Shown here in pieces: positions 1 through 64,000 of a stretch of DNA of 64,000 bases. This DNA comes from Candidatus Woesearchaeota archaeon (GTDB lineage Archaea; Nanobdellota; Nanobdellia; Woesearchaeales; JACPJR01): the NCBI GenBank assembly GCA_016187565.1, contig JACPJR010000010.1:132596-196595 (forward strand), read 5' to 3'. The translations under genes and the position numbers were made by a program. How positions within the stretch are numbered: the stretch's first letter is position 1; every line of letters begins with the position of its first letter. Below the pieces are notes generated by a model. That model worked only from the letters and a program-made list of their open reading frames with translations, was not told the origin of the DNA and made no database searches.

Positions 1-1
1 G

Positions 2-3000
2 GTCGTTCGAACCTATCAATTTTTCTGTGATGAAGAGGGTCCTGCTATTGATGTAAACTTTGCTGTACAACCAGACCCTGAAGAGCCTTATGACAGCAGT
101 AATCTGACGGTTACGGTAAACCTTAATGAACCTGCCCATTGTGTTGATACCTTAACCTTTGGTGAGAAAAGCTGGCAGAATTTAAGTTATGACGATGACT
201 ATGCAACCAGTTTTCGTGTTCAATATCCGCAAGATTCAGTGACAAACCCTGAGCAGGGATTGTGGGACGGTGAGTATCTTTATAGCATTACTTGTTCAGA
301 TAAACTCGGAAATCCCACCCAGCTTAGGCCTTCTCCTACGGTCAGAATTAAGGCAGATTCCCGCATCTTGAACGAGTTGCCCAATCAGACCCTCAATTAT
401 ACCGATGTCAATTTGAGTGTTATGACCATAACTGAAGATGCAGAGTGTCGTGCAGCAGCTGTTGCACAACCGTATGAACAGGTAGCTTTTGACGACATGA
501 ATTACCTTTTTACCAAAGCAGTAACTCCGGTTAACACGACGCATTCATATATCCTTGACGTTACTTCGCTAGGTGGAGAGCTCAATCGACAGTATCATTT
601 TGATGTCAAGTGTAAGATGACTCTGAGTGCAAAAACGGTTATCGCTGACAGTGTCATTTCCTTTGTTGTCGACCAGCTTACTCCTGTTGTTCTAGTGACA
701 ACGGATGAGCGAGCAGGAGAAACATTGTTCAATTTCAGCAAGTGGTATACTAACAGTGGCGGCGATGCTGCTACTCTGTATTTCAGGAGCAGAGACCTTC
801 CTGCTCTTGGCGATCTTGAACTTGGTTTTGGGGTGAATGCAACCGATTATTGTGGCATGAATGATGAAGGGGGATGTTCTCCAGGAATCTGGTTTAACCC
901 CGACTCTTACTACACCTTGTTTGAGTATACGCAACAGGTCTGTTACCATGCCAAAGAGAACATAGCGGTGGATTATCAATCGGGAAAAGAAATGGGTGGT
1001 CTCATTACTGAAACGCTCTGTAATGTTGTTCTTGTTGATCGGCGTGATCCTTCGGTTAAACTCAATACCGTTACGCCATCAAAGCAAGTCGGTGATTATT
1101 ATGTTGTTGGCGCAGAAGAAGAGGGAGTAACCATCTACGGTTGGATTCTCGACGATGTCTACAGCCGCTCACTCTGGCCAGACCTGAGCGAAGGAGATCA
1201 TGTCCTCGATCCCTTGTATGGTGAGGTCACTGCATTTTCAGATTTTGTTCTTACGACAAAGCTCAACATAACCCATGTTGACCCCCTCACCAATGTTATT
1301 AGTATGGACATTAATTTCCGCCAAAATAGTAGCCAATATTATATTGCACGGGTTAACACCTTTAGTACGCCTAATGTTATCCAGCTCTTCCGGTATGATG
1401 GACTAACAGAAACGCTTCTTGCTACAACGGAGGTTTTGGATGTAGACTTCAGTATATTGCACAGCCTTCGTCTTGTTGCGGACGATGCATTGCTGAACTT
1501 TACCTTTGATAATCAGAGTGTTTTCACCACTGACCTGACCTACTCCTACGGAACCCTGAGCATCTCACTTGCCGAACCAGAATACGGCATTACTCTCCAC
1601 GACCTTTCCATTAGAGATTTGTTTAAACAACTCTACAGTCAGACCAGCTATGGCGTAAACATAACCAACAGTAATCAGGAAGTGTACAGCAGTGCGAGCG
1701 GATCAACAGATGCAGACTCTTATTTCATGACTACCCTCGGACTTGATATGAGTGATTACCACAATATCATTTATGTTGGTGGCAATGATTCCTCAGGAAG
1801 GTATACGGTAAACACGTATCAGGTGTATCGTGATGATTATCCTCCGTCATTTTGGAATGCCAATATTACCACAGACTTCTCTGGGCGGATTGATAGCGAC
1901 GCGCCCAATCGCGTGGAGCTTTACTATGGGAATGCCCTGAACTTCACGGTTAATGTCACCGATAGTAACTGGACAAAAATTGTTGATCGAGTAAATTTGT
2001 CCATCTACTATGATAATCGCTCTGGAGATTTTGTTAGCGATCTGCAGATGGTCTACCGAGAGGGACTATGGCAACATACCATCCTTCATAATGGTTCCCA
2101 GTATCTTGACGAGGCAAACCGAACAGGGAATTATACCGTCGTGTATCAGGCATTTGATGCCTTTAATAATTCCGCTACCTACGAACAGTGGTTCTTTGTT
2201 CTTCCCGGTTCAAAATTCCAGCAAGCAAACATTACTACTGAGGGAACACGCGTTGATAACAGTGAATCATTTGGGTATCATGCTGACGTGGTGGAATATG
2301 GAAGCCCGGTAAACTTTAGTGTTGAGCTTTTCAATGATCTGTGGATCGGCGATATAACCAATGTTAGTCTTTACCTAGATTACCACGACATGAAGCCTGA
2401 GAATTATTCTGCATGGATGACCTCTTCTGATTTCCGTCACTGGAATGCTGGAATACCGTTTGATAAAACGATCTATTTCCCTTTGGCAGACAATTATACT
2501 GTTCTCTACACTGCCTATGATAATTACGGTCAAAACCAAACCTTTGCGCAATGGTTCATCGTCAATGACACGATTGCACCAAACTTTACCATGACTATTT
2601 TTGTGGATGAGCTCTTCACCAAGAACACGACGCTTGTTGGGTGCCAGCCAGAACCGCGTAATTACTGGGTTGAACTTGTTGCCTCTGAGCCAATCAAAGA
2701 GATTATTGCGTTTAGTTATACTGCTTTAGATGAGACTATTCCACTCGCATTTCTGAACACGGTCGATAATACAACCTTCATCTATCGCATGCTGGTTCCT
2801 CTAGGTCCCTTTTATGGCTATGAAGGCGGCGCATTAATGACGGTTGTTGCAAATGATACTAGGGGACATCAGGGAACAGGAACACTAGGATTTACTCTTG
2901 ACTGTGCTGCACCCCCTGAACCGATTCTTGAACCTTCATGGTTCTATAGAACTCCGTACTATTACGATATGTATCCAGACTACCTCTACCGTGATGGATG

Positions 3001-6000
3001 GCTAACCTATTACACCAATAAGGATGTGCTGTTTATCACCGGAACAGCAACAGCTGACGCTGCAAAAGTAATGCTGAATGTTAAGCCTGAAACATCCATA
3101 CTCAAAACGAGCACTGCCATAAATCACTCGGTAACACTTTTAGAAAAAGATGCAACGGTTTTTGATGCTGCACAAGGCGAACAACTGATTACCCTTCCCT
3201 ATAGTTACCGTTATTCTGCTTTTAATAGTACCGAGAATTTTATACAGTTTGCCAATCATAACCGTGAAGCATACGGTGCTTATAATCTGCTGTATGCCAT
3301 TACCGCAGTCTCGTGTATAGAGCCATACTGCCTGTTGAATATTAGCCCTGCTCTTGAGCAAGAACTTACAGGGACGACTGCAGCCGCGCATAGCAGAAAC
3401 GTTTTGCCCAGCTGGTTTGGTCTCTCTACTCCCACATTTAAGGGTAATGCAGAAAATCTCTTCTGGGCAAGTTCTGTTGATGAACTTAATAACACCCAGG
3501 AAGGAGTTACTATTTATACCGTCTTTAAAGATGGAAATCCCCTGCAACTTCTTGCGTATTCTCCCAGTGACGGAGAGAAGATTAATGGAAATCCACGAAA
3601 TATGAGCCTCTATATAGAGGACTCTGGATCCGGATTAAAGGAAGATGCATTCATGCTTACCATTAATGGAACGTCTCTCAACGAGACCTTACTCTGGGAT
3701 GATTTTACCGTTACAATCTCTGAAGAGAGTCTAGCATACAATTATACATTTAATTATCTTCTTCCTTCCTTGCAGGATGGCCTTTATGCGGTTGCGCTTA
3801 TTGTAGAAGATAGGGGAGGCAACATGCTTGCTACATCATGGCAGTTTGTTGTTGTTGCCAATGCCCCGAATCAGCCGATCTTAAGCGTTGAAGGTGCCTA
3901 CTCGTCTATAGGGAGTTATGGTGAATTACAGTATCTCAACCATTCACCCTCATTGATGAGTCTCGAGTTTACCGATACTGAAAACATAACCCTGACGGCA
4001 TACGAATTGTTGCCCGAGAAACCATTACTCGAAGTAACAACAGCAGACAATCATACCTTTACGCTCGTGCCACGGACAATGCTTGGTGAAGGAGATCATA
4101 TCCTGAACATCAGCGCTCAGAAGCAGTTATCCGATGGAAGTTTAGGGCCTAATGGTACGTGGGATTACCTCATTTTCCTTGATAGTACTGCTCCTGACTT
4201 TACCTTGCAACTGAGTAAGCCAGTCATTGCTTCTGGTCTGAATTTGACTGTAGGTGCGAACTTGACTCAGACTGAGGCATACGAACTCGAGGAGCGGAAT
4301 CTTACATTTACGAGTGAGAGTTATATCATGGATTCTATTGAGTTGGGGAAATATTATGAGGAGACCTTCCCTGTTCCCGAGGTTGAGTCTGGGATTTATC
4401 CTGTTGTTGTCACCTTAACAGACCGTGCAGGAAATAGTGTTACCAAGGAAAGTATGCTTACGGTTGATAATGAACCGCCAGAGATAACCATAACTAGTGT
4501 AACCTCTCCAGGAGCAATTCGAGAAATTACGCGAGGTGAGCTGTATCAGATTGAAGCTGATAATTTTGGGGTAACGGTTCACGGGACATATACTGGTGAG
4601 GATGTTGTTGCGCTTTTTGCCGAGGTTGATCCCTATGCAGCAGATAATTTGACGATTACTCCGGAAGCAGGATTCTTTTCATTGAATATAACCCTTATTG
4701 CTGAAGGTGAAAATGCCATTACGATTTTTGCTGAGGATGAAGCCGGAAACAAGGGAGAGGATAACGTTATTGTCCTTCGTTTGGATTTGAATGGCACAGA
4801 AATCCTTCAGGTTCCTCAACCAAGATTTGGTGTTGCAAGCCAACCCATTTATGGTCTCCAGTTGATTACCAGTCAGGCAGCAACCTGTCGTTATCACAGT
4901 GGTAGAGGATACGAATGGGATGAGAAACACAGCTTTGATGAGCCGAATACAAATGTAACTCTGCACACTAAGCTTGGATTTGATCTCTTTAGAAACATCC
5001 ATGAAGGAGCTCCTTACCAGCAGTATCTTTACGTTACCTGTCAAGATAGTTATGGTAAATCTACTGATGACATTCCTTTACCCTTATCATGGGACAATAC
5101 GACGCCAGTCATTCTGGAATGGGATCTAACCAATGTCAATAGAAACAATGTTATTGTCGAGAAGAAAGGGGTTTATGCAACTAATCTTACCATACAAACT
5201 GATGATCTGGTGCGATGTAAGTACAGTCCAACAACAACCCGATATGTAGAGATGTTTCCCTTTGATTCCTTTATCGAGCCTAATGACTTCCCCAAGAAAA
5301 CGCTGTCCCAAACCAGTAAACACTATTTCGGTCCTTTAGAGGATAATACCTTCTACAGTTACTTTGTAGTCTGCGAGAATGGTATAGGATTATTAACAGC
5401 ACCAGCACAAATTAATTTTTCAGTGAACAGCAGTGCTTCCTCTGATATTGAAATTATTCATCCGGAAGATCAGGGATTTGTTCCCACTCCTGATGTTTTC
5501 TTTGAAGTTGAAACGTTACGCCAAAGTAGCTGTCGTATCTGTGGCACCAGAGAACCGGGAAATATGGATGATTGTGAAACACCACTGGCAAGCATTGATG
5601 GTTATACTCATACCGGCACGATCCTTGATGTTGATGAAGGTACCCATACCTATTATGTTGGCTGCAATGACAGTTTGATGCCCTTTATCTATACCTCAAC
5701 AACCTTTACCTTAGATCTCACGCCACCTCTCTTTGGAAGTATAACTACGGATAACTGTAGTTGGTCCCTCATTAGTTTAACAGCGTCATGGAACTTTACC
5801 GAAGATCTCAGTCCCATGACCTATCGTTATGCGATTGGAACCACGAGACAAGGAACTGATGTGGTGTCATGGACCGAGGTTGGCTCGAATACAACCGTTA
5901 CCGCTACTGATCTATCATTGCAAGAAGGGCAGTTATATTATTGGAGCGTCGAAGCTACGAATGGGGCAGGGTTGAAGAGTTACGGCTACAGTGATGGCGT

Positions 6001-9000
6001 TCGCATTGACCAGAGCTGTAAGCCTATTACGGTTACGCTTATTGAACCGGTATTTGGCGTAGCCAATCATTCTCCTCCCTTGTATGTTGAGGTCCATACA
6101 GGCGAAAACGCTCAGTGTCACTATGCAACGAGCGACATTCTTTATGCCTACATGGATCCATTTGTTTCAGAAGGACAAAAGCACTATGTAACGAATTATG
6201 ACATCCAAACCGGGATGATCGAAGGACGGAAATATCCTTTTGTGGTCAAATGTAACCTCACCGAAAGCAAGGTTGTCAATGAGCGTAGTCCTGCCTGGTT
6301 TAATCTTTCATGGGACACAAACAAACCGGTTATCCAGAATGTTAGCTTTAGTAACACATGGGGTGGTGTTATTGTTGAATATCCATTAGCTACGAACTTA
6401 ACGGTCGTTACTGATGATGATACGCGATGTAAATATGGCATTGATAACGCCGATTATAATACCATGATACCCTTTGATGCTTTTACAACCATCCAGCCCA
6501 TCAATATGCAATTGTTTGATGAGCGTACACTTCAAGATAATAAGAGTTATCGCTTTACGGTTATCTGTGAAAATGGCGCACGATTGGTTTCAGATCCAGC
6601 TACTATCACACTAACAGTTGATACTCATGCCCAGGCAGACATGACTATTTATCAACCCCCAATATTAACGTCCAACATCAGCCTCGTGTTCAGAGTAAGT
6701 ACTAATAAACGGGTCAGTGGATGTACTTATGGCAATACAACAAATCCAACAACGCCGATGAAAGGCTCTGGTAAAGAATGGTACAGTGATCCGGTGCGGT
6801 TTACTGAGGGAAGATACACCTACTATGTCCAATGTCAGTTTGAAACAGCTGGTCCACTTGAAGAAACCCTCACCTTTGCTGTTGACACTTCAAAATCAGG
6901 AAAAGCCAACATCACGACATCTTATAAAGATAACTGTGCATGGTCCTTATCAACAATTGCAGCCAGTTGGATGGCTGATGATAATCTCTCGGGCATTGCT
7001 GCTTATAATTATTCCTTAGGCGTCTATCCAGACAAACCAGGCATTACCAATTGGACGACAACGACCGGAACAGGAGCAACCATTACTGGATTAAACCTTA
7101 CCAATAGATTCACCTATTATTGGAATGTTATTGCCCAAAATGGCGTGGGTATGTGGAGTGATGTTGCAAATCTTGCAATCAAAGTGGACACCACATGTCA
7201 GCCACCAGAAGCAGTCAGCTGCCGTGATGGTATTCAAAACCAAAATGAAACAGACGTTGATTGTGGCGGTGAAAATTGCGAACCTTGTGAAACAGGAAAG
7301 AACTGTGATTACGGTTCCGATTGTCTGAGCGATTACTGCAGTGCATCAGGAAAGTGTATTGAGAAACTTTGTTCAAATGATGAAAAGGACAGCAATAACT
7401 CCGAGACCGATGTTGACTGTGGTGGCGAGAACTGTGAGGCTTGTGTTGATGGAAAATCTTGTAAGACAAGTACTGATTGCCGAAGCAATTACTGTCAAAA
7501 TGATATCTGTAAAAAAGCAACCTGTAGTGATACGGTGAAGAATGGATTTGAAACAGATATTGACTGTGGCGGTTATTCCTGTACGAGTTGTTTAATGGGT
7601 CAGGGATGCTTTGTGGATAATGATTGTTTGAGTGGTTATTGTGCAGCGCTTAACAAGACCTGTGCTCTTGCAACATGTAGTGATTATATCAAAAATCAAA
7701 ATGAAACCGATGTTGACTGCGGCGGTCCAAATTGTGGAAAATGCGCGGAAGACCAATCCTGTAATCAAGATGCTGATTGTGCTTCAGGAAACTGCCGTTA
7801 TGGTCAATGTGGCATGGGAACATCACTGGATTCTGACGGCGATGGCATGCCTGATGATTGGGAGAGGCAGTATGGACTTGATCCACAGACCTATGACAGA
7901 GATAATGATTCTGATGGAGATGGCATGACGAACTATGAGGAATACATTTATTTTGCAGACACCCAACGTCCTATTAGTCCAACAATAGCAGATACTGATG
8001 GTGATAGTTACTCTGATGGACAGGAGGTTCTTGTTGACCTCACTAATCCCATTGATCCTAATGATTTCAAACAATCAAGCATCTGGGGTTTGGTATGGAT
8101 TATTCTGTTGGTTGTTCTCCTCCTTGGTGGGGCAGGTTATCTTGGTTATGGGTATTATCAGAAACATGTCCAGCATCCGATTAAGAGGCCAGTACTTCCT
8201 CAACGACGAACCTTAACTTCTGAACAACTTCGCCAGCAACAGGTCAAGAAGCAAGAAGTGGTTCAAGAACGAACTGAACAGAGGCACCAAATCTTGGAAA
8301 AGTTTGGACCTCTTGGAAAATTACCCGAAAAATTGCCACTGGTATGGAAGCGCCCTTCTGGAAAAATAAAAGATCAGGAAAAAAAGGAAACAGCATCAAC
8401 TGTTCAAGACTATGTTACGCTTGACGATCTTAAAGCATATGTCGAGAAGAAAAAAACTATCACGCCAGGTTTTAAGAGTGTCAAAGGCCTTGCACAGGGA
8501 AAGGATGTTTTTGAAGAGCTTTCCAAGGTGACGGGGTTGTCAAAGAAACAGTTGAAAGAACAGGTTGGTGCAGACATCTTCCAGGAGCTTTCTACTATTT
8601 CAGCATCAGGAAAAGATGCAGGTCACGAACTTTCTGAAAAAAAAGCAGGGATAAAGATCGATGGAAGAGTGGGAGATAAAGTGAACACTGGGACAACAAA
8701 AGAGATAAAAGAAGGGACAAAGGCAGATATTTTTGAGGAACTCCGGGCAATGGTTGGCAATAAGTTGGAAGAAAATATCCTTGATCAATTGGCAGAACTT
8801 GCCCAGCTCAAGACTGCGAACACTGAAGATTTGTTCTCGGTATTAAAGAGTGTAGGAGTTGACAAGAGCAAAGAGGAACGGAAAAATGTCTTTAAGGAGA
8901 TCTTGAGTTATTTCTTGAAGCTGGACAAGATTACCAGAAAAGATGTTAATGATGTCTTGCTAAAGCTTAGCGAAAAAGGAATTCTCTCTAAGAAAGATAT

Positions 9001-9097
9001 TGCTGACGTGATGTTTGATCTTCATACCACCATGGGACCTTATGAAACGACTCCTCAAACAACCTCTGCTAAAACAACGCAAAAAGATAAACCATAA
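2..9097 (+). CDS. Giant membrane-anchored surface protein (5' end outside window)
   Basis: The frame is open to the left edge, so the N-terminus is missing; 3031 residues are visible. Most of it is a chain of Ig/fibronectin-like beta domains rich in N-x-S/T sites, with recurrent phrases such as DRAGNSVTK and EDEAGNKG. Near 7213-7810 lie four Cys-rich repeats built on NETDVDCGG-x-NC-x2-C. They are followed by acidic DSDGDGMPDD-type calcium repeats (about 7828-8070), one transmembrane helix (about 8083-8155) and a 310-residue charged cytoplasmic tail. The tail repeats the motif (A)DIFEEL or close variants. It is probably a cell-surface adhesin or envelope protein that signals or docks inside through the tail. 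It heads a plus-strand island of membrane-anchored proteins. The binding partner is unknown. Confidence 0.85.
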   Translation, partial: VVRTYQFFCDEEGPAIDVNFAVQPDPEEPYDSSNLTVTVNLNEPAHCVDTLTFGEKSWQNLSYDDDYATSFRVQYPQDSVTNPEQGLWDGEYLYSITCSDKLGNPTQLRPSPTVRIKADSRILNELPNQTLNYTDVNLSVMTITEDAECRAAAVAQPYEQVAFDDMNYLFTKAVTPVNTTHSYILDVTSLGGELNRQYHFDVKCKMTLSAKTVIADSVISFVVDQLTPVVLVTTDERAGETLFNFSKWYTNSGGDAATLYFRSRDLPALGDLELGFGVNATDYCGMNDEGGCSPGIWFNPDSYYTLFEYTQQVCYHAKENIAVDYQSGKEMGGLITETLCNVVLVDRRDPSVKLNTVTPSKQVGDYYVVGAEEEGVTIYGWILDDVYSRSLWPDLSEGDHVLDPLYGEVTAFSDFVLTTKLNITHVDPLTNVISMDINFRQNSSQYYIARVNTFSTPNVIQLFRYDGLTETLLATTEVLDVDFSILHSLRLVADDALLNFTFDNQSVFTTDLTYSYGTLSISLAEPEYGITLHDLSIRDLFKQLYSQTSYGVNITNSNQEVYSSASGSTDADSYFMTTLGLDMSDYHNIIYVGGNDSSGRYTVNTYQVYRDDYPPSFWNANITTDFSGRIDSDAPNRVELYYGNALNFTVNVTDSNWTKIVDRVNLSIYYDNRSGDFVSDLQMVYREGLWQHTILHNGSQYLDEANRTGNYTVVYQAFDAFNNSATYEQWFFVLPGSKFQQANITTEGTRVDNSESFGYHADVVEYGSPVNFSVELFNDLWIGDITNVSLYLDYHDMKPENYSAWMTSSDFRHWNAGIPFDKTIYFPLADNYTVLYTAYDNYGQNQTFAQWFIVNDTIAPNFTMTIFVDELFTKNTTLVGCQPEPRNYWVELVASEPIKEIIAFSYTALDETIPLAFLNTVDNTTFIYRMLVPLGPFYGYEGGALMTVVANDTRGHQGTGTLGFTLDCAAPPEPILEPSWFYRTPYYYDMYPDYLYRDGWLTYYTNKDVLFITGTATADAAKVMLNVKPETSILKTSTAINHSVTLLEKDATVFDAAQGEQLITLPYSYRYSAFNSTENFIQFANHNREAYGAYNLLYAITAVSCIEPYCLLNISPALEQELTGTTAAAHSRNVLPSWFGLSTPTFKGNAENLFWASSVDELNNTQEGVTIYTVFKDGNPLQLLAYSPSDGEKINGNPRNMSLYIEDSGSGLKEDAFMLTINGTSLNETLLWDDFTVTISEESLAYNYTFNYLLPSLQDGLYAVALIVEDRGGNMLATSWQFVVVANAPNQPILSVEGAYSSIGSYGELQYLNHSPSLMSLEFTDTENITLTAYELLPEKPLLEVTTADNHTFTLVPRTMLGEGDHILNISAQKQLSDGSLGPNGTWDYLIFLDSTAPDFTLQLSKPVIASGLNLTVGANLTQTEAYELEERNLTFTSESYIMDSIELGKYYEETFPVPEVESGIYPVVVTLTDRAGNSVTKESMLTVDNEPPEITITSVTSPGAIREITRGELYQIEADNFGVTVHGTYTGEDVVALFAEVDPYAADNLTITPEAGFFSLNITLIAEGENAITIFAEDEAGNKGEDNVIVLRLDLNGTEILQVPQPRFGVASQPIYGLQLITSQAATCRYHSGRGYEWDEKHSFDEPNTNVTLHTKLGFDLFRNIHEGAPYQQYLYVTCQDSYGKSTDDIPLPLSWDNTTPVILEWDLTNVNRNNVIVEKKGVYATNLTIQTDDLVRCKYSPTTTRYVEMFPFDSFIEPNDFPKKTLSQTSKHYFGPLEDNTFYSYFVVCENGIGLLTAPAQINFSVNSSASSDIEIIHPEDQGFVPTPDVFFEVETLRQSSCRICGTREPGNMDDCETPLASIDGYTHTGTILDVDEGTHTYYVGCNDSLMPFIYTSTTFTLDLTPPLFGSITTDNCSWSLISLTASWNFTEDLSPMTYRYAIGTTRQGTDVVSWTEVGSNTTVTATDLSLQEGQLYYWSVEATNGAGLKSYGYSDGVRIDQSCKPITVTLIEPVFGVANHSPPLYVEVHTGENAQCHYATSDILYAYMDPFVSEGQKHYVTNYDIQTGMIEGRKYPFVVKCNLTESKVVNERSPAWFNLSWDTNKPVIQNVSFSNTWGGVIVEYPLATNLTVVTDDDTRCKYGIDNADYNTMIPFDAFTTIQPINMQLFDERTLQDNKSYRFTVICENGARLVSDPATITLTVDTHAQADMTIYQPPILTSNISLVFRVSTNKRVSGCTYGNTTNPTTPMKGSGKEWYSDPVRFTEGRYTYYVQCQFETAGPLEETLTFAVDTSKSGKANITTSYKDNCAWSLSTIAASWMADDNLSGIAAYNYSLGVYPDKPGITNWTTTTGTGATITGLNLTNRFTYYWNVIAQNGVGMWSDVANLAIKVDTTCQPPEAVSCRDGIQNQNETDVDCGGENCEPCETGKNCDYGSDCLSDYCSASGKCIEKLCSNDEKDSNNSETDVDCGGENCEACVDGKSCKTSTDCRSNYCQNDICKKATCSDTVKNGFETDIDCGGYSCTSCLMGQGCFVDNDCLSGYCAALNKTCALATCSDYIKNQNETDVDCGGPNCGKCAEDQSCNQDADCASGNCRYGQCGMGTSLDSDGDGMPDDWERQYGLDPQTYDRDNDSDGDGMTNYEEYIYFADTQRPISPTIADTDGDSYSDGQEVLVDLTNPIDPNDFKQSSIWGLVWIILLVVLLLGGAGYLGYGYYQKHVQHPIKRPVLPQRRTLTSEQLRQQQVKKQEVVQERTEQRHQILEKFGPLGKLPEKLPLVWKRPSGKIKDQEKKETASTVQDYVTLDDLKAYVEKKKTITPGFKSVKGLAQGKDVFEELSKVTGLSKKQLKEQVGADIFQELSTISASGKDAGHELSEKKAGIKIDGRVGDKVNTGTTKEIKEGTKADIFEELRAMVGNKLEENILDQLAELAQLKTANTEDLFSVLKSVGVDKSKEERKNVFKEILSYFLKLDKITRKDVNDVLLKLSEKGILSKKDIADVMFDLHTTMGPYETTPQTTSAKTTQKDKP

Positions 9098-9137
9098 TGC
9101 GTTTCGTTAAAAATAAAGAGTAGCAGCCTTCCACGTT

Positions 9138-9656
9138 ATGAAAACCATGCAAAAAAAAAGCCAAGCCCATACCCAAATTATGATGTATATCTTTGCTATG
9201 ATTATTGTTAGTGCTGTACTTCTTTATGGGTATCAAGCAGTTAAGGGTTTTATGAGTCAAACAAAAACAGTCGCCTTAATTCAATTTAAAAATGATTTTG
9301 CTGCAACCGTAGAAACCAGTACGGGTTATGGAAGCGTAACTAAAAAAGTACTCGATGTTCCTGCTGAATATACCAAAATCTGTTTTGTTGATCGTGAACA
9401 TTCATCACAGGCTGAGCAAACAGATCTCTGTGATTCATTGGACATTACTGCGTATGAGCCGCTTATCTGTGATGCATGGAAATCAAGTGATCCAGCCAAT
9501 GTATTTTTTGTTGATAAACTCATGAAAGGATCATTTAATGTCAATTATCTCCGTGTTCCTGATCCAGGCTGGCTGTGCCTTACGCCGGTTAATGGAAGGA
9601 TTACGCTACGATTAGAAGGACAAGGCAGCTATACGCTTGTCAGTTCTTGGCAATAA
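9138..9656 (+). CDS. Pilin-like protein with N-terminal membrane helix
   Basis: This 172-residue protein has a short basic N-terminus (KKSQAHTQ), one hydrophobic helix at about residues 14-32 and a small Cys-containing ectodomain. The architecture is that of archaeal type IV pilin-like subunits, but I do not recognise a named family. It starts 40 nt after the giant surface protein and is followed by three more proteins of the same plan, so they are probably co-transcribed and co-assembled. The N-terminus resembles that of the fourth gene of this run (KKSLKAQIE). Function as a minor pilin or envelope subunit is inferred from architecture and context. Confidence 0.6.
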   Translation: MKTMQKKSQAHTQIMMYIFAMIIVSAVLLYGYQAVKGFMSQTKTVALIQFKNDFAATVETSTGYGSVTKKVLDVPAEYTKICFVDREHSSQAEQTDLCDSLDITAYEPLICDAWKSSDPANVFFVDKLMKGSFNVNYLRVPDPGWLCLTPVNGRITLRLEGQGSYTLVSSWQ

Positions 9657-9686
9657 GTTCTAATAATAGATGAAGCAATTAGACAA

Positions 9687-10742
9687 ATGAGTAAAAAAAA
9701 AAAGGGCGAAGAAATGCAATTCCATTGGATTTTTATCTTAATTATCGGAGCCATTATCCTTATCTTTTTCGTGAGTATTGTGCAAAAACAAAAATCCGTT
9801 AGTCAAACAACCATTGATGCGCAGATTAAAGTGGATCTGAGAACGATCTTGACCAATGCAATGGTTAGTGATGGAAAAACCTTTGCAATTACCGTTCATA
9901 ACACCCCTGTTACTTATTCCTGTGATGGTTTTAAGATTGGCAATCTAGAACCCTTTCGTCAAGGAGTGATGTTTGCTCCGAATCTCCTGCAATCACAGTC
10001 AGGAAAGATTATTGTGCTTACCAGAGATTGGGCAGTACCTTTTACCGCAACCAATTTTGTCTACCTAACCTCTCCGGAAATTCGTTATATCTTTGTAAGT
10101 GATGCAGAGGGTTATGGTCAAGCACTCTTTGCAAGTATGCCTGACAATATTACCAAGGAGATGAATACAACCAGTATTGGGCAGACCGCATCACAGAATC
10201 ATTATAAAGTAAGGTTTATCATGGTAAACAGGGATCCATCTTTGACGCTGTTTTCTACTGAACTCAAGGATATGCCTGATGAAGATGTTACTGCTCTTGT
10301 TATTACTCCTATAAACGGTGGTCTTGAGGGATATGGAACTATTGCGTTTTATCAAAAGCGTGGTGCACAGCTTATCTACCAGAGCAATGCTTCTTATCTT
10401 AGTAGAGAATCTCTGCTTGGTGCAATGTATAGTGATACTCCAGAGACCTACACCTGTGCTATGAATGAAGCCTTTGCTAAACTTTCCATTGTGACTACAG
10501 TACTGCAAAATAGAACAAGAACCTTGTGGGAATATCACCAAAGCATACTGACAAGCAATTGTGAGGATTATTATGAAGACGCCTGTTGCCGTGTTCCTTC
10601 AGGGTCGTCAATCCTTGAAGGAATGGCTACTGCTTCAGACAGATTTACGGCAGCAAACACAGAACGCCTTTATCAACTGTCCCAAGAATTAGAGACACAA
10701 AATAAATTGGTGCAGTTGTACTCTTGTCCTGTTATGTATTAG
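9687..10742 (+). CDS. Membrane-anchored ectodomain protein of the pilus-like cluster
   Basis: The 351-residue product begins with a lysine block (SKKKKGEE) and a single hydrophobic segment (about residues 13-30), followed by a roughly 320-residue extracellular part with scattered cysteines, including a C-C pair near the C-terminus. No enzymatic motif is visible. It lies 30 nt downstream of the first pilin-like gene, and the next gene begins about 30 nt after its stop. The lysine block plus single helix is the cluster's shared layout. It could be a major or minor structural subunit; I cannot assign a named family. Confidence 0.55.
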   Translation: MSKKKKGEEMQFHWIFILIIGAIILIFFVSIVQKQKSVSQTTIDAQIKVDLRTILTNAMVSDGKTFAITVHNTPVTYSCDGFKIGNLEPFRQGVMFAPNLLQSQSGKIIVLTRDWAVPFTATNFVYLTSPEIRYIFVSDAEGYGQALFASMPDNITKEMNTTSIGQTASQNHYKVRFIMVNRDPSLTLFSTELKDMPDEDVTALVITPINGGLEGYGTIAFYQKRGAQLIYQSNASYLSRESLLGAMYSDTPETYTCAMNEAFAKLSIVTTVLQNRTRTLWEYHQSILTSNCEDYYEDACCRVPSGSSILEGMATASDRFTAANTERLYQLSQELETQNKLVQLYSCPVMY

Positions 10743-10771
10743 TACACAATGTAAGATTACTTTACGGTGCA

Positions 10772-11263
10772 ATGATGATTTTCAATCCCAAAAAATCTCA
10801 AGTTAAAATTGGTGAAACTGTTGCTGTTTTGTTTATTTTCTTTATCTTGCTGCTCTTTGGACTTATCTTTTATTCAAAGATTTTTACAACGAAGACACAG
10901 ACACAGATGCATGAGAACTTCCAGCAGCGTGCTGTTGAGATAAGCCAAATTGCTTCTTATCTTCCTGAATTACGTTGTAGTACGACAAACATTCCTACCT
11001 TAGACTGTATTGATATACTCAAACTTCAAGCGTCTGATGCTATCATGGAGGAAAATAGGCTGCGGTATTATGATCAGTTTTTCTATAGTACGATCTCTGT
11101 TGAAGAAATATTTCCTTCTACCGGGCAGGTATGGGTACTTTACAATACCTCGTACAATGGATCGACGATTGTTACCCGAGTTCCTGTCTCACTACTAGAC
11201 GATTCAGTGCATCCCCAGCGTTATAGTTTAGGCATCCTTGTCGTGGAGGTTTATCAGCGATGA
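10772..11263 (+). CDS. Short membrane-anchored protein of the pilus-like cluster
   Basis: I place the start at the ATG pair 10772/10775 because an earlier in-frame start would overlap the upstream gene and prepend residues unlike other members. The product (about 163 residues) starts MMIFNPKKSQVKIGE and continues into a hydrophobic helix (about residues 17-38) and a small ectodomain. The KKSQ tetrad before the helix is shared with the first pilin-like gene. Its stop codon overlaps the start of the next gene (ATGA), a sign of translational coupling. Function is unknown beyond the pilin-like plan. Confidence 0.5.
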   Translation: MMIFNPKKSQVKIGETVAVLFIFFILLLFGLIFYSKIFTTKTQTQMHENFQQRAVEISQIASYLPELRCSTTNIPTLDCIDILKLQASDAIMEENRLRYYDQFFYSTISVEEIFPSTGQVWVLYNTSYNGSTIVTRVPVSLLDDSVHPQRYSLGILVVEVYQR

Positions 11264-11934
11264 GCACAACTTCATCCAAAAAAAAGGTTAGCAGCATCAG
11301 GGCAAGGTCCCATCACATTATTGAATCCAACCGACAAGGGGGATGTCCCTTACGGGGAATGTCGGCAAATGCAGATAACATCAAGCACTTTGAAGCTGCT
11401 AATCTGAGCGGAGCGAATTTTTGGATGAAGTTGACGAGAAAAAAATCTTTGAAAGCACAGATTGAAATTCTCGGACTCTTGATGGTTATGGTTTTGCTTT
11501 CGTTAGGGATGTTATTTGTCCTTCGATTTGTGCTTCTTAAACCCGCTGAAAATGTCCAAGCAACCTTTGCTGATGTCGAGATGGCACAGAACATGATTAC
11601 CTCATTGTTGAAAGTAACGACGACGTGTAAAGACTTGAGTATGACTGAGTTGCTTGAAGATTGTGCCCGCTATGAAAGCATTGATTGCGGTGATGGAAAC
11701 ACCTCGTGCAGTTATCTCAACAAAACCCTTCCTCTTATATTCAACCAGACCTTTGGCATATGGCATCGAAGGTATACCTTTAATGCAACCATTGCTACCA
11801 TTCCTCCGCAGAGTGTTCTTAGTGTCGATGGCAACTGTTCTGCTGCTGCATTAAAAGAAAAACCCGGATTACAACCCCTTCCTCTTGCTTCTGGTGCCCC
11901 GTTAATGATCCGCTTGGATTTATGTAAGCCTTAA
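11260..11934 (+). CDS. Pilin-like protein whose 5' end carries an in-frame mobile element
   Basis: The core protein is a membrane helix (IEILGLLMVMVLLSLGML) with a small Cys-containing ectodomain. The first 57 or so codons are not original. A 165-bp terminal-inverted-repeat element (11268-11432) sits directly after the start ATG. Element plus duplicated target adds 58 codons without a stop. Joining the flanks restores MS-(T/K)-KSLKAQIEILG, a normal cluster N-terminus that begins at the ATGA overlap with the previous gene. Today translation may read through the element, or may begin at ATG 11425, which the element's right end supplies (MKLTRKKSLKAQ). Which start is used cannot be decided from sequence. 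Confidence 0.6.
   Translation: MSTTSSKKKVSSIRARSHHIIESNRQGGCPLRGMSANADNIKHFEAANLSGANFWMKLTRKKSLKAQIEILGLLMVMVLLSLGMLFVLRFVLLKPAENVQATFADVEMAQNMITSLLKVTTTCKDLSMTELLEDCARYESIDCGDGNTSCSYLNKTLPLIFNQTFGIWHRRYTFNATIATIPPQSVLSVDGNCSAAALKEKPGLQPLPLASGAPLMIRLDLCKP
11268..11432. mobile_element. MITE-like element, copy A (165 bp)
   Basis: The ends form a perfect 16-bp inverted repeat when one flanking base is counted (CAACTTCATCCAAAAA at 11267-11282, its complement at 11418-11433). A second internal inverted pair contains TTAGCAGC (11286-11299 and 11391-11404). Copy B at 23442-23608 shares the TCATCCA-type ends, the AGCAGC/AGTAGC block and the stretch CTGAGCGG. The flanks GATGAGCAC and GACGAGAAA match at 6 of 9 positions and look like a decayed 9-bp target duplication. 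No transposase is present, so it is non-autonomous. Confidence 0.75.
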
Positions 11935-12032
11935 GCCCATCTTATCCAGTGTGCCCATACATTACTCGTAAACATTGACGCCCTTGGTTCTATAATAGAG
12001 GACAATAGTATTTACTATGTTTTTTCCTCTAT

Positions 12033-12085
12033 TATATACTAGAAAACCTAACAAATAATATTAAAAATTTAGGTTTTCTATTATA
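12033..12085. repeat. Dispersed 53-bp palindromic repeat, copy 1
   Basis: Perfect 11-bp arms AGAAAACCTAA (12041-12051) and TTAGGTTTTCT (12069-12079) enclose a 17-nt AT loop. It is almost identical to 44241-44294, including the TATATACT flank. It sits in the 215-bp gap between the pilin-like gene and the DUF6159 gene. The rest of that gap is AT-rich and holds only the TATA box of the next gene. CTATTATA occurs directly on both sides of this copy. Confidence 0.8.
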
Positions 12086-12118
12086 ACAGGTTCTCGATTT
12101 ACACTAACCTATAACAAA

Positions 12119-12128
12119 ACTTATATAG
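12119..12128 (+). promoter_or_regulatory. TATA box of the DUF6159-type gene
   Basis: ACTTATATAG is centred 26 nt upstream of ATG 12150, so the transcript would start at or next to the start codon. Confidence 0.6.
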
Positions 12129-12149
12129 CAGAAATATGTTTACCTTATC

Positions 12150-13034
12150 ATGGTAGGTGTTTTTGCACGAAGTTGGGAATTGACCAAGCTTAGTTTTCGT
12201 GTTATGCAACAGGACAAAGAGCTCTTGCTCTTTCCCTTATGTGGAGGTATCTTTTCTCTGCTTTTCATAGTAGTCATCTTATTTCCCACCATTATCGTGC
12301 ATCTTATCAATGGTGTAACGCAGGAATATGGGTTGTTGGAATACGGACTCCTCTTTTTTACGTACTTAGGGCTGTCCTTTATTGCTACGTTCTTTAATGT
12401 CTGTGTTGTCTACACGACAAAACAGCGTTTTTCAGGAAAGAATGCAACGTTTACCGAAAGTCTCGGATTTGCCCTGAAAAAGCTCCCTCTTATTTTACAG
12501 TGGAGTCTTGTTGCTGCTACCGTTGGATTACTCTTGCGTATGCTTGAACAGCTAGGTCAAGGTCGAGGAAGAGGTATGGCTGTATTTACTCGAATATTGG
12601 CATCTCTCTTTGGCATGATGTGGAGTATTGTTACGATCTTTGTCGTCCCTGGTATGGTTTACTACAATCTTGGTCCATTTGCAGCCATTAAACGTTCTTT
12701 TGAAATCTTGCAGAAGACCTGGGGAGAGAGTTTGATACGGTATTATGGTCTTGGATTGATGGAATTTCTCTTTCTTATCCTTGGGTTTATTATTGCCGTA
12801 GTTCTTTTTTTCGCTCTTTCAGTATTTGGACTGGTAGGCATATTTATTGCTCTTACTTTTGCGGTGCTCTATTTCTTAGCAGTCATTCTGATCTTTAATG
12901 TAGCGAATAGCGTCTTTAATACGGTCCTTTTTATCTATGCTGATACCGGTAAGGTTCCTAAGGGATATGATCCTGAAACACTCAAGAAGGTGTTTCAAGG
13001 ACGCCCACGCCATTTTGGTGGCATTGTTCCTTAA
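12150..13034 (+). CDS. DUF6159-type multi-pass membrane protein
   Basis: The 294-residue product begins with the signature RSWELTKLSFRVMQQDKELLLFP-type region that I associate with DUF6159 membrane proteins, followed by about six hydrophobic segments: paired helices near residues 32-52 and 65-90, two in the middle, and two near 215-265. The C-terminus is a short basic cytosolic tail. The family has no established function. It has its own TATA box 26 nt upstream and separates two groups of pilin-like genes, so a role in assembling or inserting the neighbouring membrane proteins is possible but only inferred. Confidence 0.65.
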   Translation: MVGVFARSWELTKLSFRVMQQDKELLLFPLCGGIFSLLFIVVILFPTIIVHLINGVTQEYGLLEYGLLFFTYLGLSFIATFFNVCVVYTTKQRFSGKNATFTESLGFALKKLPLILQWSLVAATVGLLLRMLEQLGQGRGRGMAVFTRILASLFGMMWSIVTIFVVPGMVYYNLGPFAAIKRSFEILQKTWGESLIRYYGLGLMEFLFLILGFIIAVVLFFALSVFGLVGIFIALTFAVLYFLAVILIFNVANSVFNTVLFIYADTGKVPKGYDPETLKKVFQGRPRHFGGIVP

Positions 13035-13076
13035 GGTCATGATAACCTTTTCGAGCATTTAAAAACGATAACAACC

Positions 13077-13086
13077 TTTATATATA
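13077..13086 (+). promoter_or_regulatory. TATA box ahead of the class III signal peptide array
   Basis: TTTATATATA lies about 65 nt upstream of ATG 13147. This predicts a 5' untranslated region of about 35-40 nt that ends in the ribosome-binding site AGAGGTG. Confidence 0.55.
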
Positions 13087-13146
13087 CCCTCCTCCTTAAG
13101 GGGTTATTCGATTCAGAAAACGCTAACAAGCGAAGAGGTGGTATTC

Positions 13147-13410
13147 ATGCACAAAAGAGCTCAGAGTCTTTCATTAAATGTTATCATTGTTGCAGCCTTA
13201 GCATTACTTGTTCTTGTGGTCTTAGCGCTTATTTTTACGGGTAAGATTAATATCTGGGGAAGCCAGGTTAAGGACTGTGTTCAGAATGGCGGCGAGTGTC
13301 AAACAGGTCCTGATTGTGAAGAGGGTTTCCGTAACTACAATGCATGGAAATGTGCTGATGAGAGCGGTGAACCAACCGATGAAGTCTGTTGTTTGGAATT
13401 GAGTGTTTAG
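13147..13410 (+). CDS. Class III signal peptide mini-protein with 6-Cys domain (1)
   Basis: An 87-residue protein: KRAQSLSLN, a hydrophobic helix (about residues 10-30), then a domain with the Cys spacing C-x4-GG-x-C ... C ... C ... CC. The (A/G)Q-S/G-LSLN-x-I-I-I/V-A block is the archaeal class III signal peptide, which is processed by the type IV prepilin-like peptidase. I chose ATG 13147 over GTG 13138 because AGAGGTG is correctly spaced for it. Three close paralogues follow within 1.7 kb. The Cys pattern suggests a small disulfide-knotted head at the tip of a pilin-like shaft. Confidence 0.7.
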   Translation: MHKRAQSLSLNVIIVAALALLVLVVLALIFTGKINIWGSQVKDCVQNGGECQTGPDCEEGFRNYNAWKCADESGEPTDEVCCLELSV

Positions 13411-13412
13411 GT

Positions 13413-13661
13413 ATGACAAAGGCTCAAGGATTAAGCCTTAATGTGATTGTTATTGCAGCTCTTGGCATTATTGTGTTGGTTATTTTAGTGGTTATTTTTT
13501 CCGGAAAAGTCGATCTCTTCGGGAAAAGTTTAACCAACTGTCAGGAAAAAGGTGGTACGTGCAGTGGCTCCTGTGGACCTGATCAGTATGTCATCAAAAA
13601 CACGAACTGCAATAATGATAAGGATCCGACAAACGATCTGTGTTGCATGCCCCTAGCATGA
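13413..13661 (+). CDS. Class III signal peptide mini-protein with 6-Cys domain (2)
   Basis: An 82-residue paralogue. MTKAQGLSLNVIVIAALG is the class III signal and start of the helix. After it come FSGKVDLFGKSL and a knot-like domain with CQEKGGTC and a terminal CCMPLA. The start at 13413 lies 3 nt after the previous stop, and an upstream in-frame ATG would overlap that gene. Signal and helix are conserved with the neighbours while the Cys domain differs in loop sequence. This is a tandem family with a constant anchor and variable head. Confidence 0.7.
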   Translation: MTKAQGLSLNVIVIAALGIIVLVILVVIFSGKVDLFGKSLTNCQEKGGTCSGSCGPDQYVIKNTNCNNDKDPTNDLCCMPLA

Positions 13662-13715
13662 CGTCACAACAGATAGATGACGTCAACAGAGAGATGACGT
13701 AAACTGATATGACGT
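13658..13715 (+). repeat. Four phased ATGACGT motifs
   Basis: ATGACGT begins at 13658, 13677, 13694 and 13709, giving steps of 19, 17 and 15. The units are joined by purine-rich AGA/GAT linkers. The first copy overlaps the stop codon of the preceding mini-protein gene. They lie in the 109-bp gap before the third paralogue and could be protein-binding sites; TGACGTCA in the first copy is a full palindrome. Confidence 0.6.
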
Positions 13716-13770
13716 AGATAGAGTAGAAGTCGGGTAGTGGAAGTAATAAGTAGGTTATGGTGATGATCCG

Positions 13771-14046
13771 ATGTACAGAAACAAGAAACAAACCAAAGCC
13801 CAGGGATTAAGTTTAAACACCATTATCATAGCTGTTTTGGTCCTTATTGTTCTCATTGTGTTGGTTCTTATCTTTACTGGAAAGATCAGATTGTTTAGTG
13901 CTGATCTTGAAAATTGTGTTTCAAAAGGTGGACAGTGTCAGGCAAATGCATGTCCTTCTGGTTATGCAAAGATTCCCAATAGTGACTGTGAGAAAACACC
14001 AGATGGAAGTCCAACCGGAAATGTCTGTTGCATTCAGATATTGTAA
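13771..14046 (+). CDS. Class III signal peptide mini-protein with 6-Cys domain (3)
   Basis: A 91-residue paralogue with KAQGLSLNTIIIAVLVLIV as class III signal and membrane helix, then TGKIRLFSADL and a domain CVSKGGQC-x4-C-PSGY ... C ... CC. Compared with its neighbours, the helix and the LF/FG hinge are conserved and the loops differ. It is the last gene before a 440-bp hairpin-dense non-coding block. Function as a pilin-like surface subunit is inferred from the signal type and the array context. Confidence 0.7.
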   Translation: MYRNKKQTKAQGLSLNTIIIAVLVLIVLIVLVLIFTGKIRLFSADLENCVSKGGQCQANACPSGYAKIPNSDCEKTPDGSPTGNVCCIQIL

Positions 14047-14071
14047 TTCCTCTAACGTAAAGTGTTTATTT

Positions 14072-14443
14072 CAGCAAACTTTTACAATTACAGCGCCGCT
14101 TATGGCAGTGCGACGGTCAAAACCTCATATCTTCGGTTTTGTCCTACGAGCCCAGCTCCGAAGGAGCCAACCCTCGGCTCGTCGCACGCCTTATGGGCGC
14201 TGACGAAGGGGGGGACGCCCCCCAAACTTTACCGAAGTTTGATCAAAAAGGTGCAACATAAAGTTGCACTTCGTGGCCTTCGTGTTGCCTGGATAGCCAC
14301 GGCGAAGAGCTTTATGCTCTTCCTTGCGTGTCAACTGAGCGTAACCAGTTGCGGGGTACTTCGTAGGATTTGCCGAGCAAATCCGTCAGCCGCCATCGCT
14401 GTGGTGTATCTGACAATTTTTACGCTTTAGATTTAGTTTGCTG
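14072..14443 (+). other. GC-rich hairpin-dense block, candidate large structured RNA
   Basis: The 440-bp gap 14047-14487 has no convincing gene. Its ends pair: CAGCAAACT (14072-14080) with AGTTTGCTG (14435-14443). Inside, GTGCGA/TCGCAC closes a junction holding AAAACC/GGTTTT and ACGAGCC/GGCTCGT, the latter with an inner CTCC-GAA-GGAG hairpin. GGGGGG/CCCCCC, AAACTT/AAGTTT, GTGCAAC/GTTGCAC, CGTGGC/GCCACG, GAAGAGC/GCTCTTC, AACTG/CAGTT and GGATTTG/CAAATCC follow, several with five-base loops. Base composition is clearly richer in GC than the flanks. I saw none of the conserved RNase P or SRP RNA cores. Confidence 0.55.
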
Positions 14444-14487
14444 TTAAAGCGGTTGTGAGCTTTTGTAGAATAGTTTGTGGTGGAACG

Positions 14488-14769
14488 ATGAGATCAGGCC
14501 AGGGACTTTCTCTGACAACAGTTGTTATTGCCGTCCTTGTTATTATTGTACTTATTGTCCTTCTGGTAATCTTTACTACACAGTTGAGGATCTTTGGTAA
14601 GGATATCAACGAGAGTGGGACTTCTTACGAACGAATATGTAAAATGCCAGGTCTTGAACGGGAGTGCTATGAATCTAAGGGTACCTGTGAGGCCGAACAA
14701 GGTGTTTTCATTCCCAAAAAAGACAACCAGCCATGGAAAGATTGCCCTGGAGAATGCTGTGAGTTGTGA
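14488..14769 (+). CDS. Class III signal peptide mini-protein with Cys-rich head (4)
   Basis: A 93-residue paralogue starting MRSGQGLSLTTVVIAVLVII, a class III signal and helix, then a longer, more charged head with CEAEQG and a final CPGECCEL. ATG 14488 is preceded by GGTGG at the right spacing, so the longer upstream reading is rejected. It differs from the first three in lacking the double Gly between the first cysteines (CYESKGTC). The hairpin-dense block separates it from them. It converges with the deacylase gene, 17 nt away. Confidence 0.65.
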   Translation: MRSGQGLSLTTVVIAVLVIIVLIVLLVIFTTQLRIFGKDINESGTSYERICKMPGLERECYESKGTCEAEQGVFIPKKDNQPWKDCPGECCEL

Positions 14770-14786
14770 AATTCGCTCCTTTTACT

Positions 14787-15251
14787 TTACTTTCTTATCC
14801 TAGCAATAGTAGCATGATTCGCTTTTTGTAATTCTTGGGTAGAAATCTTTACCAGAGAATTTTCAGAACCACCACCGGTATAAACTATTTGTTTTTCCAT
14901 TACTTTTTGATCAATGAGAAATCTTGCCTCGTAACCAAACGAGGGAGTTCCACCACAAGGATAACCTGTCTTCTCTAAAATCTCCCGGGGTGTAGCGGTT
15001 CTTGGTCGTTGAATATGCAAGGCCTTTTCAACCTGTGAGGTACTCGCTCTGTCTTCACCTTTAACAATAGCAACAATAAGGTTCCCCTGTGCATCAATCA
15101 TACAGATGTTCTTAACAAAGTCATCGGTATTTGCATTTGCAGTTTGTGCTGCTTCCTCTACAGAGTGACATGATTGGCTAAAATGTAGATGTTCACCTTG
15201 AATGTTTTTATCATGTAAAAACTTTTTTAGTTTTTCTTCGTATTGGTTCAT
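14787..15251 (-). CDS. YbaK/ProX-type aminoacyl-tRNA deacylase
   Basis: A 154-residue single-domain protein of the YbaK/EbsC fold. Visible family marks are a lysine in FVKNICMID, the AIVKGEDRAS segment, the GGTPSFGY loop and the closing TGGGSENSLVKIS strand. Members hydrolyse mischarged tRNA (for example Cys- or Ala-tRNAPro) in trans; the exact substrate cannot be read from the sequence. It is transcribed against the surrounding surface-protein genes from its own TATA box (ATTATAAATATT, 15275-15286, about 28 nt upstream). It is probably a housekeeping gene within the island. Confidence 0.8.
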   Translation of the reverse strand: MNQYEEKLKKFLHDKNIQGEHLHFSQSCHSVEEAAQTANANTDDFVKNICMIDAQGNLIVAIVKGEDRASTSQVEKALHIQRPRTATPREILEKTGYPCGGTPSFGYEARFLIDQKVMEKQIVYTGGGSENSLVKISTQELQKANHATIARIRK

Positions 15252-15330
15252 AGCGTAAAGAATTATTTTGGAGATTATAAATATTGTTTAGTGGTGACGG
15301 ATGAGCATTGTTTAAATGGCAAGCGAAATC

Positions 15331-15340
15331 TTTATATAAT
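15331..15340 (+). promoter_or_regulatory. TATA box of the 110-residue protein gene
   Basis: TTTATATAAT is centred 28 nt upstream of ATG 15363, which predicts a leaderless transcript. Confidence 0.6.
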
Positions 15341-15362
15341 AATAGACTGATAAAAATAATAT

Positions 15363-15695
15363 ATGTTTCTATATCGTGCAATAAATAAAGAAGAACTTAA
15401 AGAATTTCTTACATTAAACAAATTGGAGTTAAAATGGGAGATTAAGAAAAGAACAAAATACAGCTTCATTGTTCACAAAGAGACTCGTTGGGTTAATAGA
15501 GAAGGAAATCATAGGTGGCATGTTTATGCAATGGCACGTGACGGCGGAGATTATTGCGGGATAGTTCTTAGATTTTGGAGTTGGGGAAGTCCCTCACTTT
15601 TTGAAGAAAATAAGGGTCAATCAGATCGGGGAAAATTTTATTGTCTTAAAGATCATAAAAGAACAGTCAAAGTAGATTATTTATCTCTTGATTAA
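15363..15695 (+). CDS. Small uncharacterised cytosolic protein
   Basis: A 110-residue soluble protein with no signal or membrane segment. It is basic at the N-terminal half (KWEIKKRTKYSF) and rich in aromatic residues (RFWSWGSPSLF). It has its own TATA box 28 nt upstream and a short downstream gap. I recognise no family. Its cytosolic, monocistronic character sets it apart from the secreted proteins around it, and it may be a small accessory gene. Confidence 0.45.
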   Translation: MFLYRAINKEELKEFLTLNKLELKWEIKKRTKYSFIVHKETRWVNREGNHRWHVYAMARDGGDYCGIVLRFWSWGSPSLFEENKGQSDRGKFYCLKDHKRTVKVDYLSLD

Positions 15696-15764
15696 AAAGA
15701 TTTGGTTCCGAGAGCTATACCCTCTCTGTTCCTTATGTTCTCTTCGTCGTTAATGAGCAAAAGG

Positions 15765-15774
15765 TTTATATATT
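15765..15774 (+). promoter_or_regulatory. TATA box of the 40-residue class III protein
   Basis: TTTATATATT is centred 27 nt upstream of ATG 15796. This supports the tiny gene as a real, leaderless transcription unit start. Confidence 0.6.
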
Positions 15775-15795
15775 CTCTTGGTTGATAACTTTTGT

Positions 15796-15918
15796 ATGGT
15801 GCAGAAAAGAGGTTTGGATTTAAGTTTGCAGACGATTATTTTGTTGGTACTTTTTGCCGTCATTATTATCGTGCTTGTCGCTATTTTTTGGTCGATAACC
15901 AGACAACTTTTCAGTTAA
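15796..15918 (+). CDS. 40-residue class III signal peptide micro-protein
   Basis: The product reads MVQKRGLDLSLQTIILLVLF, then VIIIVLVAIFW and a short polar end (SITRQLFS). It is therefore only a class III-like signal (KRGLDLSLQ), a helix and eight residues. A TATA box 27 nt upstream of its ATG and a following pilin-like gene 33 nt downstream support expression. A longer open frame overlapping it in another register is a shadow. It may act as a minimal pilin or assembly primer; that role is inferred. Confidence 0.6.
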   Translation: MVQKRGLDLSLQTIILLVLFAVIIIVLVAIFWSITRQLFS

Positions 15919-15951
15919 ACTTCACTCGCAACCTTAACAACGACGCTTACC

Positions 15952-16737
15952 ATGAATACCCGAGGCATTGCAGCAAAGGAACTTGCAGTTATTCTCTTTG
16001 TTGTAGCTGCATTAGTCATGGTTGTTTTTCCTTTAACAACGAAGCTCTATGCAAGCCTTACTCGAGGGAGTGCTATTGAATCCTGCCGTTCTGGATTGCT
16101 TGCAGATCGCTATGCACCAACAGGAATCAAGGGATTTCCTGAACAATGCATGACCTACCAGAAGATATTTTCTTACAAAGAGGTTTTAGAAGATAACGGG
16201 GATGATGAGCAGCTTGATCAAACCGTTATCTTTAATGAATTTGCAAACAGTGCACGCTTGACCTGGTATCAGGCCATAGAAGGCATTGCTCATAGTACCG
16301 AAAAAAGTCTTTTCGGAAAAGATGTTGCCTGTTTTATCGGCGGAGAAATTGATTTCGAAAGAAAAGTTCAGGTTGATTTTGCTCAAGAAAAGGTCTGTGG
16401 ATTATTTGATACGCTGTCAAACGAGAAGATGCAGTCGTGGAAAGCAGGAAATTTTGATGGGACAAACAAAACGTATTTTGCCTATCTCTATGGAAGTCAG
16501 ACGACATTAGATGCTTACAGAAGCGATGTTGAGGATCGTTTTGGTAAAGATACTGCTTTAGTTCCAGGAAACGATTGCATTAGTCCCTCCCAGAAATATT
16601 ATGTGGTGTATTATGGAACCTCTATCAGCCTCACGTGGTTTGCACAGGTTGGTACAGCTGCAATGGTTGTGTTTGTTGATGCCGAGCATCTTGGCGATTT
16701 GGGATGTCAATTAGTCCATCACAATCCACAAAAATAA
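15952..16737 (+). CDS. Membrane-anchored ectodomain protein of the island
   Basis: A 261-residue protein beginning MNTRGIAAKELAVILFVVAA, a pilin-like N-terminus with a single helix (about residues 10-30). The extracellular domain carries paired cysteines near residues 45, 66, 127, 149 and 210. No enzyme motif is seen. It follows the micro-protein by 33 nt and precedes a similar gene by 27 nt, so the three probably form an operon. Structural or scaffold function is inferred. Confidence 0.55.
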   Translation: MNTRGIAAKELAVILFVVAALVMVVFPLTTKLYASLTRGSAIESCRSGLLADRYAPTGIKGFPEQCMTYQKIFSYKEVLEDNGDDEQLDQTVIFNEFANSARLTWYQAIEGIAHSTEKSLFGKDVACFIGGEIDFERKVQVDFAQEKVCGLFDTLSNEKMQSWKAGNFDGTNKTYFAYLYGSQTTLDAYRSDVEDRFGKDTALVPGNDCISPSQKYYVVYYGTSISLTWFAQVGTAAMVVFVDAEHLGDLGCQLVHHNPQK

Positions 16738-16764
16738 AATCATCGTACTCTCAAACGAGAATAT

Positions 16765-17706
16765 ATGATACGTCAAAAAAGAGGAAAAAGAGGACAGGCA
16801 GATCATTTTGGTGAGTATGTTATTGTTGGACTAGTTATTACGTTGGTTATCTTATTTATCATGCTAAAATTAGAGTTAAGCGTTGGAAATATTCTTCGAG
16901 GAACTGTGCCTGAGCAGATCTGCCGTGATAGTGTGCTGGCTCATGCAGGACTACATATCAAGGGTGTTGATGTTTCCTCTGATATTAAATGTCCAACGCA
17001 GCACATCAAGAATAGAGCTCGTGAGAATGATGATGCCTTGCATGAGATTGCCGAAGCTATGCGAAAATGTAAGTGGCAGTTTGATGGTGATGGGCTGAAC
17101 CTTTTTAAAAATAAAGGTGTCTTCGATGCTCTGCTGGACAAGGAAACCAATTACTGTGTGGTTTGTCATCGCCTAGAGTTTACCAATGAACTTACCTTTA
17201 CCCCTGAAGAGATTCAGAACTATCTGATGGATCATACCTTTCAGCGTCTTCTTGATAACCAGAGTCTGGAAGAGATATCCTATTATGAATACCTCACCGG
17301 AATTTCTCCTGAAGAAAATCGTGCAGCATTACAAGCACAAGCTCCGTCTTTTCCTGACGAGGTAATCACCACAAAAGACACTGATTTAGCAACCATCTTT
17401 ATGTACAACAAAGGCGGTGAGACAACCTCAGCATTTTGGGAATGGACTGGTGGTGGCTCGGGTGCACTTGGTGCTGTTGGTTTAGGCATTGCCTTGTTTA
17501 GTGGCGTAGGTACTATTCCTGTTCTCCTGATCATTGGCGCTGGTGCAGGTACAGGCGCGTTGGCGGGGGGTGCAGTTGCCCAAAAGACAGGAACCATTGA
17601 ACAGACAGCCAATGTTGGTTATATGTTGGTACCGTATACCACAGAATACTTGAGTAGTTTAGAGTGTGATTATCTCCCGGCAAAACAGACCATACTTTCA
17701 CCTTAA
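16765..17706 (+). CDS. Membrane-anchored protein with C-terminal glycine-rich hydrophobic hairpin
   Basis: A 313-residue protein with an N-terminal basic patch (RQKRGKRGQADHFGEY), a helix at about residues 18-37 and a Cys-containing ectodomain. Near residues 230-275 is a Gly/Ala-rich hydrophobic double stretch (GGGSGALGAVGLGIALF and IIGAGAGTGALAGGAVA) of the type found in membrane-inserting or channel-lining hairpins. The N-terminal RGQA-type motif resembles a class III signal. It is co-directional with its neighbours. A pore-like or membrane-active role is possible but only suggested by composition. Confidence 0.5.
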   Translation: MIRQKRGKRGQADHFGEYVIVGLVITLVILFIMLKLELSVGNILRGTVPEQICRDSVLAHAGLHIKGVDVSSDIKCPTQHIKNRARENDDALHEIAEAMRKCKWQFDGDGLNLFKNKGVFDALLDKETNYCVVCHRLEFTNELTFTPEEIQNYLMDHTFQRLLDNQSLEEISYYEYLTGISPEENRAALQAQAPSFPDEVITTKDTDLATIFMYNKGGETTSAFWEWTGGGSGALGAVGLGIALFSGVGTIPVLLIIGAGAGTGALAGGAVAQKTGTIEQTANVGYMLVPYTTEYLSSLECDYLPAKQTILSP

Positions 17707-17830
17707 GATTTGGACTACCTAGCTCAACACGCAGAAACCCTTAAATAGAGTAACTGATACGAAGATATAACTGAGATAGCAGTGAGATAGTAAGAAATTT
17801 GCAAGATAGAGCAAAGCAACTGGCGACAAA

Positions 17831-17995
17831 ATGATTCCGCTATCAATCCCCCAACCTAAGCGAAAAGCGTCTATTCAATGGAGTTTAGTTACCCTTATCT
17901 TGATTCTAGTAACCTTAGTTGTCCTGTTTATCATTCTCTTTATCCTTAAAGGAAATCTGGAAGGAGTAACCAGTTTTTTTAGTAACATCTATTAG
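17831..17995 (+). CDS. 54-residue membrane micro-protein
   Basis: The frame reads MIPLSIPQPKRKASIQWSLV, then a long hydrophobic helix (LILILVTLVVLFIILFIL) and a short exposed end KGNLEGVTSFF. The KRKASIQWS segment before the helix resembles the pre-helix signals of the island's pilin-like proteins. It lies in the 323-bp gap between two larger members and is co-directional. Expression is plausible but I see no strong TATA box immediately upstream. Confidence 0.45.
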   Translation: MIPLSIPQPKRKASIQWSLVTLILILVTLVVLFIILFILKGNLEGVTSFFSNIY

Positions 17996-18029
17996 AACCT
18001 ATGAGACAGAAATCGAACCCCCATTCACC

Positions 18030-18902
18030 ATGAAACCCTTTAATGTAGCGAATAAAAAGGCGGAGATGCAATGGGAAATTACCGTGTGGATCCTCGTGCT
18101 TGTGGTTTTTGGTATTGGTCTCTTTATCCCGTTCAAAGGAAAAAGCATGGCACAGGGTTTGAGTGATACGCTCTGTAAAGTCCCCCTAGCCTTTGGATTG
18201 TCGTTGTGCGAAGCTCCTGAACATGCCTTTACCTTACATGTTGAACAAAACGATTATCTGACAACAACCATTGCTTGGGAGATGGAAGAAAAGAATAAGG
18301 ACTTTCAGAAGTTTCTTGTTTTCCTTTTCAAAGAGGGTGAAAAAGAACCAGCGTCACCACAGTATACCATCCCAGCGTCCCCTACCGAAGATAAATATAC
18401 GGTTGAAATCAAAAACCTCCTTGAGGGACAAAACTATAATCTCATTGTCTTTGCCCAAGATAAAGAAGGAAAGAACCGTGAAGAAGTTAAGGCAATATTT
18501 TCCTTTACCCTTGCTCCTACGGCTTCATCCTTTGCTGACGTGCTTCAGTATAAGATTGACGTGATGCACTTTGAAATGAATAACGAATTGATGCGTGATG
18601 GTGTTACCAAATCCTTTTGTGGGCATCTTGTTGATAGGGGTAATGAAGGCGGGCTTACCTTAGAGTGTACTGATGTACTTGCCAAGGCGCATGAGGATGG
18701 TAATTGTGACGACCAAGAACTTGAGGGATTTCTCTTGCCGTCAATAAGCCCAGCCCCGTTTACCTGTACCTCTGCTGACACCCAGGAATCATTTTTATTG
18801 CTCAGTACTCTTGCCGATCCAGCAAGCGTTTCTTCATGGCAGGATGATATCGCAGATGTGGTAATGCCTGCTGAACTGGTGGTGAACTTCCGTGAACAAT
18901 AA
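18030..18902 (+). CDS. Membrane-anchored fibronectin-like domain protein
   Basis: A 290-residue protein. After NKKAEMQWEITVWILVLVV, which is signal plus helix, comes a Cys pair and a fibronectin type III-like domain (about residues 70-165: hydrophobic strand pattern, LLEGQNYNLIVFAQD, ending FSFTLAP). A C-terminal Cys-bearing domain follows. The stop overlaps the start of the next gene (GTG 18892), so the two are translationally linked. It is probably an extracellular binding or scaffold protein of the pilus-like structure. Confidence 0.55.
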   Translation: MKPFNVANKKAEMQWEITVWILVLVVFGIGLFIPFKGKSMAQGLSDTLCKVPLAFGLSLCEAPEHAFTLHVEQNDYLTTTIAWEMEEKNKDFQKFLVFLFKEGEKEPASPQYTIPASPTEDKYTVEIKNLLEGQNYNLIVFAQDKEGKNREEVKAIFSFTLAPTASSFADVLQYKIDVMHFEMNNELMRDGVTKSFCGHLVDRGNEGGLTLECTDVLAKAHEDGNCDDQELEGFLLPSISPAPFTCTSADTQESFLLLSTLADPASVSSWQDDIADVVMPAELVVNFREQ

Positions 18903-19251
18903 ACAGCAGAGACAAGGCCAGGGTTTACCCATCAATTATGTGGTCATGGCTGCTCTTGCGCTTATTGCACTGATTATCATTGTCATGCTTATGACTGGCA
19001 AAATACGCTTCTTTAACAAGAATGTTGAGGACTGCGAAACAAAGGGTGGGGAATGTGTTGCTCAGGGATCCTGTTCGGGTTTTGGTCAGGTCGATTTAAC
19101 CTGTCCTAAGGATCGGGTTTGTTGCACAATTACCTGTAAAGCTCTTAGAGGAACGTGTCAGTCATCATGCGATCCAAAAACAGAAACAGAGGTTCCTTTT
19201 GTTGATTGCGATGAAAAAAAAGTATGCTGTACAAAGCGAGAAACAGGGTGA
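18892..19251 (+). CDS. Class III signal peptide protein with two Cys-rich modules (5)
   Basis: GTG start overlapping the upstream gene; 119 residues. QGQGLPINYVVMAALALIAL is a class III signal variant with P for S. Two Cys modules follow, CETKGGEC ... CC and CKALRGTC ... CC, so it looks like a mini-protein with a duplicated head. TGKIRFFNKN between helix and head matches the hinge of the 13-14 kb paralogues. It extends that family to a second place in the island. Confidence 0.65.
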   Translation: MNNKQQRQGQGLPINYVVMAALALIALIIIVMLMTGKIRFFNKNVEDCETKGGECVAQGSCSGFGQVDLTCPKDRVCCTITCKALRGTCQSSCDPKTETEVPFVDCDEKKVCCTKRETG

Positions 19252-19257
19252 GGGTTT

Positions 19258-19569
19258 ATGAAAAAAATGACACAACTAAAGTTCATCAAGCAAAAAAAAG
19301 GTGATGTCCCCTGGTTGCTGGTTCTCTTAATCCTTGCCTTGTTGTTCTTGGCAATCTTTGCATTTGTTGGCAGTAGCATGGTGAAGAAATTTCTTGTGTC
19401 CATTGGAGCGACACAAAACAAAACCGATACTGAGCAAGGTTGTTTGGTTATTCTTGGTGGTGGAGAAGATCAAGACGGAGACGGGTACCGTAACTCTGCG
19501 GAATGCGATTGTGATGATACTGATCCGAAAATCCATGGACCAAAGGAAAACTGCCAAACAAAGAAATAA
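19258..19569 (+). CDS. Membrane-anchored MopE-like calcium-binding mini-protein
   Basis: 103 residues: lysine-rich N-terminus, helix at about 17-40, then a short ectodomain with DQDGDGYRNSAECDCDDTDP. This is the metal/calcium-binding D-x-DGDG plus DCDD motif seen in MopE-type and cohesive surface proteins. It begins 6 nt after the preceding gene. It probably binds calcium outside the cell and may mediate contacts between subunits. It is shorter than typical family proteins, with just one motif. Confidence 0.6.
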   Translation: MKKMTQLKFIKQKKGDVPWLLVLLILALLFLAIFAFVGSSMVKKFLVSIGATQNKTDTEQGCLVILGGGEDQDGDGYRNSAECDCDDTDPKIHGPKENCQTKK

Positions 19570-19626
19570 GACGGATGAAATAAGGAGAAATTGAGCAAAC
19601 TATAAGAGTTAGGAGAGAAAAACACC

Positions 19627-20832
19627 ATGCGTCCCAGAGAAAATCGCCAGTTACGCTGGCAGTATACTCGAAAAGCTTCAGTAGAGTTTCCGACCTGGAT
19701 GGTGGTTAGTCTTGTTCTCTCAGCTATCTTTATTTTGGTTCTTTTTGGTTTTGCTCAGGATCTCTATGCAAGCGTTATCAAGCGGCCTGATGAAAGCGTT
19801 ACCAGCTTTACCACCTTAACTGCAGAGGTCCAAGACTTACTTGAAGATAAAAAGGATTTTGCAGCAGTTGAGCAGTTTCTCTTTACTCTTGATGACCCTT
19901 ATTTTGTCATTGGGTTCGATACAACATGGGAGCCAAAAAGTGAATTTGGAACAGGTGCTATTGCTAATTGTGGAAATGTTCATCTGGATGTTATTCAAAA
20001 ACCATCTCTCTGTAAAGGATCTGCATGTCTGTGTGTCTTTCAGAGTTGGGATAAACCCCAATGTACTCTCTTTGCGGGAGATATTACTTTCATGAGGCCA
20101 CGATCTGTTGATATGGCCGTAGCAGTTGGTGAATTCGAAGCTGAAAAACAACGACGTACACGGTCTGATTCTCATACCATTGTTACCATGTATCCGCCGG
20201 AAACAGAACCACAAGGTATACGTTATGGTTATTTAGTGTACGGGGATTGTGAGACGTGGAAGACAAGCGCCATGTACCTTGAGAAGTATGTTAAGGCTGA
20301 TAAGACGTATGTTTTTATTGCAGAAAAGCCATTTTTAGTAGATCAAGACCAAGAGTTTGATCCACAGCAGCGCTATGAACAGTTACGCCAACTTGTTCCT
20401 CCTCTTTGTTCTGACTATTCAGCTGAGCAGTGTAAGCAACTAAAGCCGGGAACCGAGGTAAGTGTTGAAGCAACGACGATTATTGATGGCAGAGCATGTA
20501 GCACCCGGAAAGCTAACTGTGTTTATCAGCCAAATGATGCCTGTGCTTTAGCGTGTATTTGGCCGTCCTGTCCAGCAAATGAACCGATTAGTACGCCGTG
20601 TACCTGTAACGCCAATCTTATTGAAAAGGGCTATTGTTGCCTGAATAAGGAGACTTCGACTTACAACGTAGAGGCTCGACCATGCCATTGTAAAGAAGTT
20701 TCTCGTTGTCAGGATTATACTGACAGCGAGGGTTTAGATTGTACCCATGATACCTGCTATATTGCTCCACTTACCGGATGTATCTGGGACATATCTACGT
20801 CACGTTGCAAGGAAAAAGCTCCTTTAGATTAG
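19627..20832 (+). CDS. Membrane-anchored protein with Cys-rich C-terminus
   Basis: A 401-residue protein with a basic N-terminus, a helix at about residues 22-45, a mixed domain to about residue 270 and a C-terminal region very rich in cysteine (CALACIWPSCPAN, CTCNANL, GYCCLN, CHCKEVSRC). It is the last gene of this run before the AAA protein. The Cys-rich end resembles disulfide-stabilised stalk modules found in the M23 protein of the same island. No catalytic motif is evident. Confidence 0.55.
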   Translation: MRPRENRQLRWQYTRKASVEFPTWMVVSLVLSAIFILVLFGFAQDLYASVIKRPDESVTSFTTLTAEVQDLLEDKKDFAAVEQFLFTLDDPYFVIGFDTTWEPKSEFGTGAIANCGNVHLDVIQKPSLCKGSACLCVFQSWDKPQCTLFAGDITFMRPRSVDMAVAVGEFEAEKQRRTRSDSHTIVTMYPPETEPQGIRYGYLVYGDCETWKTSAMYLEKYVKADKTYVFIAEKPFLVDQDQEFDPQQRYEQLRQLVPPLCSDYSAEQCKQLKPGTEVSVEATTIIDGRACSTRKANCVYQPNDACALACIWPSCPANEPISTPCTCNANLIEKGYCCLNKETSTYNVEARPCHCKEVSRCQDYTDSEGLDCTHDTCYIAPLTGCIWDISTSRCKEKAPLD

Positions 20833-20866
20833 GTCAATCGACATTTCTTAAGCGTCTTTAAGTAAA

Positions 20867-20876
20867 TTATATAAAA
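20867..20876 (+). promoter_or_regulatory. TATA box of the ARC-like AAA gene
   Basis: TTATATAAAA is centred 28 nt upstream of ATG 20899. Confidence 0.6.
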
Positions 20877-20898
20877 ACTACTGGGATTCCTCTTCCTT

Positions 20899-22296
20899 AT
20901 GTCCAATGAGGAAGTAGGGAAATTAGTGGATGTGCCTTTAGCAGCAACTGCAGAAGAGGTAGGAGAGCCGTCGCAGAAGGAAACAATACAGCGACTAGAA
21001 GAGCATATTCGCTTTTTGGAAAAGGATCATGACAGTGAGATAGACTGCCTCTGGAACGAAATTCGAGCTTTGCAGAATCATGGTGCTGATACCGCAAGAG
21101 TAGTATCGGTTTCTAAATCCACGGTAGAGATTGAGGACGTACAGGGCAACAAATATACAGCCAAGTATGATCCGGATATAAGACGTCAGCTTACTCCAGG
21201 CAGAGAGGTCTATACAAACGCCCAAAGAACGTACATTCAAGGAGTAAAAAGCCATGTGTTAACGGGTCCTGTTGCCCAAGTTACTCGACTCTTAGATCAG
21301 GGAAGAGTAATGGTTGGTAGGGATGGCCACGAAGCGGTCATTTTTGGTGGTAAAGGATTGCGGGTAGGAGATGAGGTCATCTTTGATGATGAAGAAAGAC
21401 ATATTCTCGATGTAATTAGTCGTGCATCGCTTCCTTTAGTGGAATTCCCGAATGTAACCTGGGATGCAGTCGGTGGTCTTGATCACGTTGTTAGCGAAGT
21501 GCAAGAGGTAGTGGAGTTACCTTATTTGTATCCTGATGTTTTTCGTCGTTATCCACTCGTGGGAGGTACAGAAAGAAAGTTGAGGACATTCTTTGGTCTT
21601 GCTCGAGAGGTGGCAGGAGACGGTGGTCCATTGGTCCTCTACGTTGATGAAATTGACTCGATCGGAAGAGAGCGAGGACAGGGAGAGAATTCACGAGTTT
21701 ATGACACTGCTACTAATCAATTATTAGTAGAATTAGATGGCATGAATGAACTCGAGAATGTGGTGTGTATGGCCGCAACAAATCGAGAGAAACTGCTTGA
21801 TAGTGCGCTTATTCGACGATGGGAACATAAGATCTATGTTCCTCGTCCGAGTCAGGAAGGAACAGAGTCTATTTTTTCCATTTACTTAAAACAAGTAGCC
21901 TTGGATTCTCGAGTGGCAGACTTTGATGGATCCTCTCTAAAGGATATGGCAAAAAGGGTTACGGATTCGTTGTTTTCTCATTCCCGTCCCATAGCCAGAA
22001 TCGTGTATTGGGAAAGAGCATATGACCTTGTTGATTTTTCTGATCTCATGAGTGGGAAACTTATCAGAGATACGGTATATCGAGCGGCGTTATTAGCAAT
22101 AGAGCGAGAGATTAAGGGTGGAGCTCGGGGTGTGACCTCTGACGATCTAGAACGGGCTGTCCAGACCGTCTATGAAGAACATCGACACTTTCCTAACCTT
22201 GTCACTGATTATGACAAACGAAATATTGCGGGTAGTCATTACGAGAACATTCAACGAGTAGAGTCTATTACTTCTTCGGGCATTATCTTACGTTGA
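20899..22296 (+). CDS. ARC/Mpa-like AAA protein lacking the Walker A region
   Basis: 465 residues with the order of the proteasomal ATPase ARC/Mpa: coiled coil (about 25-60), two OB-like domains (about 65-175), AAA domain, then an Mpa-type C-terminal helical part (SDLMSGKLIRDTVYRA). VTWDAVGGLD ... VVELPYLYPDVFRRYPL runs directly into VGGTERKLRTFF at residues 220/221 (nucleotide 21559). The roughly 50 residues holding the P-loop and pore loop 1 are absent without a frame break. Walker B (LVLYVDEIDSIG) and sensor 1 (AATNRE) remain. The arginine-finger loop is shortened (LIRRWEHK). The C-terminus lacks HbYX. It is probably a non-ATPase scaffold or a degenerate paralogue; an assembly deletion is possible. 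Confidence 0.75.
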   Translation: MSNEEVGKLVDVPLAATAEEVGEPSQKETIQRLEEHIRFLEKDHDSEIDCLWNEIRALQNHGADTARVVSVSKSTVEIEDVQGNKYTAKYDPDIRRQLTPGREVYTNAQRTYIQGVKSHVLTGPVAQVTRLLDQGRVMVGRDGHEAVIFGGKGLRVGDEVIFDDEERHILDVISRASLPLVEFPNVTWDAVGGLDHVVSEVQEVVELPYLYPDVFRRYPLVGGTERKLRTFFGLAREVAGDGGPLVLYVDEIDSIGRERGQGENSRVYDTATNQLLVELDGMNELENVVCMAATNREKLLDSALIRRWEHKIYVPRPSQEGTESIFSIYLKQVALDSRVADFDGSSLKDMAKRVTDSLFSHSRPIARIVYWERAYDLVDFSDLMSGKLIRDTVYRAALLAIEREIKGGARGVTSDDLERAVQTVYEEHRHFPNLVTDYDKRNIAGSHYENIQRVESITSSGIILR

Positions 22297-22388
22297 ATGT
22301 GAGTATTCCATCCAGTCTTTGACTGGTGGGTTCTCTTGAAACGTCGCACGTCACCAAACCTTTAAAGTCTACTGGTTATTTCTCTTTA

Positions 22389-23345
22389 ATGATGACAAAC
22401 ATCGATGATGCTATTGCCCGTGCCACGGCCTTCGTGCTCGATAGCCGTCACCCTGAAAATGGAATGTGGTATAATTTCCTAACTCGGCATCATGGAGAGA
22501 GTGCAGATTGGGTCAGTTCATTTGTCGGGCTGAATATGCTTCGCGCCGGCACCCCTCGAGACGAATTGTTGAGAACTGCGCAGAGCGTCCTGAAACGCCA
22601 GCGCGAGGGTGGGGGCTTTAGTTATAATCACAAGATTGTTCCGGATGCCGACTCGACTGCCTTCGCAGTCCGTTTTCTTTCTTATTTCGGCTTTGAAGAC
22701 GAACTGGTGAATGCGCGCAGTTTCCTTGCCGCTCATCAGCATACGGACGGCAGTTTTGCGACGTATCGCGAAGAGGCCATCAGGCAGTACACGCGCATCC
22801 CTCTGGAGATGTCGGTCGCAGGATGGTGCGCAGGAACGACTGACGTGACCGCTTCTGCACTTCTAGCATTACCTACCAATATACGCGCAGTATGCTATCT
22901 GCTCAACTCTCAGCTTCCTGACGGGTCTTGGCGGGCTTACTGGTGGACGAGCGATGTCTACACGACGAAGCACGCGGCCGAAGCCCTTCGCCCGTTTGGT
23001 TTCGAGAAAGAAGTGGGTGCTGCTCAGCGATGGCTGGCTGACGACGCCAACGTCCCCTCTCTTCCATTCTATCTCGCACTCTCGATCCAGGCACTGGCAG
23101 AAGACGAAGCATCCAGGCCCATCATAGATGCTCGGGTCGAGAGACTCCTCGCTATGCAGCGAACTGATGACTGGAGCTGGAACACGCAACCCATCCTGCG
23201 TTTCCCATCACCGATGAACGCCGAACCGTGGACTTACCCTTCGTGCTGGCGAGAAGACGCAAGTGACCAAAACAGGATTTTTACCACAGCGACTTGCCTT
23301 AAAGCGCTCAGCGATTATCGAGCAGCAACGGGAAAGCAGTTTTAG
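22389..23345 (+). CDS. Terpene cyclase/prenyltransferase-like alpha-toroid protein
   Basis: About 318 residues from ATG 22389 (a GTG at 22326 is the alternative). Repeated QxxDGSW-like segments (HQHTDGSF, QLPDGSWRAYWW) and GGGFSYN identify the alpha-alpha toroid of squalene-hopene cyclases and prenyltransferases. DADSTAF stands where class II cyclases have D-x-D-D. It has half the length of a full cyclase. GC content and codon choice (CGC, GAC, CTC) are clearly higher than in the flanking genes. This suggests recent transfer, probably bacterial. Substrate unknown. Confidence 0.6.
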   Translation: MMTNIDDAIARATAFVLDSRHPENGMWYNFLTRHHGESADWVSSFVGLNMLRAGTPRDELLRTAQSVLKRQREGGGFSYNHKIVPDADSTAFAVRFLSYFGFEDELVNARSFLAAHQHTDGSFATYREEAIRQYTRIPLEMSVAGWCAGTTDVTASALLALPTNIRAVCYLLNSQLPDGSWRAYWWTSDVYTTKHAAEALRPFGFEKEVGAAQRWLADDANVPSLPFYLALSIQALAEDEASRPIIDARVERLLAMQRTDDWSWNTQPILRFPSPMNAEPWTYPSCWREDASDQNRIFTTATCLKALSDYRAATGKQF

Positions 23346-23396
23346 GACGATTGCCAATAACGTATAGGAACCAGTGTTAGGTCAACGTATATGATG

Positions 23397-23416
23397 CACG
23401 CCATCAGCGTGGCGTG
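23397..23416 (+). terminator. Hairpin after the cyclase-like gene
   Basis: CACGCCA (23397-23403) pairs with TGGCGTG (23410-23416) around a six-base loop and is followed by GTTTGATTACTCTTTC. It may have arrived with the GC-rich gene as its terminator. The 308-bp gap 23346-23653 otherwise holds the MITE copy B and the next promoter. Confidence 0.45.
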
Positions 23417-23441
23417 TGTTTGATTACTCTTTCAGAAAAGC

Positions 23442-23608
23442 AGCTCCATCCAAAAATTCGCTACCGCTCAGGCTAGTAGCTTCAAAATTCTTGACCGGTG
23501 ATGTAAAAGGGCTATGTTCCCGTAGGGAGCCACCCCTCATAACGCCCGTGATCATGTATGGAATTGAATTTTGACTTGAGGCTGCTAGCCCTTTTTCTGG
23601 ATGAAGCT
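23442..23608. mobile_element. MITE-like element, copy B (167 bp) with 9-bp target duplication
   Basis: CAGAAAAGC occurs directly on both sides (23433-23441 and 23609-23617), a perfect 9-bp target-site duplication. The element ends are AGCTCCATCCA on the left and the complement of AGCTTCATCCA on the right. A second inverted pair is GGCTAGTAGCTTCAA (23471-23485) against GGCTAGCAGCCTCAA (complement of 23576-23590). It is in the opposite orientation to copy A. No protein is encoded. Confidence 0.8.
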
Positions 23609-23621
23609 CAGAAAAGCACAA

Positions 23622-23631
23622 GGTATAAATA
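23622..23631 (+). promoter_or_regulatory. TATA box of the amidase-like gene
   Basis: GGTATAAATA is centred 27 nt upstream of ATG 23654. It decides that start over an earlier in-frame ATG at 23558 that lies inside the mobile element. The box is only 5 nt from the element's target duplication. Confidence 0.65.
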
Positions 23632-23653
23632 CAAAAATCATTATAGTCGTTGG

Positions 23654-24739
23654 ATGGTGGCAAAAAAAAGAGGGATATCCTGTTTGTACCATACATTGTA
23701 CCATGCAAAGAGAGGTATGGTTGTTGCAGAAGTGATTATTGATCTTATTCTTCTGGTCAGTACATTTCTCGTTCTTCTTGCCTATGCCAAATCCAGTGCT
23801 GAAGGTACCTTGGTTGAGAAGCTCTATGTTACCCGAGATCAAGCACTCTTAATCGATGCGATCTATGCAGCTCCAGGAAACATTGATTATAGTTATACGC
23901 TTCCAGATACTTTTTTGAATATGTCTCAATTCAACTATTTGTATTATACCTACACGGTTGCCATGACTGAGAAAAATCAGCCTAGCCTTACAGCCTATCC
24001 TCACTATGCTGATCTTTTCCTTGCAAATAATATTTCTTTTCTCACGACGGATATCAAGACACCTATCACCATGCTTCAGTTCAGTAAGATTGGTGATGAG
24101 ATAACCGTTGGCACACTTCCTGAGAAAAACTTACTCAGACAGGATTGTTCAGTATTTGCAGAGCTTCAAACACAGGCAGATGTGGCTACGCGTTCATTTG
24201 TCGTCGATCCAAGTCATGGTGATCTCATTGAGGGATCAAGAGATAGGGGCTATGTCAATGCTCAAGATGCTCTGTTCGCCGAAGCAGAGGTAGCCTACAG
24301 TGTGGCATCATATTTTGCGACAAGGTTGTCAGCCAAGCTCACCAGGGAAGAACAACCTGATGCTGTTGTTGATCGACTGTTGCCGATTGGCCAAGATACT
24401 GACTTTGTTCTAAGTATCCACACGGGAAGTACACTTCCTGAGGAAAACCCAGTTATTGCGTTTATTCCTCCAGACTCCCCTTACAGTCAAAAATTCGCCT
24501 GTATTGCAATAAACACCCTGCTTGAAAAATATCCAGACATTACGCAAGTTGCTATCCTTGAACGTGATGATTCTCTCCTTACGAAGAACCAAGGTTTTGG
24601 AAAACAGCATGTTGCGGTTCAATTTGAATTAGGAAATATCCAGATTCCTCGAGAGGAGAATGTCATGCTGGACAAACACCGTGAGCTTGCACAGGCATTG
24701 CATGAGGCCATCAACACCTATTACGGGGTGGCATCATGA
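23654..24739 (+). CDS. Membrane-anchored Amidase_3-like (N-acetylmuramoyl-L-alanine amidase fold) protein
   Basis: 361 residues: N-terminal helix (about 23-45), a linker domain, then an Amidase_3-like domain (about 180-355). VVDPSHGD holds the first zinc His (188), AEAEVAYSVA a Glu (210/212), VLSIHTGS the second His (256) and AVQFELGN the catalytic Glu (325). These are the positions of His, Glu, His, Glu in DPGHGG ... SIHAN ... VELGF of bacterial amidases. LTREE and DRLL match the usual TR-x-D and R segments. Archaea usually lack murein, so the target may be bacterial prey or host walls, a different glycopeptide, or none. It overlaps the next gene by 4 nt. Confidence 0.7.
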   Translation: MVAKKRGISCLYHTLYHAKRGMVVAEVIIDLILLVSTFLVLLAYAKSSAEGTLVEKLYVTRDQALLIDAIYAAPGNIDYSYTLPDTFLNMSQFNYLYYTYTVAMTEKNQPSLTAYPHYADLFLANNISFLTTDIKTPITMLQFSKIGDEITVGTLPEKNLLRQDCSVFAELQTQADVATRSFVVDPSHGDLIEGSRDRGYVNAQDALFAEAEVAYSVASYFATRLSAKLTREEQPDAVVDRLLPIGQDTDFVLSIHTGSTLPEENPVIAFIPPDSPYSQKFACIAINTLLEKYPDITQVAILERDDSLLTKNQGFGKQHVAVQFELGNIQIPREENVMLDKHRELAQALHEAINTYYGVAS

Positions 24740-25332
24740 GCGTATCTCTTCCTGGATGGTTACGATGGGCTAAACAACAGAGAGCCCTGAAAAACCGTCA
24801 AGGTATAGGCCCGATTACTACGGTGATGTGGATTCCGAAAATACTATTTCTTGTTATTGTGTTTATCGTGGCCATCATTCTTATCCGAGAATTTCTCGTA
24901 ACCGGTATTGATGTGTTCGAGCCAGAAGCAGCAACGTTTATCAACAGTTTTCTGTACTCCCCTCATGGACTTTCTTACCGTGATCCTGGCACCGGAAGAG
25001 TGTATCCGGGGATCATTGATATCCAGAGATTCAATGCAGAAAATGTTGCGCATTCTCTGGATAGAGCATTCAGTTTTGGCAAGGAGAATAACCACGTCGC
25101 AGCACAATTTCGTCTCAAGAGTGTTTCTGGTACTGAGGAAACAATCGTTTATTACAATCAAGCTAAGTACGAGTATTGGAGTACGCTGGCAAAAGCCTTT
25201 GGCAATTCAGCCTATGTTGGTCCTGGTGGAGCACGAGAAAAAAAGCAACAATTGTATGTGCTGGCCAGAACAAAAGACGGAACTCTTGAACAAAAAATCC
25301 TTGAAATCAGTGTGGTCATTCCCAATGATTAA
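24736..25332 (+). CDS. Membrane-anchored protein between the amidase-like and M23 genes
   Basis: 198 residues with a basic N-terminus, a helix at about 32-52 and an ectodomain of about 145 residues without cysteine. The 4-nt overlap with the amidase-like gene and the 8-nt overlap with the next gene show tight coupling. The helix is preceded by GIGPITTVMWIPK, another pilin-like junction. No named family. It is probably a partner or anchor subunit for the hydrolase-like proteins. Confidence 0.55.
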   Translation: MSVSLPGWLRWAKQQRALKNRQGIGPITTVMWIPKILFLVIVFIVAIILIREFLVTGIDVFEPEAATFINSFLYSPHGLSYRDPGTGRVYPGIIDIQRFNAENVAHSLDRAFSFGKENNHVAAQFRLKSVSGTEETIVYYNQAKYEYWSTLAKAFGNSAYVGPGGAREKKQQLYVLARTKDGTLEQKILEISVVIPND

Positions 25333-25972
25333 GAACCAGTATTATCTGAACAGAGAAATTCGAGAAACAACACCCAGAAAAGCAAGAAAAGGACTAGGAA
25401 CGGTTACTACTGCTTTTTTTTCTTATACGGCTTTTGCTCTGTTGGTCATTATTTTCTTTTTTATTATAGCACTACAGACTGATACCATTGCAGAACAGAA
25501 AAAATCATATATTAATACCAGCAATGTTCTTGGCTCAGGCTTAGAACTCCATTGGGATCTTACCCTGCTGAATTATCTCCGTACTCCAGTAACTGTGGAT
25601 GGTGAGGCCATGACCATGGCAGATCTTATTGTTTTGTGGTACCATAATCCTGAGAAATACGAAGCCTTGCTGACCAGTCAATCTACTGAGGTGTTGAACC
25701 AATGGACTTACCATTACATTGATCCCCAATTCAAAAACGAGCGTATCATGGCGTATGCTGTTTGGATATCTGAAGGGCCACCTGTTCGTGGCGAAATTCA
25801 GTCAATCCTCCTTCGTCTTCCATCTACTCAATATAAGGGTGAGCATTGTTTGATGAGGGGTAGTCTCTGTCAACAAGCAGGGGGAGCATATCTTCCAGGA
25901 AGTGAAACCAAAACCATCTATGTCAGCATTCTTGCCAGTCGTGCAGCCGCATCGACCGATGAAGACAAATAA
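25325..25972 (+). CDS. Membrane-anchored protein preceding the M23 gene
   Basis: I place the start at ATG 25325, overlapping the previous stop, since it gives a normal cluster N-terminus (KGLGTVTTAFFSYTAFAL followed by a helix at about residues 30-55). The product is 215 residues with a soluble ectodomain carrying one Cys pair (CLMRGSLC). It is translationally linked to both neighbours (15 nt to the M23 gene). It has the same plan as the preceding gene. Function unknown. Confidence 0.55.
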   Translation: MIKNQYYLNREIRETTPRKARKGLGTVTTAFFSYTAFALLVIIFFFIIALQTDTIAEQKKSYINTSNVLGSGLELHWDLTLLNYLRTPVTVDGEAMTMADLIVLWYHNPEKYEALLTSQSTEVLNQWTYHYIDPQFKNERIMAYAVWISEGPPVRGEIQSILLRLPSTQYKGEHCLMRGSLCQQAGGAYLPGSETKTIYVSILASRAAASTDEDK

Positions 25973-25986
25973 CACTGAGAAAAACC

Positions 25987-28581
25987 ATGAGAATCCATAA
26001 CCAGCATACTCTGGGAGAATATTCCCTGAATAAGGCTAAGAAAGCGAGTATTCCTCTGTATCATCCCATCTTGGTTATTCTCTTTGCCGTTGTTATGATT
26101 ACCGCGCTGTTATGGTTTGCAAAATCGTATGGCCGGTTTGAAGACCGGTTTATTGGAGAAAAACAAGCTGAGGTATTTCAGACCTATCAGAAAGGAGAAC
26201 GTGCGTTGTTCTATCTTGATCAGGCTGCAAAACTAAGTGCCTATGACACCATACATACCTTAGCCCAGAAAGGAGGTTCTAACAAAGAAAGTCCTTGTGG
26301 TACGTATCAAGGCTATGCGCTGTGGAATAATAAAACCGAAGAGTGCTACCCAGCAGAAGACCTTCCAGTAGTATTTATCGAGCTCTTCGGGCCATTGCTT
26401 AGTCAATATCTCGGTCTTTATCCTGAAGCAGATTTCTCCTTATCTGATGGAACCTTTAATTATCTTGATAACGAAATTGTTGGCGTTGCAGGAAATGATC
26501 TGCTGTTTTTGACTGGAAGTCCAAGTTATGCAGGAAGCCTTGATATTTTTCCCTATGCCAATCCTGATACGGTAAGCTTCTCTAATGACTGGGGAAATTC
26601 GCGTAGTGGAGGGAAAAGAACGCATGAAGGAACCGATGTCATGCCAGAAAATCCAGCTGAACCTATTCTTGCTGTCCGTCCAGGAACGGTTGTTAAGGCA
26701 TGGTGCAATCCTTATGGAGGAAATCGTATGCTCATCCGTGATGTTGATGATCCGAATATAGAGTATTATTATGCGCATATGGGAACCTATGCACAAAATT
26801 GGCAGGCCGGTGATATTGTTGCCACGGGCCAGGTGTTGGGTGAGACCGGGGATAATATTGGTTGCTATAATGATTGTACGAGCAATGATGCCTGTAGATT
26901 ATCCTGTCCGGTAGTCGATGGTATCCATCTGTGTGGCTTGCCAGGAAAAACCATACCTCATCTTCATTTTGGTATTTATGTCAACAAGGAGGCAATGAAT
27001 CCCTATGACTCCTTACAAGCGGTAATCCAAAAAGAACCAGAACAAAATCCAAAGGGCGGTGGGGGTAGCTACACGGTCAAACCATCTTTTCGAATTGCTA
27101 CCCATTATGATCTCGTAGGGACCTATCAAACACTTGCCAGTCATGCACGGAATTTAATACAAAATTGTGCCAATGCCGCTGATCTTGATGAGTGTATCAC
27201 CCTGAGTTTACCGAGTCTTTCCCAGCAAGAATTTTCCTGGTCCTTGGGCTACTGCGAGCCAAGAACAGAAGAAGAAAAAGCCTGTCTCAAGGATCCTTAT
27301 ACTGTTCCCTTCTTTGATGCTGAAGGCGATTTTACCAATTGTGGTCGTTGTCCACAGAAAACCCCACAGATCTGTCAAGATTATGCCACGGTTGACTATT
27401 GTGTCCGAGATCCATGTACTTATGATTGTCTCTGGGATGGAACTCTTTGTCGTGAAAAAACCGAGGATGAAAAAACAAAAGGAGCAGAACAAAATGAAAA
27501 TAGTAGAGCCTTTTGCGTTCGCTCAAAACAGGGATTTATGACTCAGGAGGATTATCCGAAATCATTTGCTCTGTATCCAGTTCAGTATCGCTTTGCCCTA
27601 ACCTTTGTCGCACAGCCCCCTCCTCCAGTAGAAGATGTTACGGTATTTCCATTCCCCGGAAGTGAGGGCTCTTTAGTTGTTAAATTCAAGAAAAGTCCGT
27701 GGGAGAAGATACGTTCCTACAAGGTGTATTATGCCACCACAGACTTCAAAGATCAACCTATTGCTAATCATGTAATCCAAGATCCTCAGGATTCTGAGAA
27801 AACAATTCCTTCGCTTGAGTTATCTGCCACTGATTACCGAATGTTTTCAAGCATGAGCTTTGATTCCTGTACGTTGAAGCGGACAAGCCCTTTAGGACAG
27901 ATAGCCTGTCTCTTTGATGGGAATAAATTAGTACAAACGAATCAGCTTTATTTTCTTGAGACAACCCAGGAATTCTTTTATGTGCTTACAGGATTAGAAG
28001 AACAGAATTATTTTGTGGCAGTTACTGCTATTGGTGAAAATGGTGCTGAGATAAACAATCAGGATGAAGGTCAGCGTTTTATACGTACGCAAGGAGAACT
28101 TCCCTCTGCCCAACCCACTGACACGTTAAGTCCAGGGTTAACAACATTCCAGCTAGAGCCATTAACCATTCAAACGGTAAATGATCCTCTTCATTTTTCA
28201 TGGACAGAGGTTCTTGGAAATCTCGTTCCTACCTATCCCTTCCAGAATGACCTTGATGGATATATCCTTTATTATCAGTGTGACGAATTAGGACAGAATC
28301 CACGGTCATATCTTCTTGGGACAACAAGCCCGGTCTATCTTGAAAGATCGTTCTTTCCTGCCTGTCATCCTCCTGAAACGACTTCTGTCTATGCAGTTGC
28401 CATTGTTGCCCAGGATGATGCAACGAATGTTCTTCCTGTAGAACTAGGAAAGGCCCTTGGTTTAGGAATTTCAGCGCTAACCATTACTGATGAGGGTGCA
28501 ACGTATTCCTTTATGCTATCAACACCTTCGTTTATTCCTGAAGAGCCTATTGTCCCAGACGAGGGAGGTAGCGAGCAATGA
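25987..28581 (+). CDS. Membrane-anchored M23-family metallopeptidase with fibronectin-like repeats
   Basis: 864 residues: helix at about 26-46, an N-terminal domain, an M23 peptidase domain (about 185-345), a Cys-rich region (about 420-515) and two or three fibronectin-like beta domains. THEGTD supplies H213 and D217, YYYAH supplies H264, and HLHFG supplies H325/H327, the complete metal and catalytic set of M23 (LytM-type) endopeptidases. A Cys-rich insert (about 292-320) lies before HLHF. Bacterial members cut peptide cross-links of murein. In this archaeal island it may act on bacterial walls or on the organism's own surface proteins. It closes the amidase-to-M23 operon. Confidence 0.78.
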   Translation: MRIHNQHTLGEYSLNKAKKASIPLYHPILVILFAVVMITALLWFAKSYGRFEDRFIGEKQAEVFQTYQKGERALFYLDQAAKLSAYDTIHTLAQKGGSNKESPCGTYQGYALWNNKTEECYPAEDLPVVFIELFGPLLSQYLGLYPEADFSLSDGTFNYLDNEIVGVAGNDLLFLTGSPSYAGSLDIFPYANPDTVSFSNDWGNSRSGGKRTHEGTDVMPENPAEPILAVRPGTVVKAWCNPYGGNRMLIRDVDDPNIEYYYAHMGTYAQNWQAGDIVATGQVLGETGDNIGCYNDCTSNDACRLSCPVVDGIHLCGLPGKTIPHLHFGIYVNKEAMNPYDSLQAVIQKEPEQNPKGGGGSYTVKPSFRIATHYDLVGTYQTLASHARNLIQNCANAADLDECITLSLPSLSQQEFSWSLGYCEPRTEEEKACLKDPYTVPFFDAEGDFTNCGRCPQKTPQICQDYATVDYCVRDPCTYDCLWDGTLCREKTEDEKTKGAEQNENSRAFCVRSKQGFMTQEDYPKSFALYPVQYRFALTFVAQPPPPVEDVTVFPFPGSEGSLVVKFKKSPWEKIRSYKVYYATTDFKDQPIANHVIQDPQDSEKTIPSLELSATDYRMFSSMSFDSCTLKRTSPLGQIACLFDGNKLVQTNQLYFLETTQEFFYVLTGLEEQNYFVAVTAIGENGAEINNQDEGQRFIRTQGELPSAQPTDTLSPGLTTFQLEPLTIQTVNDPLHFSWTEVLGNLVPTYPFQNDLDGYILYYQCDELGQNPRSYLLGTTSPVYLERSFFPACHPPETTSVYAVAIVAQDDATNVLPVELGKALGLGISALTITDEGATYSFMLSTPSFIPEEPIVPDEGGSEQ

Positions 28582-28632
28582 AAGAAAGAACTCCGTGGTC
28601 AAATCTAGCTCAAATGTTTTGATCTTCCGAAA

Positions 28633-28661
28633 GATTTAAATAGTATATCTCAGGTATACTA
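28633..28661 (+). promoter_or_regulatory. TATA box and palindromic operator of the MNT gene
   Basis: ATTTAAATAG (28633-28642) is followed by the inverted repeat TAGTATA-7 nt-TATACTA (28641-28661), which ends 3 nt before ATG 28665. The winged-helix part of the encoded protein could bind it for autoregulation. Confidence 0.55.
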
Positions 28662-28664
28662 ATT

Positions 28665-29216
28665 ATGGCAAGCCCAAGTAAAGAAAAAAATGTACTACAA
28701 CTAATTTTAGAAAATAGCCCTCTAAAAGAATGGCATTTTGAGGAAGTAGTTAGGGAAGCAAAAATTACAAAACGAGTGGCGAACAAATGGTTAAAAAAAT
28801 ATGTATCTGATGGATTACTTAAACATATAAATGAAAAAGGAACATTTCCATATTTCACCGTTGGAAGTAATAATCCTATTTATTATTCTCTAAAAAGAGT
28901 TTATGCCTTAGAACAACTTCATAAAAGCGGGCTTATTCCAAAACTCTTATCCCTCAAAACAGCTAAGGTAATCATATTATTCGGAAGCATCGTAAAAGGA
29001 GACTGGTATAAAGACTCAGATATTGACATTTTTGTTTTTGGAGATATTTCGGATTTTGATAAAAACGTTTATGAACTTAAACTTCAAAAGAACATAGAAT
29101 TATATCTATTCCAAAACAAGGAAGAGATAGAAGAAGTAAAGACAGGGCTTATAAAAAACATAATCAATGGATATGTCATAAAAGGTCGGATACAAGACAT
29201 TGCTGAGGTTGCATAA
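28665..29216 (+). CDS. Winged-helix/MNT nucleotidyltransferase (type VII antitoxin-like)
   Basis: 183 residues: an N-terminal winged-helix domain (about 8-75, KITKRVANKWLKKYVSDG) and a minimal nucleotidyltransferase domain with ILFGSIVKG and DSDIDIFVFG, the G-S-x(n)-D-x-D catalytic signature. MNT proteins neutralise HEPN RNases by AMPylating them. A tiny frame begins directly after its stop, where a HEPN gene would be expected. A complete MNT-HEPN pair of the same build is at 55-56 kb. This locus may therefore be a broken pair. Confidence 0.7.
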   Translation: MASPSKEKNVLQLILENSPLKEWHFEEVVREAKITKRVANKWLKKYVSDGLLKHINEKGTFPYFTVGSNNPIYYSLKRVYALEQLHKSGLIPKLLSLKTAKVIILFGSIVKGDWYKDSDIDIFVFGDISDFDKNVYELKLQKNIELYLFQNKEEIEEVKTGLIKNIINGYVIKGRIQDIAEVA

Positions 29217-29333
29217 ATGAAACTTACGGTTGATAATCTAGATAAAACCTATAAGCTCTGCAAGAGTACAGGAAGCATAAAGGAAAAATCGATAGATATT
29301 GAACTGATTAATTATTACTCAGGACACACTTAA
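29217..29333 (+). CDS. 38-residue frame after the MNT gene, possible HEPN remnant
   Basis: It starts directly after the MNT stop (TAAATGA arrangement) and reads KLTVDNLDKTYKLCKSTGSI, then KEKSIDIELINYYSGHT. It is too short for a HEPN domain and lacks the R-x(4-6)-H motif. It ends 11 nt before the left outer inverted repeat of the iminopeptidase cassette, so truncation by that insertion is possible. I find no remaining HEPN sequence beyond the cassette. Confidence 0.35.
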   Translation: MKLTVDNLDKTYKLCKSTGSIKEKSIDIELINYYSGHT

Positions 29334-29344
29334 TTTTTGTAAAG

Positions 29345-30469
29345 AGACACTCTCACCTTGAAGATGCTTACGCATTTGTAAAATTATAGAGAAAGAATCG
29401 GGGCAGCTAGAAGTATCTTTTGAAGTCTTGTGTCGCTTGTACTAACTCGCTTCTTATTGCTGGTTCTAATGCTGAATGACCCGCAGTTACAACTCGGAAT
29501 TCTTCATCAGGTAATTTCATTGCTTTCTTAACTTCCCATGCGGTTCCAATCGGACAAACCATATCGTATCTTCCTTGAACAATTCTTGTTGGAACTCCTT
29601 GTAACTTTGCAACTTCTCCAAGTAAATAATCATCGGACGGTAAGAAGATTCTATTTCTAAAATAATGATTCTCAATCCGAGCAAAAGACAAAGCAAGATG
29701 TGGATCTTCAAATTTACTTGTTAAACTTCCATCATCTTCTAGTTTTGATGTTGCAGCTTCCCACCTGCTCCATGCTAAAGCAGCAGTTAATCTTACACTT
29801 TCCTCGTCACTTGTCAACAATTGATGATAAGCTTCAACCATCTTCCCAGGCTCAACTCCAGGAATCCGTGCTTTGTATCTTTCCCATTCTTCTGGGAAAA
29901 CCATCTGCGCTCCACATTCTTCATAATACCATGCAATTTCTTTTTCTCTACAAAGAAAAATACCACGAAGAATGAGTCCTTTTACTCTATCGGTATGAAA
30001 AGTTGCATAAGATAATGCTAAAGTGCTTCCCCAACTCCCACCAAAAACCATCCATTCATCAAGTCCAAGATGCTCTCGCAATTTATCCATATCTGAAACT
30101 AAATCTTGAGTTGTGTTTTCAGTAATATTAGCATGAGGTGTACTTTTTCCAGCTCCTCTTTGATCAAATAAAATAATTCTATAAAAATCAGGATCAAAAA
30201 ATCTACGATATTTAGGATTTGTTCCACTACCAGGCCCTCCATGAAGAAACACTATTGGTCTACCATCTGGATTACCACTTTGCTCATAATATAATTCATG
30301 AAGTCCTGATACCCGTAATCTTCCTTCATCAAATATTCCAATTTCTGGAAAAAGTTCATTCAGCGTCATTTATATATGGATTCTCCAGTTTCTTTAAATA
30401 GTTTACTATCCGACAATAATAAAAAGAAAATGCTGCCCCGATTTTGATTGTACTATGGTGAGAGTGTCT
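29345..30469. repeat. Nested inverted repeats framing the iminopeptidase cassette
   Basis: Outer arms: AGACACTCTCACC (29345-29357) and its complement (30457-30469), 13/13. Inner arms: AATCGGGGCAGC (29396-29407) and its complement (30432-30443), 12/12. The cassette holds one gene with its own TATA box (30391-30400, minus strand). The gene's stop codon overlaps the left inner arm. The gap 30470-30637 beyond it shows only an ATAACA/TGTTAT hairpin and no gene. Confidence 0.7.
29407..30369 (-). CDS. pip: Proline iminopeptidase (alpha/beta hydrolase, S33)
   Basis: 320 residues, the usual size of S33 proline iminopeptidases. HGGPG forms the oxyanion loop, GGSWGSTLAL the nucleophile elbow, and QGRYDMVCP with AGHSA give the Asp and His of the triad. 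FDQRGAGKS is also typical. The enzyme removes N-terminal proline from peptides in the cytosol; there is no signal peptide. It stands alone on the minus strand and is bounded on both sides by nested perfect inverted repeats, which suggests arrival as a cassette. Family assignment is secure; in vivo substrates are not known. Confidence 0.9.
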   Translation of the reverse strand: MTLNELFPEIGIFDEGRLRVSGLHELYYEQSGNPDGRPIVFLHGGPGSGTNPKYRRFFDPDFYRIILFDQRGAGKSTPHANITENTTQDLVSDMDKLREHLGLDEWMVFGGSWGSTLALSYATFHTDRVKGLILRGIFLCREKEIAWYYEECGAQMVFPEEWERYKARIPGVEPGKMVEAYHQLLTSDEESVRLTAALAWSRWEAATSKLEDDGSLTSKFEDPHLALSFARIENHYFRNRIFLPSDDYLLGEVAKLQGVPTRIVQGRYDMVCPIGTAWEVKKAMKLPDEEFRVVTAGHSALEPAIRSELVQATQDFKRYF

Positions 30470-30651
30470 TTGATACTATTTTTAATTGCTCACTTTGTTC
30501 ACCTGATCGTATGTCCTTGCGTCATAACTCTTCGTCGTCACTTCGTTCCTCCTCATCCCCCCCACTGCGTAGGGGAAAAGGATATAACAGGAATTCCGAT
30601 GTTATGTTCAATTGAGAAAAAGACCTAAATAGAAGAGGCGGGACTAAAAAA

Positions 30652-31005
30652 TCATTTATTTTTATAACCAAACTTTTTATTATAAGTATCATGATCAATT
30701 ACATCAAGAACAAAAGCAATTATCTCTATCTCTCTTTCTCCATCTGTAAGTGTATATAACATTCTCCAAAAACTAGGAAGCTCAACCCAAAACAAATTAG
30801 TCGCACCATACTTCTTTTTATATTCATCAGGTATCAACTTCTTTGCTATCGGTTCTCCATAATGATGGTTTGCTTTGATTAATTCGACTTTCTTATTCAC
30901 AGAATTTAGGATCATACGCTCATTCTTTGAAGTAGGTGCTTGTTCATTTAGATAAGCATATACTTCTTCTGCTTCTGGAGATAAGATTACTCGTACTGTT
31001 TTCAT
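30652..31005 (-). CDS. RelE-type toxin
   Basis: 117 residues with the compact RelE/ParE plan: N-terminal strand-helix (VRVILSPEAEEVYAYL), central WVELPSFWRMLYTL and C-terminal DVIDHDTYNKKFGY, which is common in archaeal RelE-like proteins. Such toxins cleave mRNA in the ribosome. The start overlaps the stop of the upstream antitoxin (ATGA, 31002-31005). Small size, gene order and the operator palindrome support a type II pair. Whether it is active cannot be judged from sequence. Confidence 0.75.
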   Translation of the reverse strand: MKTVRVILSPEAEEVYAYLNEQAPTSKNERMILNSVNKKVELIKANHHYGEPIAKKLIPDEYKKKYGATNLFWVELPSFWRMLYTLTDGEREIEIIAFVLDVIDHDTYNKKFGYKNK

Positions 31006-31289
31006 AATTCAAGCCCTCTTGCAATAGCTCTTCTTAAATTTGGATTAGGGTTATGAATCCAGGTAATCCCTTTCATACTCACTGCTATCTTATTGCTTTC
31101 TTCCAAATACTCAAGTATCACCTTCAGAGTATTGTGATTAATTTGCTTTGGAAGCCTTCTTTTAAGTTCAGCAATAGTTATAACACTTTCATCCATATTC
31201 TTCAGAGTTTCCTCTACCATCAGCACAGTATTCAAAGTAGGAGAATGTTCTAATCTTTGTTCTTGTATTGATTCTGACATTTTAATCAT
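31002..31289 (-). CDS. Winged-helix antitoxin partner of the RelE-type toxin
   Basis: 95 residues forming a winged-helix-like domain (TIAELKRRLPKQINHNTLKVILEYL ordering of helices) with a C-terminal tail NPNLRRAIARGLEL that I have seen paired with archaeal RelE toxins. It precedes the toxin with a 4-nt overlap. A TAATATATAC box (31311-31320) lies about 26 nt upstream of the start and overlaps the palindrome at 31298-31314. That arrangement fits autorepression by the antitoxin-toxin complex. ATG 31280 is an alternative start. Confidence 0.7.
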   Translation of the reverse strand: MIKMSESIQEQRLEHSPTLNTVLMVEETLKNMDESVITIAELKRRLPKQINHNTLKVILEYLEESNKIAVSMKGITWIHNPNPNLRRAIARGLEL

Positions 31290-31297
31290 TAATATTT

Positions 31298-31314
31298 ATT
31301 AGTTAATAACTAAT
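31298..31314. promoter_or_regulatory. Operator palindrome of the toxin-antitoxin pair
   Basis: ATTAGTT-AAT-AACTAAT has 7-bp arms and touches the TATA-like TAATATATAC. It lies 9 nt upstream of the antitoxin start. Confidence 0.55.
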
Positions 31315-31435
31315 ATATACTAACTTATATATAAACGTTTCGTTTTTAGTCCCGCTTTAAGAAATAAAACTTTACTTTTACGTAGAGCCCCCCACTTTTC
31401 GACCGCTAGAATGAGACAGCTTTCTGAGCATATCA

Positions 31436-31936
31436 TCAGCTGTCCTGCACAATTTTCCTGAGTGAGCTGTAGCTCTCATAGGCCATGCGTCCGGGGTTTT
31501 GTCCCACTGAAGGTTCTCGTGTTGGTGCATGACGTGGAAATATCCCCTGATACTCCCTGTCAAGAACTCCTTCGATGATACTGACCATAGCAACAGGGAC
31601 GTGAACCCTTTCTCCTTTATCGTTTATTGCTGGCATAGGTCTCGTGCGGCTGCTCTGCCATGACACCAATGCTTCGATGGGACATCGGTAGCAGGTGTTT
31701 CCCTGCCAAACATCAATAGTTTCCTGATTCACCTGGAGAAGGTAGCTATCTAGCCCCTGAAGCTCAATAAGCGTGCCAGCTGGTTGATTGCATAGTACAA
31801 TACGATTATGCTCTGTTCGCTCTCCGCTATAGATAGGTCTTGGTAAATGAAAAGCACGAAATTCTCTTCTGAGTTTCTCGGTATAGCTCTCAAGAGCGTA
31901 CTCCGGAATTATCTGGAGAGATTGTTGTCTTCGCAT
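31436..31936 (-). CDS. Uncharacterised 166-residue protein
   Basis: A soluble protein with a basic N-terminus, a central beta-rich stretch (CNQPAGTLIELQGLDSYLLQ) and one Cys-x2-Cys (CYRC). GGGGAT precedes the ATG at a suitable distance. It lies between the toxin-antitoxin cassette and the RPA gene, with a 150-bp gap on its 5' side that carries the RPA promoter. I recognise no family and see no membrane segment. Confidence 0.5.
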   Translation of the reverse strand: MRRQQSLQIIPEYALESYTEKLRREFRAFHLPRPIYSGERTEHNRIVLCNQPAGTLIELQGLDSYLLQVNQETIDVWQGNTCYRCPIEALVSWQSSRTRPMPAINDKGERVHVPVAMVSIIEGVLDREYQGIFPRHAPTREPSVGQNPGRMAYESYSSLRKIVQDS

Positions 31937-32048
31937 GCTTATCCCCCTAACTCATCTTCTTGACACCTTTCTTGATGAGGAAAGTGCAGAATCTTTTTAA
32001 GTATTCGTGATTTTTGCTTCTTTTCCCTCTTATCGAGGAAAACCCAAA

Positions 32049-32058
32049 CATATATAAA
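32049..32058 (+). promoter_or_regulatory. TATA box of the RPA gene
   Basis: CATATATAAA lies 36 nt upstream of ATG 32089, and GAGGTCAT precedes the start. A short leadered transcript is expected. Confidence 0.55.
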
Positions 32059-32088
32059 CCATCGGCGATTGCACCTTCCTGAGGTCAT

Positions 32089-33300
32089 ATGTTTAAAATT
32101 CCTTACGAAGACATTGTTTCTAAGATCACTGAAAAAACAAACCTTACTCCGACTGAAATAGAACTGAGAGTAAAGGAAAAGATGAAGGTACTTTCTGGCT
32201 TGATCTCAAAGGAAGGGGCTGCATATATTATTGCAAATGAGCTTGGGGTAAAGGTGGTTGAGCAGCAGGAAGGAAAACTGCAGATCAAGAATATTCTTGC
32301 GGGTATGCGAAATGTTGAGACCATTGGTAGGGTACAGCAGGTTTACGAAGTCAAGGAATTTGTCTCCGGAGAAAGACGGGGAAAGGTTGGTGCTTTCTTA
32401 CTCGCAGATTCTACGGGAGTTATTCGTGTTGTTTGCTGGAATGAGCAAACATCACTGGTAAAGACCTTTAAACAAAATGATCTGGTGAAGATTGAAGGAG
32501 CTTATGTCAAGGAAAACAATGGAAAGAAAGAAATCCATGTCAATGATCGCACAAAGCTCATTAAAGATCCTCGTGGTGAAACCATTCCAGAGTTAACACT
32601 CGCTCCACCAGAAAAGAAACGAAAGCCTCTCCACGAGTTAAGTGAGGAAGATAGTGATGTGGAGATTGTTGGCACTATTGTCCAGGCATTTGATCCTCGG
32701 TTTTATGAGATTTGTCCGCAGTGTAGTAAACGTGCACGGCCAAAAGATGCACAATTTGCTTGTGATGCCCATGGCGAAGTAACTCCTGCCTACGGTTATG
32801 TTATGAACCTCTTGCTTGATGATGGTACTGATACCATCCGCGTTGTTCTCTTTCGTAATGTCGTTGACCAGCTGCTTGAAATCGATAGCACGGCTGTTCT
32901 TGCCTATAAGGACAACCTTGGGGCATTTGAGTCACTCAAGCAAAATCTTCTCGGAGAATCCATTAAAATAAATGGCAGAGTCACTAAGAATACCATGTTT
33001 GATCGTTTAGAATTCATTGCTCAAGCAGTTACAAAAACAGATCCAGAAGAAGAAATTACGCGATTACAACGGGAGCTGGATGATGAAAGTAGTTTCTCCC
33101 GGACAACTCCTCATCCTCGTTCTCTAACCGGAGATACAAAAGCAGCTCCTCATACGCTTACCGGATCCTTTATTAATCCATCTTCAAAAGCGAAATCAGT
33201 CAAGCAGGAGTATGGAAGGCCCTATGGGAGTTCTTCCTCTTCTTCAGACTCAGAACAAGAGCAATTTGATGATGATCCTGAAGAAGAATCGATTATGTAA
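32089..33300 (+). CDS. rpa: Replication protein A-type single-stranded DNA-binding protein
   Basis: 403 residues: an N-terminal helical region (1-70), one OB fold (about 75-165, VETIGRVQQVYEVKEF ... GVIRVVCWNE), then a second OB fold interrupted by a zinc finger C-P-Q-C-x11-C-x2-H (about 212-230). An acidic, Ser-rich disordered tail (SSSSSSDSEQEQFDDDPEEE) follows, as in many single-strand binding proteins that recruit partners. This layout matches euryarchaeal RPA41-type proteins. It acts in replication and repair. RadA lies 1.3 kb downstream on the same strand, consistent with a repair neighbourhood. Confidence 0.85.
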   Translation: MFKIPYEDIVSKITEKTNLTPTEIELRVKEKMKVLSGLISKEGAAYIIANELGVKVVEQQEGKLQIKNILAGMRNVETIGRVQQVYEVKEFVSGERRGKVGAFLLADSTGVIRVVCWNEQTSLVKTFKQNDLVKIEGAYVKENNGKKEIHVNDRTKLIKDPRGETIPELTLAPPEKKRKPLHELSEEDSDVEIVGTIVQAFDPRFYEICPQCSKRARPKDAQFACDAHGEVTPAYGYVMNLLLDDGTDTIRVVLFRNVVDQLLEIDSTAVLAYKDNLGAFESLKQNLLGESIKINGRVTKNTMFDRLEFIAQAVTKTDPEEEITRLQRELDDESSFSRTTPHPRSLTGDTKAAPHTLTGSFINPSSKAKSVKQEYGRPYGSSSSSSDSEQEQFDDDPEEESIM

Positions 33301-33339
33301 AAGCAAAGATTTATAGTTGCTGTTTGGTTTTTGTTGCGA

Positions 33340-33834
33340 ATGCGTGGATATACTCATCTTGTGTTTGGTATTGTTGTTGCACTGCTGTTTCTTGTCTTTG
33401 TTCCAAGCGCGTATGTCGATAGGTATGGTGATAGTAACGAAAATGTCAGTGCCTTTCTTTTTCTGTTCCTTGTCGCTCTTGGGGCACTTTTGCCGGATAT
33501 AGACCATCCTGGATCCTTGCTTGGCAAACGAGTAAAACTCGTGGGCTGGTTGTTTTCCCATCGAGGAATCTGGCATAGTCTCCTTCTTCCAGCAGCTATT
33601 CTTGGCCTTGGGTGGTTCTTTTTTCCGTGGTTTCTCTACCCGAGCATGGCACTTTCTCTGGGCATTGTTTCACATCTCCTTCTTGATGGATTAACCCCCC
33701 GAGGAGTTCGTCTTTTCTATCCTTTTAGTGATTTCCAGTTGAGAGGATTCCTCAAGACTGGTGGAGCTCTTGAAACAGTCCTGTTTATAGGTATTCTCAT
33801 AACTATGGGATGGTTGCTTTGGCAGTTATTTTGA
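33340..33834 (+). CDS. YdjM-type membrane-bound metal-dependent hydrolase
   Basis: 164 residues with about four hydrophobic segments and the motifs GYTHLVFG, LPDIDHPGS, SHRGIWHS and SHLLLDGLTPRG. The repeated His/Asp motifs between membrane helices are the hallmark of the YdjM/DUF457 family of integral membrane metal-dependent hydrolases. ATG 33340 is preferred over TTG 33331 because the conserved GYTH motif normally begins just after the start. It follows RPA by 39 nt. The substrate of the family is not established. Confidence 0.8.
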   Translation: MRGYTHLVFGIVVALLFLVFVPSAYVDRYGDSNENVSAFLFLFLVALGALLPDIDHPGSLLGKRVKLVGWLFSHRGIWHSLLLPAAILGLGWFFFPWFLYPSMALSLGIVSHLLLDGLTPRGVRLFYPFSDFQLRGFLKTGGALETVLFIGILITMGWLLWQLF

Positions 33835-33890
33835 TTTTCTTCCAATTTCTTCCAAACCAAAGCACTCCCCACTGGACAACCCTGCGTGAG

Positions 33891-33900
33891 CTATATAAAT
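33891..33900 (+). promoter_or_regulatory. TATA box giving a long 5' leader
   Basis: CTATATAAAT is the only strong box before the gene at 34125. It predicts a start near 33918 and a leader of about 200 nt, unusually long for this window. Confidence 0.5.
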
Positions 33901-33918
33901 GAGGCTTTCCTCTTACCT

Positions 33919-34124
33919 TCTTATTGCCTTGCGTAGATCTCTTGGCACAGTTTCCTGCTATGCCGGATACCTACAGCAATGTAATCTCCAACCCCTGGAG
34001 GACATAAAGGAAATACTCTAAAAAACCCAAGGTGTGAATGCCTTTGCGGTAAGGAGCTCTCCCTTATGGACCTCAAAAAAAGGGGGTTTGAAACAAAATG
34101 CGAAAAGCAATGGAGGTGTCTTTC
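33919..34124 (+). promoter_or_regulatory. Structured 5' leader before the small conserved protein gene
   Basis: The last 100 nt can fold as a junction. AACCC (34024-34028) pairs with GGGTT, enclosing AAGG/CCTT and TAAGGAG/CTCCCTTA hairpins. GGTGTC/GACACC-type pairing spans the ribosome-binding site GGAGGTG (34112-34118) and the start region. I recognise no known riboswitch consensus. The 290-bp gap 33835-34124 contains no other candidate gene. Confidence 0.4.
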
Positions 34125-34472
34125 ATGACACACCTAACACAACAAAAACAAATGCAGGTAAAACAAATAGACCTGCAGAAGAGTACTGGCAAGAATCTGC
34201 CAGAAATGAAAATACGAGCCGGACCGGTTAAAGTCACGGTCTGGAGCAACCAGAGTGTAGGAAAATCTGGAAAACCAGTAACTTTCCGAACCATTACTCT
34301 GGACAGGAGTTACCTTGATAAGAACGGAGAGTGGCAGCATACGAACTCGTTGCGTCTCAATGATTTGCCAAAGGCTATGCTTGCCTTGAGCAAAGTCTAC
34401 GAGGATTTGCTACTCCGTGGTATGGAACAAGGCTCTTCTGAAGGAGCTATTCCTGAGGAACCCGTTCTTTAA
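34125..34472 (+). CDS. Small conserved archaeal protein, possibly nucleic-acid binding
   Basis: 115 residues from ATG 34125, chosen because GGAGGTG precedes it by 6 nt. A basic N-terminus is followed by a compact beta-rich domain: MKIRAGPVKVTVWSNQS, VTFRTITLDRSYLDKNGEW and SLRLNDLPKAMLALSKVYEDLL. I recall similar short proteins in DPANN genomes but no assigned function. The beta-strands-then-helix layout and its place between RPA and RadA make a role in DNA metabolism plausible. The long structured leader suggests post-transcriptional control. Confidence 0.5.
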   Translation: MTHLTQQKQMQVKQIDLQKSTGKNLPEMKIRAGPVKVTVWSNQSVGKSGKPVTFRTITLDRSYLDKNGEWQHTNSLRLNDLPKAMLALSKVYEDLLLRGMEQGSSEGAIPEEPVL

Positions 34473-34632
34473 TGGGATTATGATACCACCCTCAACAACC
34501 TCTTTTTCAGAAGACTTCTAGGAATCTTTCCAAAGAAGTCCTCTGTTTTTTTCAATTTTTAGCAAGATGTACGGATATGGCTATGAAAGACATATAAACA
34601 TATAAAGCTTAACAACTTCCTAGGTGAGATGC

Positions 34633-35775
34633 ATGAAAAAACCAATACAAAAACAAGTTTTTATGGAGCAAGAACAAGAAAACAGAGAATCTGGAGAGCA
34701 GATTCAAGAGCAGATTGGAGACCAAATAATGGATGAAACTGAGGAATCCGAGCTTACAATGAAGAACGAGCGAGAGAGCATGGAAAGAGAAAGTATGAAT
34801 GTTCGTGAGGTACGTTCTCTCAGACGAGACCGCGAGCCAGGAATTGCAAATCTGCCTGGCGTTGGTGCAGCTACGGTTGAGAAGCTTGAAGCTTCTGGTT
34901 ATGGTACCTTACTCTCTATTGCTGTTGCATCTCCGGGAGAGATTGTTGATGCGGTTGGTATGGGAGAGGCTTCTGCCCGTAAAGTTATCCAAGCTGCCAG
35001 AGGCATGCTTGACATGGGATTCGAGTCAGGTGATGAGCTCTTAAAGCGGCGTGAAAAGATTATGCGAATCTCTGTGGGCAGTGAAAACTTTAACCTGTTA
35101 ATGAATGGTGGCTTAGAAACAGGTGCTATCACCGAATGTTTTGGTGCCTACGGAAGCTCAAAAACCCAGGTTGCCCATCAGTTAGCAGTCAATGTGCAGA
35201 AATTGAAGGATGAAGATGGAAATCCACTCTCTGCTATCTATATAGATACTGAAAATACCTTCAGACCAGAACGTATCTGTCAGTTTGCAAAAGGTGCAGG
35301 CTTTGATCCTCATGAGGCATTGAAACGTATCAAAGTTGCCCGAGCATTCAATTCAGATCATCAGATGTTGCTGGTGGAGAAGATTGAGGATCTCATCCAG
35401 AAAGAAGGGATCCAAGTTGGTTTAGTTATCGTTGATTCGCTCACCGCACATTTCCGTGCAGAGTTTATTGGTCGTGGTACGTTGGCAGAGCGTCAACAGA
35501 AACTGAATAGGCATATGCACGCCCTGTCTAGGCTTGCAAGTACCTATAATCTCTGTGTCTATGTTACGAACCAGGTCATGGCAAAGCCTGATCAATTCTT
35601 TGGAGATCCGACCGAGGCAATTGGTGGGCATATCGTTGCTCATAACTCGACCTTTCGAATCTATCTCCGTAAAGGCAAGAAAGGAACAAGAGTAGCCAAG
35701 CTTGTTGACAGTCCCAATCTTCCTGATGGAGAAGCTATCTTTGAGATTACAACCGATGGTTTACGGGATGTATAA
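34633..35775 (+). CDS. radA: RadA recombinase
   Basis: About 380 residues from ATG 34633, with ribosome-binding site AGGTGA. A long Glu/Gln-rich N-terminal extension (about 1-60) is followed by the helix-hairpin-helix domain (IANLPGVGAATVEKLEASG) and the RecA core. Core marks are GAYGSSKTQ (Walker A), VIVDSLTAHFRAE (Walker B), the L2/ATP cap NQVMAKPDQFFGDP and GGHIVAHNSTFRIYLRK. It forms filaments on single-stranded DNA for homologous pairing. Walker A has Ser where GKT normally follows Gly (GSSKT instead of GSGKT). The N-terminal extension is longer than in most RadA. T-rich sequence follows the stop. Confidence 0.95.
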   Translation: MKKPIQKQVFMEQEQENRESGEQIQEQIGDQIMDETEESELTMKNERESMERESMNVREVRSLRRDREPGIANLPGVGAATVEKLEASGYGTLLSIAVASPGEIVDAVGMGEASARKVIQAARGMLDMGFESGDELLKRREKIMRISVGSENFNLLMNGGLETGAITECFGAYGSSKTQVAHQLAVNVQKLKDEDGNPLSAIYIDTENTFRPERICQFAKGAGFDPHEALKRIKVARAFNSDHQMLLVEKIEDLIQKEGIQVGLVIVDSLTAHFRAEFIGRGTLAERQQKLNRHMHALSRLASTYNLCVYVTNQVMAKPDQFFGDPTEAIGGHIVAHNSTFRIYLRKGKKGTRVAKLVDSPNLPDGEAIFEITTDGLRDV

Positions 35776-35815
35776 GTCTCTTCTCTTCTTTTTCTAATTT
35801 CTTTTTTTACTTTTT
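35776..35815 (+). terminator. T-rich terminator after radA
   Basis: Three runs of T (CTTTTTC, CTTTTTTTAC, ACTTTTTC) within 40 nt after the stop codon are typical of archaeal termination. Confidence 0.5.
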
Positions 35816-35856
35816 CATGGATAATTTTATAAAGTTTAGTTATATTACCCGTAATT

Positions 35857-37113
35857 ATGAGTCCTCTTTTCGGATCTACGGTCTATCGACTTGCTCCAGC
35901 AATAATAGGTGCAGTGTTGATTGATTTTGCCGGACACTATTTTACGGGTCCGGAAGCAAAGCATGCTAGTTTTGAGTCTAGCCCTACTATTTCTAGTAAG
36001 CCCTTTTATCCTGAACCTCAAAGTAAAATTCCTCTTCAAATATCCCGCTTTGAATCTCCCCCCGATACTCTTTATGGACGATCTCACTTGACAGGAACTA
36101 TTGAAAACAGTGTTTTACGTGCTTCAAACTTTGGTGTTGCTGATGGAGATAGCGTCACCTTACGTGACGTTGTCCTTGAAATTACTGGGGAAGGGCCTCA
36201 CCGAGGGATTTACACCGGCTCTGGAGCATCCCTTGTTTTTGATCATGTTAAGGTTCGCAGTTTAGATGGAAAGCCGTATGCCTTTGAGATGATGAAACCG
36301 AGGGTTGTGGACTGGTCTTCTGTCGAGATCTCTTCAGTAAGTGATCCTTTATCCTCTTTAGCACGCGATCCAAGAGCGAGCGGTACTATTGAACGTGGGG
36401 TTCATCTGTTTTTGGCAGGAACACCATCGTCTATCTCTCTTGATAATTGCTATTTGCATGGTAATGCTGTAGGGTTAGGCGTCGAAGGTGGTAGTCCCTC
36501 ACGGGTACCTGTTAACCTATCTGTTCGGGACTGTCTTTTTGAAGATCAAACCTATAACGGTATTTTTCTTTCTGGACTTCAAGGGGAACCTGTTATGAGC
36601 ATTACTGGAACAGTTTTTCGTGGTGTTGGCGAACACTGTGGTGTTATGGCCATTGATACCGAGAATTTGCATGTAGAAAACGATTATTTTACCGATGTAC
36701 CTAGTGGAGCTGGTGTTATGTTCATTAATTCAGCGAATGGAAGATTTTACAGGAATATCTTTACTGAGAATCTCTGGAAGGGGCTTACGGTTGACCATAG
36801 TGACTCTGCTTCTGTTACAGGAAACGATTTCGCAGAAATTACAACTTCATTAGGTAAGGATCCTGCAGAAGCATTTCAGGTACTCAAAAGTTCCTCACGT
36901 GTCTATCTTTCAGGGAATCTTTTCGATAGCAATACTATTGCCCTTCGCGTTGGAGGACCTCCGGCAAGCGATTTAAAAGTTGCTGCAAATGTTTTCCGTG
37001 GAAATACGTATGTTGTTCGGTATGACTATGATGTTCCTCCTCTTGATCTTGCGCGTAACTCTTTTGTTGCTACTCCTTTAACCGTTACTCCTGTCTCTGG
37101 AATAAATAGATAG
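35857..37113 (+). CDS. Secreted right-handed beta-helix protein
   Basis: 418 residues with an N-terminal hydrophobic signal (about 8-25) and then repeating short beta strands typical of parallel beta-helix proteins (SLDNCYLHGN, LSVRDCLFEDQTYNGIFLSG, HVENDYFTDV, FYRNIFTENLWKG, YLSGNLFDSN). TTTTATAAAG lies 28 nt upstream of ATG 35857. Such folds bind or cleave polysaccharides, but I see no clear lyase catalytic set. It is probably an exported surface or carbohydrate-binding protein. A second beta-helix protein lies 0.7 kb downstream on the other strand. Confidence 0.65.
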   Translation: MSPLFGSTVYRLAPAIIGAVLIDFAGHYFTGPEAKHASFESSPTISSKPFYPEPQSKIPLQISRFESPPDTLYGRSHLTGTIENSVLRASNFGVADGDSVTLRDVVLEITGEGPHRGIYTGSGASLVFDHVKVRSLDGKPYAFEMMKPRVVDWSSVEISSVSDPLSSLARDPRASGTIERGVHLFLAGTPSSISLDNCYLHGNAVGLGVEGGSPSRVPVNLSVRDCLFEDQTYNGIFLSGLQGEPVMSITGTVFRGVGEHCGVMAIDTENLHVENDYFTDVPSGAGVMFINSANGRFYRNIFTENLWKGLTVDHSDSASVTGNDFAEITTSLGKDPAEAFQVLKSSSRVYLSGNLFDSNTIALRVGGPPASDLKVAANVFRGNTYVVRYDYDVPPLDLARNSFVATPLTVTPVSGINR

Positions 37114-37161
37114 AAGTAACGAAAAGAGATAAAGCAGACGTTTTAGTCCATTTTTAACAAA

Positions 37162-37171
37162 CCTTTAAATA
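37162..37171 (+). promoter_or_regulatory. TATA box of the TRAM gene
   Basis: CCTTTAAATA is about 108 nt upstream of ATG 37275, so an 80-nt leader is expected. Confidence 0.55.
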
Positions 37172-37226
37172 CTTAGAAGATATTCTTACCTTGGATAGGC
37201 TTAGCATTATTTCTGGCCTACCGAGT

Positions 37227-37247
37227 GTTTTAGGTCTAGCCTAAAAC
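37227..37247 (+). promoter_or_regulatory. Leader hairpin upstream of the TRAM gene
   Basis: GTTTTAGG-TCTAG-CCTAAAAC forms a perfect 8-bp stem with a five-base loop, 13 nt before the ribosome-binding site AGGTGA (37261-37266). It could be a temperature- or protein-responsive element. Confidence 0.5.
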
Positions 37248-37274
37248 AGAACAACAGAGATAGGTGAATGTGAT

Positions 37275-37736
37275 ATGTATGGAAATAAAGGTGGTTTCAG
37301 ACCAAGTGGTGGTTTTAGACCAAGAGGAAGTTTTGCCCCAGTAAAAGTTGGGGAAGAGTTGGAAGTAAGCATTGAAGCTGTCGGTGAAAAAGGCGACGGC
37401 ATTGCAAAGAAGAATGGATTTGTTCTCTTTGTACCGAACACGAAAGAAGGCGATCATGTTCGCGTTCGTGTGAATAAAGTCCTTCGTAAAGTAGGATTTG
37501 CAGAAGTTATTGGCGGAAAGGGATCACCAGCCAAGAGTGCTCCTGCCGATGGCGAAGAATACGCTGAAGAATCTTCAGAAGAGTCTTCAGAAGAAGAAAC
37601 TCCTCAAGACAGCGAAGAGTTTGGCGACGAAGAAAGCCAAACAGAAACCTCTGATGAAGAGGAAGAGCCTAAAAAAGGATCTTCTGATTGGGAAGAGGAC
37701 ACTGAGGACTTTGGTGACGAAGAGAAAAGCGAGTAA
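37275..37736 (+). CDS. TRAM-domain RNA-binding protein with acidic tail
   Basis: 153 residues: a Gly/Arg/Phe-rich N-terminus (GGFRPSGGFRPRGSFAP), a TRAM domain (about 22-75: VGEELEVSIEAVGEKGDGIA, VPNTKEGDHVRVRVNKVL), then a long Glu/Ser-rich acidic tail. Free-standing TRAM proteins act as RNA chaperones in archaea, often cold-responsive. The RG-rich head and acidic tail are longer than in minimal 60-70 residue TRAM proteins and suggest an intrinsically disordered, condensate-prone RNA binder. The leader carries a clean hairpin. T-rich sequence (about 37753-37782) follows. Confidence 0.8.
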   Translation: MYGNKGGFRPSGGFRPRGSFAPVKVGEELEVSIEAVGEKGDGIAKKNGFVLFVPNTKEGDHVRVRVNKVLRKVGFAEVIGGKGSPAKSAPADGEEYAEESSEESSEEETPQDSEEFGDEESQTETSDEEEEPKKGSSDWEEDTEDFGDEEKSE

Positions 37737-37791
37737 AGACGTACCTAAAAACAGATCTTTCTTTTTTTCTTCATTTTTTTGTGTTCAGCCT

Positions 37792-39339
37792 TCATCTTTT
37801 ACGAAGAGTGGCAGTAAAAATGGTTAGAATAATCATTCCCAACCACACCCATTGACTCCACATGACCCATGTTTCTCTGTTTCTGTTTGCATACCAATCA
37901 GCATTGCTCAATGGGTTATAATCTTTTTCTATACCCTTTCTTGATGCAAACCCGTGCAATGAATTGAGTGATGCATCTTGGACATTATCTCTTATCGCCC
38001 CTCCAATGCGTATTTTTCCTTGGATGATGTTGCCGCTTGCTTCTCGAATTCGTTCCTCGTACTTTTCAGGAAGATGCAATGCAATAGTTCCGGTAAAAAT
38101 ATTGTCTTGGAGAACAATGGTTTTACTCGTTCCATCCTTGGTTAGACCAAAGGCGAAATCAGAAGCACCATACACCTTGTTGTTTTCAATACGGATATCA
38201 TCACCTTCGCCAGCAAGAATGCCAGAACCAGAACCAAAGCCATGGTCAGGAGCAACAAGTTCAGTAATGGTGTTGTTCTGTATCATAACCATTCGTGGAT
38301 ATTCCTCAGGATCATTCGTAACTGCGCCTTTTGTTACGGTAATACCATTTCTACTACGGTAGATGATGTTATCTTTTAGCGTAATATTCTGTGCATTGCT
38401 ATGGATGATAATACCCTCTCCCCATGATGTCTGACTCGGCAAAACTCCGCTACAGGCGTTTCCTTCAATAACAACTGATCTCGAGGTCTTGATATCAACA
38501 CAGTTCTCACGGGCAGCAGCAATGCGATTATTAGTGATGGCAATCCCCTCAGCAGCAGGAAGTCCAGTTCCTTTGAAATCATTGATAACCTGGATGCCAT
38601 CACCTGAAAGCTGGGAAATATTATTTTCGTTGATAACGATAGCTGAAGATCCTGGCCATACAAGTACCCCATGGGCGTCCTTGTTTTGGAAAAACAAGCT
38701 ACCTTGGGTAACTAACCATCCAAAAAACAGAAGGTTCATGATGATAGCAGCAATGAGTATTTTCGAAGACAGAATATTCCGGTAAGATAAAGATAAACAA
38801 AGAGCGATGACAAGGATGACCGTCAGAAGAATATAGAGTATTGGGGCGAAAAACCAGGCATTCAGTTTGTCGATCATGAAAAGGTCATTATGTTCTACAG
38901 TAATGTTGCTTCCCTTAACCTCAATGGCGCTGCTCAGGGTATGAAATAGTTTACTGTTTTTAAGGCTAAAATGATCATGGTTAATGTTTACTAAAATGCG
39001 ATCTTTTCCTTGACCGTCAATGCTGATCTCTTCAATATTCCAAAAGGGAGCGTTGACATCAAAAACACTTCCTCCTGCTGGCATCAATACAACCTCTCCC
39101 GTACCTTTTATGGTGATTGGTTTTTCTGGTGTTCCATATTGTTGTAAACGGATGGATACCGTATAATGGCCTGGAGCTATGCTGAATATATCCCCGGGTT
39201 GTGCTTTTATTCCTATCTGTTGTAATTCTTCTTCGGTGTTTAGAGAGTATTCTTCTGCACGAGTAAAACTGCTTACAAGAGTTAGGAGAAACAGCATGCC
39301 TATTATGACGGGAATCAAGCCTGCTTGGGATAGTCGCAT
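37792..39339 (-). CDS. Membrane-inserted beta-helix protein with internal transmembrane pair
   Basis: 515 residues: signal helix (about 7-27), start of a beta helix (30-155), then two transmembrane segments (about 162-184 and 190-213). A long parallel beta-helix follows (225-450; NNRIAAARENCVDIK, GNACSG, DNIIYRSRNGI, NNTITELV, ENNKVYGASDFA), and then a C-terminal helix (about 493-511). Nitrous-oxide-accessory NosD-like and CASH-domain proteins share the helix type, but a membrane hairpin inside it is unusual. No catalytic residues are assignable. It is convergent with the TRAM gene and divergent from the operator array. Confidence 0.6.
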   Translation of the reverse strand: MRLSQAGLIPVIIGMLFLLTLVSSFTRAEEYSLNTEEELQQIGIKAQPGDIFSIAPGHYTVSIRLQQYGTPEKPITIKGTGEVVLMPAGGSVFDVNAPFWNIEEISIDGQGKDRILVNINHDHFSLKNSKLFHTLSSAIEVKGSNITVEHNDLFMIDKLNAWFFAPILYILLTVILVIALCLSLSYRNILSSKILIAAIIMNLLFFGWLVTQGSLFFQNKDAHGVLVWPGSSAIVINENNISQLSGDGIQVINDFKGTGLPAAEGIAITNNRIAAARENCVDIKTSRSVVIEGNACSGVLPSQTSWGEGIIIHSNAQNITLKDNIIYRSRNGITVTKGAVTNDPEEYPRMVMIQNNTITELVAPDHGFGSGSGILAGEGDDIRIENNKVYGASDFAFGLTKDGTSKTIVLQDNIFTGTIALHLPEKYEERIREASGNIIQGKIRIGGAIRDNVQDASLNSLHGFASRKGIEKDYNPLSNADWYANRNRETWVMWSQWVWLGMIILTIFTATLRKR

Positions 39340-39421
39340 AGATCTTGTAAGAAATCTGTGAGATTTATATGTTTCTGTTTTTGTCTGTTATCGTCAGTTC
39401 TTAATTGGCTAATCATAACTA

Positions 39422-39604
39422 GTTAATAATAATAACTTTAGGGGATTTTTTAGCTCTTTTCGTTATGTTATTTAACAACAATAATGTTAATTAACTTAAC
39501 ATTAATGTACTTAAAATTCTTTTTTGTTAATCTTATTAACACTTATTTTGTTAGTTAATTTAACAAGCAAATGTTTAAATATAACCTATGTTAATTAAAT
39601 TAAC
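39422..39604 (+). promoter_or_regulatory. Array of six 15-nt palindromes at 40-24-40-24-40 spacing
   Basis: GTTA-n7-TAAC-type sites begin at 39422, 39462, 39486, 39526, 39550 and 39590. The sequences are GTTAATAATAATAAC, GTTATGTTATTTAAC, GTTAATTAACTTAAC, GTTAATCTTATTAAC, GTTAGTTAATTTAAC and GTTAATTAAATTAAC. A TATA box TTTAAATATA (39574-39583) lies between sites 5 and 6, and site 6 ends 3 nt before ATG 39608. Pairs therefore repeat every 64 bp, about six helical turns. The rest of the 268-bp gap 39340-39607 is AT-rich linker. Confidence 0.8.
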
Positions 39605-39607
39605 TTC

Positions 39608-39904
39608 ATGGGTAGTTCCGAGAAAAAGAGAGGAAGACCGATGGTGTTATATTCATATTCTACCGAATGCTTATCAAAAACTGATAAGGTTAGGTTCTAT
39701 TATGCGCTTAAAGGCCGTGATGGAAGATCTGGAATCGTTAGAAGAACAAAAACCTTTCATATAGGAAAAACAGTTCTTTTAGCCCCTTTTAGAGCTGATG
39801 AAGATCTAAAAATGTTCCTTACCTATTGGAAACTTCCTTTTATTCGAAGAAAATTGGTACTTTTAGAAGAAAAGAGGTATGAACGTGATTATGAGGCATC
39901 ATGA
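39608..39904 (+). CDS. Small AT-hook-type DNA-binding protein, probable regulator
   Basis: 98 residues, strongly basic. EKKRGRPM at the N-terminus is an AT-hook (RGRP). The remainder (YSTECLSKTDKVRFYYALKG, FHIGKTVLLAPF, FLTYWKLPF) has no family I recognise. The gene starts 3 nt after the last of six TTAA-type palindromes, and its TATA box lies among them. Autoregulation through the array is therefore the simplest reading. It overlaps the start of the large subtilase gene by 26 nt, so the two are probably co-expressed and the regulator may control protease production. Confidence 0.55.
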   Translation: MGSSEKKRGRPMVLYSYSTECLSKTDKVRFYYALKGRDGRSGIVRRTKTFHIGKTVLLAPFRADEDLKMFLTYWKLPFIRRKLVLLEEKRYERDYEAS

Positions 39905-42900
39905 TTTTTTTTCAACCCACCGCTGGGATTTTTCTGCAGATACAACACCCCCAAAATCGTATTCTTGCACTCCCAGCCGTGGGTTTCTTTCCTCTGTTTC
40001 CGGCTCTTGGTATGGCCAGCTATCAAGACCTTTGGTGATCGTGATTGTTTTCCTTTTTTTCTTAGTGATAAGTGGTTTTTATGCTCATTCTTTTCCTTCC
40101 TTTTCCCCGTCTTCGTCTCTTTCATCTTCGTTCGCTCCATCACTCGCTTCTGTTGATGCACAGGTTTTTTCAGCATTACAACATGATACGTCTGTTCCGG
40201 TTATCATTGAGTTAGACAAAAGTGCTGGCATCCCTCTTGCTTCATTCTCCTCTCCACAGGAGAAACAGGCTGCTCTTCAGCAGAATAAACTCATCATTGC
40301 ATCACTTCAGGATACGCTTGTTGAGGATATTTCATCTGATGATGTTCAGATTCAGCGCCGGTTTACCACGCTTTTTGGCTTGAGTGCACGCGTTACCAAG
40401 AATGGCTTAAAACAACTGCAGCGTCATCCTCTTGTTAAAGCGATACATTATGATCGAGAAAACCAGATTTTTCTCACCGAAAGCCTGGGCATTATTGGTG
40501 CAAACAATGTCCAAGGGACAATCTTACATGGTAATAATATTACTGGCTCAGGTGAAACTGTTTGTATCATTGACACTGGCGTTGATTATACCCATGAAAG
40601 TTTAGGGAACTGTACGTCAAGCCAATTCACTGCAGGGAATTGCAGTAAGGTTATTACGGGTTATGATTTCGTGAATAGTGACAACAATCCTCTTGATGAT
40701 CATGGTCATGGCACGCATGTTGCTGGAATTGTTGCTGCCAATGGTACGGTTACTGGGGTTGCGCCAGGTGCACGTATTGCAGCGATCAAGTCTTGTAATT
40801 CAGGAGGTGCCTGTTTAAATTCATGGATTATCTCAGGAATTGATGCGTGCATGGATAATAAAGCTGCGTATAATATCTCAGTCATGAGTATGAGTTTAGG
40901 CGGAGGTAAATTCAGTGCTGTTTGTGATAGTGATCCTCTCGCGAGTGCGGCAAATGAAGCAGTTGCCTTGGGAATCTATGTCGTTGCTGCCTCGGGAAAT
41001 GACGGTAATAAAACTCATCTTTCTTCTCCTGCCTGCGCTTCAAATGTAACTTCAGTCGGAGCTACGTATGATGCTGATCTTGGCTCAAAGACATATCCCA
41101 CGGCAGGGTGTACTGATACTACTACGGCCGTTGACAAGGTTGCTTGTTTCTCCAACAGCAATGCCTTGCTTGATCTTATGGCTCCTGGGGCTATTATTAC
41201 TTCTACGGCAAGAAACGGCGGTACAACCTCAATGACCGGGACATCGCAAGCAACTCCCCATGTTGCAGGCGGTGCTGCGTTACTTCTTCAATACAGAAGA
41301 CTCCAGACTGGAGGAAATCTAACACCTTCCCAGCTTCAAACGATTCTAAACACTACTGGCCTTGTAGTCGCTGATACAGGAAATAATCTTACCTTTTCTC
41401 GCATTAATTTGAGTGCTGCTCTTGCTTCATTAGTCTTGCCTATTACGCTTGAATACCCTCTGAATAATTCAAATCTCTCTGACACCACCACGTGGAGCTG
41501 GGTAAATATTTCAACCAATGTGTCTACTACCTGTAAATACAGCCAAGAGAATAGATCGTTCAATTTTACCAGTCAAGGGACGCTGTTTAACATCACCGGT
41601 AGTACGCTTCATAGCTTTAATCTCACCAATCTGAGTGAGGGAAATTCATACACCTTGTACTATAAATGCAATATTTCAGCACAAACTGAGGACTATGTTG
41701 CAGCAACGCATGTCTTCCACATTCCTGACCAGGCACCAAGCATTACGCTTGTTTATCCGGCAAATGCAACTAATCTGAGTATTGACACACTATGGACATG
41801 GATAAATCTAACAACCCATGAGCAAGCAGAATGCCATTATCACCAAACAAATGTGAGTTTTGCATTTTCAAATGGAACTTCTTTTACCCTGACTAATAGC
41901 ACGGCCCATGCATTTAACTTTTCGAATAACAGTGTTTTGCAGGAGGGAGCAAACTACACGCTCTTCTATAAGTGTAAGGATCTTCGAAATAATACCAATG
42001 CGGAATCCATAACTCATGTTTTTGGCGTCGATCAAGATCTTGCTCCTAGAGTAACGCTCGTCTCACCGCAAAATAACAGCTACAGTACAACGAACAATGT
42101 CTCTTTTACTTGTTCGGCAACTGATGACAAACAATTAACCAACATCACTTTTTACTGGAACTATACCGGTAATTTCACGGCAAATGAAACCATTACGGTT
42201 AATGGAACACAAAACACCTCTTCATTTCAGCGAACATCCCTCAATGATACAGCGATTTTATGGAACTGTTTGGCATATGACAATCGTAGTACTGCTCAGT
42301 ACAATAGCAGTTCGGTAAACTATACCGTTACCATTGATACGCTACTGCCAAATGTTACTTCAGTTATTCCTCAGAATGCAAGTGTCAATGTAACTGAACG
42401 AACAAATATTACCCTGACGTTCTCAGAATCTGTCCTTAATACCACGGTTACCAACCAGACCTTTACCATAACTTACCCTTCAAATGCAAGTAACAACACT
42501 CAGGTTGAAGGATCATTTCAGTTCTTGAACAACTCACGCATAGTAATCTTTAGTCCCTATTTATTCCTGCCAGAAAATAAGACCTTTACCGTCCAAGTTT
42601 ATGATACCATTACTGATGTTGCAGGAAATCGTTTAATTGCCAATCACTCTTCCATATTTACCACCCGGTTTAAAGACACTGATGAAGACAGTATCCCCGA
42701 TTATCTCGATGATGATGATGATAATGACGGTATTGTTGACGCTAATGATACTTTAAAAGGAAACAGCAGCAGTATTAACACCCCTCTTGATAATGTCACC
42801 ATTCTTGTCAATGAATCAGCAAATCTCTCGGTTTTATTTGCAGAGACGAACACCGTAGAACTCAGAAAAGAGAGTAGACCCCTTGTCCAGTTCAGTTATA

Positions 42901-44216
42901 ATTTTACGATTCAGAATGTCCTTGATTTAACTGCTCTCAAAATTGAGGAACGACAATCAGGGAATAATTTTACATCGCTATTAATCTATGGGCTTAATCT
43001 CAGTGGAACGACAAAGAAATTTTTTCTCCAGAATCTTACTCCTAATGCAACCGGAATTTGTATTAAGGATCTTGCAATAACTTCACTTGATCAGTTGAAT
43101 ACAAACGGCAATTGTACCGGAACATCTGAGATAAAAGTTCAGTGTGATGGAACAGAGCAAAATAATTACACCTGTACCTACAACACTACCGCGAGCAGAT
43201 TCCTCGTTGAGCCATTACAACACTCAGGCATTGAGCAGATAAATTATTCGTGTACTTCTTCTTGGTCCTGTAATTCATGGGGTAGTTGTAGTAATAACCT
43301 ACAAACCTGTAATGAATGGGCTGATAGTAATTCTTGTGGAAGAGATTATACAGGATCTTTAACCCAATCCTGTAGTTCTGGTGGTGGAAGTAGTGGTGGG
43401 GGTGGTGGAGGCGGGGGCGGAAGTCAATTGTCGTCGAAAAATGAGGTATCTCACTCTTGGGCATCGGTTATACAAGGAAAAACCTATAGTTTTAATGTAA
43501 CCTCAAACAACATTGCTTTAACGCAGATTGCTTTTGTTCCTGCAAAGAATCTTTCAGATGTTACTATTACGGCAAAATCCTTGAACAGCCTTCCTGATAC
43601 CGTGCCTGTTTTTTCACTGGTACCCTACCAATACCTGAATATCAGCACACAACATTTGCATAACCAAAATATTAGTAATGTTACTTTTATCTTTGTCGTC
43701 AACCAGACATTTCTTGCTGTAAACAACGTAACAACTCAACAAGTCATTCTCCTGCGTGATCATACCGGGGTTTGGGAAGAACTGCCTACAACGGTTGTCA
43801 AAAAAAACCAGACCGTCGTTACCTATACTGCAAGTTCGTTGGGATTCTCGTATTTTGTTATAGCCCTTAAGCCGATACTGCGTGAGTTAGTAAATGAAAC
43901 TCCTGAAAATCTTGAGCTTCCAGACTTAGAAGAGAATGTAACGACAAATATCTCAGATTCCCTTGGAGATGACAACCAGACATCAGCTATCCCCCTTGCG
44001 GTGAGGAATGAATCAGCTCAAGCAATTTCTCAAAAAGGACCTACGTTCTATACCTATTTCCTTGCCTTTGTCGTGTTTGTTTTCGTTCTTCTGATAGGAT
44101 TTGCTTATCTCCATGTCAAAGAGCACGCAGCTTTAATTCGAGAAGCTGAAAAGCAGAAAAAGGAAGGAAAAGAAGAAAAAAAAGAGAGTATGTCAAAGTA
44201 TAATAGAGGACAATAA
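39879..44216 (+). CDS. Large membrane-anchored subtilisin-like protease with PGF-pre-PGF domain
   Basis: 1445 residues. N-terminal membrane signal (about 51-68), inhibitor-like propeptide (about 100-195), then subtilase domain with D232 (IIDTGVD), H277 (HGHGTHVAG) and S456 (GTSQATPHVAG). Four or so Ig-like domains rich in N-x-T follow, then a TSP3-like calcium segment (DTDEDSIPDYLDDDDDNDG) and a thrombospondin-like Cys module (WSCNSWGSC). A Ser/Gly linker leads to a PGF-pre-PGF domain ending in GFSYFVIAL, and the protein closes with a transmembrane helix near 1395-1418 and a Lys-rich tail. It probably acts at the cell surface. The start at ATG 39879 overlaps the upstream regulator gene; ATG 39891 is an alternative. 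Confidence 0.85.
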   Translation: MNVIMRHHDFFSTHRWDFSADTTPPKSYSCTPSRGFLSSVSGSWYGQLSRPLVIVIVFLFFLVISGFYAHSFPSFSPSSSLSSSFAPSLASVDAQVFSALQHDTSVPVIIELDKSAGIPLASFSSPQEKQAALQQNKLIIASLQDTLVEDISSDDVQIQRRFTTLFGLSARVTKNGLKQLQRHPLVKAIHYDRENQIFLTESLGIIGANNVQGTILHGNNITGSGETVCIIDTGVDYTHESLGNCTSSQFTAGNCSKVITGYDFVNSDNNPLDDHGHGTHVAGIVAANGTVTGVAPGARIAAIKSCNSGGACLNSWIISGIDACMDNKAAYNISVMSMSLGGGKFSAVCDSDPLASAANEAVALGIYVVAASGNDGNKTHLSSPACASNVTSVGATYDADLGSKTYPTAGCTDTTTAVDKVACFSNSNALLDLMAPGAIITSTARNGGTTSMTGTSQATPHVAGGAALLLQYRRLQTGGNLTPSQLQTILNTTGLVVADTGNNLTFSRINLSAALASLVLPITLEYPLNNSNLSDTTTWSWVNISTNVSTTCKYSQENRSFNFTSQGTLFNITGSTLHSFNLTNLSEGNSYTLYYKCNISAQTEDYVAATHVFHIPDQAPSITLVYPANATNLSIDTLWTWINLTTHEQAECHYHQTNVSFAFSNGTSFTLTNSTAHAFNFSNNSVLQEGANYTLFYKCKDLRNNTNAESITHVFGVDQDLAPRVTLVSPQNNSYSTTNNVSFTCSATDDKQLTNITFYWNYTGNFTANETITVNGTQNTSSFQRTSLNDTAILWNCLAYDNRSTAQYNSSSVNYTVTIDTLLPNVTSVIPQNASVNVTERTNITLTFSESVLNTTVTNQTFTITYPSNASNNTQVEGSFQFLNNSRIVIFSPYLFLPENKTFTVQVYDTITDVAGNRLIANHSSIFTTRFKDTDEDSIPDYLDDDDDNDGIVDANDTLKGNSSSINTPLDNVTILVNESANLSVLFAETNTVELRKESRPLVQFSYNFTIQNVLDLTALKIEERQSGNNFTSLLIYGLNLSGTTKKFFLQNLTPNATGICIKDLAITSLDQLNTNGNCTGTSEIKVQCDGTEQNNYTCTYNTTASRFLVEPLQHSGIEQINYSCTSSWSCNSWGSCSNNLQTCNEWADSNSCGRDYTGSLTQSCSSGGGSSGGGGGGGGGSQLSSKNEVSHSWASVIQGKTYSFNVTSNNIALTQIAFVPAKNLSDVTITAKSLNSLPDTVPVFSLVPYQYLNISTQHLHNQNISNVTFIFVVNQTFLAVNNVTTQQVILLRDHTGVWEELPTTVVKKNQTVVTYTASSLGFSYFVIALKPILRELVNETPENLELPDLEENVTTNISDSLGDDNQTSAIPLAVRNESAQAISQKGPTFYTYFLAFVVFVFVLLIGFAYLHVKEHAALIREAEKQKKEGKEEKKESMSKYNRGQ

Positions 44217-44240
44217 TTTTTAGTAGGATTTTTGCTCTTT

Positions 44241-44294
44241 TATATACTAGAAAACCTAACAAATAATATCAAAAATTTAGGTTTTCTGTTATAG
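44241..44294. repeat. Dispersed 53-bp palindromic repeat, copy 2
   Basis: Same arms AGAAAACCTAA and TTAGGTTTTCT as 12033-12085, with one change in the loop (ATT to ATC) and one just outside the arm. It lies just after the subtilase gene, where it could also serve as a transcript end. Confidence 0.8.
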
Positions 44295-44316
44295 TTAACT
44301 ACTTTATTTTACGTTG

Positions 44317-44781
44317 CTACCCTGATCTGTTCTTGAGGGTAACAAGATCTCCGAGAGTTAAGGTATCGGTTTTTCTTTTGGCAATATTTTCCTTTGTCTC
44401 TTTAACTTCTTCAACAAGCGTTACCTGGAGAAATTTCTCGAGTTTTCTTGCTAAAACTATAGATGGCTCAATATGGTGCGATTCAATCTTATGAATAAGG
44501 GATTCTTTTTCTGAAATCTTCATTGCTAATTCTTTTTGTTTTAAACCAAGTTTTTCACGTGCATTTTTAATGCGTTCGCTATAGTCCTCAACAATAGATT
44601 CTACGAGCTCTTCTTCTTGATGAAGGGTTTTTGTCTTTGTCTTTAGTTGAAGTGGTTGTGCATTGGCTCTTTTGATAATCTTTCCAAATTTGCTACAGGA
44701 AGCACAGAGATTTAATTCTGTCCCTTCGATCATCGTGAGAAATAAATCCCCATGAGTACCGCACATCTCGCAATTAGTCAT
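44317..44781 (-). CDS. Archaeal multiprotein bridging factor aMBF1
   Basis: 154 residues from ATG 44781, chosen because GAGGTGAGAG precedes it. An N-terminal zinc ribbon (CEMCGTHG ... CASC) and a central Cro-type helix-turn-helix (IKNAREKLGLKQKELAMKIS) are the two parts of archaeal MBF1. Archaeal MBF1 associates with the transcription or translation machinery; its exact role is debated. It is transcribed in the same direction as the aromatic operon and lies just beyond its last gene (about 100 nt), but is likely a separate unit. Confidence 0.88.
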   Translation of the reverse strand: MTNCEMCGTHGDLFLTMIEGTELNLCASCSKFGKIIKRANAQPLQLKTKTKTLHQEEELVESIVEDYSERIKNAREKLGLKQKELAMKISEKESLIHKIESHHIEPSIVLARKLEKFLQVTLVEEVKETKENIAKRKTDTLTLGDLVTLKNRSG

Positions 44782-44879
44782 CTCTCTCACCTCTGACAAT
44801 AACGTCAATTTATTTCTTGCTTATGGTATAACAACAGCTTCTTCTCTCTTTTGTTCAAAGGTCTCGGTGGTGAGGTGTT

Positions 44880-45734
44880 TTAGTTATAAATATCTTTCGT
44901 CTTTGTTCCCTTTGGATAACTGCCAAGTATTTTTATCATAAGCGATGAGGCTTCCATCTCATTGAGCGTTAATTTTACGTTTGGATCATGCAAGCCACCC
45001 TCAAAATCTGCATAGAAAACATATTCCCAGGGGTTTTCAGGAATTGGCCTTGACTCGAGTTTTGTCAGGTTAATGCCGTTCTTGGCTAATCGCTGAAGAC
45101 AATTAACCAGTGCTCCAGGACGGTGTTTAGTCTTAAAGGCAATACTTGTTTTTTCTTGTTTGCATTCTCTTGGTATATTCTCTGGCCTGACAAAAACAAA
45201 GAATCGGGTTATGTTGTGTTTTACAGTACCAATATCTTCTGCTAAAATCTGTAATCCATACATAGCACTGCACTGTTTTGCTGCAATAGCCCCTTGGTCT
45301 GGTCTGTTTCTCTCTTTGATCATCTTTGCTGCACCAGCAGTGTCATATTCAGGGGTTGCTTTTAATGCGTGCTTTCTCAGAAAATCTCTACATTGTTCCA
45401 GGGCTTGGGGATGAGAATAAACCACTTTTATTTTTTGCAATGAACTTCCTTCGGTTGCTAAAAGGTGATGCTGAATCGGTAAGAAGACTTCTCCGATAAC
45501 CACAACATTCTCTTTGAGAAGCAGATCATAATTACGGGTTATACCTCCAGTAATACTATTTTCCACAGGTATGACTCCGGCATCTGCTTTTTTCTTTATT
45601 ACGGCTTCAAAGACATCTTCGAAAGATTCATAGCCATTTGCTTTTAATCGCGTTCCTTTGTATGTATCCCCAAAATAGTTGGAAACTGCTCCTTCACTGT
45701 ATGATCCTTTAATTCCTTGGTATGCGATGTTCAT
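44880..45734 (-). CDS. pheA: Prephenate dehydratase with ACT domain
   Basis: 284 residues: a periplasmic-binding-protein-like catalytic domain (about 1-180; YQGIKGSYSEGAV, PVENSITGGI, HNITRFFVF with the catalytic Thr-Arg-Phe) and a C-terminal ACT domain (about 197-275; TSIAFKTKHRPGALVNCL, ESRPIPENPWEYVFY) that in this family binds phenylalanine for feedback inhibition. It converts prephenate to phenylpyruvate. It is the last gene of the aromatic operon and overlaps tyrA by 26 nt. The second Gly of the usual ENSIEGSV motif is shifted to NSITGGI. Confidence 0.92.
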   Translation of the reverse strand: MNIAYQGIKGSYSEGAVSNYFGDTYKGTRLKANGYESFEDVFEAVIKKKADAGVIPVENSITGGITRNYDLLLKENVVVIGEVFLPIQHHLLATEGSSLQKIKVVYSHPQALEQCRDFLRKHALKATPEYDTAGAAKMIKERNRPDQGAIAAKQCSAMYGLQILAEDIGTVKHNITRFFVFVRPENIPRECKQEKTSIAFKTKHRPGALVNCLQRLAKNGINLTKLESRPIPENPWEYVFYADFEGGLHDPNVKLTLNEMEASSLMIKILGSYPKGTKTKDIYN

Positions 45735-46488
45735 TCGATAGCCACCTCTCGATCTGTTGTAATGCCTTCCTCAGTTTCGCACGTGTTTTTGGTGTAAAAC
45801 GATTATAGTGATTCATATCTTTAAAAAGTTCAACGGTATCGTACTGTACTACCTCACACATATGGAGTAATCGTTCATATGCTTCAGTGTCTATAGGGGT
45901 CTTTTTAGCGTTAATCATCTGTAATGCACGGCCAATAACATGGGTTAATACCTGAGATTCTGCAATCAAACGATCATGTGCTTGCGGACTGAGGTGAACG
46001 CAGACCAATCCTTTTTTCGTAAGATATTGTTGTATACGGTGATAGGTTTTCTTGTCTAATCGCACCTTACACAAAACAATCTTTCTTCCTCGAATACTTA
46101 TTGCAGCGCTATCAGGGCCAAAGAGCGGATGGGTTGCCAAAAGAGGTATATTTTTAGGAAGGATTCTTTTCATGAGTCGTACAGGGTATTCTTTTACCGA
46201 GCACACATCGATGACAATCGTTGGAGGTTTCACCAGACTCTTGATTGAGGTAAGTACGTTCTCTAATTTGCTTATAGGAACACAGAGAATAAGGTAATCT
46301 GCTTGACAAACCTCATGAAGCGGCGTCCATTGCATGGTCTTCATGTTCTTTGTATCATACACCCTTAGAGGGAAATCTTTTATCAATTCTCGTGTTGCTA
46401 ATTGACCAAAGCGGCCATACCCAATGATACCAACAGTTTTTTGTTTAGTCTTGCTTGATTGGGTTGATTTTTTTTGTATTTTTGGCAT
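45709..46488 (-). CDS. tyrA: Prephenate (or arogenate) dehydrogenase
   Basis: 259 residues from ATG 46488, 20 nt after the aminotransferase stop. The NAD(P)-binding fold shows VGIIGYGRFGQLATREL and DVCSVKEYP. THPLFGPDSA is the TyrA substrate-binding loop. It makes 4-hydroxyphenylpyruvate (or tyrosine from arogenate). There is no fused chorismate mutase or ACT domain; the mutase is a separate gene two positions upstream. Cofactor preference cannot be read with confidence. Confidence 0.88.
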   Translation of the reverse strand: MPKIQKKSTQSSKTKQKTVGIIGYGRFGQLATRELIKDFPLRVYDTKNMKTMQWTPLHEVCQADYLILCVPISKLENVLTSIKSLVKPPTIVIDVCSVKEYPVRLMKRILPKNIPLLATHPLFGPDSAAISIRGRKIVLCKVRLDKKTYHRIQQYLTKKGLVCVHLSPQAHDRLIAESQVLTHVIGRALQMINAKKTPIDTEAYERLLHMCEVVQYDTVELFKDMNHYNRFTPKTRAKLRKALQQIERWLSNEHRIPRN

Positions 46489-46508
46489 ATTATTTCTCGC
46501 GTGTTTAT

Positions 46509-47657
46509 TTATGAGATCACTTGGCGTATTCGTTGAAATCCTTCCTTGATATCTTTCTGCGAGCATGCATAGGAGATCCGAATGTGGTTTGGAGAACCAA
46601 AAGCATCTCCAGCAACAACAGCAACTCCTGCTTTCTCGAGGAGATAAGCAACGAACTCTTCACAAGATCCATGACGATGAGCAAATGGTGTTACCTCAGG
46701 AAAAAGATAGAATGCTCCTTCGGGGTTTACACAGGGGAATAATTCTTTGGTACATGCATAGGCAATATCTCGTCGCTGGGTTAATTCGTTGATTCGGTCA
46801 TTCATTTCCTGAGCATCCATGGTAAGTGCTGCAAGAGCTCCGTACTGAGCAAAGGTACAGGCATTGGTGGTGGTATGACTTTGGAGTTTTTCCATCATTT
46901 GTATAAGTAAAGGATCTGCAACAACATATCCGATACGGAATCCAGTCATGGAATAGATTTTCGAGAAACTGTAAAATGAAATTGTTCGTTTTTTGGCATT
47001 CGGATGTAACGATGCAATACTGATGTGCTTTCCTGTGTAAACCAGATCCTCATACGTTTCGTCAGAAAGGATAAAGAGGCTGTGGTGTTCTGCTAATGTA
47101 ATAATTTCATCTAACTCTTCTTGGCTATAGACTGCTCCTGTCGGGTTACAAGGACTATTAATAATGATAGCTTTTGTTTTTTTTGTTATCGCTTGTTCAA
47201 TGAGTTTTTTATCAAGATGATTATTTCTGGTCGGTACAAATCGAGGGACAGCATCTGCTAGTTTTACTTGTTCAGGAAAACTTACCCAATATGGCGTTGG
47301 AATGATGACTTCATCCTCAGGATTGCAGAGGGCTTGCAATGCGTTGTATATTCCTTGTTTTGCGCCGATCGTTACTATAATCTCTTTTTCATTGACATCA
47401 ATATTGTTCACTCGTTTTATTTTTTTGATAAGTTCATGCTTTAATTCGCTTATTCCTCCTGTTGCTGTGTATTTTGTTTTTTGCCCATCAAGTGCTTTTT
47501 TTGTTGCATCAATAATAATTTGAGGAGTTGGAAAATCAAGTTCTCCCATAGCAAAATTGATGATAGATTTTCCTTCCTGTTTTAATTTTGCCAGAATCGT
47601 TGCAAATTTTACGGTTTTTGATTCATGGAGGTCATTGATTTTTTTTGAAAGATTCAT
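46509..47657 (-). CDS. Class I aminotransferase, probably aromatic
   Basis: 382 residues from ATG 47657. The PLP lysine sits in SFSKIYSMTGFRIGY. INSPCNPTGAVY and DETYEDLVY are also typical of the aspartate/aromatic aminotransferase family. Its position between chorismate mutase and tyrA points to the last step, phenylpyruvate and hydroxyphenylpyruvate to Phe and Tyr, though aspartate activity is possible. It overlaps the chorismate mutase gene by 26 nt. Confidence 0.88.
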   Translation of the reverse strand: MNLSKKINDLHESKTVKFATILAKLKQEGKSIINFAMGELDFPTPQIIIDATKKALDGQKTKYTATGGISELKHELIKKIKRVNNIDVNEKEIIVTIGAKQGIYNALQALCNPEDEVIIPTPYWVSFPEQVKLADAVPRFVPTRNNHLDKKLIEQAITKKTKAIIINSPCNPTGAVYSQEELDEIITLAEHHSLFILSDETYEDLVYTGKHISIASLHPNAKKRTISFYSFSKIYSMTGFRIGYVVADPLLIQMMEKLQSHTTTNACTFAQYGALAALTMDAQEMNDRINELTQRRDIAYACTKELFPCVNPEGAFYLFPEVTPFAHRHGSCEEFVAYLLEKAGVAVVAGDAFGSPNHIRISYACSQKDIKEGFQRIRQVIS

Positions 47658-47952
47658 GGTTTTTTCCTCGCTGTACTTCTCTGCTTGCGGTGATGATCTC
47701 TTCATAGATTGCTCGAATCATACGCTCGGAGATGTTTTTCTTTTTTGCTTGTATTATTACTCTTCGGTATATATCTTCTTCTCGTTTATTATCGTAGATA
47801 GGCATTTTTTCTTTTACTTTCATCGTTCCAATTTTCTTTGCAATTTTCATTCGCTTTGCAAGCAGGTTTACTAGTGCATCATCTATGTTGTCAATTTCTT
47901 CTCTGAGTTTTTCTCTATTCCTCACTTTTATCCTCTCTTTTCCTTTATTCAT
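47632..47952 (-). CDS. Chorismate mutase, AroQ type
   Basis: 106 residues from ATG 47952, an 8-nt overlap with chorismate synthase. [20 protein letters not shown] and [11 protein letters not shown] are the AroQ helix 1 with its active-site Arg and Lys. [13 protein letters not shown] continues with the helix 2 Arg/Glu set. It rearranges chorismate to prephenate. As a free-standing small enzyme it matches archaeal AroQ mutases and supplies substrate to both tyrA and pheA. Confidence 0.9.
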
Positions 47953-49102
47953 GGTATTCTCTACGGCATTCTCCACACTGTGCACGATTCCTTAAATAAT
48001 GATCACAGAGTACGATGGAAGCCATGGCTTCAACAATCGGAACTGCTCGTGGTACAACACAGGGATCATGTCTTCCGGTAATCGCAATGGTCGTTGATTT
48101 TCCTTTGGTGGTAACTGATTGTTGTTCTTTTCTGATACTCGCTGGTGGTTTAAATGCGACTTGAAAAATAATAGGCATGCCATTGCTGATGCCTCCTTGA
48201 ATTCCTCCTGAGTAATTTGTTTTTGTCTGAATAGTTCCTTGTTGTAGAGTAAAGGTATCATTGTGTTCACTGGCATACATGGTTGTTCCTTGAAAACCAG
48301 ATCCGACTTGGAAGCCTTTTGTTGCGTTAATACTTAGCATGGCTTTTGCAAGATCTGCTTCTAGTTTGTCAAAGATTGGTTCTCCCAATCCAGACGGAAC
48401 GTTTCGTATAACACATTCAATAATACCACCGACTGAATCTCCATCTTTCGCAGCTTTGGTGATACAAGCAATCATTTTTGCAGCGGCTTTTTTATCAGGA
48501 CATCTCACTCTATTTTGATCAACGTCTTCTTTCATTACTTTGTTTGGATCAATATGAGCGGTTACGTCCTTTACTGATTTCACATAAGCAATAATCTCAA
48601 GGTTTTTCGACAAGGTTTTTTCCTTTTTTCCTTTTTCTCTTTCTTCCCCTTTATTTATTTCGTGTTGCAAAACTAACAAAGCAACTGCTCCGGCAGCTAC
48701 ATTTCCTGCAGTTAATCGTGCAGAGCTTCTTCCTCCACCAAAGGGATCTCTGATACCGTATTTTGTGGTATAGGTATAGTCAGCATGACTTGGTCTAAAC
48801 AAGGCTTTTATTCCTTGGTAATCTTGTTTCTGATCATCAACGTTTTTGATCATTAAAGCAATAGGTGTTCCTGTTGTTTTTCCCTCATAAACTCCAGAAA
48901 GGATTTCTACGGTGTCTGGTTCTTTTCGTTGAGTTGTTATCGTACTTTGTCCTGGTGCCCTTTGGTCAAGTGCCTTTTGGATATATGCTTCGCTGAGTTC
49001 TATAAGAGGAGGACATCCATCAATAATGACTCCTATTGCCTTACCGTGTGATTCTCCCCAGTTCGTTACTTGAAAACAAGATCCAAAGCTGTTTCCTGGC
49101 AT
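47945..49102 (-). CDS. aroC: Chorismate synthase
   Basis: 385 residues from ATG 49102, preceded by an excellent ribosome-binding site (GGAGGGAT). Family marks: [73 protein letters not shown] and [13 protein letters not shown]. It converts EPSP to chorismate with reduced FMN. A 116-bp gap separates it from the aroK-D-E fusion upstream; that gap holds a GCAAAGCACA/TGTGCTTTGC hairpin and may be an internal processing site or second promoter region. Confidence 0.95.
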
Positions 49103-49178
49103 ATTATCCCTCCTCATCTCCCCTTAGCTATACTCACTCGCATAATTCATTGAGCAAATAGATGCTCGCTCGTAACAA

Positions 49179-49223
49179 GCAAAGCACAACGTTTATGCTC
49201 AAATATTTGTGTGCTTTGCTATA
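49179..49223 (-). repeat. Hairpin containing a shared post-stop 19-mer, copy in the aroKDE-aroC gap
   Basis: GCAAAGCACA (49179-49188) pairs with TGTGCTTTGC (49210-49219). ATTTGTGTGCTTTGCTATA (49205-49223) recurs exactly at 53749-53767. In both places it spans the TAG stop codon of an operon gene. Confidence 0.7.
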
Positions 49224-51291
49224 TTACAAGAGTATTATGAATTATATTCTGTGTTGCTTCTGTTTCAAGATCCTTTCCTGTCCATATTCTGAATTGTTCT
49301 TTTGCTTGATAGAGTAACATTCTCTCTCCGGTGATAACCGTACACCCTACTGAGCGTGCATGTTTAATAAGGTTTGTCTCTTCTGAATTATACACAATAT
49401 CCATGACTATTTGATCCTTATGAAGTTGTGCATGAGTCAAGAGTGAATCCTGATTTGGTAGATTTACCATCCCTATGGTTGTGGCTTGGATGATAATATC
49501 GTATTGTGGAGCTATTTTATCTTTCTGAGTGAACGGTATTACCGTGATGTCCCATTCTCTTGCGAGTTCTTTTGCTCGTGCGGATGTTCTATTGCAGATG
49601 CTTACTTCTGCTTTCTCCCTAAGGAGACCATAAATTATTGCTTTGGCTGCTCCACCAGCACCAATAAGCAAAACTTTTTTTCCTCGAAGTCTTGTTTTTT
49701 CCTTTAATGCCTGGAGAGCACCATACCAATCAGTATTTGTTCCCTTACACTTTTTACCTTCTCTGACAATGGTATTTACTGCACCAATCTTTTTTGCAGT
49801 TATGTCGATGCTGTCAAGATCTGCTTGAATACGTTCTTTATATGGTGTTGTTACCGATCCTCCTTCAATATCTCTACGGTAATCTCTCAAAAAGGTATGA
49901 AGTTCTTGTTCTGTTCCAATCTTGAATGGCACGTACACGTTGTTGAGTTCATGTGCGTAAAAGCCAGCATTGTGGATGTACATGGATAAGGAATGCTCTG
50001 CGTGTAAACCAATGATGCCATATACCTTTGTTTGTCTGTTTATCTTGTGACAATGGTAGAGATGCCAGAGCTCATCAACGCTGTATTGCCCCTCTGCTGT
50101 TTTCTCTGCTCCAGAAAAGTAACCATAGGTTGCCCATGATCCATACTTTGGTGCAAGTATTCGTGAAATTTGTCCATGTATGCCGCTACAGAATGCAATG
50201 ATGTTATGTTTATTTTCCACAAATCCAAACAAACGCAGATTATCAAGCAGATTTGTTGCAGGCATAACTATCTTCATGAGGTCTGGTTTTTCTTTCTGCA
50301 TTTGCTGATACATATCCTCGAGTTCTTTTTTTGATGCTGCTTTTTTTGCATGATACGAAAGAATGATCTTCTGTGTTCTATTTCTATGAAAGTGCCCAGG
50401 AGTACTTTGAGACACTTCGGTAACGGATCTTTTGCTCATTAATCTTTCTCGTAAATTCTGGGGAGTTGTCCATTCGATGTCAATGTACGTAGCACCAAGA
50501 TCTCTGGCAGATTCTAGTACTCTTATTCTGCTTTCTTCACTTCCTGTCCATAATCCACCTTCTGCTTTCCGCCTATTTGTTATAATTACAGGTACAGGAC
50601 TTTTGGTAATTATTTCCCTGATTATTTTTTGTAGTTTTGTGGCGTCCTTTTCCTTTGCTATCTCCTGAATCATATCGAGGCGAAGTTCTACAAGATCAAT
50701 GTACCAAGGAACTCGCTTTAAAAGTAAACGTATATTCTCTAATGTTGTAGTCCCAATACTTGCTACGATTTTACATTGGCTATCCATTTTTTTGAGAATA
50801 GCATCAACGATACGAGTAGTATCTTTTCCATCGACCATCATTATCCAATCTGCGAGATTCTTATATTTTTTTTCTCGTGTCTTAAGTATCATCCCAACTT
50901 CTTCATGTGCAGGTAAGGTTCCTGTCAGCGATGGGCGTTGTGTCTTTTTCAACCGTTCTTGCAACACCTCAACAGAGCATCTTAACCAACATATTGTTCC
51001 CATCTGTCTGAGTCGTCTACAGTTCTCTTCTCTTTCGACAATACCTCCCCCTGTATCAATAATGCAGTTTGTTATTCTCTTTGATATTAACATCTCTTCC
51101 AAGACCTTACTTTCGATATCACGAAACTTCTCCCATCCCTGGGCACTAATGTACGTCTCGATATTGCCAACCCTTTTTTCAATCTCCTGATCAGTACTCA
51201 CGATAGGCATCTGCAATTTTTTTCCCAGTAATTGAGCAACACTTGATTTTCCTACTGCTCGGTATCCTATCAAAATGATATGCTTACTCAT
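49219..51291 (-). CDS. Trifunctional shikimate kinase-dehydroquinate dehydratase-shikimate dehydrogenase
   Basis: 690 residues in one frame. Residues 1-170: shikimate kinase (Walker A GYRAVGKSS at 9-17, DTGGGIV). Residues about 173-410: type I 3-dehydroquinate dehydratase (VASIGTTTLENI, DLVELRLDM, LSYHAK with the catalytic His, MKIVMPA with the Schiff-base Lys). Residues about 413-690: shikimate dehydrogenase (HSLSMYIHNAGF, GGSVTTPYKE, NTDWYGAL, LIGAGGAAKAI). The kinase is of bacterial AroK type, not the archaeal GHMP type. The start ATG shares its A with the aroA stop. The order kinase-dehydratase-dehydrogenase is that of the C-terminal part of eukaryotic AROM. Confidence 0.92.
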   Translation of the reverse strand: MSKHIILIGYRAVGKSSVAQLLGKKLQMPIVSTDQEIEKRVGNIETYISAQGWEKFRDIESKVLEEMLISKRITNCIIDTGGGIVEREENCRRLRQMGTICWLRCSVEVLQERLKKTQRPSLTGTLPAHEEVGMILKTREKKYKNLADWIMMVDGKDTTRIVDAILKKMDSQCKIVASIGTTTLENIRLLLKRVPWYIDLVELRLDMIQEIAKEKDATKLQKIIREIITKSPVPVIITNRRKAEGGLWTGSEESRIRVLESARDLGATYIDIEWTTPQNLRERLMSKRSVTEVSQSTPGHFHRNRTQKIILSYHAKKAASKKELEDMYQQMQKEKPDLMKIVMPATNLLDNLRLFGFVENKHNIIAFCSGIHGQISRILAPKYGSWATYGYFSGAEKTAEGQYSVDELWHLYHCHKINRQTKVYGIIGLHAEHSLSMYIHNAGFYAHELNNVYVPFKIGTEQELHTFLRDYRRDIEGGSVTTPYKERIQADLDSIDITAKKIGAVNTIVREGKKCKGTNTDWYGALQALKEKTRLRGKKVLLIGAGGAAKAIIYGLLREKAEVSICNRTSARAKELAREWDITVIPFTQKDKIAPQYDIIIQATTIGMVNLPNQDSLLTHAQLHKDQIVMDIVYNSEETNLIKHARSVGCTVITGERMLLYQAKEQFRIWTGKDLETEATQNIIHNTLVI

Positions 51292-52610
51292 CACTTATCC
51301 TCCATCACTTTTGCTCCTATCTGATCGAGCATTTTCCAAAAGCGTGGAAATGACTTGTTGACACACGCATGATTTTTTATCTTCACTCCCCTGCCTCTTA
51401 AACCAAGAAGCGCAAGGCTCATGGCAATGCGATGATCATTGTGCGGATTAATGACCGGAAGGATAGTTTTTTGTCTGTTATCTTCTTCTCCATCGTTCTC
51501 TTGGTTGTGCCTTTTTGGTTTGATGATGATTTCATTCTCAGTTGTTTCTACGTCCGTGCCTATTTTCTTGAGTTCGGTTTGCAGTGCTGTAATACGGTCT
51601 GATTCTTTGTATCGTAGTTGATGGATGTTGGTTATTCGTGTAACACTATTCGCAAATACAGCAACTGCTGCAAGCGTTGGAACAACATCGGGCATTGTTC
51701 CCATATCAACGGTTATTCCTTTAAGTTTGTGTGGTCCGATAACCTGAAGCATGTTTTTGGTTTTCCTTGCTGTACATCCCATATTTTCAAGAATCGTAAC
51801 AAACTGCGCTTCTCCTGATTTTTCATCCAAATTAAGACCTTTTAGGATTACTTCACCAGGAGCGATCGCTGCTGCTGCCATAAAATAACTTGCCGAGCTC
51901 CAGTCTCCAGGAATAGAGAATGTTTGTGCTTGGTAATGTTGCGGTGGAGTAATGCTGAACAGAGTGTGGGCTTTTCGTTTTACCGTGACACCAAACTGCT
52001 GCATTGCCTTTATTGTAAGATCCACATAATGTTTTGATACCAGATTACCATGAACCTCAATAGTCACCTTTTCCTGAGCATAAGGTGCAATAAGTAACAA
52101 TGCGCTGATAAATTGGCTGCTTATATCTCCAGAAATATTTGTTTTTCCACCCTTGTAGGTCCCACCAATAACCGTAAAGGGAGCATGTTCTGTAGTTCTT
52201 GGTTCTATGGTAACACCAAGTTCTTGTAGGCTTTGGAGGAGCGGAAGAATTGGTCGTTCTTTGATTCGGTTACTGCCAGTAATTACTGTTTTTCCCTGTG
52301 CTAATGCAGCAAGACTTGTTGTTAAGCGGAGTAAAGTTCCAGATTCGCCCACATCAATAGGCTGTTTTGGTTTCTTGAGTATTCCATTTGTTCCTGTGAT
52401 AACTACGCTTCCCTTTTCTTTTGTTATGGTTACACCGAATGCTTCGAGCGCATAAAGCGCATGGTCAATATCATTATTTTCGGGTACATTTTCCAATTGT
52501 GAAGTTCCTTGCGCGAGTGCTGCAAGAGCAAGCATTCTATTTGCCCAATATTTGCTTCCTGGAATAGTAATGCTTCCCTTGAGTTCACGTGGGGGTTGTA
52601 TGACTATCAT
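51291..52610 (-). CDS. aroA: EPSP synthase (3-phosphoshikimate 1-carboxyvinyltransferase)
   Basis: 439 residues, full length. PGSKYWANRMLALAALAQG (normally SKS-x-T/S-NR), VGESGTLLRL, GDISSQFISALL, PDVVPTLAAVAVFA, LRYKESDRI and NPHNDHRIAMSLALLGLRG identify the two-domain enzyme. It joins shikimate-3-phosphate and PEP. The start overlaps the aroB stop by 4 nt and the stop overlaps the fusion gene start, so aroB, aroA and the fusion are translationally coupled. The GSKYWANR loop differs from the common SKSITNR. Confidence 0.93.
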   Translation of the reverse strand: MIVIQPPRELKGSITIPGSKYWANRMLALAALAQGTSQLENVPENNDIDHALYALEAFGVTITKEKGSVVITGTNGILKKPKQPIDVGESGTLLRLTTSLAALAQGKTVITGSNRIKERPILPLLQSLQELGVTIEPRTTEHAPFTVIGGTYKGGKTNISGDISSQFISALLLIAPYAQEKVTIEVHGNLVSKHYVDLTIKAMQQFGVTVKRKAHTLFSITPPQHYQAQTFSIPGDWSSASYFMAAAAIAPGEVILKGLNLDEKSGEAQFVTILENMGCTARKTKNMLQVIGPHKLKGITVDMGTMPDVVPTLAAVAVFANSVTRITNIHQLRYKESDRITALQTELKKIGTDVETTENEIIIKPKRHNQENDGEEDNRQKTILPVINPHNDHRIAMSLALLGLRGRGVKIKNHACVNKSFPRFWKMLDQIGAKVMEDK

Positions 52611-53716
52611 GGTTCACATTCCTTTAAGCACCGCATGAGTATTGCTTCATTAAAATGAAAGGTATATCTCGGGTGACCATTTTGTTGGTCATGCTTTATG
52701 GTTCCTATTTTGGTGAGCATGACTATCCGTGGTTGATGCTTTTGTGTTTTCTTATCAAGCATAGAGAATTGTATAAGATCTTCGTGGGAACAAGGGAAGG
52801 GAAGCGTTGTCGGTAGACCATAGGTTACGAGTAGTCGTGATAGCCTTTCTTGTTCTTCTTTTGCACACACGCCTTGGTGAACGGCGATAAGACTCTCAAC
52901 CATCATGCCTATGCTTACTGCATGGCCGTGTTTCATGGTAAACTTTTGATGTGCTTCAAGTGCATGACCAATGGTGTGACCGAAATTAAGTACCTGTCGT
53001 AACCCTTGTTCTTCTTCATCAGCCTCAACAATACTCTTTTTAATTTCAACACTTCTTTTGATAATGTTGAGGAGTGACTTTCCTTCTTTTTGGAGGATCT
53101 CTTTCGCATGATCTTCAAGAAGGATAAAAAATTCTCTATCGATTATCGTTGCTCCTTTGATGACTTCAGCCATTCCGTTCAAGAACTCTTGCTTTGGTAA
53201 TGTTTCTAAAAATTCAAGATCCGCAATAACTCCACTGGGTTGCCAGTATGATCCAATGAGATTTTTTCCTTGCGATGTGTTGACACCAACCTTTCCTCCG
53301 ATGGATGAATCAACCATGGCTAAGAGTGTCGTGGGAACATGGATCAAGGGAATGCCACGCATGTAGGTTGCAGCGACAAATCCAGCCATGTCGCCAATAA
53401 CTCCTCCACCAATGGCAATAAGAACTGTATCTCTGCCATATCCTCTTCTTAGAAGTTCATCCTCGATGTTTTGTTTTGTTTCTCTGGTTTTATACCTTTC
53501 TCCTGAAGGGATAATAATTATTTCAGAAGCAGCAACACTATTTTTCTTCAACAATTCTTGATGATTCTTGTGCACGGTTTCATCAATGACACCTATTACT
53601 CTCTTTGCAGGAAAGTGCTGCTTAACGAAAGACGAAAGCTTTCCCAATGTCCCCTTTCCAATCATTACTGGGTACTGTATTTTCCTTCTTTCCGGTGCAA
53701 TGACTATGGTTTCCAT
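52607..53716 (-). CDS. aroB: 3-dehydroquinate synthase, bacterial type
   Basis: 369 residues from ATG 53716; an upstream TTG is less likely. [69 protein letters not shown] and [11 protein letters not shown] include the zinc-binding Glu and His residues and the NAD site. It makes dehydroquinate from DAHP. Many archaea use the unrelated AroB-prime route, so this bacterial-type enzyme, along with a DAHP synthase upstream, suggests horizontal acquisition of the early pathway. Confidence 0.94.
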
Positions 53717-53748
53717 GGTTTGATTTTTACTTATTCTTATCTTCAAAG

Positions 53749-53767
53749 ATTTGTGTGCTTTGCTATA
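53749..53767 (-). repeat. Post-stop 19-mer, copy in the DAHP synthase-aroB gap
   Basis: ATTTGTGTGCTTTGCTATA on the plus strand, identical to 49205-49223. Read on the operon strand it gives TAG (stop) followed by CAAAGCACACAAAT. Confidence 0.7.
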
Positions 53768-54776
53768 ATTTCTTTCCTACTGCTTTGCAGATCGGCTTAA
53801 GTTCCTCAAGGAGCTGTTTCAGTTGTTCTGGAGATAATGACTGCTCTCCATCACTCAGCGCATCCTCGGGGTGGGGATGGCACTCAATCAACAAGCCATC
53901 TGCTCCTACAGCTACAGCAGCCTTGCTTAATGGGCCAACAAGTTCTCTGGCACCTGCAGCATGACTTGGGTCAACGATAATCGGAAGGTGTGTTTCTCCT
54001 TTAAGGACTGCTACAGCACCAAGATCAAGGGTATTTCGGTAGGCTGTCTCGAAGGTTCGAATGCCTCGTTCACAGGGAATAACATTCTTGTTACCGCTAG
54101 CAAGGATGTATTCAATAGCCATCAGGAATTCTTTGATGGTTGCTGCCATTCCTCGTTTGATGATGACGGGGTTTTTTATCTTTCCCATTTCCTTGAGGAG
54201 ATCAAAATTTTGCATATTTCGAGCTCCAACACGGAGAACGTCAACATACTCTGCTGCAATAGGGACATCACGTACATCCATAACTTCAGTTTCTACCAAA
54301 AGCCCGGTCCTTTCTTTCACTTTTTTCAATAGTTTGAGACCTTCTATGCCTAAGCCTTGGAATGCGTACGGTGATGTTCTTGGTTTGAACGCAGAGGCTC
54401 GCATGATCTTAATGCCGAGTTTTTTTAACAGTCGTGCTGCTTCCATAATCTGTTCTTCACTCTCAACAGAGCATGGCCCTGCAATAACCACAAAGTCTCC
54501 ATTCCCGAAATGGACATTCCCAACTTTTACAATAGTCTGCTCAGTATGATGTTCTCTACTCGTTAGTTTATAGGGTTTAAGAATTCTCACTACTTTCTCT
54601 ACCCCTGGCAGGCTTTGGTAACTGCTTATTGATTCATCTCGTACATCGCCTTGCACATGGATGACGGTACGTTCTACTCCCTGAAACGGGACTGCCCGCC
54701 ATCCTCTTTCTTCAATCCTTTTACTGATAACAGTAACCTGTTCCTTTGTTGCTGTCGGTTTCAACACAATGATCAT
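53763..54776 (-). CDS. DAHP synthase, type I-beta with N-terminal regulatory domain
   Basis: 337 residues. Residues 1-70 form a ferredoxin-like regulatory domain ([18 protein letters not shown]), as in Thermotoga-type enzymes. The barrel has [60 protein letters not shown] and [14 protein letters not shown] with metal and PEP ligands. It joins PEP and erythrose 4-phosphate, the entry step and usual control point. The start (ATG 54776) has ribosome-binding site AGGTGAG. A 230-nt upstream region holds the aromatic leader frame and alternative helices described separately. Confidence 0.94.
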
Positions 54777-54781
54777 TGTTT

Positions 54782-54889
54782 CTCACCTTAGTCTGTAGAC
54801 TAACTTTGTCCGCAAGATGCCTGGCCCTTGATAAGAACTGACGGTTTTTGTTAAGGCTCGGAAAAAGTTAGCTTATCGAGGGCCTTAAC
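54782..54889 (-). promoter_or_regulatory. Attenuator-like region between aromatic leader frame and DAHP synthase
   Basis: Read on the minus strand in order: 1 (GTTAAGGC, 54882-54889, containing the leader stop), 2 (GGCCCTCGATAAG, 54872-54884), 3 (CTAACTTTTTCCG, 54859-54871), 1' (GCCTTAAC, 54850-54857), 2' (CTTATCAAGGGCC, 54823-54835), 3' (CGGACAAAGTTAG, 54800-54812). Pairs 1-1' are 8/8, 2-2' 12/13 and 3-3' 12/13; they interleave, so they compete or form pseudoknots. TTAGTCT-AC-AGACTAA (54788-54803) overlaps 3' and touches the ribosome-binding site (54782-54789). No poly-U tract follows the hairpins. Confidence 0.65.
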
Positions 54890-54980
54890 CAAAGTAAAAG
54901 AAATATGCAAAATTCCAAAAGAAATACCTAAGGCTATCTAACTCGTTCAATACATGATGTTGTTCAGTTAGACTGCTCAT
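54885..54980 (-). CDS. Aromatic leader peptide (31 residues)
   Basis: ATG 54980 opens a 31-codon frame ending at TAA 54885-54887. It begins MSSLTEQHHVLNELDSLR and ends YFFWNFAYFFYFG, so 10 of its last 13 residues are Phe, Tyr or Trp. A TATA box (CCTTTAAATAAA, complement of 55002-55013) is centred 26 nt upstream, predicting a transcript that starts at the ATG. The stop codon lies inside the first arm of the downstream alternative helices. Composition, position and structure match bacterial pheA/trp leader peptides. Translation and regulation remain to be shown; this is not a known archaeal mechanism to my knowledge. Confidence 0.7.
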   Translation of the reverse strand: MSSLTEQHHVLNELDSLRYFFWNFAYFFYFG

Positions 54981-55001
54981 AATTTAAAGAAAATCTCTTG
55001 T

Positions 55002-55013
55002 TTTATTTAAAGG
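55002..55013 (-). promoter_or_regulatory. TATA box of the aromatic operon
   Basis: CCTTTAAATAAA on the minus strand, 26 nt upstream of the leader ATG. It overlaps the stop codon of the HEPN gene (55007-55009). Confidence 0.65.
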
Positions 55014-55447
55014 TTTCTGATTTCTTTATGAAGCCTCCTTATCTTTTTAATGAATCTTACTGCAAAGCCAAATGATTCTCTTGCGTCGCTCTCCATAATT
55101 TTAGTAGCTTTGTACACAGCATCATTTCGAAGAAGACGGAAACGATCAAAAATTGCCAATTCTTCTTCGCTAAAATCTGCCGCATAAAATGACTTAAGAA
55201 AACTAATGGTAGCTTCATGGGAATAGGGTTTAAACCCTTTTATTGACATCAACGCCTGTGTTGATTCTCTTATCGCTTCATAAGAATCTTCAAGGATAAA
55301 AGAGGTAGTATCGTTATCTATTTTCTTTATTCGGATATACTTAATTCTTTGCTCAGATTTTTTTAGAAGTGCATGTGCCTCTTCGGGGTCAGGAGTCTTC
55401 TTTTTTACTTTTCCTAAGGCGAGGTATTGTTGAAATGAGTGGATCAT
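55007..55447 (-). CDS. HEPN-domain protein (probable RNase toxin)
   Basis: 146 residues, all-helical by composition. FRLLRNDAVYKA is the HEPN R-x4-6-(H/Y)-type motif (R-N-D-x-V-Y). It overlaps the upstream MNT gene by 4 nt, the standard arrangement of type VII HEPN/MNT toxin-antitoxin pairs, in which the HEPN RNase is silenced by AMPylation of a tyrosine such as the one in this motif. The pair has its own promoter. Its final codon lies within the TATA box of the aromatic operon. Confidence 0.75.
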   Translation of the reverse strand: MIHSFQQYLALGKVKKKTPDPEEAHALLKKSEQRIKYIRIKKIDNDTTSFILEDSYEAIRESTQALMSIKGFKPYSHEATISFLKSFYAADFSEEELAIFDRFRLLRNDAVYKATKIMESDARESFGFAVRFIKKIRRLHKEIRNL

Positions 55448-56007
55448 TCTACAACCTTTAGATAACCCTGAAGAACAATTCCATTCGCAAGTGCATTCTT
55501 AAATTCGGTAGAACTGTTGTTGAGAGAGGTTAAGATATGAAGGTTTATTTTTCTTTTTAATGTTTTCTCACCCCTTTCCAAGAATCTTCCGGTATCACCC
55601 GATCTTTTTGGGTAAGGGGTTATTATTAGCAGATCTACATCACTTTTTTCTCCATCCTCTCCTCTGGCATATGAACCAAAAAGGACAATAACTTTCGGTT
55701 TAAACAAATCAATAAGGGTAGCAACAATGCCTTCTCGTTCTAGCTGATATAAATTAAAAATCCTTTTGTAGGAGTAATATGTTGGGGATTCTACGTTTGC
55801 TTGAATGTTCGTTGTCAGGGGAGTTTTTTCTATGGTAATGATCTGGTGAACACGAAATTCGTCAATTACTCGGGTGATAGCGGTTGTTGAAAATCCTGTT
55901 TCCTTTTCAAGCATGCGAATGTGGAAGGACTTATTTGGATAAGTAAAGATAAGTCCAGCGACATTAAATGACGATTCTTTAAAAAATATGTTTTTTTTTT
56001 GTAACAT
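55444..56007 (-). CDS. Winged-helix/MNT nucleotidyltransferase antitoxin
   Basis: 187 residues: N-terminal winged helix (about 15-80, FHIRMLEKETGFSTTAITRVI) and MNT domain with VLFGSYARGEDGEKSDVDLLI, which carries the GS and DxD catalytic residues. It resembles the MNT protein at 28.7 kb in length and order of domains. It precedes the HEPN gene with ATGA overlap. ATTTAAATAA lies about 26 nt upstream, and the palindrome CTGTCT/AGACAG (56008-56027) sits between box and start, suggesting autoregulation. Confidence 0.8.
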   Translation of the reverse strand: MLQKKNIFFKESSFNVAGLIFTYPNKSFHIRMLEKETGFSTTAITRVIDEFRVHQIITIEKTPLTTNIQANVESPTYYSYKRIFNLYQLEREGIVATLIDLFKPKVIVLFGSYARGEDGEKSDVDLLIITPYPKRSGDTGRFLERGEKTLKRKINLHILTSLNNSSTEFKNALANGIVLQGYLKVVE

Positions 56008-56027
56008 CTGTCTCTAAAAAAAGACAG
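56008..56027. promoter_or_regulatory. Operator palindrome of the HEPN-MNT pair
   Basis: CTGTCT-8 nt-AGACAG lies directly upstream of the MNT start codon, with a TATA box (56031-56040) beyond it. Confidence 0.5.
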
Positions 56028-56149
56028 TTGTTATTTAAATGTTACGTTTATGTGCCTTTTGAATTTTCCCCTATAATGGACAAAAGAATACTGACGCAGA
56101 CAAGTCGTCTGAAAATGCCTCGGAAGAGATTATTTTAGGTTTTTTACTT

Positions 56150-56605
56150 CTACTCTTGACCCCATGGACCACGAAAAGCAGCATAAAGGGCAATCGCCCA
56201 AAAAAGGAAGGTTAAAGGATCTGCAATAAGACCCTCGAGCATTATTGAAAATGTCGGACCAATGGCTAGGAAATAAGAGCCAGTATATGCGTAGTCTTCT
56301 ACCAGTGCCTGATGGATATAGTGGTTGGCAATCAAATATTCCGCAATAATTAAGGAAAAGAGCGCCAAGATCACACTTATAATTCTCACAGACAGGTTCA
56401 TCCGGTGATGTGATCCCTGATAGACACCGTATCCAACAAGGTACCCTACGCCAATAGCAACTATGCCAAACTGAAATTCAGTGAGTACAACAACTGCAAA
56501 CCATAAGACTGCGCCTAAGAGGCTAAAACCAAGTCCCCAGACTATTGCTGATCCAAGAGCGTGGTTATCTTTCTTAATGGTTTCAATAGTTTTTTGTTTT
56601 CCCAT
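56150..56605 (-). CDS. Four-helix membrane protein of unknown function
   Basis: 151 residues with a polar N-terminus (GKQKTIETIKKDNHALG) and about four hydrophobic segments (GFSLLGAVLWFAVVVL, FGIVAIGVGYLVGYGVY, IISVILALFSLIIAEYL and a C-terminal one ending FRGPWGQE). I recognise no family. It is monocistronic and divergent from the ABC exporter genes, with a shared 157-bp intergenic region that contains the exporter TATA box (56732-56741). Confidence 0.5.
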   Translation of the reverse strand: MGKQKTIETIKKDNHALGSAIVWGLGFSLLGAVLWFAVVVLTEFQFGIVAIGVGYLVGYGVYQGSHHRMNLSVRIISVILALFSLIIAEYLIANHYIHQALVEDYAYTGSYFLAIGPTFSIMLEGLIADPLTFLFWAIALYAAFRGPWGQE

Positions 56606-56762
56606 CTTTCTATCCCTATCTATGTACGTAGATGTACCTCAACCAAGTATTAGACTAATTTTTATATATTTTTTGGTTCTTTTCCCGAAAATTATTCGGT
56701 AACTATCGAAAAAAAGAGAAATCTTTCGTTATATTTAAATAGTCAAGCACTCTCGAGTTTTC

Positions 56763-57773
56763 ATGCCTTCCACATCATTACCAACCCTGTTGCGATGTTC
56801 ACATCTGAGTAAGGCTTACGGGAAGAAGCCTATTCTTCAGGATATTAGTTTTGAAGTACAGCGTGAGGAAATCTTTGGCATTTTAGGGACGGGTGGTTCT
56901 GGAAAGACAGCATTGTTACATTTATTAGTTGGTTTTGACGAGCCTCTTACCGGAACGGTTGAATATCGGGCTCAGCATGTCCTTGATATGGGTGATGCTG
57001 CTCCGTTTCGTTCTGTTGTAGAGATTTTACCTGAACTAAAAAAGCAGTTTGGTTTTGCAGCACAGGAGCCTTCCTTTTACCCATTATTAACGGTTCGTGA
57101 GAACTTAGCCTATTTTGCTGCAATGTATGGTCTCTCTGGCGATGTGCAACAAACGAATATCAAAATCCTGATGGCCCTTATGGATTTGCTTACTGTTCCG
57201 GATACTCGCGCAATGTACTTGTCTCATAGTCAACAGAAGCGATTGGATATTGCATGTGCCGTTATCCATGATCCAAAGATAGTCATCCTTGATGAGCCAA
57301 CTCTTGATGTTGATTCATTTGTTAAAGGAAAGATTTGGGAGTTCATCCGTAAGATGAACGAAAAGGGAACAACCGTTATCATTACTTCAAATGATGGTGA
57401 AGAACTTGAGGCAATATGTTCCCGGATTTTAATGCTTTACAATGGAAGAGTATTGAAAATTGCAAAACCAAAAGAATTGCGTGCCTATCATTCCAAGTTA
57501 CAAGAGATCCATCTCCAGACACAGTCAGGAAGCTATGATCTTCTCCTTAAACTTCTTGAAAAAGAACACACCAAACTTGATATCAAAAAAGTAACTGTCA
57601 AAGATGGGCATCTTATTCTGACGACGCCAAACCTAGAGGCATCAGCTCTGTTTGCGCTTAAATCTATTAAAGAAAGTGGGGATGCCCTGCTCGATATCTC
57701 TGTTGCACGTCCAACCTTAAAAGAAGTATTTGAGCAACTTATTGAGGAAGCAAATAAAGGAGGGAAGTCCTAA
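56763..57773 (+). CDS. ABC-2 exporter ATP-binding protein
   Basis: 336 residues. GTGGSGKTAL (Walker A), the Q-loop AAQEPSFYPLLTVRENL and IVILDEPTLDVDS (Walker B) are intact. The signature motif reads LSHSQQKRLDIA instead of LSGGQ. ITSND takes the place of the switch His (usually TH). A C-terminal 90-residue extension (VTVKDGHLIL, LKEVFEQLIEEA) is as in drug or polysaccharide exporters of the CcmA/NatA group. It is 2 nt from the permease gene. Substrate unknown. The atypical signature and switch suggest slow or asymmetric ATP hydrolysis. Confidence 0.85.
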   Translation: MPSTSLPTLLRCSHLSKAYGKKPILQDISFEVQREEIFGILGTGGSGKTALLHLLVGFDEPLTGTVEYRAQHVLDMGDAAPFRSVVEILPELKKQFGFAAQEPSFYPLLTVRENLAYFAAMYGLSGDVQQTNIKILMALMDLLTVPDTRAMYLSHSQQKRLDIACAVIHDPKIVILDEPTLDVDSFVKGKIWEFIRKMNEKGTTVIITSNDGEELEAICSRILMLYNGRVLKIAKPKELRAYHSKLQEIHLQTQSGSYDLLLKLLEKEHTKLDIKKVTVKDGHLILTTPNLEASALFALKSIKESGDALLDISVARPTLKEVFEQLIEEANKGGKS

Positions 57774-57775
57774 AC

Positions 57776-58849
57776 ATGATAAAGCTCTTGGCGCTTATGA
57801 AAAAAAATCTTGCTCTCCTCTGGAGAAGTAAGGGTAGCTTAATCATTTACCTCTTTGTTGCAGTTTTTCTTCTTTTTGGATTTGCCTCGGTTTTTAATAA
57901 AGCCCTTGTACCTTTTCTTATTTTTGGAACCTTGCTCCCTTTAATCATTTTGCTTTCCTCGCTCCTGCTTGTTGAAGAGAAAACAAGTAAAGCAACTTTC
58001 CGCAATCTAACCACACCAACGCCTAACATCATTTTTCTCGTTGCTAGCTATCTCAGCCTGTTACTTATTTTTATAGTTCCTATTGCTCTCTTGTTTTTAA
58101 GCAGCCGGTATTTCTTTTCATTACCCCTCTTTTTTTCTCTTCCCTTAATATTGTTAGTGGTTTTTTTGTTTTTTACACTCTTTGTCTTTATAGGCATGAT
58201 TATCGGCTATGTTTTTTCATCTGAAAGTTCAATAATGATTGCAGCGTTTTCCCTTACAGCATTATTTTTCTTTACCTCAGATCAATTCTTACCCTTGACA
58301 CTTTTACCAGAGCGTTGGAGTTTTGTTTTTTCCTTTCATCCATTGACCTTAAGTAAACAGATGATTGAAGTACTTACCTCTTCAGCAGCTTCTCCTCCCA
58401 TTTTTCAAGGGGCCATTTTTCTTGCAATATACTCGATCATTGCTTTTTTTGTGCTTATGATCGCTCAGCATTTCCGAAGACAAGAATCTTTATTGACACA
58501 TTCACGAAAGGTAAGGCCCAAAAGAAGATTAAAGGAAGAATTGGTGAGAGTTGTTGAAAGAGAAAAAACATTGGAGCATGAACATTATCTTAAACTTCGT
58601 GATGGTAAACAGGTAAAGCATATCGAAGATCTTGCCTTTGTTGTCGATCAACTTGATGAAGCCAGCTATAAGGAATATGTTACGCTTACCAAAAATTTAT
58701 TTGCAGATTGGGTTAAGGATATTCTTGATTCTCCTTTTATTGCTGATGAAATCAGACAAAGTCAATCATTAGATGACTTGAAAAAATACCTTAAGCTAAT
58801 AGCACGCCAGCATGAGGATTTAGTTGCAAGTGGAAAACAAAACAAATAA
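57776..58849 (+). CDS. ABC-2 type permease with C-terminal cytosolic DUF5752-like domain
   Basis: 357 residues: six hydrophobic segments in the first 240 residues with the ABC-2 pattern (long first loop with KATFRNLTTPTP, central double helices). A 115-residue soluble tail follows (LRDGKQVKHIEDLAFVVDQL, YKEYVTLTKNLFADWVKDIL) that resembles DUF5752, a domain I associate with archaeal and bacterial regulatory proteins. Fusing it to an exporter permease is unusual. It is co-transcribed with the ATPase. Confidence 0.75.
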   Translation: MIKLLALMKKNLALLWRSKGSLIIYLFVAVFLLFGFASVFNKALVPFLIFGTLLPLIILLSSLLLVEEKTSKATFRNLTTPTPNIIFLVASYLSLLLIFIVPIALLFLSSRYFFSLPLFFSLPLILLVVFLFFTLFVFIGMIIGYVFSSESSIMIAAFSLTALFFFTSDQFLPLTLLPERWSFVFSFHPLTLSKQMIEVLTSSAASPPIFQGAIFLAIYSIIAFFVLMIAQHFRRQESLLTHSRKVRPKRRLKEELVRVVEREKTLEHEHYLKLRDGKQVKHIEDLAFVVDQLDEASYKEYVTLTKNLFADWVKDILDSPFIADEIRQSQSLDDLKKYLKLIARQHEDLVASGKQNK

Positions 58850-58905
58850 TGGAAATGTATCTACGTAACCACTCTTTTTCTTTTTTTTTCTCGATAAGTC
58901 ATAAG

Positions 58906-58915
58906 ATTTATATAC
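58906..58915 (+). promoter_or_regulatory. TATA box of the coiled-coil operon
   Basis: ATTTATATAC is centred 27 nt upstream of ATG 58937. It likely drives the four-gene run 58937-61374. Confidence 0.6.
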
Positions 58916-58936
58916 TAGCGATCCCTCCAAAATCGC

Positions 58937-59641
58937 ATGGTTCAGAAGGTTATCGAGACAGGTGTTGATAAATTAATGTCGCTCGTACAACAGAATAAAG
59001 AGATTTCTATGCAGGATGCTTCTCTTAAACTTGGTGTTTCGCTTGAAGTTGTCCGCCAATGGGCATACTCCATGGAAGAAGAAGGAACTCTTACCATTCA
59101 GTATCGTCTTGCAAAAGAGTATCTTGTGTTGAGAACCTCAACCAAAGAAGAGACGACAAAGCGTGAACAATCGTTTATTAAAGAAAAAAATCTCTTTTTG
59201 GAGAATGTTCAAGGAACATTGCAGAGTATTGAAAACGAAATCACTAACATCCAGAAATTAAAAGAACAATACAATCAATTACGGGATACACTGAATTTTG
59301 ATCTTGCAGATCTTCAAAAGGATTTTGAAACCATCAGGAAATACCAGGAAGAGGAACGTTTAGTGAATAAAGAATTGCTAACAAATCATGAAGAGTTTCT
59401 TACAAAAATCCAAGCCATAGAAAAACAGATTGGACTTGAAAAAGAAAATTTTGAACAGGTAGCTTCAAAAATGAAAGAACAAACCACTCAAGTTTCGGTA
59501 CTGAAACAAAACCTTGATAAAATTAGAGTTGAGGAGTCTTATCTTAAGGATGCGCTTGAGCGTTTAAGTCTCTTAAAAGATGAGCCTCTTTCCAGCATGA
59601 CAAGCTTTAGTGATACCAATGCCAAGCAAAAAAATACTTGA
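58937..59641 (+). CDS. Winged-helix plus long coiled-coil protein
   Basis: 234 residues: an N-terminal helix-turn-helix of winged type (about 8-65, ISMQDASLKLGVSLEVVRQWAYSMEEEG), then about 160 residues of heptad-rich coiled coil. There is no membrane segment. The layout resembles archaeal DNA- or chromosome-associated coiled-coil proteins, but I know no assigned function. It overlaps the next coiled-coil gene by 23 nt, which suggests they form a complex. Confidence 0.6.
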   Translation: MVQKVIETGVDKLMSLVQQNKEISMQDASLKLGVSLEVVRQWAYSMEEEGTLTIQYRLAKEYLVLRTSTKEETTKREQSFIKEKNLFLENVQGTLQSIENEITNIQKLKEQYNQLRDTLNFDLADLQKDFETIRKYQEEERLVNKELLTNHEEFLTKIQAIEKQIGLEKENFEQVASKMKEQTTQVSVLKQNLDKIRVEESYLKDALERLSLLKDEPLSSMTSFSDTNAKQKNT

Positions 59642-60170
59642 TGAGCAAGTCGAAAAATTAAAAAATGAAGTTACGGTGGAGGGGTCTTTACTGACTTCTC
59701 TTTCTAGGTATGTAGATACACTTGCAACGCTGAGGGAGAGAATAGATAATGATCTTGTGGAGAAACACCGATCAGTTGAACAACTTATCGAAAGAAGTAA
59801 CCATGCAAATGAGATGACGCGATTAATGCATGAAACGATTCTATCCAAAATTAGCGATGCTGAAAAAAAGGCTAATACAGATTTTGCCGATGCTCGACGA
59901 ATATCATTACGATTGAAAAGCATTTTTAAGGGACTTTATACCTTCCACGAGGTCATGAAACAACTGGATTATGAAATCCACCTTATCCAACGACAGTTAC
60001 GGATATTGATGGTGAAAAATCAGGCATTGTCTGGATCTTCGCAGAAAAATTATGCCCAAGAAGTAAAAGTCCTGAGCCAAAAATACAACGAGATTATTAC
60101 TGCAAAAGAAAAATTTGAAAAAGAGCTTAAAGAACTGAAAAACGTTGTGGAAAATGACTTCTTTTCATAA
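59619..60170 (+). CDS. Coiled-coil protein
   Basis: 183 residues from ATG 59619 (GTG 59610 is the alternative). Almost entirely helical and charged (LDEQVEKLKNEV, YNEIITAKEKFEKELKEL), with a central KSIFKGLYTFHEVMKQLDY hinge. No known domain. It overlaps the winged-helix coiled-coil gene and is 5 nt ahead of the AK6 gene, so the four genes form one unit. A structural partner role is inferred. Confidence 0.55.
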   Translation: MPSKKILDEQVEKLKNEVTVEGSLLTSLSRYVDTLATLRERIDNDLVEKHRSVEQLIERSNHANEMTRLMHETILSKISDAEKKANTDFADARRISLRLKSIFKGLYTFHEVMKQLDYEIHLIQRQLRILMVKNQALSGSSQKNYAQEVKVLSQKYNEIITAKEKFEKELKELKNVVENDFFS

Positions 60171-60175
60171 GCCTT

Positions 60176-60733
60176 ATGAAACCGATTATTGTTTCTGGAA
60201 CACCTGGCACAGGAAAAACTACTCTTGCAAAAGCTCTGGCAAAGCGGTTACAGCTCCCTTATCTTTCTCTTAAAAAATTAATCAAACAGAAAAACCTTTC
60301 AGATGCTTATGACGATGAGCGGAAATGTTTTATTGTTGCCATTGATAAATTACTACCTGCTGTTAGGCAATGGATTCGATTGCATCCTGAAGGATCAGTT
60401 ATTGATGGTCACCTTTCCCATTATTTATCTCCTCGTGAAGTTCATTTATGTATTATCTGCAAAAGTGATTTGAAAAAACTGAAACAACGTTTTGTTCTTC
60501 GGAAATACAACAAACGAAAGGTAACTGAAAATTTAGAATGTGAGATTTTTGATGTATGCCTTCATGAAGCTGAGGGAAGAGGACATACTCTTTTGGTGAT
60601 GGTGAACAACAATTATCGTGATCTTGTAAAAAATATTAGAAACATTTTCAATCAACCCCATTTAAATGATCATAATACATCAAAATCCAAATCAATAACA
60701 CGAAAAAAAACCAAACATATCACACGATCATGA
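60176..60733 (+). CDS. AK6/Fap7-type nucleotide kinase
   Basis: 185 residues. SGTPGTGKTTLAKALA is the P-loop, YDDERKCFIV the AMP/NMP-binding segment and VIDGHLSHYL the Walker-B-like loop. These are signatures of the AK6/Fap7 family, which acts in small ribosomal subunit maturation with uS11 and has adenylate kinase activity. A basic C-terminal tail (SKSKSITRKKTKHITRS) extends beyond the usual end. It overlaps the next gene by 4 nt. Confidence 0.85.
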   Translation: MKPIIVSGTPGTGKTTLAKALAKRLQLPYLSLKKLIKQKNLSDAYDDERKCFIVAIDKLLPAVRQWIRLHPEGSVIDGHLSHYLSPREVHLCIICKSDLKKLKQRFVLRKYNKRKVTENLECEIFDVCLHEAEGRGHTLLVMVNNNYRDLVKNIRNIFNQPHLNDHNTSKSKSITRKKTKHITRS

Positions 60734-61374
60734 ACCTGCTCGAACAAGCATATATCCAATTATTTCCAGAAAGCCAGTTTCCGTATGAAGCAAGCATAAT
60801 CTATTCTGGGAAATTTGTTGGCTACAATGCGAACCTTAAGTTATATCCACGAAAGAATATTCTTGAGATTGCTATGAGCAAGCAATGGCAGGAGATTGAT
60901 ATAGAAATTACCCTTGGGCTGATTCAAGTTCTTTTGGTTAAACTCTTCAAGAAAAAAAGAACAACCATAAACATGGAATTGTATCATCTTTTTATGAAGC
61001 ACGCTCATCTTGCAGCTCCTCGCATTGATGCCCCTCCAGAACTTGTGGCATCGTTTCACCGAGTGAATGATAAATACTTTTCTGGTATGATGGATCAGCC
61101 GAACCTTATCTGGGGAAAAGAAAGCAGCAGAAAGCTTGGATCGTATGATTACGGAAGAGATACCATTACGATGAGTAGTCTTTTACAAAATGTCCGCCAA
61201 GAGGTTCTTGATTACATCATGTATCATGAACTCCTCCACAAGAAACATAAGTTCGCTGTTAAGAATGGCAGAAGCTATCATCATACCAGAATTTTCAAAA
61301 CAGATGAGCAGCGTTTTGAAAATGCTCAGGCAATTGAGAAGGAACTTGAACGTTTTTCATTCGCTCGCTGTTGA
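60730..61374 (+). CDS. SprT/DUF45-like zinc metalloprotease
   Basis: 214 residues. MYHELLHKKH is an HExxH zinc motif, with HHTRIFKTDE as the likely third-ligand region. The N-terminal half is beta-rich with GYNANLKLYPRKNILEIAMS. The composition resembles SprT/YgjP-type predicted metallopeptidases. Cytosolic, no signal. Four-nt overlap with the AK6 gene ties it to the operon. The substrate is unknown; SprT homologues repair DNA-protein crosslinks, but that cannot be claimed here. Confidence 0.65.
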   Translation: MNLLEQAYIQLFPESQFPYEASIIYSGKFVGYNANLKLYPRKNILEIAMSKQWQEIDIEITLGLIQVLLVKLFKKKRTTINMELYHLFMKHAHLAAPRIDAPPELVASFHRVNDKYFSGMMDQPNLIWGKESSRKLGSYDYGRDTITMSSLLQNVRQEVLDYIMYHELLHKKHKFAVKNGRSYHHTRIFKTDEQRFENAQAIEKELERFSFARC

Positions 61375-61376
61375 TC

Positions 61377-62100
61377 TTTTGAGTTGCGGCGTCTTAAAGG
61401 ACAAAGTCTAATAGTTACATTAAGGGCGGGCTTTAATAAACTTTATTAATGATAGCAATCTATTGGTTCATATGATATTGGTTTTTGATTTAAGCGGTGT
61501 ATTTTTTAATGATGGGTTAAAAATAGCTGTAAAAAGGATTAGTGACGGATTTGAGTTAAATCCTGAAACTGTTGAGTTTGTCTTAAATGGGTCTTTTGCC
61601 CGGGAGTATAGAATCGGATTAGTTGAAACAGATGAATTCTGGAAGAAGACAAAAGATTATCTGAAAGTTGGCGATATTGAAGCAATCAAAAAAATATTCT
61701 TCGAATCTTATCATCCTCATGACGAATCAGTTCAATTGTTAAATCGTCTTAAAAATAAAAAAGTTAAAACTGCATTTCTATCAAACAGTCCAAAAGACAG
61801 AACAGAATTTTTGAATAAAAAATACAATTTTGTATCATTATTTGATTTTGGATTGTTTTCATTTGAAGCACATGCATGGAAACCTGATAAAGAAATATAT
61901 CAGAAATTCTTAAAAAAATTTAATCTAAATCCAAACGATGTAATTTACATTGATGATAGGGACAGGAACATAAAACCTGCAAAAAAACTTGGAATGAGAA
62001 CTATTCTTTTTCAAAATGTTAATCAATTAAAAGATAAACTAAAGGAATCAGGAATAATAGTTTAAAGCCCGCCCATTCTATTAATAGCCGCAACTCAAAA
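61377..62100. repeat. Nested inverted repeats framing the HAD cassette
   Basis: Outer arms: TTTTGAGTTGCGGC (61377-61390) and GCCGCAACTCAAAA (62087-62100), 14/14. Inner arms: GGGCGGGCTTTAA (61424-61436) and TTAAAGCCCGCCC (62062-62074), 13/13. The gaps between outer and inner arms are 33 nt left and 12 nt right. The HAD stop codon lies inside the right inner arm. Confidence 0.75.
61472..62065 (+). CDS. HAD-superfamily hydrolase
   Basis: 197 residues from ATG 61472. FDLSGVFFND is motif I with the nucleophile Asp and Ser in place of the second Asp. TAFLSNSPKD is motif II, KPDKEIYQKFLKKF motif III with Lys, and YIDDRDRNIKPAKKLGM motif IV. The pattern matches the epoxide-hydrolase-N/haloacid-type subgroup, where the second Asp is often Gly or Ser. 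A helical cap lies at about 15-85. AT-rich codon use contrasts with the preceding genes. It is enclosed by two nested perfect inverted repeats, so it is probably an inserted cassette. Substrate unknown. Confidence 0.82.
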   Translation: MILVFDLSGVFFNDGLKIAVKRISDGFELNPETVEFVLNGSFAREYRIGLVETDEFWKKTKDYLKVGDIEAIKKIFFESYHPHDESVQLLNRLKNKKVKTAFLSNSPKDRTEFLNKKYNFVSLFDFGLFSFEAHAWKPDKEIYQKFLKKFNLNPNDVIYIDDRDRNIKPAKKLGMRTILFQNVNQLKDKLKESGIIV

Positions 62101-62125
62101 ACTCTTTGACTTGAGCGCGCCTGTC

Positions 62126-64000
62126 TTAATCAAGCATGCATTGCGACGGTCTCTTTCCATAATCCCCTTGGTAGACTCCTTGAGCAACTGCTGCTAAAGT
62201 GATGGTATCTCCTGGCTTTACCCGTTGCTCATCAATTGCTGTTTGTTCTCCTGGCTTTGTTTCGGGTTCTTCGCCATTGACAAAAGCAAGAAAGAGTCCT
62301 GCTTTATTTGCAAATGCCTTTCCCAATCGATAAAGGGCTTGCTGTGCAAATGGTCCAACGTCAGTAAGAATAAGACCTTCCCGTTCTTGGTGAGTAGCGG
62401 TATCAAGGTAACTTTGGAGCTCATATCTCGGTTCAATGCCAGCTTCGGTGAAGATCTTGTCAATAACAGCGAGTAATGTATCTCCAGCAACAGTTATCTT
62501 TTCTGCTCTTCCCTTTGTTGTATTAAATACCTTAATAACTCGATAGTTTGTCTGCACATCCTCTGAAGTTATGTGGTACGAATCGACAAGCGTTAATATT
62601 CCTGGTAAAGCAGTACCGTCACGATAGACCTCTTGCAAGCTAATCTCAAGATCTTGCTTGGTATTAGGTGTGTTACTAGTTTTATTTGATTCGTAAGCAG
62701 TTTTACTCTCGATGCCATTCTGAGCATTCCAGAAGAAAGATCTTGGCTCATGAACATGGAGCATGTGTGTTATATCTTTCTCTTCCCCACTGAGGGCTTG
62801 TGCGACAGCTGGTGTGATGGGTGGAGTATACGTCTTTGTTTCACAACGAAGATCAATAGTCAGATCAACAGCTATTGGAGAGACTGGTGACAGAAGATAC
62901 GTAACCGTTGCTTGTGGTTGTTCTTCTCTTTCTTGTTGTTCTCTTTCATGATATTCTGTGCGGCTTGTTATTCTTCCTACTGCCACTCTTGTTCCTGTTT
63001 CAATAAATCCTTGTAGTCCTTGATGTGTTTGCCACTGTTCTGTCAATGCTGTCACGGAAATTCTTGGGCTATTATCTCCTCGCTCGTCAATCCCCTGTTG
63101 TGCTGCCACTGCTTTGTGTGCTCCATCTTCTAACCGTAGATTTTCTAATTGCGGATCTTTTTCATAATAGCGAGAACTAACGATAGACATTTCTCGAACG
63201 CCACTTGTTCTTTCATGAGGGTCATGCGTGTTCTTGTTATCTTCTCTTATATAGGTATTTGGAAAAGGCTCTTGTGCTACTCTTGGCTCTTGCCTTGCTC
63301 TTATTGTTTTTAGCTCTTTTATCTGATTACCCTGATAAATTCCTCGTGCTACATGGGTAGGTAAGATGTTAGGATGATCAAAGATTCTTGGATGATCATG
63401 CCCTGTATCTCTCGGGAAAGCAAAAGAAAATCCTTTCCTGGAATCTTTCCATACGTCATATGATGGTACTCTTGGTTGGACTCTTTCGCTGTATGTCTGG
63501 GGCAAGAAAGCAACGTATGGATAGTATATCTCAGAAGTAGAGGTGGGCTTTTTAGAGGTATCATGGGTATCTTGTCTATAGACGTCACTTCTCAAAGGCT
63601 TAACGGTTATTGGTTGATCCAAGGCCTTCATCGGAGCATATATTTCTCCCCTTGTGGTGGGCTCAAAAGAATTTCGTACAAAATCTCGTGGGAGTAGCAG
63701 AGGTGGCGAGGGTAGTAATGGTATGTATGTTATTTCCCTGAATGCTGCTTGGTAAACCGAAAATTGTTTTCCTTCACTAGCTGCAATGAGTAGATCATCT
63801 GTTCCATATATTCGATACAGGTTATCTTCTTTGTTATCGTATGCTTCTCGATAACGTATTTCTGCAGGATGTAGTAGTTCATTCAGAAAGTCATTTGTAA
63901 GCCTACTCTTTTGGTAGGAATAGGGATTACTCCTGGAAAAGAAAGATGGCTCTTGTTCTTGGCTAGTGAAAGATGGTAACGAAAGTTCATATATCTCTTC
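62126..64000 (-). CDS. Large uncharacterised protein (5' end outside window)
   Basis: The frame is open to the right edge, leaving 624 visible residues; the N-terminus is missing. The visible part is hydrophilic with many Tyr, Pro, Arg and Gln residues and no membrane helix. Two segments, THVARGIYQGNQ and AAVAQGVYQGDYG, are related to each other (x-V-A-x-G-x-YQG). Between them lies a beta-rich region (AVDLTIDLRCETKTYTPPIT, TLVDSYHITSEDVQTNYRVI). I recognise no family. The composition resembles a structural or secreted scaffold protein. It is convergent with the HAD cassette. Confidence 0.5.
   Translation of the reverse strand, partial: EEIYELSLPSFTSQEQEPSFFSRSNPYSYQKSRLTNDFLNELLHPAEIRYREAYDNKEDNLYRIYGTDDLLIAASEGKQFSVYQAAFREITYIPLLPSPPLLLPRDFVRNSFEPTTRGEIYAPMKALDQPITVKPLRSDVYRQDTHDTSKKPTSTSEIYYPYVAFLPQTYSERVQPRVPSYDVWKDSRKGFSFAFPRDTGHDHPRIFDHPNILPTHVARGIYQGNQIKELKTIRARQEPRVAQEPFPNTYIREDNKNTHDPHERTSGVREMSIVSSRYYEKDPQLENLRLEDGAHKAVAAQQGIDERGDNSPRISVTALTEQWQTHQGLQGFIETGTRVAVGRITSRTEYHEREQQEREEQPQATVTYLLSPVSPIAVDLTIDLRCETKTYTPPITPAVAQALSGEEKDITHMLHVHEPRSFFWNAQNGIESKTAYESNKTSNTPNTKQDLEISLQEVYRDGTALPGILTLVDSYHITSEDVQTNYRVIKVFNTTKGRAEKITVAGDTLLAVIDKIFTEAGIEPRYELQSYLDTATHQEREGLILTDVGPFAQQALYRLGKAFANKAGLFLAFVNGEEPETKPGEQTAIDEQRVKPGDTITLAAVAQGVYQGDYGKRPSQCMLD

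Follow-up and report, generated by a model that had tools for sequence, protein, structure and literature searches.

A conserved surface-protein operon of Woesearchaeales carries exchangeable predicted murein hydrolases

RESULTS

A four-gene operon in an archaeal genome encodes two predicted peptidoglycan hydrolases.

We found that an operon for membrane-anchored proteins, conserved across the archaeal order Woesearchaeales, carries at one site any of about a dozen unrelated domains of the kinds that cut bacterial cell walls, although these archaea appear to make no such wall. The operon was first noticed in a 64,000-nucleotide stretch (the window) of a 1.94-Mb, 96.7% complete Woesearchaeota genome (GCA_016187565.1, contig JACPJR010000010.1). 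The original prediction held that two membrane-anchored proteins of a translationally linked operon, separated by two further membrane-anchored proteins and lying at the end of an island of pilin-like and adhesin proteins, carry Amidase_3-like and M23 domains with intact zinc and catalytic residues. That observation was confirmed. The four genes, here called P1 to P4, are translationally coupled, with short overlaps between P1 and P2 and between P2 and P3 and a 14-base gap before P4. The features of the operon and of the island upstream are listed in Table 1.

Table 1. Features of the P1-P4 operon and the surrounding island (positions within the 64,000-nucleotide window)
Feature	Coordinates	Strand	Description
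P1	23654-24739	+	Membrane-anchored protein; pilin-like N terminus (HAKRG|MVVAE), beta domain, C-terminal Amidase_3-like domain
Amidase_3-like domain of P1	24191-24721	+	Residues 180-356, with H188, E210, H256, E325
P2	24736-25332	+	Membrane-anchored scaffold protein of unknown fold; family in 75 of the sampled loci
P3	25325-25972	+	Membrane-anchored scaffold protein of unknown fold; ATG at 25325 (mechanical ORF starts earlier)
P4	25987-28581	+	Scaffold protein carrying the M23 cargo
P4 N-terminal scaffold	26014-26514	+	Residues 10-176; conserved in the order
M23 domain of P4	26617-27006	+	Residues 211-340; inserted at the cargo site
P4 C-terminal scaffold start	27070-27234	+	Residues 362-416; YTVKPSF motif
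m6	19627-20832	+	Protein with pilin-like N terminus; normally directly upstream of P1 in relatives
m4	18892-19251	+	Small pilin-like protein; further copies at 13138-13410, 13389-13661, 13771-14046, 14455-14769
Two m2-family proteins	15952-17706	+	Membrane proteins of the island (15952-16737, 16765-17706)
b9138-b9687-b10724-b11260	9138-11934	+	Four-gene block; upstream of the operon in relatives whose fetched locus reaches that far (L033, L035, L039, L047, L048)
Giant adhesin-like surface protein	2-9097	+	C-terminal part; begins upstream of the window; relative in L047

The M23 domain of P4 scored above the Pfam (PF01551) cut-off (47.8 bits against 28.7), and its HxxxD (H213, D217), H264, and HLH (H325, H327) residues are all present. 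In contrast, Pfam and NCBIfam searches of the window proteins alone left P1 unassigned. To address the identity of P1, we turned to its relatives and to structure prediction. Seventeen of 74 relatives hit Amidase_3 (PF01520) at E ≤ 0.001 (best E, 3.3e-14), one of them, from locus L045 (loci fetched from relatives are numbered with an L), at 40.5 bits against a cut-off of 27. An AlphaFold2 model of the window P1 (pLDDT 82) matched AmiC2 in the PDB (5emi; E, 1.4e-10; TM-score 0.75 by target length), followed by CwlD, LytH, and Rv3717. The predicted zinc ligands H188, E210, and H256 and the predicted catalytic E325 are in place. The original prediction had left the second ligand as either E210 or E212; alignment of the relatives showed that E210 is the conserved position.

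The gene order P1-P2-P3-P4 is conserved across the order.

A search with P1 found relatives in 95 of 371 sampled genomes of the phylum, and we retrieved 79 operon loci together with the stretch upstream of the window. Including the window, 68 loci held all four genes, and all 68 kept their order and strand, with median spacings of −8, −4, and −4 bp, so that the arrangement is not a chance pattern. A profile of the P4 N-terminal scaffold hit 234 of the 371 genomes and 178 of the 243 good ones, whereas searches for related loci with the P4 alignment and with P4 itself returned none. In most loci, the m6 family lies directly upstream of P1, with small pilin-like m4 proteins before it. Where the fetched stretch reached further, a four-gene block was found upstream, as in the window, and in L047 also a relative of the giant surface protein. 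Most of the closest named relatives of RadA, used to place the genome, are from Candidatus Woesearchaeota. The operon shares its contig with an archaeal RadA gene in the window and, by inference, very likely also in several relatives, which speaks against binning errors.

P4 has a site that holds different hydrolases.

P4 consists of an N-terminal scaffold of about 170 residues and a C-terminal scaffold that begins with a Y..KPSF motif. In most cargo-less relatives, the two are about 4 to 30 residues apart, whereas in many others, including the window, 180 to 650 residues holding the hydrolase lie between them. In some members (those with M74, and L046 and L058), the hydrolase is instead C-terminal. 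In a predicted structure of a cargo-less P4 (L039; pLDDT 85), the insertion point is a low-confidence loop between two strands.

Pfam searches of 79 P4 proteins gave SLT in 18, M23 in 13, M74 in 6, NlpC/P60 in 6, M15/VanY in 6, Amidase_2 in 3, Phage_lysozyme2 in 2, and CHAP in 2, with single matches to VgrG3-like_C, Amidase_3, Lysozyme_like, and Glucosaminidase. Other catalytic domains were PGA_cap, Metallophos, TPM, and C92, in one protein each. Together with scans of individual proteins, these counts gave at least 47 of 79 proteins with a murein hydrolase domain, and about 30 had no recognized hydrolase. Relatives of P1 added 17 Amidase_3, 1 Muramidase, 1 Amidase_2, and 1 M15_4 match. As a control, we searched 58 other proteins of the same islands (m6, large P2 and P3, and others) and found them nearly free of such domains, with one M23, one SLT, one C39_2, and one GDSL lipase. 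Searches over the phylum sample showed that SLT and M23 domains also occur in other proteins of these genomes, such that the operon is not their only carrier.

To ask whether cargo has been exchanged, we built a tree of the scaffold (P4 N-terminal part, P2, and P3; 75 loci, 514 columns). Well-supported neighbors differ in cargo, such as L066 (M23) and L067 (SLT). At least 23 changes are needed among the cargo-bearing loci, but the deep branches of the tree are too weak for cargo gains to be counted exactly.

Catalytic residues are mostly kept in M23 cargo but not in the P1 amidase.

Eleven of 13 M23 cargos keep the full set of catalytic and zinc residues, most well-aligned SLT cargos keep the catalytic Glu region, and M74 cargos keep their His/Asp motifs. 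In contrast, the amidase set of P1 is complete in only 10 of 43 aligned sequences, including the window, and so appears decayed in about three-quarters, although some of the 43 align poorly and may lack the domain. Among 11 loci with a short, cargo-less P4, five have an intact P1 amidase, compared with four of about 47 loci with cargo (Fisher P = 0.008; this comparison was chosen after seeing the data and ignores kinship). Strict complementarity of P1 amidase and P4 cargo therefore does not hold, and there is only a trend. Some operons (L040, L041, and L044) have neither cargo nor an intact amidase. Thus, a fixed amidase-M23 pair was rejected as the functional unit, since both domains are optional, and hydrolysis is not the constant function of the operon.

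Murein ligases are absent from this genome and nearly absent from the phylum sample.

The original prediction had named a constant association with a complete pseudomurein-like pathway as a finding that would speak against it, and no such association was found. The only Mur_ligase_M hit of the genome is FolC, and PF01225 (Mur_ligase) had no match in this genome and was present in 3 of 371 genomes. The controls did not show the sensitivity of PF01225 for pseudomurein ligases, and the PF08245 search, which does give hits in archaea, covered this genome only. With that limit, an own murein or pseudomurein substrate is unlikely.

Most P1 to P4 proteins carry a class III-like N-terminal motif.

A simple regular expression found [KR][KR][GASQ], a class III-like motif, near the first hydrophobic segment in 70 of 77 P1, 54 of 74 P2, 75 of 84 P3, 71 of 80 P4, 97 of 111 m4, and 78 of 89 m6 proteins with such a segment (73 to 91%), against 46 of 354 (13%) other ORFs with one, which include spurious ORFs. 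P1 has E at +5 of the putative cleavage site. The model of P1 starts with a 42-residue helix (residues 9 to 50) followed by strands, but its PDB matches are to the amidase part. The genome encodes two pilus ATPase and platform protein sets (T2SSE/T2SSF, on contigs C1 and C14) and a prepilin peptidase (Peptidase_A24, on contig C26) away from the operon, and no pilus ATPase gene was seen next to the operon in the window. Makarova et al. noted a nanoarchaeal pilus ATPase without identified cognate pilins (PMC4858521). The P4 scaffold model gave no match at E ≤ 0.001 in the PDB or BFVD, to pilins or to anything else, and weak gp25-like matches (E, 0.05 to 0.3) were judged to be chance, and so we do not claim that the P4 scaffold is a pilin.

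We also considered whether the operon might be a virus-derived lysis module. P1 to P3 had no PHROG hit, the P4 hits centered on its M23 domain, and, as noted above, the scaffold had no BFVD match. A viral origin was therefore not supported.

DISCUSSION

The interpretation offered in the original prediction is partly supported. Of its two alternatives, a contact-dependent machine for cell wall attack or host attachment used on bacteria is strengthened well beyond the window, because the same slot in relatives holds many unrelated murein hydrolase families and the phylum sample has almost no Mur ligases. Its other alternative, remodeling of an unknown surface polymer, loses support for the same reasons. 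However, the constant feature is not the amidase-M23 pair but the scaffold operon, in which each hydrolase is optional.

Taken together, these results most likely reflect a cell surface apparatus of Woesearchaeales, formed by P1 to P4 with the small pilin-like proteins and giant surface proteins upstream, in which the carriers P1 and P4 would present interchangeable murein hydrolases outside the cell. In this genome, an Amidase_3 domain would cut the glycan-peptide bond and an M23 domain the peptide cross-bridge of a bacterial partner's wall. We hold this reading with reasonable but far from complete confidence. Our analysis establishes the conserved operon, the cargo site, the range of murein hydrolase cargo, the intact catalytic residues, and the absence of Mur ligases from this genome, whereas it is by inference that the enzymes are active, that their target is bacterial murein, that the carriers are processed and assembled like type IV pilins and sit near a filament tip or contact site, and that the purpose is attachment, nutrient access, or predation on bacteria. 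A bolder reading, which is possible but which we put forward only tentatively, is that this is a previously undescribed, order-wide machine dedicated to breaching bacterial walls, a new membrane scaffold with a fixed cargo socket that has been reloaded repeatedly with unrelated murein hydrolases. This would imply that many Woesearchaeota live on, in, or off bacteria rather than archaea.

Other explanations seem less likely. The operon might be a general surface or pilus assembly whose murein hydrolase folds were co-opted to remodel a surface polymer (glycoprotein or pseudomurein-like material) of the archaeon itself or of a partner archaeon. The scaffold is indeed more widespread than the cargo, many amidase sites are decayed, and a few P4 proteins carry nonmurein domains (PGA_cap, Metallophos, and TPM), but many families whose known substrate is murein recur (SLT, M74, VanY, NlpC, Amidase_2, and lysozymes), co-option of all of them for another polymer is unlikely, and Mur ligases are scarce, as described above. 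We regard this as unlikely, and as about equally unlikely the possibility that the enzymes are displayed or shed to digest the wall debris of dead bacteria for sugars and amino acids without contact. Mixed glycosidase, amidase, and peptidase activities would suit full digestion, and small, biosynthetically limited genomes are typical of the group (PMC8204110), but membrane-anchored carriers in a conserved multigene surface operon with giant adhesin-like proteins suggest contact. Least likely is that the hydrolases open the wall for a DNA or protein exchange machine rather than for feeding or attack. Conjugation systems carry such enzymes (pCF10 PrgK; PMC11323569), and VgrG3-like and phage tail lysozyme domains occur among the cargo, but no conjugation ATPase, relaxase, or secretion channel was noticed in the operon, albeit without a systematic search for those families.

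With the hosts or partners of most DPANN archaea unknown, a conserved operon whose cargo is chosen again and again from murein hydrolases, in archaea that lack murein ligases almost throughout the sample, points to bacteria as partners for a large order of uncultured archaea and provides named proteins with which to test this. It would also be an archaeal example of a carrier with exchangeable enzyme cargo and a source of many natural murein-cutting domains.

Single SLT proteins and other hydrolases have been reported in these archaea before, but we found no description of this operon or of its exchangeable cargo in the open-access literature searched, which did not extend to subscription papers or preprints. 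Castelle et al. (PMC8204110) described large SLT domain proteins of Pacearchaeota and Woesearchaeota (fam00969, which may or may not overlap P4) and proposed that some of these archaea are episymbionts of bacteria, and Vigneron et al. (PMC9723730), with GH23 genes of Lake A Woesearchaeota, proposed predatory Woesearchaeota. These studies place lytic transglycosylase domains in the same archaea and had already proposed attachment to or predation on bacteria, but the proteins described were single proteins of up to 3,000 aa, and we found in them no account of an operon, other hydrolase classes, or exchangeable cargo. Peptidoglycan hydrolases have been found in nearly 5% of archaeal genomes, in archaea without murein and prominently in Nanoarchaeota, and archaea are reported to use them to kill bacteria, with a haloarchaeal M23-type enzyme as the focus of the killing tests (PMC12352652). 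Those are modular enzymes with wall-binding domains, whereas here the hydrolases are cargo of a conserved membrane-anchored operon of one order.

The modular type IV pilins of bacteria, such as PilB and PilC of Streptococcus sanguinis (PMC8179133), also comprise a carrier module with a class III-like N terminus that bears one of many grafted functional domains, presumed to be exposed at the filament tip. The 264 architectures counted there in bacteria have mainly binding or unknown domains and two predicted peptidase types, whereas nearly all of the recognized catalytic cargo here is murein hydrolase, which in many P4 proteins is inserted inside the scaffold rather than appended, and the P4 scaffold is not shown to have a pilin fold. 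Finally, the AmiC/CwlD-type Amidase_3 and LytM/M23 partners of bacterial division and sporulation place the same two enzyme folds side by side. In bacteria, they act on the cell's own murein, whereas here an own murein is unlikely and the pairing is not conserved.

Within the window, m6 and P1, the genes for the protein with a pilin-like N-terminus and the protein with an Amidase_3-like domain that are adjacent in most relatives, are separated by two genes. The first encodes an AAA+ protein resembling a proteasome-activating nucleotidase, which seems to lack the Walker A segment although Walker B is present, and the second encodes a squalene-cyclase-like toroid.

Locations of additional features (G, genome; C, contig; L, locus)
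Location	Feature
Window 20899-22296	AAA+ protein
Window 22326-23345	Squalene-cyclase-like toroid
L001 544-2124 (G000:C14:68406-68654)	Second M23 protein of this genome
L036 3753-5999 and 7275-9890	P4 and P1 of a related locus
G201:C5:194213-194584	SLT ORF next to L033 P4

We found a second M23 protein of this genome (526 aa) outside the operon, with, as judged by eye, a possible transglycosylase-like N-terminal half. At L036, P4 carries PGA_cap plus M74, while P1 (871 aa) carries an Amidase_3-like domain without its histidines, an apparent alpha/beta-hydrolase and an M15_4 peptidase. The ORF just downstream of L033 P4 (1206 aa) has an SLT domain, and genomes G117 and G102 also have M23 hits shortly after P4.

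Rare Mur ligase-family matches were seen in two related genomes, G330 (three, on C2 and C7) and G308 (C4). At L173 (JAFCCF010000002.1), an archaeal RadA lies on a contig labelled Aminicenantes bacterium, probably reflecting mis-binning in the public record. ORFs of 2,000-3,400 aa in related genomes (e.g., G073, G177 and G153) encode giant proteins with SLT domains, possibly fam00969 (PMC8204110).
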